NCBI GenBank assembly: GCA_017617035.1
Contig: JAFZWV010000019.1
Coordinates: forward strand, 1 to 39,264
DNA: 39,264 nucleotides
Direction of reading: 5' to 3'
Source of the DNA: Bacteroidales bacterium
GTDB taxonomy: Bacteria > Bacteroidota > Bacteroidia > Bacteroidales > UBA932
The notes under the pieces are model-generated. The model worked only from the letters and a program-made list of their open reading frames with translations, was not told the origin of the DNA and made no database searches. Of this stretch, positions 1 to 39,264 are shown piece after piece. Within the stretch, counting starts at the first letter, position 1. Every line of letters begins with the position of its first letter. The position numbers and the translations under genes are program-made.

Positions 1-339
1 CCCGATCAAGCCAGGTCCCATCCACCAGCATTCTTACGCTCTTACGCCTCTGTATAGACCACGCCGGGGCCTTATCCAGATACTCATCAAACCAGCGGCG
101 AAGATGGCGTTCACTGACACCACTCTCTTTAGCTATGTTCCAAATGGTTTGTTTGCCTAGTACCCATTTTCGGAACCACACAAACCGATTATTGGCACTG
201 ATATCTTTTCGACTGGATGTGAAAAGCAACTTGCAATCCCTGCATTTGTATCGCTGATGACCGGCTCTAGAACCCCATTTTATTACGTCAAGAGAACCAC
301 ATTTTGGACACCTTTGACGACGTCTTATTTTTGCCATAT
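1..339 (-). mobile_element. IS transposase, N-terminal part, cut by window edge
   Basis: Read on the minus strand from an ATG at 339, an open frame runs to the window edge (about 113 codons). It starts MAKIRRRQRCPKCGS and has a zinc-ribbon CPKC...YKCRDC pair in the first 40 residues. A helix-turn-helix-like stretch follows (TIWNIAKESGVSERHLRRWF), then LVDGTWLD, which resembles the strand carrying the first Asp of a DDE transposase. This N-terminal zinc ribbon plus HTH plus DDE order fits IS256/IS1249-like or related bacterial transposases; the exact family cannot be fixed from this fragment. The rest of the gene and the other IS end lie outside the window, so intactness is unknown. Confidence 0.75.
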
Positions 340-341
340 CA

Positions 342-373
342 CTAAATAGATGAAACGCGTTTCATCTATTTAG
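342..373. repeat. Perfect 32-bp palindrome in the transposase leader
   Basis: Both 16-base halves (starting CTAAATAGATGAAACG) are exact reverse complements with no spacer. The palindrome ends 2 bases before the transposase ATG on the minus strand. In RNA it would fold into one long hairpin over the ribosome entry region. It may be part of the IS end or a translational block; the true IS terminus, perhaps within 374-420, cannot be set without the other end. Confidence 0.8.
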
Positions 374-453
374 CCATAATTCTCTATAAATCAAAGGGTT
401 ATACCAGGTCTCACCAACCGAAAATGTCCATTAAACCGCGAAAGCTGAGCGAC

Positions 454-496
454 GGCACAAGAAGAGCATCGCCGCAAGCGATGCTCTTCTTGTGCC
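454..496 (-). terminator. Hairpin at the 3' end of tRNA-Leu(CAA), probable terminator or processing hairpin
   Basis: Two perfect 19-base arms (454-472 and 478-496) enclose a 5-base loop. The arm nearest the tRNA includes the last bases of the acceptor strand and the discriminator, so hairpin and mature tRNA compete for the same bases. There is no clear T-run after it on the minus strand, so a standard intrinsic terminator is only likely, not certain. Confidence 0.6.
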
Positions 497-577
497 CAAA
501 GCCGGGATCGAACCGGCACGTCTTTAAGGGACACTGGATTTTGAGTCCAGCGCGTCTACCAATTCCGCCATTCGGGC
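493..577 (-). tRNA. tRNA-Leu, anticodon CAA
   Basis: The minus strand gives GCCCGAA at the 5' end pairing with TTTGGGC at the 3' end, followed by discriminator A. The anticodon arm CTGGA-CTCAAAA-TCCAG puts CAA at the anticodon. The T-arm contains GGTTCGATCC. The long variable arm and 85-nt length fit a class II tRNA-Leu reading UUG. CCA is not encoded. Confidence 0.95.
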
Positions 578-613
578 TGGTAGGGTTGGGGCCCAGAAGG
601 GCGCAACCGAGGG

Positions 614-644
614 CAAAGGTAGCGCAAAAACGCGATTATTCAAA
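614..644 (-). promoter_or_regulatory. Bacteroidetes-type promoter for tRNA-Leu(CAA)
   Basis: On the minus strand TTTG (641-644) is followed after exactly 19 bases by TACCTTTG (614-621), the -33/-7 pattern of the Bacteroidetes primary sigma factor. Transcription would start near 610, about 30 nt before the tRNA. Confidence 0.8.
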
Positions 645-667
645 TATTATGGCTAATTTCGCGTATA

Positions 668-1738
668 ATGAAGAAACAGGCATACATAGTTTACGACCTG
701 GCGGTAGAGGAATTTGCAACGCGGCTGCAGAAGCAGTGGAGCAAAGACGGATACTGCGAGGTGAAGGGCACAATGAGCATTGTGGCCACCGAAGAAGATA
801 AAAGTCTTGCGACGGTTCAAGCGATATGCAGTTGGCTGCTGGCGATGGGGGCGCCGAAGGGCGCGACGCTGGTGGCTGTCGGAGGCGGAATCACTACAGA
901 TGTCGTGGGGTTGGCAGGCGCCATCTACAAAAGGGGTATGCCCGTAGAGGTGGTTCCTACGACCCTTCTGGCTCAGGTCGATGCTGCGATAGGGGGCAAG
1001 ACCGGAGCCAACATCGACGGCGTGAAAAACGCGGTCGGAACTATTACCCTTCCGGCGAAGGTCCACCTGCTCGCCGAGCCACTGAAGACTCTGCCGGCAC
1101 GGGAGCTGAAGTCCGGCTCGGCCGAGCTTATCAAGACCTTCGCCCTCTTCGACCCCGAACTCTACGATAAGGCAGTTAGACTCTTCTCGTTGGTCAATGG
1201 CGCAGGATATACCCGCGAAGCAATCGATGCCGCAATTCCGGACATAATCGAACTCGCCAGGCAGGCGGCAAAATACAAGGAGAAAGCCATCAAAGGCGAC
1301 CTGTTTGACAAAAACAAACGGCATCTGCTGAACTTTGGCCACACATATGGCCATGCAATAGAGTGGTGGCAGAATGTCGAAGGAGGCCATGTCGCGACAA
1401 AAGTCGGGACATCTCCCTACGACGGCGTAGGGAGTAGTACCAACTTTTTACTCGCGGATTACTCCCATGGCGAGGCGGTGGCGATAGGGATGGTCCAGGC
1501 CGCACGGCTGTCGGAGATCGACGGGCTCGCGGAGCCGGGGCTGGCGGCGAAGCTCGCCGCAGATCTCGAAGCGTGCGGCCTCCCTACTCAGCTCCCGACC
1601 AAGGCGGAAGACCTCCTGCCTGCAATTGAAAACGACAAAAAGATAGACGGCGACAAGATAGATTTCGTGTACATCAAAGCACTCGGCAAACCCGTTCTTA
1701 AAAAGCGTCGCCCCAAAGACATACTGATCCAAGGATGA
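668..1738 (+). CDS. aroB: 3-dehydroquinate synthase with an in-frame palindromic insert
   Basis: Converts DAHP to 3-dehydroquinate, the second step of the shikimate pathway, in the cytoplasm using NAD+ and a divalent metal. Family motifs are clear: VAVGGGITTDVVG (about 69-81), VPTTLLAQVDAAIGGKTG (96-113), RELKSGSAELIK (145-156), NFGHTYGHAIE (222-232) and HGEAVAIGM (267-275). The last two usually lie about 10 residues apart; here 34 residues separate them. The extra ~24 residues coincide with a 50-bp imperfect palindrome (1399-1448, residues 244-261), so an element seems to have inserted without breaking the frame. The metal-ligand His residues on both sides are kept, so activity is plausible but untested. 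The stop overlaps the next start as ATGA, pointing to translational coupling with aroDA. Confidence 0.95.
   Translation: MKKQAYIVYDLAVEEFATRLQKQWSKDGYCEVKGTMSIVATEEDKSLATVQAICSWLLAMGAPKGATLVAVGGGITTDVVGLAGAIYKRGMPVEVVPTTLLAQVDAAIGGKTGANIDGVKNAVGTITLPAKVHLLAEPLKTLPARELKSGSAELIKTFALFDPELYDKAVRLFSLVNGAGYTREAIDAAIPDIIELARQAAKYKEKAIKGDLFDKNKRHLLNFGHTYGHAIEWWQNVEGGHVATKVGTSPYDGVGSSTNFLLADYSHGEAVAIGMVQAARLSEIDGLAEPGLAAKLAADLEACGLPTQLPTKAEDLLPAIENDKKIDGDKIDFVYIKALGKPVLKKRRPKDILIQG
1399..1448. repeat. Palindromic element copy 1, inside aroB
   Basis: Arms 1399-1420 and 1427-1448 pair at 18 of 22 positions around a 6-base loop. The arms share the ACTACTCCC / CATCTCCC core seen in the copies at 8345-8388 and 22519-22562. 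Relationship to those two is judged by eye from short shared cores, so it is likely but not proven. Confidence 0.75.
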
Positions 1739-3711
1739 TCTGCACAACAATCCAGAATAAAACCTACGAGGAGATTCTGTCTATTCTCGACGACCCGTTC
1801 GTGGAGATGGCGGAAATACGCCTCGACCTCAACAACCTTTCGGACGAAGAAATAAAGGACCTTTTCGGTAGTAGCGAAAAGCCGCTGATTGCGACATATC
1901 GCATAGCCCCTCAGCCTGACATAAAAGCGCTAAATCAACAATGGGAAAAAGCCCTGCGCAAAATGTCGCAGGCTGTCGAGGCGGGCGCGCGCTTTGTCGA
2001 TGTCGACCTCGGCGCGCCGGTTAATATCAGCAAATACTTCCAGAAGCTTTGCCACAAAACCGGCACTGAACTAATCAGGTCCTACCACGACTACGAAAAG
2101 ACTCCCGATCTGGAATACCTTCAGCAGATCAAACAGCGTTGTTTCCGCTATGGAGCCGATGTGGCGAAAATCGTCACGACGGCCCAAACGGAAGAAGACA
2201 ACGAAATCATAAAACGACTCTACGACCAGGAGCAAAGCAGGCTCGTCGCTTTCGCGATGGGCGCAATCGGCCAGCAAACCCGTATCGACTGCCTCAAACA
2301 GGGCGCCCCCTTCACCTACGCCGCCTACGACGAGCCGGCCGCTGAAGGTCAGCTGCCGATAGTAGAAATGCACGAAAAGGTCTACGGCGACTTCCTGGGC
2401 CTCTACAGAGCAGATTTTAAAATCCCGGCTTCGAAGAGTTTCGCGCAGAGGGCAATCATCGCCGCGGCGCTTGCCGAAGGCACCAGCCACCTCAGCAACT
2501 ACACCCCCTGCGACGACTCAGAATCGGCCGTGAGGGTAGCGCGGTCGCTCGGCGCGAAGGTCGCCCGCAAGGGTAGCGCGCTGACCATTGAGGGCCTTGG
2601 CCCGATCAAAAATAAGCTCACGGTCGAGCGCATCAACGCCGGCGAATCCGGCATCCTCGCCCGCCTGATGATCCCCATCCTCGCGCAGGTAGCCCAGTGC
2701 CCCGTGTCGATCGAGGGGCGCGGGACTCTGCTCAAACGCCCGCTCGCGGCCGCATCCGATATCATGGCCGCGTTTGGCGTGATCCTGCGCAACGAGGCCG
2801 AGTACGAAGGCCGCGAAATCCATGTCCCCCTCGCGGTCAAGGGCGAGCTCATCGCGGGCACGGCCGACCTCCCGGGTAAGCCCGGTTCGCAGTTGGTATC
2901 CGGTGTCCTCATGGCCCTGCCGCTGAACCCCAAGAACTCGAAGGTCTACGTCGGCGAGCCGAAGTCCATCCCGTACATGTTTATCACGCTCGACGTCCTC
3001 CGCAAGTTCGGCATCAAGGCGGGCGCGCAGCTCGAGGGCAACGCCGACATGCTGGCCCAGCAGGACTGGAGCTACTGCACCGGCATCAACTTCACCATCG
3101 ACGGTGGGCAGAGCTACAAGGCCGCGGACCTGACGCTGGAAGGCGATTGGAGCGCCGCCGCCAACTTCCTGGTCGGCGGCTCGCTCTTCGGCAGCGTGGA
3201 GCTCCGTGGCCTCGACACCTCCTCACTGCAGGCCGACATCTCGATACTCGACGTGCTGGTCGAAGCGGGCGCGGCTGTGGCCTACGATGAAGACACGGTC
3301 TGCGTGAAAAAAGGCCCGCTCGAGGCGTTCGACTTCGACCTCAGCCAGGCCCCGGACATCTTCCCGATAGTCAGCCTGCTCGCCGCATTCTGCCAGGGCA
3401 CGTCGACCATCGCGGGCGTGGGGCGTTTAAGGGGAAAGGAGACGGACCGCGCTGCGGCCATAGTCGAAATGCTCACGAAGATGGGCGTGAGCGCGTCGAT
3501 CGAAGGTGACATCCTCTCGGTCGAAGGTGAGACGCTGGCCTCACGCATCCTGAACGGCCGGCTGCTCAAGGGCGGCAACTACACTGCCCATAGCGACCAC
3601 CGTATGGCCATGGTCTTACGCATCGCCTCTATCGCGGCCGACAGCCCGATAGTGATAGACGACACCGCCTGCGTGGCGAAGTCGTTCCCAGAATTCTTCG
3701 AACAGTTCTAG
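1735..3711 (+). CDS. aroDA: Fused 3-dehydroquinate dehydratase (type I) / EPSP synthase
   Basis: A 658-residue protein joining two shikimate enzymes. Residues 1-220 are a type I dehydroquinase: EIRLDL near 27-32, catalytic His in SYHDYEKTP (H118), Schiff-base Lys in ADVAKIVTTA (K145), and FAMGAIGQQTRI with the substrate Arg (R183). Residues from about 226 are EPSP synthase: PASKSFAQRA (231-240), DWSAAANF, the PDIFPIVSLLAAFCQGTS segment, GRLRGKETDRAA and HSDHRMAM near the end. Each half is close to normal length and no motif is visibly missing, so both activities are expected. The ATG overlaps the aroB stop by 4 bases. The fusion puts steps 3 and 6 in one chain while the intermediate steps (aroE, aroK) are not in this window. 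The 3' end overlaps the convergent lipoprotein gene within CTAG. Confidence 0.93.
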   Translation: MICTTIQNKTYEEILSILDDPFVEMAEIRLDLNNLSDEEIKDLFGSSEKPLIATYRIAPQPDIKALNQQWEKALRKMSQAVEAGARFVDVDLGAPVNISKYFQKLCHKTGTELIRSYHDYEKTPDLEYLQQIKQRCFRYGADVAKIVTTAQTEEDNEIIKRLYDQEQSRLVAFAMGAIGQQTRIDCLKQGAPFTYAAYDEPAAEGQLPIVEMHEKVYGDFLGLYRADFKIPASKSFAQRAIIAAALAEGTSHLSNYTPCDDSESAVRVARSLGAKVARKGSALTIEGLGPIKNKLTVERINAGESGILARLMIPILAQVAQCPVSIEGRGTLLKRPLAAASDIMAAFGVILRNEAEYEGREIHVPLAVKGELIAGTADLPGKPGSQLVSGVLMALPLNPKNSKVYVGEPKSIPYMFITLDVLRKFGIKAGAQLEGNADMLAQQDWSYCTGINFTIDGGQSYKAADLTLEGDWSAAANFLVGGSLFGSVELRGLDTSSLQADISILDVLVEAGAAVAYDEDTVCVKKGPLEAFDFDLSQAPDIFPIVSLLAAFCQGTSTIAGVGRLRGKETDRAAAIVEMLTKMGVSASIEGDILSVEGETLASRILNGRLLKGGNYTAHSDHRMAMVLRIASIAADSPIVIDDTACVAKSFPEFFEQF

Positions 3712-5003
3712 TCGATTTCGGCCTCGAAGCAGATTCGCTGGCCTTTAACGAGGTGGTCGCACTCGATTGCCGGTGCGCCCGTTGCATCCACCGTTATCCA
3801 GACTTCGTTGCCAGGCATCAGGCTGGCGAGGTTGTAGTCGGCACGCTTGCTGCCCACGGCCACCCATGCGTCGCGGTAGATAGGTGCAACTCCTACGTTG
3901 GCAATTAAGATGGCGGTCTTGCCGTCGCCTACTCGGTAGTCGCGTATTCTGAAGCGGTATCCCATGGAGAGCGAGGCTTCGCGTATGCGGTCCCAGGTCT
4001 GGTATGAGCGCTGGTCGGCGCCGATGATGAAGGTCATGTGGAACTTCGCGACTTCGTCTTCGAACTTCCTGCCGTACATGCCGGCGGCGTCGAGACAGTG
4101 ACGCTGATCATAGTCTGAATAGTAGCTGAATTCACCTCCAAGCGGAGCGGTCTTGTAGCGCTCTTCGCCGAAAAACTTCCAGCTGCGGTAGTTGTAGCCG
4201 TCGTGGTCCTCACACATGAACGAGTCGTCGAAGTTGCCGAAGCGGAGGTTCAGCAGGTCGGGATATTTCTGGAAGGGGCCGTAAGTGTTGTCGGCCGCAT
4301 CGATGGAGATGCTCCATGTCGTATGCGTGAACCACTCAGACATGCCGCGCATGAACTCTGCTTGGAAGTCCTTGTCCGGGAAGGTCTGTCCCATCTTGAA
4401 AGGACCGTCGTAGATGTGGTACTCAGCCCATAGACCGAAGCCCGTTTCGAGGAATGCGAGGCGAGGGTCGGTGTCGTAGCGTTTGGCCAGAGCTTTATGG
4501 AATTCGAGGTGGAAACGTTTCAGCTCGTCGCAGCGCCAGTCGGGGAAGTAGGTCGTGCGGCCCTCGGACTTACCGACAGTCTCTTCGTAGCCCGGCCATG
4601 CCTTTATGTAGTCGGGAACCGTGCATTTCTTGCCGACATAGGTGTAATGGAAACGAATCACCGCCTGGTGGCCGCGGCTGGCAATTCCTTCGAGCAGATT
4701 GTCGAGAGCAGTCCAGTCATATACATCCTTTTCCTTGCAGATGGAATTGTACTCCATGTATGAATACTCCAGCTGGATGTCGTCCGTTTTCGAGGGGGCC
4801 CACATGACGATGCCGGTCATGGGCTGCACTTTAGTGATGCTGCTCTTGAGGGACGTTCTTGTCAGGGAGGCGTATTCGTCCGGGACGGTGATTTTGTCCG
4901 AGATGGTCTGCTGGTCGTCGGTTTGCTGCTGATTGTCGGTCTTTTCAGGCCCGCAAGCTATCAGGGTCAGCGCGGCGGCAAAAAGGGTGAGGAAACGTTT
5001 CAT
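3708..5003 (-). CDS. Secreted lipoprotein, DUF4832/DUF4874-like, putative TIM-barrel glycosidase-like
   Basis: A 431-residue protein with lipoprotein signal MKRFLTLFAAALTLIAC (Cys17), then a Gln/Asp-rich linker. The body has features of glycosidase-like barrels: SRGHQAVIRFHYTY, a long middle with ETGFGLWAEYH, and NLRFGNFDDSF. The C-terminal part (GYRFRIRDYRV...ILIANVGVAPIYRDAW) resembles the beta-sandwich end of DUF4832 proteins, a family often found in polysaccharide loci. The family name is from memory of its pattern and catalytic residues are not assigned. A -7 box TAACTTTG lies 5 bases before the ATG, so the mRNA is probably leaderless or nearly so. It is divergent from the GDPD lipoprotein across 37 bp. 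Confidence 0.75.
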   Translation of the reverse strand: MKRFLTLFAAALTLIACGPEKTDNQQQTDDQQTISDKITVPDEYASLTRTSLKSSITKVQPMTGIVMWAPSKTDDIQLEYSYMEYNSICKEKDVYDWTALDNLLEGIASRGHQAVIRFHYTYVGKKCTVPDYIKAWPGYEETVGKSEGRTTYFPDWRCDELKRFHLEFHKALAKRYDTDPRLAFLETGFGLWAEYHIYDGPFKMGQTFPDKDFQAEFMRGMSEWFTHTTWSISIDAADNTYGPFQKYPDLLNLRFGNFDDSFMCEDHDGYNYRSWKFFGEERYKTAPLGGEFSYYSDYDQRHCLDAAGMYGRKFEDEVAKFHMTFIIGADQRSYQTWDRIREASLSMGYRFRIRDYRVGDGKTAILIANVGVAPIYRDAWVAVGSKRADYNLASLMPGNEVWITVDATGAPAIECDHLVKGQRICFEAEID

Positions 5004-5008
5004 GTAGG

Positions 5009-5036
5009 CAAAGTTAGAAAAATAGTGGTAACTTTA
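5009..5036. promoter_or_regulatory. Divergent -7 boxes between two lipoprotein genes
   Basis: The minus-strand box TAACTTTG (5009-5016) ends 5 bases before the ATG at 5003. The plus-strand box TAACTTTA (5029-5036) ends 4 bases before the ATG at 5041. The second box has one mismatch to TAnnTTTG. The whole intergenic gap is 37 bp, so the -33 region of each promoter must lie over the other promoter or the opposite gene. Confidence 0.6.
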
Positions 5037-5040
5037 CGTT

Positions 5041-7107
5041 ATGAAATTCCGCCGCATTCTAATAACGCTTTTACTGATGGCTGCCTGTCTGCCGCAGCCA
5101 GCTGTAGTTCCTTCGCCCGAGCCTGAACCCGTCCCCGTCCCGCAGGAGGAAGCGCCTTATCTCGCGGCTAAGGCTGATGTCCGGTCTGTCACGGAGCCCG
5201 GCTCACTGGTTACTGTTCTTGTTCGCTCCAACTACGATTGGGCGTATTCAATAGACAGTCCGCTCCTGGTGGAGCATTCCGTGACAGACAGTACTCTGGT
5301 GCTGTCTTCCCGCCTGAACAGGTCTGCCGACGAAACGGTTTCGATTAGCATTATTTCGGGTAAAGACAGGAACCTTTCGACTACCGTTCAGGTTAAGGTC
5401 AAGTGTGGTTTGATAGTGGATTTTGAATTCGCAAGCGACGGAACGGCCCGCGATGCATCACCTAATGCTTATGGCGTGATTACGCGGCCTGGTGTCAATA
5501 TGATAACCTACTACAACGAATCGGCCGGGCGAAATGTCGCGCGATTCGTGGGAGGACTGGGCGATTTGATTTCGGACGGGTTCTACAAGTTCGACTACAA
5601 TATCAACAACACCGTAAAGGAGGGTTTGGCTGATGGGCATTCCATGGAGGTTATGTTTATGCTCGGTCAGGAACTTGGTTCTGTCGGCGAGGTGAAACCG
5701 TTTTCTTCGATGGAGCAGGGAGGGACAGGATTCTTGATAACTGATGCTTCTCGCGGTAGGGAGATAACATTTTTGCCCAACACGACCGACGCCGGCGGTA
5801 AGAGCTGGCGCTGGTGCCGCAGCGGGATAGTGCCCGAAGTGGGCAGGTATTACCATGTAGTAGGTGTGTGGGACAAAGCCGCCGGCAAGGCGCGCATCTA
5901 TGTGGATGGCTCGCTTTGTGCCACGGTCGATGCCGCCGGGTCGTTCAACTTTCCTTCAGGCGGGGCATCCCAGTGGTTTGCGGTCGGTGGCGATCCGTCG
6001 GGGGCGTCGTGCCAGTCGACATGGAACGGAGACATCGTGATTGCGCGCATTTACGACGTCGTTTTGGATGACGCTGCGGTTGCTTCGTTGTGGGCTGAAG
6101 CGCCTAAGAATATGGCGGAGCCGTCTATTCAGATATCGAATGTGTTGTATTTGTCTGAATGCCAGGTCGCTCCGGGAGGACAGTTCGTAGTTGCCGGAGA
6201 TGGATTCAAGGCGGGGGATAAGCTGATCTTCGAAGGTTCGGAACGTTATGAGTGTTCGACTGTTATCGAGAGCGATAGGGCAGTAGCTGTGATTCCTGCA
6301 GGGCTGGCCAGCGATACATATAAGATACTGGTTGGCCGCGGGGCGGAATCCGCTCCTATAGGGGGCGTTCAGTTGACCGTGACTGCCAATCCGCGCGCGT
6401 TGCGTGTGCCGAAGATTGTCGCCCACCGCGGATTCCACATGGGCGGCCGCCCGGAAAACTCTATCGCCGCATTGAAAGCCGCGCAGGATGGAGGCTATTA
6501 TGGATCAGAATGTGATTTGTGGATTACTACAGACGGGGTTATTTATATCAACCACGACGGAGTGATTAGTGGTAAAAAGATTCAAGACTGCAGCTCTGCT
6601 GATCTTGCTTCGGTTACGCTTTCTAACGGCGAGCCTTTGCCGACTCTCCAGCAGTATTTGGCGCAGGCTAAGTTGAATACTTCAACCAGGTTGGTAATCG
6701 AAATAAAACAGCATTCTTCCGAGGAGCGCTCTTTAGCTTGTACCGATGAGATGCTTCGTCAGGTCGCGGAGGCGGGTTTGTCTGATTACGTAGATTACAT
6801 CAGTTTCAGTCTGCCTGTCTGTAAGCGCATCGCCGCCGCCAGGCCAGGCGCGACCGTCGGCTATCTGACATCGACCAAAGATTTGTCCGGCTTGAGGGCT
6901 GATGGGATCAACTGTATAGACTTCGCCTATACATATTTATTCCCTTATTCGTTCTTGTTCGACGAAGCCCACGTTCTTGGCATGACAGTCAATATCTGGA
7001 CTATCGATTCCGCCTCCGACATGATGCGCGCCATCGGTCTCGGCGCCGACTACATTACCACCAACCGGCCTGATATTTTGGCCGATATTATCGACAGATT
7101 CTTTTAG
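5041..7107 (+). CDS. Multidomain lipoprotein ending in glycerophosphodiester phosphodiesterase
   Basis: A 688-residue surface or periplasmic lipoprotein. The signal MKFRRILITLLLMAAC is followed by a Pro/Glu-rich linker. About residues 43-120 look like a BACON-type carbohydrate-binding domain (SNYDWAYSIDSP). About 125-355 is a LamG/concanavalin-like domain (GRYYHVVGVWDKAAGKARIYVDG). About 365-450 is an IPT/TIG-like Ig fold. Residues 456-688 are a GDPD barrel with all hallmarks: HRGF (H462), RPENS, SECDLWITTDG (metal-binding Glu and Asp), NHDG, EIKQH and a final GADYITTNRP. GDPD enzymes cut glycerol-phosphodiester bonds. The binding domains point to a polymeric glycan or lipid-linked substrate (inference). 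Next to susCD and facing another phosphodiester enzyme, it probably belongs to the same pathway. Confidence 0.88.
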   Translation: MKFRRILITLLLMAACLPQPAVVPSPEPEPVPVPQEEAPYLAAKADVRSVTEPGSLVTVLVRSNYDWAYSIDSPLLVEHSVTDSTLVLSSRLNRSADETVSISIISGKDRNLSTTVQVKVKCGLIVDFEFASDGTARDASPNAYGVITRPGVNMITYYNESAGRNVARFVGGLGDLISDGFYKFDYNINNTVKEGLADGHSMEVMFMLGQELGSVGEVKPFSSMEQGGTGFLITDASRGREITFLPNTTDAGGKSWRWCRSGIVPEVGRYYHVVGVWDKAAGKARIYVDGSLCATVDAAGSFNFPSGGASQWFAVGGDPSGASCQSTWNGDIVIARIYDVVLDDAAVASLWAEAPKNMAEPSIQISNVLYLSECQVAPGGQFVVAGDGFKAGDKLIFEGSERYECSTVIESDRAVAVIPAGLASDTYKILVGRGAESAPIGGVQLTVTANPRALRVPKIVAHRGFHMGGRPENSIAALKAAQDGGYYGSECDLWITTDGVIYINHDGVISGKKIQDCSSADLASVTLSNGEPLPTLQQYLAQAKLNTSTRLVIEIKQHSSEERSLACTDEMLRQVAEAGLSDYVDYISFSLPVCKRIAAARPGATVGYLTSTKDLSGLRADGINCIDFAYTYLFPYSFLFDEAHVLGMTVNIWTIDSASDMMRAIGLGADYITTNRPDILADIIDRFF

Positions 7108-7119
7108 CGTCCACCCGGC

Positions 7120-7232
7120 GGCGTGAAATGTAAAATCCTGAATATCAAGCGATAACGCAAAATCGCCCACCTGGTTTCGGGTAGGCGATTTTGTATAAGC
7201 GGCTAATTATCGGTTGGTTACAGTTTACGGCG
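7120..7232. repeat. Long inverted-repeat element, copy A (~113 bp), acting as a bidirectional terminator
   Basis: The outer arms (from 7121, GCGTGAAATGTAA; to 7232, reverse complement CGCCGTAAACTGTAA) and the inner arms (AAAATCGCC and GGCGATTTT) make an imperfect hairpin over the full length. The element fills the gap between two convergent genes and ends one base short of the stop codon of the leftward gene. Its length, ends and core match the copy at 23953-24066. Confidence 0.7.
7159..7192. terminator. Bidirectional intrinsic terminator core
   Basis: AAAATCGCC (7159-7167) pairs with GGCGATTTT (7184-7192) around a partly paired loop. T-rich ends on both strands suit termination of both convergent transcripts. 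Confidence 0.75.
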
Positions 7233-7233
7233 A

Positions 7234-8307
7234 TTAATGAGGGAGCTCGGAGATGATGATTGCGGAGGTGACGATGCGCTCGGCGCCGTCGGATGGGTTG
7301 TTCAGAATCTTTCCATCAGATCCTACTATGCAGGAAGATCCGCCGCCGTCGAAGTTGAGGGCGTCGACGCAGCCGAGAGCGCGAAGTTTCGCGGCGAGTT
7401 CGGCGAGGGTGTAGCCTTTACTGCCGCCCGAGCCGCGGCCGTCGCAGACGAGCAGTATAAGTTTACCGTCTGCCGTGATTCCGGCACCGGTGCGGGGATG
7501 CCGCCCGAATGCAGCCGTACCTCCGGCGTTGAGGCATTCGCCCCAATATGCATCAGTAGATATATCCACTCCATTTTTCAGGAGGCGCGGGCCGCCGCCC
7601 ATGGCCTCCTGCGGCTTCCACTCGAAAGCGCCTTCGCAGTAGTCGGCGGTCGGCGGCTCGCTCATAAATGTCTTCGTCTTTTCGTTGTTGTCCAACCAGG
7701 AGGGGAAAGCGGTGTGACCTTTGAATGCCGGTCTGGTGCAATATGCCCACTGTATTTCGAAATGACCGTCTTCCATCAGACCTATCGCGGATCGCACAGG
7801 ATAAATAGTACATTCGGCGTTCTCGTCATTGGGCCAGTTGAAGGCGCGGAAAGCCGAAACGGTAAAATCTCCCAGATGTGCGACAAGGCTGACTGAAGTA
7901 GAGCCGGCGAAGTATCCGCCGTTAGTCGCCAGACATGCCTTTCCCAATGAAGTGTCGAAATCTGCGAAAAATGCGGTCGGACCTTTCTTTCTCAGAGACC
8001 TGATACAATTGAACTTCAGATTGGGATTCTCCTTAAAATCAAGAGTTGCGACAAAACCGCTGCACTTGTTCCCGTCGGAGAAGGTCTCGGTGAAGGGCTC
8101 CACAGTCATTCCTACAGGATATCCGTTCACCCAACTCCAGTCACGCTCCGGCTCCGGAGGAGTCTGCTGGGTGGTGTCCGCGGGTTGAGTCTGAGTCGTA
8201 TCGACGGGCTCTTCAGGAGTCTGAGGACCCTGATGAGTCTGCGGAGTACAGGCGAAAGCCGCGAAAACGGCCGCTGCCGCGATAGCTATCAAATTGTTAC
8301 GGAACAT
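7234..8307 (-). CDS. Phosphodiester glycosidase (NAGPA/DUF2233-type) lipoprotein
   Basis: The family includes the uncovering enzyme that removes GlcNAc from GlcNAc-1-phospho-mannose, so this one probably hydrolyses sugar-1-phosphodiester bonds. Motifs seen are CLATNGGYF, AMGGGPRLLKNG, GRHPRTGAGI, LILLVCDGRG and NFDGGGSS (about 318-325), followed by NPSDGAERIV. The start used is the ATG at 8307, giving MFRNNLIAIAAAAVFAAFAC, a good lipoprotein signal (Cys20). An upstream ATG at 8334 would add nine residues before it. A Pro/Thr/Gln-rich linker follows the lipobox. It is divergent from susC with a palindromic element in the shared promoter region. Length of about 357 residues is normal for a secreted single-domain member. 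Confidence 0.88.
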   Translation of the reverse strand: MFRNNLIAIAAAAVFAAFACTPQTHQGPQTPEEPVDTTQTQPADTTQQTPPEPERDWSWVNGYPVGMTVEPFTETFSDGNKCSGFVATLDFKENPNLKFNCIRSLRKKGPTAFFADFDTSLGKACLATNGGYFAGSTSVSLVAHLGDFTVSAFRAFNWPNDENAECTIYPVRSAIGLMEDGHFEIQWAYCTRPAFKGHTAFPSWLDNNEKTKTFMSEPPTADYCEGAFEWKPQEAMGGGPRLLKNGVDISTDAYWGECLNAGGTAAFGRHPRTGAGITADGKLILLVCDGRGSGGSKGYTLAELAAKLRALGCVDALNFDGGGSSCIVGSDGKILNNPSDGAERIVTSAIIISELPH

Positions 8308-8344
8308 CGTCAAATACTGGTTATTAGTAACCACAAAGATAGCA

Positions 8345-8388
8345 TTTTTCGACTACTCCCCGTAATCGAGGGGGGAGAAGTCGAAAAA
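8345..8388. repeat. Palindromic element copy 2, between the phosphodiester glycosidase gene and susC
   Basis: Arms TTTTTCGACTACTCCCC (8345-8361) and 8372-8388 pair at 16 of 17 positions around a 10-base loop. Nearly the same arms occur at 22519-22562. It lies in the divergent promoter region and could act as a transcription barrier or mRNA 5' structure. Confidence 0.8.
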
Positions 8389-8435
8389 TCCAAGATTTTT
8401 CGTAATTTTACGTCACTAACGCTAATTGATAACCA

Positions 8436-11400
8436 ATGACCAAAACTAAACGCTTGAGATTCAAGCTTCCGGTTGCGGTTCTGACCTTGCTGTTAGTGGC
8501 CTCTCAGGCATTTGCTCAGACGCAAGTGACGGGAAAGGTGCGAAGCGAAGCAGGCCCTGAACCGGGAGTAATAGTCTTCGTGAAAGGTAATGCCGGCAGC
8601 GGAACTATGACAGACGCCGACGGCTCCTATTTCATCACGGTTAAGGGCCCGGGCGACATCCTGGTCTTCAGCCTCATGGGCTATAAAGAACAGGAAGTCA
8701 AAGTGGGCAATCGTACTAAGATCGATGTCCTGCTCGAAGAAGACGAAAACATCCTCCAGGAGGTTCTCGTCGTGGGTTACGGAACTCAGAAAAAGGAATT
8801 CGTCGTGGGTTCCGTCTCGCAGGTTAACAGCAAGGACCTCCTCAAAGCCCCGAATACTAACGTCAGCACGATGCTCACCGGCCGCCTCGCCGGCGTGACC
8901 GCCGTGCAGACCACTGGTATCCCTGGCGGCGACGCGGCCAGCCTGCTCGTGCGAGGAACCTCGACCTTCAACGACTCGTCACCTCTTGTTTTGGTCGACG
9001 GCGTCGAGCGCTCGATGACCTACCTCAACCCGAACGATATCGAGACTGTCTCCATCCTCAAGGATGCCGCGACAGCCGCTATCTACGGTGTGCGAGGCGC
9101 CAACGGCGTTATCCTCGTCACGACCAAGAGCGGCTCCCGCGGCAAGGCCCAGATAGTCTACGACGGCTCGGTATCCTTCGATACGAACACCGTCATCCCC
9201 GACCTTCTGACTGCAGACGAATACATCTACTGGCACAACAAGGCTCGCGAGATGGATAACCAGACCCCGTTCTGGACTCCGGAGCGCATCCAGAGCCTTA
9301 AGGATCGCGGCCTCTATGCCGAGACCGACAACTGGGCACTCATCTACAACGACTACGGTCTTACAAAGCAGCACAACCTATCGGCCAGCGGCGGAACAGA
9401 CAAATTCCGTTACTTCACCTCGGTCGGTTACATGAACCAGCATGGTATCCTGAAGAATACCTCGATGGAGCGCTACAACATCCGCGCAAACATCGATGCC
9501 CAGCTCAGCAAAGGCCTTCACTACAATGTTAATATGTCGGCCGCCAACACCGACAGGCTGTGGCCGGGCCTCAGCATGCGCTCCAGCAGCGGCACATGGC
9601 AGGGCGAGTTCTCGCCGCTGCGTCAGGCATGCTATGCAATCCCTATCCTTGCAACAGAGTATAACGGCCTGCCTCTCGGATACACCAACGGAACTTATAC
9701 CTACACTCCTCTAGCCGCCCTCGAAACCGGTTTTCAGAGTGAGAAGAGGTGGATGGGAGAAATCAGGTCGAACCTCGAATACGACTTCACTGCCCTTGAC
9801 CTGGAGATTCTGAAAGGCCTCAAGGCTGGAGTCAACCTTGCATACAACTTCGACTACACCCTCAACCGCAATTACCTGGAGAGCTTCCAGCTTTACTCCT
9901 ACAGCGCCACTACCGATCAGGTGGACCAGAAGACGTCGCTGGGAATCGGCGAAAACAACTTCAACAAGTCCCATTCGATAGGCTACAACATGACCATCCG
10001 CCCGCAGGTCACCTATAACCACGACTTCGGAAAGAACCATGTTTCCGCGCTGTTCTTTATGGAGCGCTATACTTACCATGGTGACACGATTACCGGTTAC
10101 AAGACCGGCTTTGCCGAAGGATCGCCTATCGACCTTAACCATGGCGAGAAGTTCCCTTCGACCGCAGCATCAGGCGGCTACAGCAATTCCGGCCGTTTCG
10201 GAGCGGCTGGGCGCATCAGCTACGCTTACGACAAGAAGTATCTTGCCGAGGCTACGCTTCGCGCCGACGCCTCCTACAAATTCGACCCGGAACACCGCTG
10301 GGGCTACTTCCCCTCACTGGCCCTCGGTTGGGTGCTCACCGAAGAAGATTGGATGAAAGACATTCAGTTCCTCAACTTCTTCAAGCTCCGCGCCTCCGCC
10401 GGTATTCTCGGCCGCGACGATACTGAAGCATATCTATACATGCAGACCTACAGGTCGACCTCGCCAAGCATTACCCATTACATCAACGGCTCGCCGACCT
10501 CGATCTACTACACCTCCAACTACGTCTACAACGACCTGACATGGTCGCGCACCAACACATACAACGTGGGCTTTGAGTCCAAGGCCTTCGGCAACAGGCT
10601 TTCGGTCGAACTCGACGTCTTCTACAAACTTACCTCGCGCATCCTCGAGTATGACGACACCGGTTTCTACGCCCCGTCGCTGGGTGGCAACAACCCCGTA
10701 TGGATGAACACCGGTAAAGTAGACAACCGTGGCTTCGATATGACCGTCAGTTGGGGTGACGCCTTCGCCAACGGCTGGAGCTACACGGTGACCGGCATCA
10801 TCGGCTGGTCGCGCAACAGGCTCATTTCCAGGCGCCTGTCCGACTCCTACCCTTCGTACCGCGCGCAGCTCGGCCAGCCTATGGGTTCGTACTACGGCTT
10901 CCATGCCCTCGGCCTCTTCCAGACCCAGGAAGAAGTCGATCAGTATCCCCAGGCCCCTACCGGCTGGGCTGAGGTCGGAGCGATCAAGTATCAGGACGTC
11001 AACGGCGACGGCAAGATCAGCTCGACCGAAGACTTTGTGAAGATAGGCCGCTCCAGTACCCCGGAGATGACCTTCTCGATGAACTTCGACGTCGCTTACA
11101 AACGCCTCTCGCTCAGCGTCCTCATGCAGGGCGCGACCCTTTGCGATTACGTCCTCTGCGGTACATGGTCCAACGGCAACATGGACAACACTATGTACAC
11201 CCGCGCCTTCTACGGCGGCGGCAACACCCTCCGCTATCTGGTCGAAGACGCATGGACACCCGAACACACCAACGCGCATTATCCCAGACTCTCGTCTAGC
11301 ACCAACGCCAACAACGCATGGCTCTCCGACTGGTGGGTGCGCGACGGTTCCTACCTCCGCGTGAAGAACGCACAGCTGGCCTACGACTTCCCGTCGAAGT

Positions 11401-11564
11401 GGTTCGAAAAGACTCCTGTTTCCAGCTGCCGCATCTTCGTCGCAGGAACCAACCTTCTCACTTTCTCGTCGTTCAAGTACATTGACCCTGAGAATCCAGG
11501 TATCAACAACGGATACTATCCTCAGCAGAGGACTGTAAGTTTCGGCGCTAAAGTCACATTCTAA
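8436..11564 (+). CDS. SusC/RagA-family TonB-dependent outer-membrane transporter
   Basis: A 1042-residue protein that imports oligosaccharides or similar ligands through the outer membrane, powered by TonB-ExbBD and working with the SusD lipoprotein encoded next. The signal peptide ends at QAFAQ. A carboxypeptidase-regulatory-like domain (about 30-112) is followed by the SusC signature QEVLVVGYGTQKK, a plug domain with LVLVDGVERS and AAIYGVRGANGVILVTTKSG, and a long beta-barrel ending in a C-terminal aromatic strand (FGAKVTF). There is no STN signalling domain before the plug, so control by a partner anti-sigma factor is unlikely. No ECF, HTCS or SusR-type regulator is near, so the regulator is unknown. 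susD starts 1 base after the stop. Confidence 0.95.
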   Translation: MTKTKRLRFKLPVAVLTLLLVASQAFAQTQVTGKVRSEAGPEPGVIVFVKGNAGSGTMTDADGSYFITVKGPGDILVFSLMGYKEQEVKVGNRTKIDVLLEEDENILQEVLVVGYGTQKKEFVVGSVSQVNSKDLLKAPNTNVSTMLTGRLAGVTAVQTTGIPGGDAASLLVRGTSTFNDSSPLVLVDGVERSMTYLNPNDIETVSILKDAATAAIYGVRGANGVILVTTKSGSRGKAQIVYDGSVSFDTNTVIPDLLTADEYIYWHNKAREMDNQTPFWTPERIQSLKDRGLYAETDNWALIYNDYGLTKQHNLSASGGTDKFRYFTSVGYMNQHGILKNTSMERYNIRANIDAQLSKGLHYNVNMSAANTDRLWPGLSMRSSSGTWQGEFSPLRQACYAIPILATEYNGLPLGYTNGTYTYTPLAALETGFQSEKRWMGEIRSNLEYDFTALDLEILKGLKAGVNLAYNFDYTLNRNYLESFQLYSYSATTDQVDQKTSLGIGENNFNKSHSIGYNMTIRPQVTYNHDFGKNHVSALFFMERYTYHGDTITGYKTGFAEGSPIDLNHGEKFPSTAASGGYSNSGRFGAAGRISYAYDKKYLAEATLRADASYKFDPEHRWGYFPSLALGWVLTEEDWMKDIQFLNFFKLRASAGILGRDDTEAYLYMQTYRSTSPSITHYINGSPTSIYYTSNYVYNDLTWSRTNTYNVGFESKAFGNRLSVELDVFYKLTSRILEYDDTGFYAPSLGGNNPVWMNTGKVDNRGFDMTVSWGDAFANGWSYTVTGIIGWSRNRLISRRLSDSYPSYRAQLGQPMGSYYGFHALGLFQTQEEVDQYPQAPTGWAEVGAIKYQDVNGDGKISSTEDFVKIGRSSTPEMTFSMNFDVAYKRLSLSVLMQGATLCDYVLCGTWSNGNMDNTMYTRAFYGGGNTLRYLVEDAWTPEHTNAHYPRLSSSTNANNAWLSDWWVRDGSYLRVKNAQLAYDFPSKWFEKTPVSSCRIFVAGTNLLTFSSFKYIDPENPGINNGYYPQQRTVSFGAKVTF

Positions 11565-11565
11565 G

Positions 11566-13233
11566 ATGAAAAGATTATTTGCAATTATAGCAGCGGCACT
11601 CGCGCTCAGCGCCTGTTCAGACTGGATCGACGACGCACTTGATATAGATCCCTCCGATCGTTACTCTGTAGCTACCGTATGGTCCAGCGCAAACAGTGCA
11701 GATCAGTATCTGCTCGGCCTGTACAACTACATGAAGGAGACCAACGGAACGGTCGGTGGCGACAGCAATATGGCTATCTTCTGGGATGCTTACTCGGACC
11801 TTATCAAGTCCAACTCCTGGAACCAGTACAACCATCCTTACAACACCGCCTTCCTACAGGGAACCTTCCCCAACACATATGCGGGCGTCTTTGAGACATG
11901 GAGTGATTCATACACCAGAATCCGCAGGTGCAACGAGTTCCTGCGCGACGCTCCGGTCTACGGCCCCAGAATAAGCGATGATTATGCGACTACACGCTCC
12001 GCTGAAATGCGCTGCGTCCGTGCGTACATCTACCTCCGTCTGATGAAGATCTACGGTAAGTGCATAATCCGCGACAAAGTCGACGGTCCGGCCGAGAATG
12101 ACAAGGCTCTCGCCAGCCCCGACGAAGTATGGGACTTCATTGAAGATGACCTCCGCTATGCCGGTAGCAATATCAGGAAGAACCAGCCTCGCGGGCGCAT
12201 CACGCGCGCCTACGCCTGGGGTCTCCTTTCCAGCGCGGCCCTCTATGCCCAGCGTTGGGACCTTGCCATCGAGGCCGCAGACTCCTGCGAGGCCTATGGC
12301 GGAACTCTCGATCCCAGCTACGCCAACATTTTCGCGGACATCGACAGCCCCGAGCACCTGCTGACTTTCGAGTTTATGCAGAATAAGCTCACGCACAGGG
12401 CCGACGTCTTCTTCCGTCCGCTCGGCGACGGTGCCCAGGGCGGAAAGCACCCCGGAGCCAACGTCTACGCGGTGTTCGGCCCGACTTCGGAGCTGGTCGA
12501 CTCCTACGAGATGGCCGACGGTACGCCGTTCAGTTGGGAGACCCACGGCGCCGACCCGTACACCGGCCGCGAGGAGCGCTTCTACGCCAGCATCCTTTAC
12601 AACGGTGCGCCTTGGGAGGGTAGGACGATTGAGACCTTCGTCAGCGCGGACACTACCGTGTTCAAGGACGGCCTCGACAAGATTGTGGAGTTCAACATCT
12701 CCGGAGCCGCCGGTTCCACGGTCACTGGCTACTACCTCCGCAAGTTCATAACCGAGAACCAGACCGGCTGGGAGAAGTACGGCAGCGACCATTTCGGCAT
12801 CTCGATGCGCTTCGCCGAGGTTGTACTCAACAAGGCCGAGGCCTACGCCCAGAAGGGCGACTTCGTCAACGCCTACCTGCAGCTCAACCGCATCCGCGGC
12901 AGGGTCCACCTCCCCGAGAAGAACGGAGCTGACCTCGCTACGGCCATGGCCGACATCAAGCATGAGCGCATGGTCGAGCTCGCGGGCGAAGGCCAGCGTT
13001 TCTGGGACCTCAGGCGCTGGAAGGACGCGGTCGATGTGATCAACGAAAAGAATTTCCACGGCTGCAAGATCACCAAGAAAACGGACGGAACCCTGACTTA
13101 CGAGCAGGTAAGTTGCGACGGCACCGGGAAGATCCACACCTTCCTTGAAAGCTACTATGCCTTCGCCCTGCCGCTGACAGAGATCAACAATAACAAAGCA
13201 ATCAGCCAGTCGGACCAGAATCCGGGATGGTAA
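11566..13233 (+). CDS. SusD/RagB-family substrate-binding lipoprotein
   Basis: A 555-residue surface lipoprotein that caps the SusC barrel and binds the ligand. The signal MKRLFAIIAAALALSAC gives lipidation at Cys17. Typical features are RIRRCNEFL, MRCVRAYIYLRLMKIYG, RITRAYAWGLLSSAALYAQ (TPR-like helices), then RFAEVVLNKAEAYAQ, LNRIRGRV, IKHERMVELAGEGQRFWDLRRW and the final NPGW. All SusD landmarks and the normal length are present. Its tight spacing after susC is the canonical pair. The ligand cannot be told from sequence. Confidence 0.95.
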   Translation: MKRLFAIIAAALALSACSDWIDDALDIDPSDRYSVATVWSSANSADQYLLGLYNYMKETNGTVGGDSNMAIFWDAYSDLIKSNSWNQYNHPYNTAFLQGTFPNTYAGVFETWSDSYTRIRRCNEFLRDAPVYGPRISDDYATTRSAEMRCVRAYIYLRLMKIYGKCIIRDKVDGPAENDKALASPDEVWDFIEDDLRYAGSNIRKNQPRGRITRAYAWGLLSSAALYAQRWDLAIEAADSCEAYGGTLDPSYANIFADIDSPEHLLTFEFMQNKLTHRADVFFRPLGDGAQGGKHPGANVYAVFGPTSELVDSYEMADGTPFSWETHGADPYTGREERFYASILYNGAPWEGRTIETFVSADTTVFKDGLDKIVEFNISGAAGSTVTGYYLRKFITENQTGWEKYGSDHFGISMRFAEVVLNKAEAYAQKGDFVNAYLQLNRIRGRVHLPEKNGADLATAMADIKHERMVELAGEGQRFWDLRRWKDAVDVINEKNFHGCKITKKTDGTLTYEQVSCDGTGKIHTFLESYYAFALPLTEINNNKAISQSDQNPGW

Positions 13234-13246
13234 AAAAGGAAGAAGT

Positions 13247-13675
13247 ATGAAAAGGATATTCAGCATAATTGCTATTGCGGCGCTTGCCCTTGGGGCGAAC
13301 TCCTGCGCCAAGCCCGACGCCGATTTTGTCCACGACGACGCTTCCATCAGCGCCATCTACATCTGTACTACCCAGAAAGATGTGACCGGAAAGGAGAAGC
13401 CGATAAGCTTCGCCGGAGTGATAGACCAGGATTCCGGCAATATCGTTTTTACGGTTTCCAAGGATAAGCGTAAGGATATCGACCTGGATGCCGTCAAAAT
13501 CAGGGCGAACATCGGTTTCGACGCATATGTAAAAGTTACCCGCGAGGGAGGAAAAGATGTGGACCGCACCCTCTACGGAATCCACGATATTACCGATGTG
13601 ATAGACCTGACCGTCACGGCTAAAATGACCGGAACGACTAAGGATTATCACCTCTATGCAAAGATTGAAAAATAA
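13247..13675 (+). CDS. Small lipoprotein of the susCD operon, unknown function
   Basis: A 142-residue protein with signal MKRIFSIIAIAALALGANSC (Cys20). The mature part is a single predicted beta-rich domain (SAIYICTTQK...ISFAGVIDQDSGNIVFTVSKD) without catalytic motifs. Its ISFAGVIDQDSGNIVFTV pattern is like the N-terminal part of the next protein (TINAFIDPVDKTVEIT), so it may be a free-standing DUF5018-type Ig-like domain. It starts 13 bases after susD and probably is an accessory glycan-binding surface lipoprotein (inference from position). Confidence 0.7.
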   Translation: MKRIFSIIAIAALALGANSCAKPDADFVHDDASISAIYICTTQKDVTGKEKPISFAGVIDQDSGNIVFTVSKDKRKDIDLDAVKIRANIGFDAYVKVTREGGKDVDRTLYGIHDITDVIDLTVTAKMTGTTKDYHLYAKIEK

Positions 13676-13696
13676 CCGCTTAATACTTTTAACACG

Positions 13697-15214
13697 ATGA
13701 AAACATCAAGATTTTTCTTTGCGGCGCTCGCGGCAATTGCAGCGCTCGCAAGTTGTGATCCCGAGACCCAACCCGAGGATCAGAAACCGGTTGAGGAGCC
13801 GAAGAGCAATGAGTGTAAACTCTCCGAGTTCGTAGTAACTGCAGGAACAGAGACCATCAACGCTTTTATCGACCCCGTCGACAAGACTGTTGAAATTACT
13901 TATTTCGCCTATCAGTTCGAGGCTCTCAAGGCAGCTACCGCAGTCGCGACTATCTCTGAGAAGGCTACCATCAGCCCCGACCCCGCTACCGCTATCGACT
14001 ATACCGTCGAGGGTGGAGTTGAGTTTACCGTAACCGCAGAGGATGGAGAGACAAAGGCCGTCTATAAGGCCTTCATCGCTCTTGCCGAGATTAAGGAAGC
14101 CTGCACAATGAAATGGGAGAAGACCTTTGGTGAGCTCAGCAATCTTGGAGCAAAACCGAACTTCGATTGCGGTATTGGCTTCTGCGACATCGACAAGTTC
14201 GCTTATGCAGACCTTCAGGTATTCAACCTTGAGGGCACTAAACTCGGAACTCTCAATGTTGAGGGTATCCCTGGCCTCCTTGTCTATGGTGACGGCGCAG
14301 TCAAGGCTACGAATCAGCTCGCAGCTGTGACCAACGATGTCAACGGTGTTCTCGTAGCTATCATCAGCTATGAGGGAAAACATGCCGACGAGTCAATGGG
14401 CATTATGACCGAAGTTTACGGATGGCTTGATGGCTGGGACAAGAAACCGACCAAGATCTACGGACCCGTAGAGTATCAGTGTATGTACATGTCGGTAGCA
14501 GGCGACGTGAAGGGCGACTTCGTCCTGAATTTCCGTACCGGTGTTTCCGCCCCTCCTCAGATGCATCATGTCCTCGTCTATAAGGGAGGCAAGTACTTTA
14601 AGGATGATGGCAGCCCGGCATGTACCTGGTACGGTCCTATGATCCCGCACCCTTGCAACGACGGTTGCTGGGGCCAGATGCTCTCATTCTTCAGCGGCAA
14701 TCCTGAGGATGGCTTCGTTTGCTGGGATTCGCTCGCGGCAGCAGAGTATGGCGAGTCAGGCAACGCTTCCGCCGCATTCTATGTCTACGACGAAGGCCTT
14801 ACCGCCTTCATGGCAGGCTCTTACGACGAGGTCGCCCTTACCGGTAATGTCCACTGGGGCGAGCCTTGGGGGGTCCAGGGTCAGCGTTTCAGCTATGGAA
14901 ACTACTCGACCGGCCATGTACGCGCATTCATCTACAACGGACAGAAGTACATAGTTGCATGCTCCAGCTCATGGCCTTGCAACTGGATCACCGTCCAGAA
15001 GGCAAACAACCTCGTAGAGGATGACCTTGACACCGACGAGGTCGACGAATCACTGGTCAACTACCTGATGATCTCCGACCAGATCGACGGTGCCGCATCC
15101 TGCGCTCCTTGCAGCGCCTACGTGCTTGACCCTGCGACCCGCACCGGCCACATCGTAGTCGCCGCCCAGAGCGCCAAGGTGCGTCTCTACGACATCACTA
15201 CCGAAATTCTCTAA
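13697..15214 (+). CDS. DUF5018-like lipoprotein, probable surface glycan-binding protein
   Basis: A 505-residue lipoprotein with signal MKTSRFFFAALAAIAALASC (Cys20) and an acidic/Pro linker. Residues about 38-135 contain an Ig-like domain of DUF5018 type (KLSEFVVTAGTETINAFID). The rest (about 140-505) has repeated YGDGAVKATNQL..., YNGQKYIVACSSS and VLDPATRTGHIVVAAQ segments, as in a beta-propeller. It is rich in Cys and Trp (CNDGCWGQM, SSWPCNW, SCAPCSAY), possibly disulphide-bonded at the surface. In its position after susCD it most likely plays the SusE/SusF-type binding role. Enzyme residues are not evident. Confidence 0.75.
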   Translation: MKTSRFFFAALAAIAALASCDPETQPEDQKPVEEPKSNECKLSEFVVTAGTETINAFIDPVDKTVEITYFAYQFEALKAATAVATISEKATISPDPATAIDYTVEGGVEFTVTAEDGETKAVYKAFIALAEIKEACTMKWEKTFGELSNLGAKPNFDCGIGFCDIDKFAYADLQVFNLEGTKLGTLNVEGIPGLLVYGDGAVKATNQLAAVTNDVNGVLVAIISYEGKHADESMGIMTEVYGWLDGWDKKPTKIYGPVEYQCMYMSVAGDVKGDFVLNFRTGVSAPPQMHHVLVYKGGKYFKDDGSPACTWYGPMIPHPCNDGCWGQMLSFFSGNPEDGFVCWDSLAAAEYGESGNASAAFYVYDEGLTAFMAGSYDEVALTGNVHWGEPWGVQGQRFSYGNYSTGHVRAFIYNGQKYIVACSSSWPCNWITVQKANNLVEDDLDTDEVDESLVNYLMISDQIDGAASCAPCSAYVLDPATRTGHIVVAAQSAKVRLYDITTEIL

Positions 15215-15217
15215 TCG

Positions 15218-16420
15218 ATGAGATTTCTCCACGCGCTGCGCTTGGTCGAAATGACAGCGCTCGCCGCATTGTTTGTGGCTTCCTGCGCCCAGTCGGGCGC
15301 AGAGAAGCCCAAATATATGTGGATGGCCATCGACAACCATGCCCGGTTGTCGAGTCGGGACTCCGTCGTTTACTACCTCGATAAATGCAAGGACACCGGT
15401 TTCAACTGGGCTGTCCTTGATGTTCGCGGTTGCGACGGAATCCTGTACCTCGACAATGTCAACATGTTTATCGAGGAGGCCCACAAGCGCGACATGAAAG
15501 TATCGATCGCCGCGACTATCTTCCCGGCCGGTTCGCCTTACTGGCATCGTGGCCTGGTCTACGACGATCCAGCCATCAGCAGGCTTACCTGTCTGATGTA
15601 TACTCCGGATGGCTTCAAGAAGATTGAAGACATGCCGGGTGAAGTTGCCGCTTTCCTCAATCCGCTCCTTCCCCAGTCGCAGGAGATAGCGATGAACAAC
15701 ATCAAGCGGATCTTCGCCAGCTGCGATCTAGACGGTTTCGCTCTCGATTACTGCCGTTTTCCGAGCGCACAGGCCGATTTCTCGCCCGAGACCCGTAAGG
15801 CCTTCGAAAAGTACGTCGGCGAACCTTTGGAGCGCTGGCCGGAAGACGTGTTCAGCTATGATGATGCGGGCCGTCGTGTACCCGGGAAGTACTACAAGCA
15901 GTGGTGGAAGTTCCGCTCGCAGATTATCACCGACTTTGTTGCAAAAGTCAAGGCCTGGAAAGACGAGAACTACCCTAAGGTAGAGCTTGAGTACTGGGCC
16001 GGAAGCTGGCTCCATGCCCTTTACGGCAACGGCCAGAACTGGGCCTCGAAAAAGGCCGACTACTGGAAGGCCTATGACTGGGCAGCCCCCGATTACGGCG
16101 AGACCGGCATGGCCGAAGAGCTCGACGTGTTCATGACGGGCGCCTACCTCGAAAGGGTGTGGGGCCTGGATGACCTCGAATCCATGGAGTACGCGATGAT
16201 GCGCTCCAACCGCGACGTCGCCGGAGTTTGCAAGATGGTCGGCTCGTTCCAGATTTGCAATCCCATCGACCTGGCCGATGCGGCCTATGTCTGCCTGACC
16301 CAGTCCGACGGCATGATGGTCTTCGACATGTGCCACACCTTCGGCAAACCTCAGGCATGGGATGACCTCAAGCGAGGAATTCAGCGCGCGGAGGCCTGTC
16401 CCGAAGGAAGAAAGAAATAG
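15218..16420 (+). CDS. GHL10-like (DUF187-type) putative glycoside hydrolase lipoprotein, start inside a repeat
   Basis: A 400-residue lipoprotein with a barrel like family GHL10. It opens with KYMWMAIDNHARL and has FNWAVLDVRGCDG and the acidic motif DGFALDYCRF (D172, D177), typical of a catalytic Asp at a barrel strand end. Later come ELEYWAGSW, NGQNWAS and LTQSDGMMVFDM. It is a paralogue of the next gene over its full length. The first 13 codons are exactly a copy of the dispersed repeat at 15220-15256, giving MRFLHALRLVEMT before the hydrophobic core LAALFVASC. An internal ATG at 15251 would give a signal with no positive charge, so the upstream start is preferred. It follows the DUF5018-like gene by 3 bases. 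The substrate is unknown. Confidence 0.78.
   Translation: MRFLHALRLVEMTALAALFVASCAQSGAEKPKYMWMAIDNHARLSSRDSVVYYLDKCKDTGFNWAVLDVRGCDGILYLDNVNMFIEEAHKRDMKVSIAATIFPAGSPYWHRGLVYDDPAISRLTCLMYTPDGFKKIEDMPGEVAAFLNPLLPQSQEIAMNNIKRIFASCDLDGFALDYCRFPSAQADFSPETRKAFEKYVGEPLERWPEDVFSYDDAGRRVPGKYYKQWWKFRSQIITDFVAKVKAWKDENYPKVELEYWAGSWLHALYGNGQNWASKKADYWKAYDWAAPDYGETGMAEELDVFMTGAYLERVWGLDDLESMEYAMMRSNRDVAGVCKMVGSFQICNPIDLADAAYVCLTQSDGMMVFDMCHTFGKPQAWDDLKRGIQRAEACPEGRKK
15220..15256 (-). repeat. REP-like repeat, copy 1, encoding a lipoprotein N-terminus
   Basis: Reading the minus strand, the copy begins TGTCATTTCGACCAAGCGCA and ends in GAGAAATCTC. It differs in only a base or two from the second units at 22260-22296 and 35917-35953. 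It lies wholly within the coding region of the GHL10-like gene, from its second codon on. Confidence 0.85.
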
Positions 16421-16422
16421 AT

Positions 16423-17811
16423 ATGTATAAAAAGATAGTTTTAGCCCTGTTTGCAGCGGCGCTGGTATTCGCTTGTGAGACTCCGGTAAAACCGGGGCCT
16501 ATAGATATTGATCCCAACGATACCATCGCACCTCCGGATACTACGATCATCGACCCTGTAGACTCAAACTACATCGCGCCCGGAGATACCGTCCGCGAGA
16601 AACCTCTCGTGATGTGGATAGACGCATCGGCGAACTTCAGCCGCTTCGCCCGCAAGCAGGATATCAAGTCTACTTTGAAGAAGGCGCGCAACGCCGGCTT
16701 CAACGGAATCGTAGTGGGTGTTAAGCCGGGCAACGGTTGCGCACTCTACGAAAGCGAGTTCCTCCAGCCTTGCGTCACCCTGGGAGGAAATACTGTCCAG
16801 AGGGACTATGACTATCTCGAGTACATACTTCAAACGGCAAAAGAACTCGGAATGAGGGTTGAGGCTTCGGCCTCAGTAATGGTGATGGGGGAGAACTCCC
16901 GTCGCTATGGAGCCTTGTTCGACGACGACTATTTCAAGGAATTGGAGTGTGTCGAATGGCTGCCTTCCGGTCTTAAGAAGATAAGTGAGGAAGGGCAGTT
17001 CGGAGCTATCAACCCTTGTCATCCGAAAACGGTGGCTTACGTCAAGCGTATGCTTACCGAGATGTTCTCGAATCCCAAGTATGCGGCTCTGGACGGCTTC
17101 GTCCTCGACTACTGCCGCTATATGGACTACAACAGCGACTTCTCCGACTATTCACGCGCCTGTTTCGAGCAGTATATCGGAAAGAGCGTTGAGAATTGGC
17201 CGGCGGACATTTATTATTACACAAGTCCGGACAAGTCGAGAACCGATTTTACTACCGGTCCGCTGTTTAACCAGTGGATAGAGTGGCGCGCGAAAGTGAT
17301 CCACGACGTTGTCGCGGAGTGTCGCGCCGCCCTTAAGGAGGTCCGCCCCGATTCGGACCTGTCGGTCTGGGCGGCCGCCTGGTATCCGCTACCCCACACC
17401 GGCCAGAACTGGGCCAGCCCCAGATATACTTATGCCGACAATTACTGGTGGTCGACAAAGAATTATCACACTACCGGTTATGCAGATCAGCTGGATTATT
17501 TCCAGTTGGGTGCATACTACAACAAGGTGATGGGTTTCGATACCGACTGTATCCAGTACTCGCTGACTGTCGCAAGACAGTATCTTAAGGGAGATTGCGA
17601 TATGTGGGGCACCTTCTCGGTCGCGAAGCAGAATTTCGATGCAAAGTCGGCCGTGAAGCTTTGTCTGACACAGACAGAAGGATGTATGGTCTTCGACCTT
17701 GTCCACATAGCCAATTGGAACTACTGGAGTAAAATCAAAGCCGGAGCCGACGAGGCATGGGAAGAACTCGGGGTCAATTCACCTCTTAAGTCCAAACAAT
17801 TCCCCGAATAA
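16423..17811 (+). CDS. Second GHL10-like putative glycoside hydrolase lipoprotein
   Basis: A 462-residue paralogue of the previous protein, with a longer linker after the signal MYKKIVLALFAAALVFAC (Cys18; Pro/Thr/Asp-rich to about residue 60). Shared landmarks are LVMWIDASANF, AGFNGIVVGVKPG, DGFVLDYCRYMD (D224, D229), LSVWAAAWYPL, TGQNWASP, LDYFQLGAYYNKVMGFD and LTQTEGCMVFDLVHI. Retention of both acidic residues in both copies suggests two active enzymes with different specificity rather than one decayed duplicate. It is the last gene of the susCD operon; a repeat copy begins 2 bases after its stop. Confidence 0.78.
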   Translation: MYKKIVLALFAAALVFACETPVKPGPIDIDPNDTIAPPDTTIIDPVDSNYIAPGDTVREKPLVMWIDASANFSRFARKQDIKSTLKKARNAGFNGIVVGVKPGNGCALYESEFLQPCVTLGGNTVQRDYDYLEYILQTAKELGMRVEASASVMVMGENSRRYGALFDDDYFKELECVEWLPSGLKKISEEGQFGAINPCHPKTVAYVKRMLTEMFSNPKYAALDGFVLDYCRYMDYNSDFSDYSRACFEQYIGKSVENWPADIYYYTSPDKSRTDFTTGPLFNQWIEWRAKVIHDVVAECRAALKEVRPDSDLSVWAAAWYPLPHTGQNWASPRYTYADNYWWSTKNYHTTGYADQLDYFQLGAYYNKVMGFDTDCIQYSLTVARQYLKGDCDMWGTFSVAKQNFDAKSAVKLCLTQTEGCMVFDLVHIANWNYWSKIKAGADEAWEELGVNSPLKSKQFPE

Positions 17812-17812
17812 T

Positions 17813-17853
17813 GAGATTTCTCCATGCGGCCTTCGGCCTTAGTCGAAATGACA
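17813..17853 (-). repeat. REP-like repeat, copy 2, after the susCD operon
   Basis: On the minus strand it runs TGTCATTTCGACTAAGGCCG...GAGAAATCTC, with a GGCCTTCGGCC hairpin tip replacing the usual centre. It lies in opposite orientation to the copy at 17876-17911, with the sufB promoter between them. Confidence 0.8.
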
Positions 17854-17862
17854 AAAAATAGT

Positions 17863-17870
17863 TACCTTTG
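17863..17870 (+). promoter_or_regulatory. -7 box of the suf operon
   Basis: TACCTTTG matches TAnnTTTG exactly, 43 bases before the sufB ATG. No clear TTTG is seen 19 bases upstream. The mRNA leader starting just after it is made almost entirely of the repeat at 17876-17911. Confidence 0.6.
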
Positions 17871-17875
17871 TTAAC

Positions 17876-17911
17876 TGTCATTTCGAGCGAGCGAAGCGAG
17901 TCGAGAAATCT
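17876..17911 (+). repeat. REP-like repeat, copy 3, in the sufB leader
   Basis: TGTCATTTCGAGCGAGCGAA...GAGAAATCT on the plus strand, ending 2 bases before the sufB ATG. Its arms TTTCGA(g)CGAG / gCGAGTCGAGAAA can fold into a hairpin in the mRNA leader. Confidence 0.85.
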
Positions 17912-17913
17912 TA

Positions 17914-19356
17914 ATGGACGAAGCGTTAAAGGAAATAACCTCCAAACAGTACAAGGAGGGGTTCGTGACGGATGTCGAGCAGGAGTATGTGCCGAAGGGC
18001 CTCTCCGAGCAGATCATCCGTCAGATTTCTGCCATCAAGCAGGAGCCCCAATGGCTGCTGGAATTCCGTCTGGACGCGTTCCGCAAGTGGCAGAAGATGA
18101 CGCCACCGACATGGGGCCATCTGACGCTGCCCGATATAGATTTCCAGGACATTATCTACTACGCCGCACCGAAAAAGGACTCCGACCGCCCGAAGGAGAT
18201 AGATCCCAAGCTGCAGGAGACCTTCGATAAACTCGGCATTCCCATCAGCGAACGCGAGGTTTTGGCGGGGGTGAAATCGAAGGTGGCCGTAGACGCGGTC
18301 TTCGACAGCGTCAGCGTCACAACCACTTTCCGCAAGACCCTGGCTGAGAAGGGCATTATCTTCTGCTCGTTCTCGGAGGCTGTCCGCGAGCATCCGGAAC
18401 TCGTACGTAAATACCTGGCCTCAGTGGTTCCCGCAGGGGATAACTTCTATGCCGCCCTGAACAGTGCGGTCTTCTCCGACGGTTCTTTCTGCTACATTCC
18501 GAAGGGCGTGAAATGCCCCATGGACCTGTCGAGCTACTTCCGCATCAATGCGAGCGGCACGGGCCAGTTCGAGCGCACGCTTATTGTGGCCGATGAGGGT
18601 TCCCAGGTCAGTTATATGGAGGGTTGCACCGCGCCTATGCGCGACGAGCATCAGTTGCACGCCGCGGTGGTGGAGATAGTCGTGGAGGCCGGGGCGGACG
18701 TGCGCTACAGCACCGTCCAGAACTGGTACCCGGGCGACGATCAGGGCCGCGGCGGCATCCTGAACCTCGTCACCAAGCGCGGCATCTGCAAGGGCGAAGG
18801 CTCGCATCTAAGCTGGACGCAGGTCGAGACCGGCTCCGCCATTACATGGAAATACCCGTCTACCATTCTTAAAGGCGACAACAGCTCTTCGGAGTTCTAT
18901 AGCGTCGCACTTACGAATAACTATCAGCAGGCAGATACAGGTACTAAGATGATACACCTTGGGAAGAACACCAAGAGCCGTATCATCTCGAAGGGCATAA
19001 GCGCCGGCCACAGCCAGAATTCATACCGCGGACTTGTCCGCATGAATTCGGGCGCCGCCGGCGCGCGTAACTACTCGCAGTGCGACTCGCTGCTTATCGG
19101 CTCACTGTGCGGAGCTCACACTTTCCCGGTAATCAAAAACGATTGTCCGCGAGCTATAGTCGAACATGAAGCTACCACCTCCAAGATAAGCGAAGACCAG
19201 CTGTTCTACCTTAATCAGCGCGGAGTGCCGCCGGAGGAGGCCGTGAGCCTGATAGTCAACGGCTACGCGAAGGAAGTTCTTCAGCGCCTGCCTATGGAGT
19301 TCGCTGTTGAAGCACAAAAATTATTGTCGGTATCCCTCGAGGGATCAGTAGGATGA
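17914..19356 (+). CDS. sufB: Fe-S cluster assembly scaffold SufB
   Basis: A 480-residue scaffold of the SufBCD complex, which builds Fe-S clusters in the cytoplasm. The N-terminal [17 protein letters not shown] and [13 protein letters not shown] are typical of SufB. The beta-helix core contains [39 protein letters not shown] and [12 protein letters not shown]. The cluster-building Cys lies in [11 protein letters not shown] (C390), with the Glu in [10 protein letters not shown] (E419). Normal length. It is the first gene of sufB-sufC-sufD, overlapping sufC by 4 bases. The promoter and a repeat-derived leader precede it. Confidence 0.96.
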
Positions 19357-20108
19357 TTATGGAAGCATTACTCGAAATAAAGGGCCTTCACGCCAGTGTC
19401 GAAGGCAAGGAAATACTCCACGGGGTCGACCTGACCATCCGTCCGGGCGAGGCCCATGCGGTCATGGGCCCCAACGGCGCGGGCAAGTCAACCCTCAGCG
19501 CAGTGCTCACGGGTCGGCCGGGCTACGAAGTTACCGCCGGCAGCGTACGGTTTGCGGGCCGCGACCTGCTCTCAATGAGCCCGGAAGAGCGCTCATGGGC
19601 GGGCCTTTTCCTGAGCTTCCAGTACCCGATCGAGATACCGGGGGTCTCGATGACCAATTTCCTTAAGGCGGCCGTGTCCGCCCGCCGAAAGGCCGCTGGG
19701 CTACCAGAACTCAGCGCAGGGGAATTCCTCAGCCTTATGAAGCAGAAGATGGCCCTGCTGAAGATGAAGCCGGAGTTTGCAAAGAGGGAAGTGAACGTGG
19801 GCTTTTCGGGAGGAGAAAAGAAGCGCGGCGAAATTTTCCAGATGGCCATGCTCGAGCCCGTGCTCTCAATTCTCGATGAGACCGACAGTGGTCTGGATGT
19901 CGACGCCTTGAAAATCGTCGCCGACGGCGTGAATTCACTGAGAACGCCCGAGACTTCCGCGATTATTATCACCCACTACCATAAACTTCTGGAGTATATA
20001 GCTCCCGACGTGGTCCATGTCCTTAAAGAGGGGCGTATCGTGAAGACCGGCGGGAAAGAGCTCGCGGATCAAATCGAAGTCGAAGGATTCGAAGGAATAG
20101 ATGGATAG
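19353..20108 (+). CDS. sufC: Fe-S assembly ATPase SufC
   Basis: A 251-residue ABC-type ATPase that drives the SufB-SufD scaffold. Walker A is GPNGAGKST (39-47), the SufC-type signature [10 protein letters not shown] (151-160), Walker [13 protein letters not shown] (171-182), and the switch His is in [10 protein letters not shown]. The ATG at 19353 overlaps the sufB stop; a second ATG at 19359 ([10 protein letters not shown]) is an equally good start and would drop two residues. It overlaps sufD by 8 bases. Confidence 0.95.
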
Positions 20109-20691
20109 GTTGTATGTCATAGGATGGGATGAGGTCCCGCAGCACATCACGCTGGGGGCGGGGGAGTCGCTGAAGGCTACCTTCGTATTCCCGTCGCGTG
20201 TTGATGCGGCCCTCGATCTCACGGTCGATCTCACGGGTCCCGGTGCCGAATTGGATCTCGCGGGTATCTTCGTTTGCGCAGACGCCGAGACGGTCGATAT
20301 CCGCACTCGCGTCCGCCATTTAGCCGGAGGCTGCAAATCAAATCAGCTCTTCCGTGGAGTCGCGGATGGACGCTCGCGCGTGCGCTTCGACGGCCTGGTT
20401 TATGTCGCGCCGGACGCCCAGAAGACGGAGGCCTATCAGTCGTGCAATTCGCTCCTTTTAAACGAAGCAGCCCGTGTGGAGACCGACCCTCAGCTCGAAA
20501 TCTACGCTGATGATGTGGTCTGCTCACACGGGGCTGCCATCGGATATCTGTCTGCCGATGAACTGTTTTACATGCGCTCCCGCGGAATTCCGGAAGAGGA
20601 GGCGCGCCGGCTCCAGATTTTGTCTTTCCTTTCGCCTGTCTTAAGCAGGCTGCCAGAATCGGCTTATTCGCTTATCGGCTTCCAGAGGTGA
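20101..20691 (+). CDS. sufD: Short SufD: C-terminal beta-helix part only
   Basis: Only 196 residues, against about 420-450 for usual SufD. It keeps the C-terminal core: SNQLFRGVADGRSRVRFDGLVYVAPDAQKTEAYQS region, NSLLLNEAARVETDPQLEIYADDV, CSHGAAIGYLSADELFYMRSRGIPEEEARRLQ. The catalytic His of SufD (SHGAA) is present. The N-terminal helical domain and half the beta-helix are missing. The start overlaps sufC tightly and no upstream remnant is seen, so this looks like an established short form rather than a recent break. No sufS or sufE/U follows. Its 3' end overlaps the DUF2147 gene by 28 bases, tail to tail. Confidence 0.85.
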   Translation: MDRLYVIGWDEVPQHITLGAGESLKATFVFPSRVDAALDLTVDLTGPGAELDLAGIFVCADAETVDIRTRVRHLAGGCKSNQLFRGVADGRSRVRFDGLVYVAPDAQKTEAYQSCNSLLLNEAARVETDPQLEIYADDVVCSHGAAIGYLSADELFYMRSRGIPEEEARRLQILSFLSPVLSRLPESAYSLIGFQR

Positions 20692-21053
20692 GTCTCGCCG
20701 ATACCCATTACCTTTCCTGAAACCTGAAGCATGCCTTCCTTAGTAAAGAGGATGGTGCAGTTTGCTTTGATTCCGCGGGTGGGGTCGCTGATCTTAGCGC
20801 CGTCCCAACGCTTCTTTTCTGCGTTGTATTTGAGGCCGTTGACGAGGATGATGTCTTCAGCACCATTTTCAGCCGACCAATACACGAAACCTTTGTATGT
20901 TCCGTCTGCGTTCTTTACGAACTCGACCTTGCTGTCATTCTTCTCGATGAAATACTTGCCTACAATAGAGTCGGCTTTGTCGTTCTTTGCGTTCTGTGCG
21001 AATGCGACTACTCCTATAAGGAGAGCGGTGAGGGTAAAAAGAAATTTCTTCAT
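20664..21053 (-). CDS. Secreted DUF2147 family protein
   Basis: A 129-residue exported protein with signal MKKFLFTLTALLIGVVAFAQ. The mature domain has the DUF2147 pattern: DSIVGKYFIEKNDSKVEFVKN, YKGFVYW, VNGLKYNAEKKRWDGAKISDPTRG (usually I-x-DP-x-x-G) and a final MGIGETHLWKPI (W near the end). The family is periplasmic and of unknown function, probably lipocalin-like. The start used is the ATG at 21053; a longer frame to 21125 would precede the signal with unlikely sequence and run through the promoter. A -7 box TACCTTTG lies at 21077-21084. Confidence 0.88.
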   Translation of the reverse strand: MKKFLFTLTALLIGVVAFAQNAKNDKADSIVGKYFIEKNDSKVEFVKNADGTYKGFVYWSAENGAEDIILVNGLKYNAEKKRWDGAKISDPTRGIKANCTILFTKEGMLQVSGKVMGIGETHLWKPISE

Positions 21054-21073
21054 TTCGTTTAGTTTTAATGTAG

Positions 21074-21103
21074 TTGCAAAGGTAATTATTTTTCGTATAT
21101 TTG
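21074..21103. promoter_or_regulatory. Divergent promoters for DUF2147 gene and rpsP
   Basis: Plus strand: TTG (21074-21076), 19 bases, TATATTTG (21096-21103), giving a ~50-nt leader for rpsP. Minus strand: TACCTTTG (21077-21084) for the DUF2147 gene. The two -7 boxes are only 11 bases apart, so the polymerases would exclude one another. Confidence 0.7.
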
Positions 21104-21157
21104 CAGCCGCTCTCGAGTAGAGCACAACGCATTAATTAACTTTAAAACAGATTCACA

Positions 21158-21748
21158 ATGGCTGTTAAAATTCGTTTACAGCGCCACGGTAAGAAGAATT
21201 TCGCATTCTTCCACATTGTAGTGGCAGACACGCGCGCCCCGCGTGACGGTCGTTTCATCGAGCAGATCGGTGTTTACAATCCCAACACCAACCCTGCTAC
21301 CATTACCCTTAACTTCGAGCGTGCTCTTGCATGGCTGAAAGTTGGTGCAGAACCTACTCTCGTATGCCGCAGGATCCTCTCCTATGAGGGTGTTCTTCTT
21401 CGCAACCACCTCGACGGTGGCGTAGCTAAGGGAGCTCTTACTCCTGAGGCCGCCGACAAGAAGTGGAACGACTGGAAGGCTCAGCGCGACGCCAAGATCG
21501 AGGCTAAGATCACTGGTCTTAAGAACGAGGCTATCGCTGCAGCTAAGGCCGCCAAGGCTGAAGAGGCAAAGGTCAATGAAGCAAGGGCTGAGGCTATCGC
21601 TAAGAAGGCCGCCGAGCTCGCCGCCGCTGAGGCAGCAGCAAAGGCAGAGGCAGAGGCCGAGGTCGCAGCAGAGGCTGAAGTTGCTGAGGAAGCTCCCGTT
21701 GAGGAGGCCCCTGCAGCAGAGGCTGAGGCTCCCGCAGAGGAGGCCTAA
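21158..21748 (+). CDS. rpsP: Ribosomal protein bS16 with long Ala/Glu-rich tail
   Basis: A 196-residue protein of the small ribosomal subunit. The first ~80 residues are a normal bS16: [41 protein letters not shown]. The remaining ~110 residues are a charged, low-complexity Ala/Glu/Lys tail ([21 protein letters not shown]), helical or disordered. Such tails are usual in Bacteroidetes bS16. The stop overlaps the rimM start (TAATG), so the two are coupled. Codons are strongly biased, as expected for a highly expressed gene. Confidence 0.96.
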
Positions 21749-22224
21749 TGCTCCGCATTGGCAAAATTCTCAAGTCTAACGGAACCGACGGAGGTCTGCT
21801 CGTAAGCGCTCCTGAGGTTGAACTTGAACAAATCGAGGGTCCGGTATACGTCGAGTTCGACGGATTACCGGCCCCCTTCTTTTTTGACTCAATCGCCCAG
21901 CGCGGTTCTTCGCGCTATATAGTCCATATGACCGGAGTGCGCTGCTTGAAGGACGCCGAGGAGATGGTCGGAAGGGATATTCTTTTCGATGGAGAGTTTG
22001 AAGACGAGGAGTCTAGCCCGGATTTCATCGGCTGGACGCTTTTCGACCAGTCTGTCGAGGTCGGCCTCGTCGAAGACTACGAGCCTATCCCCGGCAATTT
22101 CTGCCTGTATGTTCGCACTAAGTCTGGCTCGCAGGTCATGATTCCCCTCCACGAAGATTTCGTGGTCTCGGTAGATACAGAAAGTCGCCGCCTGGTCCTG
22201 AACTTGCCAGCCGGACTATACTAG
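21748..22224 (+). CDS. rimM: 16S rRNA processing protein RimM
   Basis: A 158-residue ribosome maturation factor for the 30S head. It begins [19 protein letters not shown] (usually ...G.I.K.HGl.GE..v), followed by PVYVEFDGLPAPFFFD, a central VGRDILFD, then the PRC-barrel half IGWTLFDQSVEVGLVEDYEPIPGN and VMIPLHEDFVVSVD. The N-terminal glycine loop is slightly diverged, which is common in Bacteroidetes. Its position right after rpsP is a conserved arrangement. No trmD or rplS follows here; a repeat pair does. Confidence 0.92.
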   Translation: MLRIGKILKSNGTDGGLLVSAPEVELEQIEGPVYVEFDGLPAPFFFDSIAQRGSSRYIVHMTGVRCLKDAEEMVGRDILFDGEFEDEESSPDFIGWTLFDQSVEVGLVEDYEPIPGNFCLYVRTKSGSQVMIPLHEDFVVSVDTESRRLVLNLPAGLY

Positions 22225-22226
22225 CG

Positions 22227-22296
22227 TGTCATTCCGAGCGCAGCGAAGGAATCTGTGCTTGTCATTTCGACCAAGCGAAGCGCGTGGAGAAATCTC
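22227..22296 (+). repeat. REP-like repeat pair, between rimM and the small membrane protein gene
   Basis: First unit 22227-22254 (TGTCATTCCGAGCG...GAAGGAATCT) and second unit 22260-22296 (TGTCATTTCGACCAAGCGAA...GAGAAATCTC). The same pair, in the same order, occurs at 35884-35953. The second unit ends at the stop codon of the leftward gene. Confidence 0.85.
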
Positions 22297-22502
22297 TATT
22301 CTCCAGCTTCTAGGTGCCCTTTATTAACAATAAAGTGCCGCATGCCGTACCAGTAGGCGAAATAGCCGACCCAGCTGAAAAATAACACCAGAAGCCCCAG
22401 TAAGAGTTTGGGGAAGAACTTCAGCGTATGCTGTCTCCAGAGATCCATCGCCGAGATGAACCCCGGAATCAGCCCAACCAGGTATATAATCAACAGAATC
22501 AT
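22296..22502 (-). CDS. Small two-helix membrane protein, unknown function
   Basis: A 68-residue protein with two predicted membrane helices (ILLIIYLVGLIPGFISAM and KLLLGLLVLFFSWVGYFAYW) joined by a short basic loop. No family recognised. Its ATG overlaps the ispE stop (ATGA), so it may be translated from the queH-ispE mRNA. A -7 box TATCTTTG (22507-22514), inside the 3' end of ispE and 4 bases before the ATG, could also give it its own leaderless transcript. The stop codon touches the repeat at 22260-22296. Confidence 0.7.
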   Translation of the reverse strand: MILLIIYLVGLIPGFISAMDLWRQHTLKFFPKLLLGLLVLFFSWVGYFAYWYGMRHFIVNKGHLEAGE

Positions 22503-23302
22503 ACCTCAAAGATACTCATTTTTGGACTTCTCCCCCCCAAATTACGGGGAGTAGTCGAAAAAATCCCGTACACGGCAGCACCGCTTCCGGACATGGAGGC
22601 GTAGATGGCGCCGTCGCGATACATTTGTTCTTTAAGGGCGGCGATTTCGGGGTGCGAGGCGAAGACGGTGGCTTCGAAATCATTCACTACGCGTCCGCTC
22701 CACTGGTCTACGGGGAGACTAATGGCTTCCCTTAGAGGTTCTGACGTTTCGTGAGGGGTTAAACCCTTATACGCTTCCGCAGTGTTGACGTGGACTCCTG
22801 AAGGGATGGCGATGCGGATTTCATAGTCGGAAAGGTCTATGTCTGCAGGCTCAAGAATGTCGCCTATCCCTGATCCCCACTGAGGCACTCCCTTAATGAA
22901 GAATGCGCAGTCGGCGCCGAGGCGGCCGGCGAGTTGTTCCAGGCGCTCAATCGGAAGGTTCAGCTCGAAGAGTTCATTGAGCATCCCCAGCGCGCAGGCG
23001 CCGTCGGCCGAGCCGCCTCCCAGCCCTGCTCCTACCGGGATATGCTTGATCATTCTGATGGCGACGGGTCCGATTCCATACTCATCGGCCATCAACCGCC
23101 ATGCTTTCGCCGTAATATCACCCATGGGATTCCAGTATGCGCCTTCGATGTTGATCGAGAATGTTTTGGAGCGTACGATTGACAACTCGTCGTGGAAAGC
23201 GTCTACCGGGTAGAAGAGCGTCTCGATATCATGGAATCCGTCCTCCCTTTTTCGAAGGACGTTCAGACCGATGTTTATCTTGGGAGTAGGGTAGCAGATC
23301 AT
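22499..23302 (-). CDS. ispE: 4-diphosphocytidyl-2-C-methyl-D-erythritol kinase
   Basis: A 267-residue GHMP kinase of the MEP isoprenoid pathway that phosphorylates CDP-ME. Key parts are YPTPKINIGLNVLRKREDGFHDIETLFYP (residues 4-32 region, Lys8), the ATP loop PVGAGLGGGSADGA (89-102), the catalytic Asp in GADCAFF (D131), and the GHMP C-terminal motif SGSGAAVYGIF. After YGIF the usual C-terminal ~20 residues are replaced by sequence read through a palindromic element (residues 247-262), ending MSIFEV. Function should not be lost, because the active site lies before it. It overlaps queH by 4 bases. Confidence 0.94.
   Translation of the reverse strand: MICYPTPKINIGLNVLRKREDGFHDIETLFYPVDAFHDELSIVRSKTFSINIEGAYWNPMGDITAKAWRLMADEYGIGPVAIRMIKHIPVGAGLGGGSADGACALGMLNELFELNLPIERLEQLAGRLGADCAFFIKGVPQWGSGIGDILEPADIDLSDYEIRIAIPSGVHVNTAEAYKGLTPHETSEPLREAISLPVDQWSGRVVNDFEATVFASHPEIAALKEQMYRDGAIYASMSGSGAAVYGIFSTTPRNLGGRSPKMSIFEV
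22519..22562. repeat. Palindromic element copy 3, encoding the IspE C-terminus
   Basis: Arms 22519-22535 (TTTTTGGACTTCTCCCC) and 22546-22562 (GGGGAGTAGTCGAAAAA) are near-perfect complements. The reverse complement of this copy aligns with the one at 8345-8388 almost base for base. It lies in frame at the end of ispE. Confidence 0.85.
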
Positions 23303-23919
23303 TGTTCCTTAGAATATTCGCAACCGCAGAAGGTTTGGTTGTAAAAGCCGAGTTCGCGGATTAGTTCGGCCCGGCGCGGCTGGAGCCCGCCCTTGCGCCA
23401 GTTCATATCCCACCAAACGACCGGACTGCCAGCGCCGCTGTTTGTCCCCGCCCCGCTCGACACGCTGGCACACGCCTCCGCGCCGGCCGCTCCAACCTGT
23501 TCAAGGCTCTTCCAGCGGCTCGAGGCAAGTGTGGTGGTCAGAACCGCAAATCCATGCTTCGAGGCGTACGCGGCCGCTCGGGCCAGCCGGTAGCGGAAGC
23601 ACTCCAGACAGCGCGGACCCCGCTCCGGCGCATCCTCGCGCCCCGCGGCAACGCGAACCAGCCAGTCGTCATGGTCATAATCATCGTCGACCCACTCTAT
23701 CCCGAGGCTCTCGCAGTATCGGATGATCTCCGCTTTGCGCTTGTCGTATTCTTCGCGCGGGGTGATGTTGGAGTTGGAAAAGAAGACGGTAGGCCGCAGC
23801 CCGCCTAGGACCATGCACTCGAGAATAGCGCTCGAACATGGCGCACAGCACGCGTGCAGAAGAATCTTTCCTTCCGCCGGGGGTGTCAACTTAACTAACG
23901 GTGCTCCACAAAGGTCCAT
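23299..23919 (-). CDS. queH: Epoxyqueuosine reductase QueH
   Basis: Catalyses the last step of queuosine synthesis in tRNA, as the non-orthologous alternative to QueG. The diagnostic Cys motifs are LLHACCAPCSS near the N-terminus, GPRCLECFRYRL in the middle, and the ending FCGCEYS. VFFSNSNITPREEYDKRK and WWDMNWRKGGL are also family landmarks. An extra Ala/Gly/Ser-rich stretch (AGAEACASVSSGAGTNSGAG) lies between LEQV and WWDMNW, where the family has a short loop. The start is set at the ATG 23919, because the only upstream candidate, TTG at 23928, lies within the -7 box TATCTTTG (23926-23933). With 6 bases between box and ATG the mRNA is probably leaderless. Confidence 0.9.
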   Translation of the reverse strand: MDLCGAPLVKLTPPAEGKILLHACCAPCSSAILECMVLGGLRPTVFFSNSNITPREEYDKRKAEIIRYCESLGIEWVDDDYDHDDWLVRVAAGREDAPERGPRCLECFRYRLARAAAYASKHGFAVLTTTLASSRWKSLEQVGAAGAEACASVSSGAGTNSGAGSPVVWWDMNWRKGGLQPRRAELIRELGFYNQTFCGCEYSKEQ

Positions 23920-23952
23920 ACCACGCAAAGATACTAACTTTTCTACACAACA

Positions 23953-24066
23953 GGCCGTGAAATATAACTACTTGAGAATCAATAGAATGGGCAAAAACGC
24001 CTGCTGAAAATAACGGCGGCGATTTTACGTAACCAGCTGATAGCCAGGAGATTATATTTTACGGCC
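23953..24066. repeat. Long inverted-repeat element, copy B (114 bp)
   Basis: The ends GGCCGTGAAATATAAC (23953-23968) and 24051-24066 pair at 14 of 16 positions. The inside is a weaker inverted repeat with a GCAAAAACGCC / GGCGGCGATTTT core. Size, ends and core match copy A at 7120-7232. It stands between queH and tRNA-Leu(GAG). No coding frame is visible in it, so it looks like a MITE or a bulky REP-like element. Confidence 0.7.
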
Positions 24067-24108
24067 CGAAAGGGAGGGAGAGGAGAACGGTAATAATATG
24101 CACGAAAA

Positions 24109-24140
24109 TTTTGCGAATTAAAGAAAACGTACTATTTTTG
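24109..24140 (+). promoter_or_regulatory. Promoter of tRNA-Leu(GAG)
   Basis: TTTTG (24109-24113), 19 bases, then TATTTTTG (24133-24140), a full match to the Bacteroidetes -33/-7 pattern, 12 bases before the tRNA. Confidence 0.8.
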
Positions 24141-24152
24141 CAGTCCCAAATC

Positions 24153-24235
24153 GCGGTAGTGGTGAAATGGTAGACACGCTACTTTGAGGGGGTAGTGCCC
24201 GTTGGGGTGTGTGAGTTCGACTCTCACCTACCGCA
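24153..24235 (+). tRNA. tRNA-Leu, anticodon GAG
   Basis: The acceptor GCGGTAG pairs with CTACCGC, followed by discriminator A. The anticodon arm CTACT-TTGAGGG-GGTAG presents GAG. The T-arm has GAGTTCGACTC. The long variable arm fits class II tRNA-Leu reading CUC/CUU. CCA is not encoded. Confidence 0.95.
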
Positions 24236-24236
24236 C

Positions 24237-24277
24237 AAGGAGACAAGTTCGAAAGAGCATGTCTCCTTATTTTTTTA
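24237..24277 (+). terminator. Intrinsic terminator of tRNA-Leu(GAG)
   Basis: AAGGAGAC (24237-24244) pairs with GTCTCCTT (24261-24268), followed by a T-rich run to 24276. Confidence 0.85.
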
Positions 24278-24307
24278 TATCTTTGGGAAGACTAATACGC
24301 CAAGCCT

Positions 24308-25903
24308 ATGAAACGCATTATCGCTTTCCTGGCCCTCGCGGCCCTTTCGGCAACTGTTACAGCTCAAGCCCAAACCTCCAATCCCCCCTTGGTAAAAGAT
24401 GTCCCTGCGACTGCGCTGGAGCCTTTTATATACAATCTCCAGTCTACAAGAAATGAAGCCGGAGCGGCTAAGGCCATGGTCGACGCTATTGACGCCTCGC
24501 ATAACCTCCGCAATGGAGCGTGCAGGAGTAACCTCGCCGGGCAGAGTGTCTACTACGAGCAGTATAATATCCATGGAAGTCTCCTGGCTCAGGTCGATAG
24601 CGTCCAGCTCCAGAGCATTTGGGAGGAAGGTCAGGCGCGCAAGACAGGCTATGCCTTTACTTCCCGCGAATGGACAGGTAAAAACACCTACGTCGAAAAC
24701 ATAGAATACATGGACGAGGGCTTTTTCCGCACTGCCTCGGCCCTTGTCTCGCTTCAGAAGCAGGATGGCGACAAAGCTAAACAGAAAGTCGGCAGCGCCA
24801 TGCTCCAGGTTTTCTATACCCCCATGCAGGTCCATTTCAAAAGGCTCGAGCAACTGTCCGAGGTTCGTGAAGGCGGGACCGGTGAGGCCGAACTTCTTCT
24901 TACCGACATAAAGGATCTTTACGCCATGGATGGTTATACCATCGAGGTCTCTTCATCCAACACGGGAATACTCATTGCTTCTCCGGCACAAGTTACTACC
25001 GGATCAGATGGAACGGCGAAGATTAAACTTCGCGGTGTAAAGCAGGGGACAGCAACCCTCAAAGTCCTTATCGACCTCCATCAAGACGAAACGAACTCGT
25101 CGGTTCACGCCGAGAGGGAAATCGATATCGAGGTCAAGGAAGCCGAGAGGTGGGAGTATACAATCAAGGTAAAGGACGAATTCTTCATCCAGCCCGCTCA
25201 GCAATATACTCTGACCGGAACTTTTACCGTCAAATCCTTCGAGGATGAGGCGGGAATCACTCATTATACACTTGAAGACGTCTCTCCCGCCAGTAAGTCC
25301 GATGCGGGTACTTTCGAAGCGACTGGAATGTTTTTCAGGGATACAGACAGGGACAGCGGTGTAGCCATTATGTTCGATATGATGGGGATTATTGCCAGGG
25401 CAGAGGAGTCGAAAGCAACGATGGGAGCAAAAATCGGTCAAGTGTTGGCGGATACTTTTATGTCTATGGCAACAGGAGAAAAGGTAGGTGAAACGGTGAA
25501 TTCCCGCAATCCTATCACCTGCGCTGAGTTCCTGCTTGAAGAAGGCAGCTGGTCATACTATGCCGATATGAATACAATCATGGCCATAGGAATGTCGGCG
25601 CAGGGAATGTCAGACGAAGAAATCCAGAAAGCGCTGGCACAATCCCCAGAAGAGAGGAATAGCTCTAAATCCAAAAACAAGAAACTAAACCCGGACGACT
25701 TCAAGGTTGATCCTGAAGCGTCCAGGCAGGCCAACATTTCTTATATCAAAAAACATAATTGCCTGATTATTCCAGATACTACTCAGGGTATGCTTTTCCA
25801 GATGGGTAATATTTGGAAGGAAGCCGACAAATATATGAGTACCGGAAAGTCGAGCGACAGCATTTCTGGCACATTCATCCTTCGTCAATTAAACAACGAC
25901 TAG
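24308..25903 (+). CDS. Secreted protein with Ig-like domain, unknown function
   Basis: A 531-residue exported protein with a Sec signal MKRIIAFLALAALSATVTAQA. Residues about 60-165 are predicted mostly helical (TRNEAGAAKAMVDAIDA). About 185-265 resemble a bacterial Ig-like (Big/invasin-type) repeat: VREGGTGEAELLLTDIKDLYAMDG, GSDGTAKIKLRGVKQGTATLKVLID. The region 285-420 is beta-rich, followed by a Ser/Lys-rich segment (NSSKSKNKKLNPDD). No catalytic motif and no family recognised for the rest. A -7 box TATCTTTG lies at 24278-24285, so it has its own promoter after the tRNA terminator. It is followed 3 bases later by the acyltransferase gene, likely in one operon. Confidence 0.75.
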   Translation: MKRIIAFLALAALSATVTAQAQTSNPPLVKDVPATALEPFIYNLQSTRNEAGAAKAMVDAIDASHNLRNGACRSNLAGQSVYYEQYNIHGSLLAQVDSVQLQSIWEEGQARKTGYAFTSREWTGKNTYVENIEYMDEGFFRTASALVSLQKQDGDKAKQKVGSAMLQVFYTPMQVHFKRLEQLSEVREGGTGEAELLLTDIKDLYAMDGYTIEVSSSNTGILIASPAQVTTGSDGTAKIKLRGVKQGTATLKVLIDLHQDETNSSVHAEREIDIEVKEAERWEYTIKVKDEFFIQPAQQYTLTGTFTVKSFEDEAGITHYTLEDVSPASKSDAGTFEATGMFFRDTDRDSGVAIMFDMMGIIARAEESKATMGAKIGQVLADTFMSMATGEKVGETVNSRNPITCAEFLLEEGSWSYYADMNTIMAIGMSAQGMSDEEIQKALAQSPEERNSSKSKNKKLNPDDFKVDPEASRQANISYIKKHNCLIIPDTTQGMLFQMGNIWKEADKYMSTGKSSDSISGTFILRQLNND

Positions 25904-25906
25904 TAT

Positions 25907-27160
25907 ATGTCCGATTTTTTCCCGCTTCAGGATGTTGAGCGCTTCGACCTGAAGAAAGAACCGCCGCGCGTAAAATGGTATCTTAGGCCCGTAGTGTGGC
26001 TGCTGTGTTTCCCCGTATTCTGGCTGCACCGCAGTAAGATTCACCGTATCAACATGAAGGGCGTGAAGCCGCCGTACCTGCTGCTTTGCAACCATAATGC
26101 ATTTTACGATTTCATGGTCGCGACGGTAGCGACCTTCCCTCACCAGCCGTACTACGTTGTGGCGGTGGACGGCTTCATTGGCCGCGAAAAACTGATGTGG
26201 GGCGTGGGCTGCTTCGGCAAGCGCAAGTTTACCAATGACCTCTCCCTCATCAGGAATATCAAGGCGATTCTCGACCGCGGGAAGATCGTGACCCTGTATG
26301 CGGAAGCGCGCTACTCGCTCTGCGGCACCAACGCCGTCCTTCCCGATTCCATTGGCAAGATGGTCAAGCTCTTCAAGGTCCCGGTCGTCACCCTGATGAC
26401 GAAAGGCCACCACATCGACGCCCCGTTCTGGCAGGGCTCCGACCCGAAGAGCAAGATGCTCAAGACCGAGGCAGAGTTCAAGCTCCTGCTGACTGCGGAA
26501 GACGCACAAAACCTCAGCGTCCAGGAAATTAACGCGAAAATCAACGAAGCCTACGTCTACGACGACTTCAAGTGGCAGAAGGACAACCATGTCCGCGTGA
26601 AGGCCAAGGACCGCGCCCGCGCTCTGCATAAAGTCCTCTACAAATGCCCGCACTGCGGCAAGGAATATCGCATGGATTCCCATGGCACCATCCTTGAGTG
26701 CAAGGCCTGCGGCCACAAATGGGAGATGACCGAGTATGGCGAGCTCAAGGCCCTCGAGGGCGAGACCTATTATTCCCACATCCCCGACTGGTACGAGTGG
26801 GAGCGCGCCTGCGTCCGAAAGGAGGTCGAAGATGGCACCTACAAGCTGGATGTTATGTGCAAGGTCAACTCACTGCCCAACTCGAAGGGCTTCATATGCA
26901 TAGGCGACGCGCATCTTGTCCATGACATGACGGGCTTCCACCTCAGCGGCAACTACGAGGGTAAGGACTGGAGCCTCGACCAGCCTGCTAAGGGCCTCTA
27001 TTCGGTCCATATCGAATACAATTACATAGGCGAGCATCGCGACTGCGTGGACCTGAACACCCTTACGGACACGCTCTACTGCTTCCCCTACGGCGAAGAC
27101 TTCGCCGTGACGAAAGTCGCCCTCGCTACCGAAGAACTCTATAAGTACCTCAATAAATGA
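25907..27160 (+). CDS. PlsC-like acyltransferase with a C-terminal zinc ribbon
   Basis: A 417-residue protein. Residues about 25-215 are a lysophospholipid acyltransferase-like domain: a membrane-associated VVWLLCFPVFWLH, the catalytic block CNHNAFYDF (NHxxxxD, H63, D68), a FGKRKFTND block, then VTLYAEARYSLCG in the position of the EGTR motif, and VVTLMTKGHH. Residues 247-268 make a zinc ribbon (C247, C250, C265, C268: CPHCGKEY...CKACGHKW), followed by a ~150-residue beta-rich tail of unknown role. It most likely acylates a lipid precursor at the inner membrane. The zinc ribbon is unusual in the family. It overlaps the next gene by 4 bases. Confidence 0.82.
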   Translation: MSDFFPLQDVERFDLKKEPPRVKWYLRPVVWLLCFPVFWLHRSKIHRINMKGVKPPYLLLCNHNAFYDFMVATVATFPHQPYYVVAVDGFIGREKLMWGVGCFGKRKFTNDLSLIRNIKAILDRGKIVTLYAEARYSLCGTNAVLPDSIGKMVKLFKVPVVTLMTKGHHIDAPFWQGSDPKSKMLKTEAEFKLLLTAEDAQNLSVQEINAKINEAYVYDDFKWQKDNHVRVKAKDRARALHKVLYKCPHCGKEYRMDSHGTILECKACGHKWEMTEYGELKALEGETYYSHIPDWYEWERACVRKEVEDGTYKLDVMCKVNSLPNSKGFICIGDAHLVHDMTGFHLSGNYEGKDWSLDQPAKGLYSVHIEYNYIGEHRDCVDLNTLTDTLYCFPYGEDFAVTKVALATEELYKYLNK

Positions 27161-28281
27161 AACGGCTTCTTCTAACCGCAGCGCTCGCGCTGGCAGGCAG
27201 CCTGGCCATGGCCCAGGACCTGAACGACATTCACCTTGCGCTCAACACGGTGCAGGATTCGTCCCACTTCTACTACTACATCAACATGTACCCCAAGCTG
27301 GGTCAGTGGGATATCAAGAAAGCCCGCGCCAAGGAGTACGGTTTCCTCTCGGAGTATGTTCTCGAGGGTAAGTTCGAGCGCATCTGGCTCCTCAGCCTCC
27401 ACGACGCTATCATCAAGAAGAACGGCAAATACGCCCTCTTCAATCTGGACACCAAAAAGTACACGACCAAGTTCGAGTACCTCGACGTGCGCTTTGCATG
27501 GGGTGGTGCTGAAACTGTTCCTATTGCGCTATATTCCAAGACCAAGGACTTCGAGGGCTGGGAGTTTGTACGGCCGATAGATACCGACGGAAAGCGCACC
27601 CTGGAGCCGGTCATGACCGAGCCTACAGACAGCTTCTACTTTGTCGCGAGCAACTGCATTAAACTGTTCCATGACGGCAAGGAAAGCCTAATTAACGATA
27701 AGGCTGAAACTATCGTTCCTTTCCAGTATGCCAGGTTGGGCCTTTACAGAATCTACGATGGTGCTACCATCATGGATGTCTACGATGAGCAGGGCCGCGC
27801 TGGTCTGGTCAGAATCAAGTGGGACGGCACCGTAGCGGAGATGGCTCCATGCGAGTACGACGAGGTGGACGTCAGCCGCTGGCCTTGCATCATACGCAAG
27901 GGCGACAAATATGCTATTGTTTACGATAGGAATGGCAGCAAGACTGACCTGATTTTCGATTCAGTCGACTGGTATCCCCAGGGCATGATAGTAAGAATAG
28001 GCGACAAGTTCGGCTTCCAGAAATGGGGTAAGCTCAAACTCCCTGTAGAATACGATTCGATGGGTATAATCGCCTCCGAGGAGACCAAGAATAAGAAAGC
28101 CATTCTGGCCACAAACGACGAAGGGACTTATCTCTACGACACCAACTGCAAGCTGCTTTTGTTCGAGCCTGCCGAGGTGGTTGAGCCGGAGGAGGTTGAA
28201 GAACCGGAAGATTCTACTTCTGTGACTCCAGTTCCCGAAGAGCTTTCAGAGCCTGTGGACAGAGTAGAAGCAGGACTATAA
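27157..28281 (+). CDS. Secreted WG-repeat-like protein, unknown function
   Basis: A 374-residue exported protein with signal MKRLLLTAALALAGSLAMAQ. The mature part has repeated units of the WG type, in which Gly/Lys-containing hairpins alternate with lines such as KKNGKYALFNLDTKK, HDGKESLINDKAETIVPFQYA, RKGDKYAIVYDRNGSKT and RIGDKFGFQKWGKLKLPVEYDSM. The C-terminus is an acidic Glu/Pro/Val tail (VVEPEEVEEPEDS). WG proteins are thought to be binding scaffolds; no enzyme is implied. The ATG overlaps the acyltransferase stop by 4 bases. The last 68 bases overlap the convergent symporter gene. Confidence 0.75.
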   Translation: MKRLLLTAALALAGSLAMAQDLNDIHLALNTVQDSSHFYYYINMYPKLGQWDIKKARAKEYGFLSEYVLEGKFERIWLLSLHDAIIKKNGKYALFNLDTKKYTTKFEYLDVRFAWGGAETVPIALYSKTKDFEGWEFVRPIDTDGKRTLEPVMTEPTDSFYFVASNCIKLFHDGKESLINDKAETIVPFQYARLGLYRIYDGATIMDVYDEQGRAGLVRIKWDGTVAEMAPCEYDEVDVSRWPCIIRKGDKYAIVYDRNGSKTDLIFDSVDWYPQGMIVRIGDKFGFQKWGKLKLPVEYDSMGIIASEETKNKKAILATNDEGTYLYDTNCKLLLFEPAEVVEPEEVEEPEDSTSVTPVPEELSEPVDRVEAGL

Positions 28282-29587
28282 CGTTGACCCAGGTTGTGAT
28301 GCCGACACCTATATCGCCGACCTTCCAGACCACTCCCGCCTGATTCAAGGCGCCGAATATCACGCATCCGAACATACAGAGACGGTAGATCCAAATGACT
28401 GCCGTCTCTTTCTTTTTGTCCTTGCCGTCGAACAGGTAGAAGATGCTCGATTCGGCGTAGAAGTAGTACGCCATGAGGGTGGTGAAGGAGAAGAACGCCA
28501 GGGCAATAGCCACGAACGCGCTGCCGAAGCCGCCGAATACCGAGTCTATTGCGCTTTGGGTGAAGCCGACGTAGTTGCTGCCGAGCTCCGGCGCGCCGCT
28601 GATTATGGGCGTACCGTCGGCCCCGAAGACGTTGTAGGTGCCCGTGCAGAGGATCATGAGGGCTGTGGCCGTGCACACGAAGAATGTGTCTACGTAGACC
28701 GAGAAGGCCTGCACGAGTCCCTGCTTGGCGGGGTGGTCGACGTCGGCGCTGGCCGAGACGATCGCGCCGCCGCCCTCGCCCGCCTCGTTGGAGAACAGGC
28801 CGCGCTTCACGCCCATGCTTATCGTACTACCGACGATTCCGCCGAAGAGTGGGTCGGCACCGAACGCGCCCGCGAATATGGCCTTGAACACGCCCGGAAC
28901 GGCCTGCCAGTGGAAGCCGATGATGATGAGGGCGAAGATGATGTAGGCCGCGGCCATGAACGGGGTCACGACCGAGGCGACGCGTGAGATGCGGGTCAGT
29001 CCGCCGATGATCACGAGCCCCAGCAGCACGACTATGGCGATGCCGGTCGCGAGCGGGCTGAAGTGGAACGCGTTGGCGAACGCGGAGGTGACGCCGTTGG
29101 TCTGGACGGTCGTCAGAAGCAGTCCATAGCCGATTATCGTGAGCACGGCGAAGATGACGCCGAGCCAGCGCTGCCCCAGTCCCTTTTCTATGTAGCAGGC
29201 AGGGCCGCCACGCCAACCGGTGTGGTGCGGGAAGCGGTAGAGCTGGGCCAGGGTCGATTCTGTGAAGGCGGTCGAAGCTCCGAAGAAGGCCGTCACCCAC
29301 ATCCAGAAGACCGCGCCCGGGCCTCCCAGGGCTATGGCTGTCGCTACGCCGACTATGTTGCCCGTTCCTACCCGGCCGGCGAGGGCGACGCAGAAGGCCT
29401 GGAACGAAGAGATGCCCTTGGTCCCCGAGTTGCTTTTCGGGGCGAAGAGCAGACGGGCCATGAGCCCGAGCCGGCGCACCTGTACGCAGCGCGTGCGGAT
29501 TGTCAGGTAGAGCCCGGCAAAGATGAGAATCGCTACCAGAGCGGGGCTCCACACGATATCGTTTACTATGTCTACTATTCGTTCCAC
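28214..29587 (-). CDS. AGCS-family sodium/amino-acid symporter
   Basis: A 457-residue inner-membrane carrier with about ten predicted helices, importing alanine or glycine with Na+. The family signature is strong: GRVGTGNIVGVATAIALGGPGAVFWMW (GTGN motif near residue 75), ESTLAQLYR, GGPACYIEKGLGQRW, GVKRGLFSNEAGEGG and AYYFYAESSIFYLF. The start is GTG at 29587; a -7-like TATCTTCG lies 7 bases upstream (29595-29602). The tail overlaps the WG-repeat gene by 68 bases on the opposite strand. Length is normal and no residue seems missing. Confidence 0.93.
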   Translation of the reverse strand: MERIVDIVNDIVWSPALVAILIFAGLYLTIRTRCVQVRRLGLMARLLFAPKSNSGTKGISSFQAFCVALAGRVGTGNIVGVATAIALGGPGAVFWMWVTAFFGASTAFTESTLAQLYRFPHHTGWRGGPACYIEKGLGQRWLGVIFAVLTIIGYGLLLTTVQTNGVTSAFANAFHFSPLATGIAIVVLLGLVIIGGLTRISRVASVVTPFMAAAYIIFALIIIGFHWQAVPGVFKAIFAGAFGADPLFGGIVGSTISMGVKRGLFSNEAGEGGGAIVSASADVDHPAKQGLVQAFSVYVDTFFVCTATALMILCTGTYNVFGADGTPIISGAPELGSNYVGFTQSAIDSVFGGFGSAFVAIALAFFSFTTLMAYYFYAESSIFYLFDGKDKKKETAVIWIYRLCMFGCVIFGALNQAGVVWKVGDIGVGITTWVNVIVLLLLCPQALKALRELESQK

Positions 29588-29603
29588 TGATTTGCGAAGA
29601 TAG

Positions 29604-29638
29604 TAAAAAAATAAAGGCCTCCTTTAACAGGAAGCCTC
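29604..29638 (-). terminator. Intrinsic terminator of the Hc1-like gene
   Basis: On the minus strand AGGCTTCC pairs with GGAGGCCT around TGTTAAA (one G-T pair), followed by TTTATTTTTTT. It ends the Hc1-like gene 23 bases after its stop, just before the symporter promoter. Confidence 0.85.
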
Positions 29639-29660
29639 TATTTGTTCGAAGTGTGCTGAA

Positions 29661-29825
29661 TTATTTTGCAGCAGCAACACTTGCCTTACGATACTCCTTA
29701 CCGAGTTTCTCGAGCTTAAGGGTGGCTTTACGAACGCGAGCAGCAGCTGCCTTGTTGCCTTCCTTAACGATGTCAGCCTTGATTGCTTCAACCTCGGCGA
29801 GGATTTCTTTAACGAGCTTTTCCAT
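29661..29825 (-). CDS. Hc1-like histone H1-type small basic protein
   Basis: A 54-residue protein, MEKLVKEILAEVEAIKADIV at the start and EYRKASVAAAK at the end. The middle KEGNKAAAARVRKATLKLEKL has the pattern of Bacteroidetes Hc1/histone H1-like proteins (GNKAA..RARKA...LEKL.KE.RK.S). These are abundant DNA-binding proteins in the nucleoid. The gene has its own -7 box TACATTTG (29871-29878) with a 45-nt leader, and its own terminator. Short length is normal for the family. Confidence 0.88.
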   Translation of the reverse strand: MEKLVKEILAEVEAIKADIVKEGNKAAAARVRKATLKLEKLGKEYRKASVAAAK

Positions 29826-29870
29826 AATAAAAAAATGAGTAATTGGTTTTAGTTAAACAAAACGTTTGAC

Positions 29871-29878
29871 CAAATGTA
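29871..29878 (-). promoter_or_regulatory. -7 box of the Hc1-like gene
   Basis: TACATTTG on the minus strand. The leader is A/T-rich. A -33 TTTG at the right distance is not clear. Confidence 0.6.
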
Positions 29879-30055
29879 AGTAAAAAAAACCAATGTTGCA
29901 CCCTTTTTGTCAAAAAAAGTGACACATAGTGTACTGAAAAGGCGATTTTTGCCATTTTTGGTCGATTTTTTAAAGTTTTCGAGGTGCCATAGAGGGTATT
30001 TTGAGGGGGTATAGAGTGTCGTGGTTTTTACTTTTTTTATTACCTTTGATGCGTT
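29879..30055. other. A/T-rich divergent intergenic region
   Basis: About 180 bases without a coding frame. It holds the promoter regions of the Hc1-like gene and of the gene at 30056. The plus-strand -7 box is TACCTTTG (30041-30048), 7 bases before the ATG. Runs such as AAAAAAAACC and TTTTTGGTCGATTTTTT make it bendable. No further gene or RNA is seen. Confidence 0.5.
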
Positions 30056-30805
30056 ATGAAGAAGACACTTATTATTGTAGCAATAGCGTTGTTTGGCTAC
30101 ATTGGGCTCTATGCGCAGGATATTATAACTAAAACTGATGGCACTGACCTTCAGGCGAGAATCCTCGAAATCACTACCAACGAGGTGAAGTATAAGAAGT
30201 TCAGTAATCTGGATGGCCCTACTTACACGATTCTGAAGTCGGAAGTCATGTTCATTACTTATGAAAATGGCGACCGCGACATTTTCGGTCTTTCCGATTC
30301 AGGACCGTCGGGCAATGCCGTTCATCCAGGCATGAAGTATAAGGAGATTAAGGATCTGTACAATCCCAAGGAGTATTATCGCCAGTATACCGATCCCTAT
30401 CGTCCGTTCTGGATTGGCGTAGGGGAGTTTATTATTCCCGGACTTGGAGAAGCCTGTGTCGGTGAGTGGGGACGCGCAGCCGGATTCTTCTTCGGTAATA
30501 TTGCCCTTTATGCGCTGCAGGTTAGCCAGATGCAAATTACTCAGACACAGAACGGGAGTAATGTGGTGTATACTTACACTGCCACCTCGGCGTCAAATGC
30601 AATTGGCCTAGTCCGTCTTGGACTTAATATCTGGGGCATCTGCGACGCTGTTCGTGTCGCCAAGGTGAAGAACATGTATACACAGGACCTCGTCTCCCAG
30701 CAAGCATCGATCGATCTCGGCCTGTCCCCGTACTTCGCTTATACTCCATACGGATCCAGTTCCCTCCAGCCCGTCACCGGACTATCTCTGAGGGTTAGTT
30801 TTTAA
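30056..30805 (+). CDS. Exported protein of unknown function, possibly membrane-anchored
   Basis: A 249-residue protein with signal MKKTLIIVAIALFGYIGLYAQ. Residues 22-80 follow a pattern frequent in Bacteroidetes exported proteins: DIITKTDGTDLQARILEITTNEVKYKKF, GPTYTILKSEVMFITYENGDRDIF. Two hydrophobic stretches (FWIGVGEFIIPGLGEACVGEWG and FFFGNIALYALQV) could be membrane segments or amphipathic hairpins, and another follows (AIGLVRLGLNIWGICDAV). The end, GLSLRVSF, has the aromatic last residue seen in outer-membrane proteins. Function unknown. Its -7 box lies 7 bases before the ATG. It is convergent with higA, overlapping by 4 bases. Confidence 0.7.
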   Translation: MKKTLIIVAIALFGYIGLYAQDIITKTDGTDLQARILEITTNEVKYKKFSNLDGPTYTILKSEVMFITYENGDRDIFGLSDSGPSGNAVHPGMKYKEIKDLYNPKEYYRQYTDPYRPFWIGVGEFIIPGLGEACVGEWGRAAGFFFGNIALYALQVSQMQITQTQNGSNVVYTYTATSASNAIGLVRLGLNIWGICDAVRVAKVKNMYTQDLVSQQASIDLGLSPYFAYTPYGSSSLQPVTGLSLRVSF

Positions 30806-31164
30806 AGAAGGCAGGCCCAGCCGAATTTGCGGGCGAGTTCTTTGAGAAGTTTTTTGTCTTCGACAGGGATAGTGACTGGGAATGTTGCAACTTGTGAGTC
30901 CCTTTTTGCTATTCCGGCCATGTCTAAGTCATATTGCGTCTGGAGATTTAACCAGAGTTCGGCGGGAATGTTCAAAGACTTCTCCAAAGCGATGGCAAAG
31001 TTCAGGGACATTGAGCGTTTCCCGGAAATCGTTTCGCTAATAACGGATGCTTTGATTCCAGTTATTTCTGAGAGCCTTTTTTGAGAAAGGCCTCTTTCTT
31101 TCAACTCATCCTTGAGCAGTTCTCCAGGATGTGTGGCAACTATGGGTGTTTGTGCTTTATTCAT
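30802..31164 (-). CDS. higA: HigA-type antitoxin (HTH) without an intact toxin partner
   Basis: A 120-residue XRE-family protein. It begins with ATHPGELLKDELKERGLSQKRLSEITGIKASVISETISGKRSMS, the HigA/VapI pattern, with the helix-turn-helix at about 26-46, followed by ALEKSLNIPAELWLNLQTQYDLD. The C-terminal part (VEDKKLLKELARKFGWACLL) is less conserved. A HigB toxin of about 90-110 residues is expected upstream, but only a 10-codon frame remains (31161-31193). It can still act as a DNA-binding repressor. The overlap with that frame is ATGA. Confidence 0.87.
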   Translation of the reverse strand: MNKAQTPIVATHPGELLKDELKERGLSQKRLSEITGIKASVISETISGKRSMSLNFAIALEKSLNIPAELWLNLQTQYDLDMAGIAKRDSQVATFPVTIPVEDKKLLKELARKFGWACLL

Positions 31165-31193
31165 ACTTTTTTGTCATCGAATTCAACGTTCAT
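31161..31193 (-). pseudogene. 10-codon remnant of a HigB-like toxin start
   Basis: The minus strand reads MNVEFDDKKV and stop. Its first residues are like the beginning of Bacteroidetes HigB/RelE toxins (M-x-V-x-F-D-x-x). The stop overlaps the higA ATG. A -7 box TACTTTTG (31207-31214) and GAGGAG lie just upstream. It might instead be a genuine leader peptide coupling translation of higA. Confidence 0.5.
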
Positions 31194-31206
31194 ACTCCTC
31201 GTGGTG

Positions 31207-31260
31207 CAAAAGTAATAATAATTTCATAATAATTCGCAATACTGTGAATAATTTCGCAGA
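31207..31260 (-). promoter_or_regulatory. Promoter and possible operator of the higA unit
   Basis: On the minus strand TACTTTTG (31207-31214) forms the -7 box. Just upstream are two A/T-rich GCGAA(A/T)TATT motifs, about 17 bases apart, which could be operator half-sites for HigA (inference). Confidence 0.45.
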
Positions 31261-31351
31261 ATTGACTACGCAAAGGTATGAATAAATACGCTGATCGTCA
31301 AGAGTATAAATCGTTGACACTCAGGTAATTAGATGGTTTACAGATGGGGGG

Positions 31352-31376
31352 CGATCTCGGCCTCGGACGAGATTAG
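31352..31376. repeat. 25-bp direct repeat, left copy
   Basis: It begins CGATCTCGGCCTCGG and is identical to 31855-31879. It contains the stop codon of the DUF2442-HTH gene. The sequence is itself an imperfect hairpin (ATCTCG / CGAGAT). Confidence 0.8.
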
Positions 31377-31795
31377 GTGGAAAAATCTGCCAAATCCCTG
31401 CCGAGTTGTCGTAGGGCGTTGAGGATCTGCTCGGTGCGTTCGGCAGAGGGCTTCTTGATGCCGTAGATGTATCGGGAAAGGAGGCTTTTGTTGATGCCGA
31501 TGGTCCGAGCCATCTCCGAGACGTTCAGTTGAGGGAATCTGTGGAATACCTCAGCGATGGGGTTGTCCGAATTTGGCTCCGCCGTTTCGTGGAAACTGCT
31601 GATATGGATATCTTCATCGAGTTCTTCCCAACGAATATCGTCTCCGTCTGATCCAATTTCGAATGCTTCTCGTTGCTCCGGCGTCGCTTCGAGCAATAGT
31701 GGGAATGCCTCCAGCGGCCTGCTGTAGGTATTCCCCTGGTCGGTAAGGATATAAATCCTTCCGTTTTTAAACCAAAGCTTTACGATGGATTCCAT
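31373..31795 (-). CDS. DUF2442 protein with a C-terminal helix-turn-helix
   Basis: A 140-residue protein from the ATG at 31795, start MESIVKLWFKNGRIYI. Residues 1-65 have the DUF2442 pattern (GNTYSRPLEAFPLLLEATPEQREAFEI, then DIRWEELDEDIHI). Residues about 85-135 are an XRE-like HTH: LNVSEMARTIGINKSLLSRYIYGIKKPS. Such pairs are often found next to toxin-antitoxin or mobile regions and are likely DNA-binding regulators. A longer frame up to 32101 runs through repeat DNA with no homology and is rejected. The gene, with its promoter region, lies between 25-bp direct repeats, which may mark it as a small cassette. Confidence 0.82.
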   Translation of the reverse strand: MESIVKLWFKNGRIYILTDQGNTYSRPLEAFPLLLEATPEQREAFEIGSDGDDIRWEELDEDIHISSFHETAEPNSDNPIAEVFHRFPQLNVSEMARTIGINKSLLSRYIYGIKKPSAERTEQILNALRQLGRDLADFST

Positions 31796-31822
31796 GCGGT
31801 AAAAATAGGTATAAATTTTTAT

Positions 31823-31840
31823 CCCCACAAGAGAGTGGGG
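31823..31840. repeat. Small hairpin upstream of the DUF2442-HTH gene
   Basis: CCCCAC (31823-31828) and GTGGGG (31835-31840) around a 6-base loop. On the minus strand an A/T-rich run follows, so it could terminate incoming transcription. Confidence 0.5.
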
Positions 31841-31854
31841 AGAAGAAATGTGGC

Positions 31855-31879
31855 CGATCTCGGCCTCGGACGAGATTAG
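31855..31879. repeat. 25-bp direct repeat, right copy
   Basis: Identical to 31352-31376, 503 bases away. Ten of its bases (GGACGAGATT) also occur near the 3' end of the tRNA-Ser gene. Confidence 0.8.
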
Positions 31880-32083
31880 CTCGGCCGGGGGCCTCGCTCG
31901 TCTCGTCACTCCGCGCAGTGCGGACTTGGAGGGCCGAAGGACCGATAGCGCCATCAGGCGCGTGCCGTGAGGGAGGAGCGATGCGACGACCGGAAGGCAC
32001 CCGGCGAAGCGTAGCGGAGACGGCATGCCCCGAGGGGGCAGCTGCGTAAGCAGCGGGGGAGATAGCCGTCTCGGCCTCGAAGC
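31880..32083. repeat. Structured repeat patch next to tRNA-Ser
   Basis: No gene is visible. The patch contains GGAGGGCCGAAGG (31937 area), GCGCCATCAGGCGC, GTGCCGTGAGGG, GGGGCAGCTGCGTAAGCAG and other hairpin-forming GC-rich segments. The first three also occur, in the same order, at each unit of the terminal array (38802 and 39034). It looks like a dispersed repeat or a worn copy of a mobile RNA or DNA element. Confidence 0.6.
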
Positions 32084-32113
32084 GAAAAAGGCAACCTGCA
32101 ATAGGTTGCCTTT
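32084..32113 (-). terminator. Intrinsic terminator of tRNA-Ser(GCU)
   Basis: GGCAACCT and AGGTTGCC form an 8-bp stem with flanking A/T pairs, followed by TTTTT on the minus strand, directly after the tRNA. Confidence 0.85.
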
Positions 32114-32116
32114 GAG

Positions 32117-32203
32117 CGGAGAGGACGAGATTCGAACTCGTGGTACGGTTACCCGTACGGCAGTTTAGCAAACTGCTGGTTTCAGCCACTCACCCACCTC
32201 TCC
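32117..32203 (-). tRNA. tRNA-Ser, anticodon GCU
   Basis: On the minus strand the acceptor GGAGAGG pairs with CCTCTCC, discriminator G. The anticodon arm GCAGT-TTGCTAA-ACTGC presents GCT. The long variable arm (CCGTACGGGTAACCGTACC region) fits tRNA-Ser reading AGC/AGU. CCA is not encoded. Confidence 0.95.
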
Positions 32204-32253
32204 TGAAACCATCCTGGCGCAGGGCGCGAGGCCCTTCCCGCCGGGCGGGGATG

Positions 32254-32297
32254 CAAATATACGAAGTTTTTCGGAATTACAACATTTTGTATCTTTG
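32254..32297. promoter_or_regulatory. Divergent -7 boxes for tRNA-Ser and the GH43 gene
   Basis: Minus strand TATATTTG (32254-32261), upstream of the tRNA. Plus strand TATCTTTG (32290-32297), 3 bases before the GH43 ATG at 32301, so that mRNA should be leaderless. Confidence 0.65.
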
Positions 32298-32300
32298 TGT

Positions 32301-33356
32301 ATGCGAACAAAATCACTGATAACACTCCTGATACTCCTGGCGGCAACATTAAAAGCCTATGCTCAGGAGACATATTCCAACCCGGTAATCCGTCGCGACT
32401 GCCCGGATCCAACCGTCCTCGACGACCGCGCTCGCACGGGCTATTTCTATGCTTACAGCACCCAGAGCGCCAAGCATGGACTTATGAACCGCGACAATAC
32501 TTCGAAGGAAAATGTCGAAATAATCAATCTCCCCATCTATCGCTCGACCAACCTGATAGACTGGGAATTCGCCGCAGACGGCTTCTCAAACGGCCGCCCC
32601 GAATGGCTCAAAGGCTCGAGCATCTGGGCTCCGGACATCAATTATGTCGATGGCAAATACGTCCTCTACTATGCCCTCGGCCTCTGGGCGAACCTCTTCG
32701 ATACCGGCAGTGGGGTTGCGGTAAGCGACTCGCCGACAGGACCGTTCGAGGATAGGGGCATGGTCGTAGGCTGGCACAATATGGGAACCGCCAACTCCAT
32801 CGACCCCAACTTCTACCATGCCGAAGATGGCAGCAACTACCTCTTCTGGGGCAGTCTCGGTCCCATGGGCGGAATCTGGATCGTTGAACTCGAGGCGGAC
32901 GGCCTGAAGGTTAAGGAAGGCGCGAAGAAAAAGCATGTCGGCGCCGACAACATGGAAGGAGCCTACATCCACAAACGCGGTGACTGGTATTACCTCTTTG
33001 CCTCGAAAGGCACCTGCTGCGAGGAGGCGGAAAGTACATACCATATAGTCGTGGGCCGATCGAAGAACATCATGGGCCCCTATCGTGATCCGAAAGGAAA
33101 GAAGATGACCAGCCTCGGTTATGACCATACCATTCTTCGTGCACCTGACGACAAAACTTTCGTGGGCACGGGCCACGACTCCCAGATAGTCACCGACAAC
33201 GCCGGCCAGGACTGGATGTTCTACCATACCTACTGGAAAGGCAGCGAGTACCATGGCCGCATGCTCAATCTTGACCGCATCCTCTGGTCGGAGGACGGCT
33301 GGCCATACTTCGCAAACGGCACCCCTTCAACAGTATCCGAACGCCCGATTTTTTAG
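32301..33356 (+). CDS. GH43-family glycoside hydrolase, probably arabinan-active
   Basis: A 351-residue secreted enzyme with signal MRTKSLITLLILLAATLKAYAQ. The five-blade propeller of GH43 shows its three acids: the base Asp in RRDCPDPTVL (D36), the pKa-setting Asp in ANSIDPNFYH (D168), and the acid Glu in ADNMEGAYIH (E219). SSIWAPDINYVDGKYVLYYA is the standard second-blade motif. The ending RMLNLDRILWSEDGWPYF is typical of arabinan endo- or exo-1,5-L-arabinanases of this family, though GH43 has many specificities. The TTG at 32295 lies inside the -7 box, so the ATG at 32301 is used. The next gene starts 3 bases after the stop; the pair is probably one operon. Confidence 0.9.
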   Translation: MRTKSLITLLILLAATLKAYAQETYSNPVIRRDCPDPTVLDDRARTGYFYAYSTQSAKHGLMNRDNTSKENVEIINLPIYRSTNLIDWEFAADGFSNGRPEWLKGSSIWAPDINYVDGKYVLYYALGLWANLFDTGSGVAVSDSPTGPFEDRGMVVGWHNMGTANSIDPNFYHAEDGSNYLFWGSLGPMGGIWIVELEADGLKVKEGAKKKHVGADNMEGAYIHKRGDWYYLFASKGTCCEEAESTYHIVVGRSKNIMGPYRDPKGKKMTSLGYDHTILRAPDDKTFVGTGHDSQIVTDNAGQDWMFYHTYWKGSEYHGRMLNLDRILWSEDGWPYFANGTPSTVSERPIF

Positions 33357-33359
33357 ATT

Positions 33360-35843
33360 ATGAAACGAAAAATATTTTTTTCGGTGGCGATAGCCATCAG
33401 TGTACTGGCCTCTGCGCAGGAGCCGGTAGCCCAGTCGAATCAGGAGGCAGCAGGCCCGCAGACCATAAGCGTTGACCATTTCCGCTATGCGGGGCCCTTC
33501 GAGGTGAAAAGCCCGTTTAAGGTAGATACGCTCGATATCGCGGGCAAGCCGTTTGATCCTGAGTCTGCGCTCGACCGCGAGTTGTCGCTCGAGCTGCTCA
33601 GGGGCGCCGGTACTGCGACCGAGCTGGCCGGCTTCGATGGCGACGCTCTGCACCTGCTCGGCTTCTCGCTCGAGAACACGCTCTACGCCCACGCCACCCT
33701 CAAAATCGAAGGCCTGCCGCACTCCCGCCTGTTCATGGACGGACGCCCTGCCTCGCCTCAGCTCAAGCTCGAGCCGGGCACGCACGACTTCGTCATTAAG
33801 GCGCTGACGCTGAAAGGCCAGCGGGATACCGTGAGGATCAGCGTGGTCCCGGAGAAGGACGGCCGAATCGCCCTGCGCGAAGACGGCGGCCACATCTTCT
33901 CGCTCGACGCAAATACCATCGGCCTGTCGTGCGGTGGCATTTGGGTCTCGCCGGGCGGCAAGTTCATCGCCCTGAATTATCGCACAGTCGACCGAGACGG
34001 CACTCCAAGCTCGTACTACGAGATTCAGAATGCCGCCAGCGGCAAGGTGCTCGTGCGCACCGACGACCCGGTCGAGTGGATGCCCGCGCGCGACGAATAC
34101 TACTACACGCGCCCGGACGCCAAGGGCCGCAACCTCTACTGCGCCGACCCTGCTACCGGTAGGGAGACCGTGCTCGCGAAGGGCATTCCGGACGGATGGT
34201 TCGCGGTCGCGCCGAGCGAGGACTACCTCCTCTATATGCTTACTCAGGACGGTCCGCGCGAGGGCGCCGTTCACCAGATACTCACGCCCGACGACCGTCA
34301 GCCCGGCTGGCGCGACCGCGCATATCTCGCGAAATACGACCTCGCTACCGGCCAGATGCAGCAGCTCACCTTCGGGTGGCACAACCTCTGGCCTGCGGAC
34401 ATCTCCCGCGACGGCTCGAAGGTCTTGTTCATAAGCCAGCGCGAGCGCCTTACTGCGCGTCCGACGGAGCTGTTCTCCGTCTGGCAGCTCGACGCCCAGA
34501 CGCTGGAGGCAGAGTGCTTAATCGAGGACGACGGTTTCGTGCGCGGAGCCAGCTATTCACCCGACGGCAGTCAACTCGTCCTTACAGGCAGTCCCGAGGC
34601 GTTCGGCGGAGTGGGCCTCGACACTCTTAAGCCCGGCCAGATCCCGAACATGTACGACATGCAGATGTACGTTATGGACATAGCCAGCCGTGCAATTAAG
34701 CCCATGACCCTGGACTTTGCGCCCAGCGTCGACGGCAATCCATACTGGGCCGAGTTCGACGGCCGCATCTACTTCGCCACCGAGGACAAAGACGTCCAGA
34801 ACCTCTACCGTCTTGACCCTTCAAGCGGCCAGATCGAGCGCCTCGACAATAGGGAAGAGTACCTCTACGGCATCTCCATCGCGTCCAAGGCCCCGCTACT
34901 CGTCTACTGCGGTCAGAGCCTTTGCAACGCCGACCGTGCCTATACATACAATGTCGCTAACGGGCAGCAGCGCATGGTCATGGACTTCGGCGCAGTGCGT
35001 CTGGCCTCGGTAGAGCTCGGCGCTGGCGGCGCATACGAGTTCACGTCGTCGCGCGGCGACCTGATTAACGGCTTCTACGTTCTACCGCCGCACTTCGACC
35101 CTTCGAAGAAGTACCCGCTTCTGGTCCATTACTATGGTGGATGCTCGCCTTCTTCGCGTTACTGTGTGGGCTCATACTCGCCCCAGGTCTATGCGGCGCA
35201 GGACTATGTGTTCTACGTCGTCAATCCCAGCGGCGCGGCCGGCTTCGGCCAGGAGTTCGCTGCGCGCCATGTCAACACGGCTGGCGAAGGAGTGGCCGAA
35301 GACATCATCGAAGCTACGCGGGCCTTCTGTCGTGACCATGACTTTGTCGATACCACTAAGATCGGCTGCTTCAGCGCCTCGTACGGCGGCTTCATGACAC
35401 AGTTGCTGCTGACTAAGACCGATTTGTTCGCGGCCGGTATCTCACACGCCGGTATCAGCGACCACACCAGCTACTGGGGTGAAGGTTATTGGGGATACTC
35501 ATATTCAGAAGTTTGCATGGCTGGTAGTTATCCATGGACACGTAAAGACTTGTATGTAGATAGGAGTCCGCTGTACAATGCCGATAAGATTCACACGCCG
35601 CTGCTGTTCTTGCATGGCTCGGCGGACACCAACGTTCCTATCGGAGAGAGTATCCAGATGTTTACTGCGCTGAAGTTATTGGGCGCAGATACAGCATTTG
35701 TAGTGGTGGATGGTGAGAATCACGGCATACGCGAGTTTGGAAAGCGCCGCGACTGGCTGCGCACCATCTTCGCCTGGTTCTCGAAGTACTTGCACGACGA
35801 TCCCACCTGGTGGGATGACATGTATCCCGAAAAAAATCTATAG
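33360..35843 (+). CDS. S9-family (dipeptidyl-peptidase IV-like) secreted serine peptidase
   Basis: An 827-residue exported peptidase with signal MKRKIFFSVAIAISVLASAQ. Residues 30-160 are a region of unknown fold. About 190-560 is a beta-propeller with WD-like lines (YSPDGSQLVLTG, ISRDGSKVLFIS). The alpha/beta hydrolase domain follows: YPLLVHYYGGCSPS, the nucleophile elbow SASYGGFMT (S674; first position Ser-Ala instead of the usual Gly-Gly), Asp in GSADTNVPIG (D756), and His in GENHGI (H788). The triad is complete. Such enzymes release dipeptides, often after Pro, in the periplasm. Its stop is followed by a hairpin (35855-35873) and a repeat pair. Confidence 0.9.
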   Translation: MKRKIFFSVAIAISVLASAQEPVAQSNQEAAGPQTISVDHFRYAGPFEVKSPFKVDTLDIAGKPFDPESALDRELSLELLRGAGTATELAGFDGDALHLLGFSLENTLYAHATLKIEGLPHSRLFMDGRPASPQLKLEPGTHDFVIKALTLKGQRDTVRISVVPEKDGRIALREDGGHIFSLDANTIGLSCGGIWVSPGGKFIALNYRTVDRDGTPSSYYEIQNAASGKVLVRTDDPVEWMPARDEYYYTRPDAKGRNLYCADPATGRETVLAKGIPDGWFAVAPSEDYLLYMLTQDGPREGAVHQILTPDDRQPGWRDRAYLAKYDLATGQMQQLTFGWHNLWPADISRDGSKVLFISQRERLTARPTELFSVWQLDAQTLEAECLIEDDGFVRGASYSPDGSQLVLTGSPEAFGGVGLDTLKPGQIPNMYDMQMYVMDIASRAIKPMTLDFAPSVDGNPYWAEFDGRIYFATEDKDVQNLYRLDPSSGQIERLDNREEYLYGISIASKAPLLVYCGQSLCNADRAYTYNVANGQQRMVMDFGAVRLASVELGAGGAYEFTSSRGDLINGFYVLPPHFDPSKKYPLLVHYYGGCSPSSRYCVGSYSPQVYAAQDYVFYVVNPSGAAGFGQEFAARHVNTAGEGVAEDIIEATRAFCRDHDFVDTTKIGCFSASYGGFMTQLLLTKTDLFAAGISHAGISDHTSYWGEGYWGYSYSEVCMAGSYPWTRKDLYVDRSPLYNADKIHTPLLFLHGSADTNVPIGESIQMFTALKLLGADTAFVVVDGENHGIREFGKRRDWLRTIFAWFSKYLHDDPTWWDDMYPEKNL

Positions 35844-35854
35844 GGTGTCGGTGG

Positions 35855-35873
35855 TGTCCCGGTTTTTGGGACA
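35855..35873 (+). terminator. Hairpin after the S9 peptidase gene, weak terminator
   Basis: TGTCCC and GGGACA around GGTTTTT, without a following T-run. It might be an old IS end rather than a terminator. Confidence 0.4.
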
Positions 35874-35883
35874 GTACCGTCAT

Positions 35884-35953
35884 TGTCATTCCGAGCGGAA
35901 GCGAAGGAATCTAAACTGTCATTTCGACCAAGCGAAGCGCGTGGAGAAATCTC
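35884..35953 (+). repeat. REP-like repeat pair between S9 peptidase and transglutaminase genes
   Basis: Unit 1 is 35884-35912 (TGTCATTCCGAGCG...GAAGGAATCT) and unit 2 is 35917-35953 (TGTCATTTCGACC...AAATCTC). It is the same double structure as at 22227-22296. It ends exactly at the stop codon of the leftward gene. Confidence 0.85.
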
Positions 35954-37903
35954 TTATCGTTTATAGTCGGGTGGAGAACTGGCGGAAGGGGAGGCGTTGT
36001 GGTCGGCGAGGGTGGCGTCACGGATAATCAGCGGGAGGACGGCGGGCTCGCCTGGGGCGACGGGGAGGAATTCCAGGTGCGCAAGCACGCCCCCGTCCGC
36101 CAGGCGCGAGCCCGTCGTTACGACATAGTACCCTTCGTCGAGTTTCAGCTCACCTATGCTACTGAGCGGAGTCTCGTCGGCATCGCTTCCAAACTCATAC
36201 AGATGCGCAGAACCATCTTCTATCTTCGCGAGAGAGAAGTGTCTGTAGTATAATGGATCGGCAACCGGACCGTCCTGGCAGGTTAATCTGACAACACCCT
36301 GCGCGGATGCTGTTTCGCTCACTGCTTCCTCGTCAAACTTTACATCAATCCACTGATTTTCAGAACGATACTGCACCTTCCCGGTGACGGGATCTATTCT
36401 TGCAGGCACACCATATGCGCGACACAACGCAACGTAAAAAATACCAAGTGAATGCTTGTCGGACATCCTTGAACGCCAAACTGAAACAGGCGGGATGCGC
36501 AGTCTCAGAGGATTGCGGTTATCTACTATTTTGATGTTCTCTCTGACCCATCCCGCGATGTCTTCACCGTTTGTCATGCCAGACAATTGTCCTTGAACTT
36601 CACGCCTGAAGGGTCTAAGTGCTTCAAGTTCTACGCGAGGACTCAGAACGTATGGGTCCTTCGAATTAATTACCAACGCATCCTCCAAAACCTCCGCCGA
36701 AACATCGCGAAGATCCTTTTCGGTCAGACATCCAAGCAGCGCTTTATGCCATGTATGATCTATGACGTCGTGGTTTGAATGATCGTGAGTCGCCCGGATA
36801 GAATCCTCTGCAGCCAGACGCAGGATATTCAGCGCGATGTCGTCGCCGGTCGCTCCCGTCTTGATGGGGTCTTCGACCGGCGGGTGGATGTCCACATCCA
36901 CCCCGAAGCGTTGGCCGAAGGTGCGGTCGAGTACGACGGTCGTGCTCGGGCCACTCGCGACCGCGAAGCCGAAACGCTGACCATCCCATGCCCAAATGAA
37001 CATATCGCCGAGGCCCGTGTTTAGCGCCGTAACGCCCTGTGCGTCAGTGGTGTAGCGCGCGACCGTGTAGAACTCCGCGTAGTTGTAGATCTTGAATTCG
37101 ACCTGCGCGCCCGCGACCGGCCGGCCGTTCGTATCCTCGACCCTGACCGTGGTCCTTCGCGCCGGGACGTACCCGTCGATAACGTTGATTTCGGTGAAGC
37201 ACGGCGTGCGCCTGATGACGTCCTCGGGGCCATGGTAGTCGCCGTAGACGTTCGTGTGCAGGATCATCGCTCGCGATACGGGGGCGTTGAACCAGGCCAT
37301 GTTGAGCTTCGGCTCGGGCTCGCAAGCGCCCATGAACCACCACCGGCCGTCCGCCCAGATCTCGACCCAGGCGTGGTTGTCGTCGGTGTGGGCCCATCGA
37401 GGGGTGTAGACCTGGCGCGCCGGGATGCCCGCCGCCCGCAGCGCCGCTACCGTCAGAACGGACTCCTCTCCACAGCGTCCGTAGCCATAGCGCATGGTCA
37501 TGGTGGGGGAGGATGTGCGCGCGTCGGAGGGCCTGTACGTCGCCTGTTCGTGGCACCAATGGTTGACCTCCAGCGCCGCGTCCCCGATGCTCAGGCCCTT
37601 AACCCGCGCGCACAGCGTGTCGGCATATAGCGTTCGAAAATCGTCCAGCGTCTCGTTGTTCACCCGCAGCGGCAGGACGAAATGTCTGAACTCCCTTTCG
37701 GGGATGTTCCAGTTCATCTTTTCGCGGACCTCCAGCGTTTTCGCGACGTTCGTTTCCCAGTACTGACGGTCGTAAGTCAGGCTGTCAGGAAGGGGCATTG
37801 ACTTGTAAAGCCAGTCGACATACTGAGCCTGAGTCATGGGCTTGTTGATTTGAGAACATGCAACAGCCAGCGCTATTAATAGTATGGGGAGAAAACGTTT
37901 CAT
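35954..37903 (-). CDS. Transglutaminase-like lipoprotein
   Basis: A 649-residue lipoprotein from the ATG at 37903 (signal MKRFLPILLIALAVAC, Cys16); a longer frame to 38143 is rejected because it runs through the cutC promoter and start. The transglutaminase-like domain has a catalytic Cys in YGRCGEESV (C144) and His in DDNHAWVEIW (H177), plus WWFMGACEPEP. About residues 240-310 are an Ig-like or carboxypeptidase-regulatory domain (TTVRVEDTNGRPVAGAQVEFKI region). A second part (SDKHSLGIFYVALCRAYGVPARIDPVTGKVQY) resembles a transglutaminase fold but has Ser where the Cys would be. It may act as a protease-like or cross-linking enzyme at the cell surface; substrate unknown. Confidence 0.83.
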   Translation of the reverse strand: MKRFLPILLIALAVACSQINKPMTQAQYVDWLYKSMPLPDSLTYDRQYWETNVAKTLEVREKMNWNIPEREFRHFVLPLRVNNETLDDFRTLYADTLCARVKGLSIGDAALEVNHWCHEQATYRPSDARTSSPTMTMRYGYGRCGEESVLTVAALRAAGIPARQVYTPRWAHTDDNHAWVEIWADGRWWFMGACEPEPKLNMAWFNAPVSRAMILHTNVYGDYHGPEDVIRRTPCFTEINVIDGYVPARRTTVRVEDTNGRPVAGAQVEFKIYNYAEFYTVARYTTDAQGVTALNTGLGDMFIWAWDGQRFGFAVASGPSTTVVLDRTFGQRFGVDVDIHPPVEDPIKTGATGDDIALNILRLAAEDSIRATHDHSNHDVIDHTWHKALLGCLTEKDLRDVSAEVLEDALVINSKDPYVLSPRVELEALRPFRREVQGQLSGMTNGEDIAGWVRENIKIVDNRNPLRLRIPPVSVWRSRMSDKHSLGIFYVALCRAYGVPARIDPVTGKVQYRSENQWIDVKFDEEAVSETASAQGVVRLTCQDGPVADPLYYRHFSLAKIEDGSAHLYEFGSDADETPLSSIGELKLDEGYYVVTTGSRLADGGVLAHLEFLPVAPGEPAVLPLIIRDATLADHNASPSASSPPDYKR

Positions 37904-37920
37904 CGGAGTCGCATTTTCCA

Positions 37921-37950
37921 CGAAGATAATAAAAATGGTTCGTATCTTTG
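37921..37950. promoter_or_regulatory. Divergent -7 boxes for the transglutaminase-like gene and cutC
   Basis: Minus-strand TATCTTCG (37921-37928) lies 17 bases before the lipoprotein ATG. Plus-strand TATCTTTG (37943-37950) lies 7 bases before the cutC ATG, so the cutC mRNA is probably leaderless. Confidence 0.55.
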
Positions 37951-37957
37951 CCTCGGT

Positions 37958-38620
37958 ATGGACTGGTTCCTGGAATGTTGCTGCACCAGTGCAGAAGAAG
38001 TTGCCGCCGCTCAGAAACTTGGGGCTAAGCGTATCGAGTTGTGTTCTCAGCTCGAAGTGGGTGGCGTTACTCCTTCCGAGTCGCTGCTGCGTGAAGTACA
38101 TTCTATTGCGCGCATTCCTGTAAATGTTCTTATCCGTCCTCACCGCGCACCTATCGGCTCGTCTGAGTTTGGTTTTACCGCTGCGGATTTTGTTTATTCT
38201 CCTGAAGAAGTAGATCAGATTCTTTCAGATATCAGAATGTGTGCTCCGATGGTATCCGGAGTGGTTATCGGTGCGTTGACTCCTACCGGTTCTGTAGATA
38301 TGCCTGTTATGCGTAGACTGATTGCGGAAGCGCATTCTCTCGGATTATCTGTCACTTTCCATCGTGCTTTCGATGTCTGTGCGGACCCTCTCGCCGCTTT
38401 CGACGATATCCTGTCGCTGGGATGTGAGCGGCTGCTCACCTCCGGGCATGAGCCCAAGGCCGAGGCCGGCGCCCCGCTCCTCGCGCAGCTCGTCGCCCTC
38501 GCCGGCCCCCGCCTCATCGTCATGCCCGGCTCCGGCATCCGCCCCTCCAACATCTACTCCCTTTTTGAAATCACCCACGCCCGCGAATTCCACGCCTCCT
38601 TCGCATACTTCTCCGCCTAG
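37958..38620 (+). CDS. cutC: CutC-family protein
   Basis: A 220-residue TIM-barrel protein of the CutC family, linked with copper homeostasis although its true reaction is not settled. Family landmarks are AQKLGAKRIELCSQLEVGGVTPS, VNVLIRPHRAPIG, DFVYSPEEVDQILSDI, GVVIGALTPTGSVDM, LSVTFHRAFDVCADP, LLTSGHEPKAEAG and LIVMPGSGIRPSNI. The N-terminus is short and normal. Codons in the last third (from about 38410) are much richer in G/C at third positions than those before, perhaps from local recombination. The gene stands alone, before the terminal repeat array. Confidence 0.93.
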   Translation: MDWFLECCCTSAEEVAAAQKLGAKRIELCSQLEVGGVTPSESLLREVHSIARIPVNVLIRPHRAPIGSSEFGFTAADFVYSPEEVDQILSDIRMCAPMVSGVVIGALTPTGSVDMPVMRRLIAEAHSLGLSVTFHRAFDVCADPLAAFDDILSLGCERLLTSGHEPKAEAGAPLLAQLVALAGPRLIVMPGSGIRPSNIYSLFEITHAREFHASFAYFSA

Positions 38621-38653
38621 TCGTGAATAGGATTGTACCACTCTCTCAGAAGC

Positions 38654-38805
38654 GGTGTGACCGGTAGAACAACCCGCGGGACACCAGTCACGAAAACCCC
38701 CTCAAACTGTTACAGGTAGGACACATCGTGGAATACCAGTCACGAAATCCCGCCCAAACTGTGACCGGTAGGACACAACACGGAACACTAGGCTCGAAAT
38801 AGAGG
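38654..38805. repeat. Three tandem 52-bp hairpin repeats
   Basis: Units begin TGTGACCGGTAG at about 38656, 38708 (TGTTACAGGTAG) and 38760. The first two contain GTGACCGG or a variant near the start and CCAGTCAC near the end, which pair. The third is worn in its second half (ACTAGGCTCG). There are no spacers between units, so it is not a CRISPR array. Confidence 0.75.
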
Positions 38806-39264
38806 CCCGGAGGGCCGAAGGCCGCACCAGTGGCCGTGCCGTGGAAGCACAGGTCGGGGTATTTTCGGGGTTACCCTGTGGCAAAATGGCACAGGTTAAA
38901 GTGTTTTTGGCCTTACCCTGTGGAATCACAACGGCAGGGGGTCTGGGGGGGGGTACGCCCCACAGTCCCCTGGGGGTGCAGGGGGATGGTAGGCTAGCTG
39001 CGCAAGGTAAAGTAGGACGGTAGGTAGAGGTTGGAGGCCCGGAGGGCCGAAGGCGCCATCAGGCGCCGTGCCGTGAGGGGACAGGTCGGGGTATTTTCGG
39101 GGTTACCCTGTGGCAAAATGGCACAGGGTAAAGTGTTTTTGGCCTTACCCTGTGGAATCACAACGGCAGGGGGTCTGGGGGGTACGCCCCACAGTCCCCT
39201 GGGGGTGCAGGGGGATGGTAGGCTAGCTGCGCGATAGTAGATCGCTGGATAGAGTGTAGAGGCC
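38802..39264. repeat. Tandem array of ~225-232 bp units, running off the window edge
   Basis: The unit starts at 38802 and 39034, with a third starting at 39259 (GAGGCC at the edge). Each begins GAGGCCCGGAGGGCCGAAGG and continues with a GCGCC hairpin, then two hairpins built from CACAGGGTAA / TTACCCTGTG arms. A G-rich GGTCTGGGGGG...ACGCCCCAC segment and GGGGGTGCAGGGGGATGG follow. The two units are nearly identical except for the hairpin head, a G to T change in one arm, and the length of a G run. No convincing gene is present. Confidence 0.85.

Follow-up and report, generated by a model that had tools for sequence, protein, structure and literature searches.

How a palindrome came to be translated in frame within a conserved enzyme, and whether it accounts for the length of the loop in which it lies, are the questions raised by the aroB gene of this Bacteroidales genome. 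The gene occupies positions 668..1738 (+ strand) of the window, by which we mean the whole stretch of 39,264 nucleotides analysed, and encodes 3-dehydroquinate synthase in an intact frame of 356 amino acids that contains the element. The protein is complete, with both domains matched in Pfam (DHQ_synthase and DHQS_C); NCBIfam yielded only matches below the cut-off. Between the window and its sister species, dN is 0.071 and dS 0.971 with the loop excluded; aroB is under purifying selection and carries the element in frame. Immediately downstream, overlapping the end of aroB by 4 nt, is a gene in which a type I 3-dehydroquinase is fused to EPSP synthase (DHquinase_I and EPSP_synthase, 1735-3711).

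The loop extends from GHAIE to HGEAVA (1364..1465, + strand). It had been predicted to hold 34 residues where about 10 are normal, and 34 are indeed present; the same spacing is 9 and 8 residues in the PDB relatives 6lk2 and 6c5c (counted on alignments). The commonest length is 13 residues, found in 39 of 121 AroB loops (from 126 loci examined, with a motif missing in five; the set holds the same contig twice in four pairs, L038/L047, L039/L049, L042/L048 and L043/L051, and includes some loci of other families of the order). Flanked by two conserved His motifs, the loop is highly variable in length, ranging from 6 to 59 residues among the loops surveyed.

The palindrome occupies 50 bp at 1399..1448 (no strand assigned), is translated in frame as KVGTSPYDGVGSSTNF, and corresponds to AroB residues 244-261. 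Its predicted fold has an energy of -22.9 kcal/mol against a shuffle mean of -10.25 (z = -4.57), and none of 200 shuffles did as well. By blastn, the palindrome matches five other places in its own genome at 76-87% identity over 39-55 bp, with E values reaching 1e-10. A pattern search of that genome gave 8 forward and 8 reverse matches versus 0 and 1 for the reversed pattern, although the 16 include both strands of one place and two matches (C14, C17) that on inspection do not look like members of the family; in the window alone, with up to three mismatches, the same search gave 2 matches against 1.58 expected, which is not significant. The palindrome originally predicted within aroB is thus real, and is an in-frame copy of a dispersed repeat in a member of the Bacteroidales.

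The prediction that related elements lie elsewhere in the window also held. One type C palindrome lies between genes at 8342..8391 (no strand assigned), at a site whose ortholog in the sister species is occupied by a copy identical at 45 of 50 positions (L176). Another, at 22516..22565 (no strand assigned), is a C-terminal capture, supplying codons about 246-263 of a 267-amino-acid GHMP kinase gene (22499..23302, - strand; Pfam GHMP_kinases_N and _C) which we take to be ispE. Both fit the covariance model of the family (E = 2e-10 and 3e-10, respectively), but as both are among its 21 training sequences this shows family fit and not independent discovery. The 21 copies align over 50 columns without gaps; three of five measures of covariation lay above all 500 shuffles and two did not (157 and 227 of 500 were as high), in a control that leaves the relatedness of the copies in. 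Counted strand-wise, the model matched at least 84 times in the window's genome (G000), at least 47 in that of the sister species (G265), at least 41 in G278, at least 22 in G235 and 0 times in G094; these are lower bounds, because 150 of the 350-604 first-look candidates per genome were scored and the counts are of the matches listed.

From 60 regions around listed matches, together with the window, we located 81 sites: 37 in G000, 20 in G265, 16 in G278 and 8 in G235. With genes called by a script of our own that failed to pick up the type A RAYT gene, and counting genes that score at least 20, a cut that leaves out short frames at L194 (73 amino acids, a whole copy inside) and L140 (91 amino acids, a 32-nt overlap), 53 sites are intergenic, 24 touch a gene by at most 10 nt, and one overlaps the end of a long gene by 39 nt (L175). 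Only three lie wholly inside a gene, namely aroB twice and the end of an ispE-like gene once, whereas 80% of 50-mers drawn at random from the same loci do so; this is the genome count of in-gene copies that had earlier been proposed, and among the 81 sites aroB alone carries internal in-frame copies by the same gene score. The 3' end of a gene lies within 20 nt of 42 copies and the 5' end within 20 nt of 18, and 66 of the 81 have at least three of six frames open. The family is thus nearly always extragenic, often near gene ends, and dispersed. Given that 77 of the 81 sites are extragenic or touch a gene by at most 10 nt, we regard it as a REP-type family that is extragenic and only rarely captured in frame, not a coding-adapted one (for the definition of REPs see PMC12306157). 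At ten loci (L141, L183, L185-L187, L189, L192, L194, L196 and L197), type B2 palindromes from different genomes have some 130-360 bases of flanking sequence in common with one another, usually on a single side, as though they belonged to a larger repeat.

RAYT genes flanked by REPs have been described (PMC2817692). On contig C9 of the window's genome, type A copies, one on each side, flank a RAYT-like (HuH/Y1) gene. With its product, which is homologous to RAYT/IS200-like transposases, as query, homologs of at least 49% identity are found at G235:C17 (97%), G278:C75 (56%), G265:C5 (52%) and G000:C19 (49%), and all five genes, which form one clade, have a palindrome of their own type on both sides: type A at G000:C9 and G235:C17, B2 at G278:C75, B at G265:C5 and C at G000:C19. 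For homologs of 38% identity or less, the flanks were viewed by hairpin scan alone. H60, H62, Y120 and N124 are invariant in all eight aligned RAYTs, with a HuH-Y spacing of 58 residues (H62 to Y120). The type A RAYT has no Pfam match at E 0.001 (20.0 bits against a cut-off of 23), and the Y1_Tnp cut-off is passed by the G265 homolog and missed by the G278 homolog; we place the type A protein in the family because it is homologous to the one at G265:C5, which passes. NCBIfam has no family for it, and a PDB sequence search with a RAYT returned one designed protein (E = 0.063). By eye, no unpaired GT[AG]G foot is present in the alignment or at the 81 sites, any GTAG being within the stem; the flanking REPs are near-perfect palindromes, and their own orientation is therefore not readable.

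Two further observations concern these genes. The RAYTs of G235:C17 (L111) and G000:C9 (L110) are 97% identical while AroB of the same species is 80% identical, which suggests recent transfer. In another RAYT-like gene (L106, G265:C1; about 2290-2360 and 2509-2590), the C-terminal part itself contains in-frame CACAGGGTAAG..TACCCTGTG palindromes, with near-identical copies just downstream; this is similar to the REP insertions within tnpAREP genes known in subclass 2.4 (PMC6006769).

The aroB copy combines two of these types. Its left arm and tip, which carry the type A signature ACATCTC-CCTA, resemble type A at 15 of 17 and 13 of 16 positions, respectively; its right arm, with the type B2 signature GAGTAGT, is identical at 17 of 17 positions to the arms of type B2 copies from G278 and G235. 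The unpaired positions in the core of the hairpin are those at which the REP types differ. Judged by these matches, the window's copy is a chimera of two REP types.

The relatives show a mixed picture at this site, and with it a mixed outcome for the refuting condition attached to the original prediction, under which all of them would have the extension and none a palindrome. The window and the sister species (L038, G265) form a supported pair both in a tree of AroB without the loop and in one of the gene that follows it; outside this pair come L039 and L040/L042, then the outgroup L041 and then L050. The sister has a loop of 44 residues with a hairpin of its own, of type B, the type that flanks its own RAYT. 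Insert-free relatives, which the original prediction had proposed to look for, include L039, L040 and L042, with loops of 21 residues and no hairpin. The loop of L041 has 35 residues and no hairpin, and has QNVDGGHVA and LAN in common with the sister; the L041 genome does contain copies of the REP family elsewhere (25 strand-wise matches). The loop was thus long before, or apart from, the palindrome. The idea that the palindrome is the surplus therefore stands only in part: the element does lie within the loop, but it supplies about 17 of the 34 residues, and the 35 residues of the outgroup, without a palindrome, mean that it does not explain the whole surplus.

We conclude, with a probability of roughly 85%, that the aroB element belongs to a family of REP-type palindromes whose copies are spread by cognate RAYT-like HuH/Y1 transposases. 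In the mechanism we propose, the RAYT would act on hairpins in single-stranded form, cutting and joining them in the way reported for TnpAREP of E. coli (PMC8266576, which also treats perfect-palindrome REPs and their recognition); a copy would have landed in an AroB loop that was already long, and would have persisted because the loop tolerates extra residues. REPs in place may later have been converted toward the type of the resident RAYT, giving rise to chimeric copies such as that in aroB.

Three other explanations have to be weighed against this. That the palindrome is ordinary loop coding sequence, palindromic by chance, might seem plausible given the 35-residue loop of L041 without a palindrome and loops of 6-59 residues in general, but the fold (z = -4.57), the flanking of a transposase-like gene by further copies and, decisively, the own-genome copies at E 1e-10 rule it out for practical purposes. 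Very improbable, and largely refuted by the positions of the copies (three of 81 wholly inside genes), is a palindromic element of the Rickettsia type, adapted to translation inside genes. The original prediction had drawn this likeness to inserters in coding DNA from an element that is in frame, internal to a protein and stop-free in the frame used, and the 66 of 81 copies with at least three open frames agree with it; the likeness is not borne out, since 77 copies are extragenic or touch a gene by no more than 10 nt and a cognate RAYT-like gene exists. It is unlikely, if less so, that the hairpin is kept in the aroB mRNA for regulation, for example of the downstream aroD-aroA fusion, as a terminator, attenuator or stabiliser. 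A strong stem with A-rich and T-rich ends is indeed reminiscent of a two-way terminator, a gene 3' end is found within 20 nt of 42 of the 81 copies, and the sister species has a hairpin of other sequence in the same loop; ribosomes, however, would open a hairpin inside a translated gene, and a terminator scan of window positions 1-20000 found 11 sites without the aroB hairpin among them, although its rules may exclude it.

Within the reading as a RAYT-spread REP copy, it can be asked whether the two aroB elements derive from one insertion. They are identical at 23 of 50 positions while their flanks are 81-85% identical, and other shared sites are far closer: L139/L165 and L150/L195 at 50/50, L162/L177 at 46/50, and the site at 8342 and L176 at 45/50. 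Three of these sites with 45-50 identical positions are shared between G000 and G265 and one between G000 and G235, and there are two besides at the near-identical G235 RAYT locus. Such low identity in aroB speaks for separate insertions or for replacement; a 30-nt difference between the two loops prevents matching of the left junction. At three other orthologous sites, type differs across species while the left junction falls within about one base (L138:1499 and L170/L169, L140 and L166, L193 and L175). In the L140/L166 case, the outer arms are identical at 17/17 and 16/17 positions and the tip differs, the left flank alone being shared. These type differences at matching junctions suggest that some orthologous REPs may have been replaced in place. 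Other orthologous gaps, namely L157, L149 and those at the C9 locus (Y and Z sides), argue for separate insertion, as the types differ there and the junctions fall at different positions. At L144, 28 nt in the sister stand against 99 in the window's genome between the aligned parts, in surroundings too divergent to read a target duplication, and at L164 the sister carries other sequence. Flank matches also indicate an inversion between G000:C9 and G265:C5 (L138, L168-L170), apparently with REP copies at both ends.

On balance, replacement in place is slightly favoured. That the two aroB copies are instead separate insertions of different REP types into one tolerant loop, and not an old insertion later converted, is a serious possibility toward which we lean a little less: it would account for the contrast between the 23/50 identity of the elements and the identity of their flanks and of other shared sites, it agrees with the non-coinciding junctions, and it has parallels both in the unrelated repeats taken up by the same loop in three other species and in the different REPs found at about the same recB site in two Xanthomonas species (PMC3733652). 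Conversion fits better with the one B2-type arm of the chimeric window copy and with the three other sites that change type at matching left junctions.

The repeats in the three other species differ from the palindromes described so far. The AroB loop of L053 (G187) contains a tandem repeat of CGGAATGACA type with 13 other matches in its own genome, that of L056 (G132) contains CCCGCAGGGTACC palindromes with nine other matches at seven places, and that of L029 (G022) contains a large inverted repeat matching ten other places, all in its central ~70 bases, with counts made per loop from a joined query. The L029 core also matches five places in G132 and two in G187; in the joined-query search, none of the genomes gave matches to both other loops. 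The REP model gave 0 matches at E 0.1 at the L053, L056, L029, L041 and L012 loci, and eight other long loops (25-35 residues) gave no second match in their own genomes. Among distinct loops of at least 31 residues, five of seven carry dispersed repeats and two, L041 and L012, do not. We tentatively suggest that the AroB loop of this genus may be a recurrent harbour for mobile repeats, in which REPs would hold their position and switch type to that of the resident RAYT by partial conversion, leaving chimeric hairpins; if this is true, a protein loop would record transposase turnover.

Other repeats were noted in passing. A dispersed 38-nt repeat (TGTCATTTCGA..GAGAAATCT) occurs in the window at 15220-15257, 17876-17913, 22260-22297 and 35917-35954, and on visual inspection resembles the repeat carried by the AroB loop of L053. 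An array of 52-nt and larger direct repeats at 38656-39232 appears by eye akin to the 52-nt-spaced palindromes beside a RAYT-like gene (L097, G000:C18). A SpoU rRNA methylase (L150:1846-2745, G000:C10) has an in-frame tandem repeat, APRDDNNEG three times followed by APQDDSVIPSEAKESRIF, between its substrate-binding and methylase domains, which by eye is a dispersed-repeat insertion.

A transposase-linked palindrome family, an enzyme of central metabolism (the shikimate pathway) that has captured a copy in frame, and insert-free relatives occur here together in closely related species, which makes REP spread, type change and the tolerance of the enzyme directly testable; they also present a case in which a conserved protein has gained residues from non-coding repeats, and has done so several times at a single site. 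In-frame REPs and the REP 'orthoswitch' have already been published. Among the open-licence PMC papers listed, none describes a 3-dehydroquinate synthase with palindromic repeats, none the conversion of one TnpAREP-linked REP to another, and none REPs in Cryptobacteroides, the putative genus here; neither the repeated use of the AroB loop nor chimeric copies that switch type were found in print within that scope.

Compared with REP/REPtron systems (PMC2817692, PMC6006769, PMC8266576), the family is alike in its short dispersed palindromes, mostly extragenic and near gene ends, and in a RAYT-like HuH/Y1 gene flanked by its own type, with RAYT and REP types varying together. It is unlike them in having no GT[AG]G foot, which is present and unpaired in canonical REPs, and in its near-perfect 50-bp hairpin with A/T ends, of which tens of copies were found. 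Subclass 2.6 of TnpAREP, from Bacteroidetes, is described in PMC6006769 as having atypical structures and no GT[AG]G consensus; its median HuH-Y spacing is 82 residues, against about 58 here.

Whole REPs inside genes and in frame, including those in recB of the two Xanthomonas species, are reported in PMC3733652, and resemble the present case both in the capture of whole elements by conserved genes and in the use of about the same site of one gene by different REPs in two species. There, intragenic REPs are highest in O. terrae and R. conorii; here the host belongs to the Bacteroidales, the gene is one of aromatic synthesis, and five species and four repeat families share one loop. The Rickettsia palindromic elements are similar in being translated in frame within proteins, but many of their copies are intragenic and some bear CGTC tags; for CGTC repeats, two Rickettsia element families among them, there is apparently no dedicated transposase according to the same paper. 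In the present family, three of 81 copies lie inside genes, and there is a RAYT-like gene. A parallel to the type differences is the 'orthoswitch' (PMC3686654), in which the REP classes flanking syntenic RAYT genes vary between related strains. In both, old variants may partly give way to new ones, but in the published model the originals stay and decay, whereas here copies at the same position differ in type and chimeras exist.
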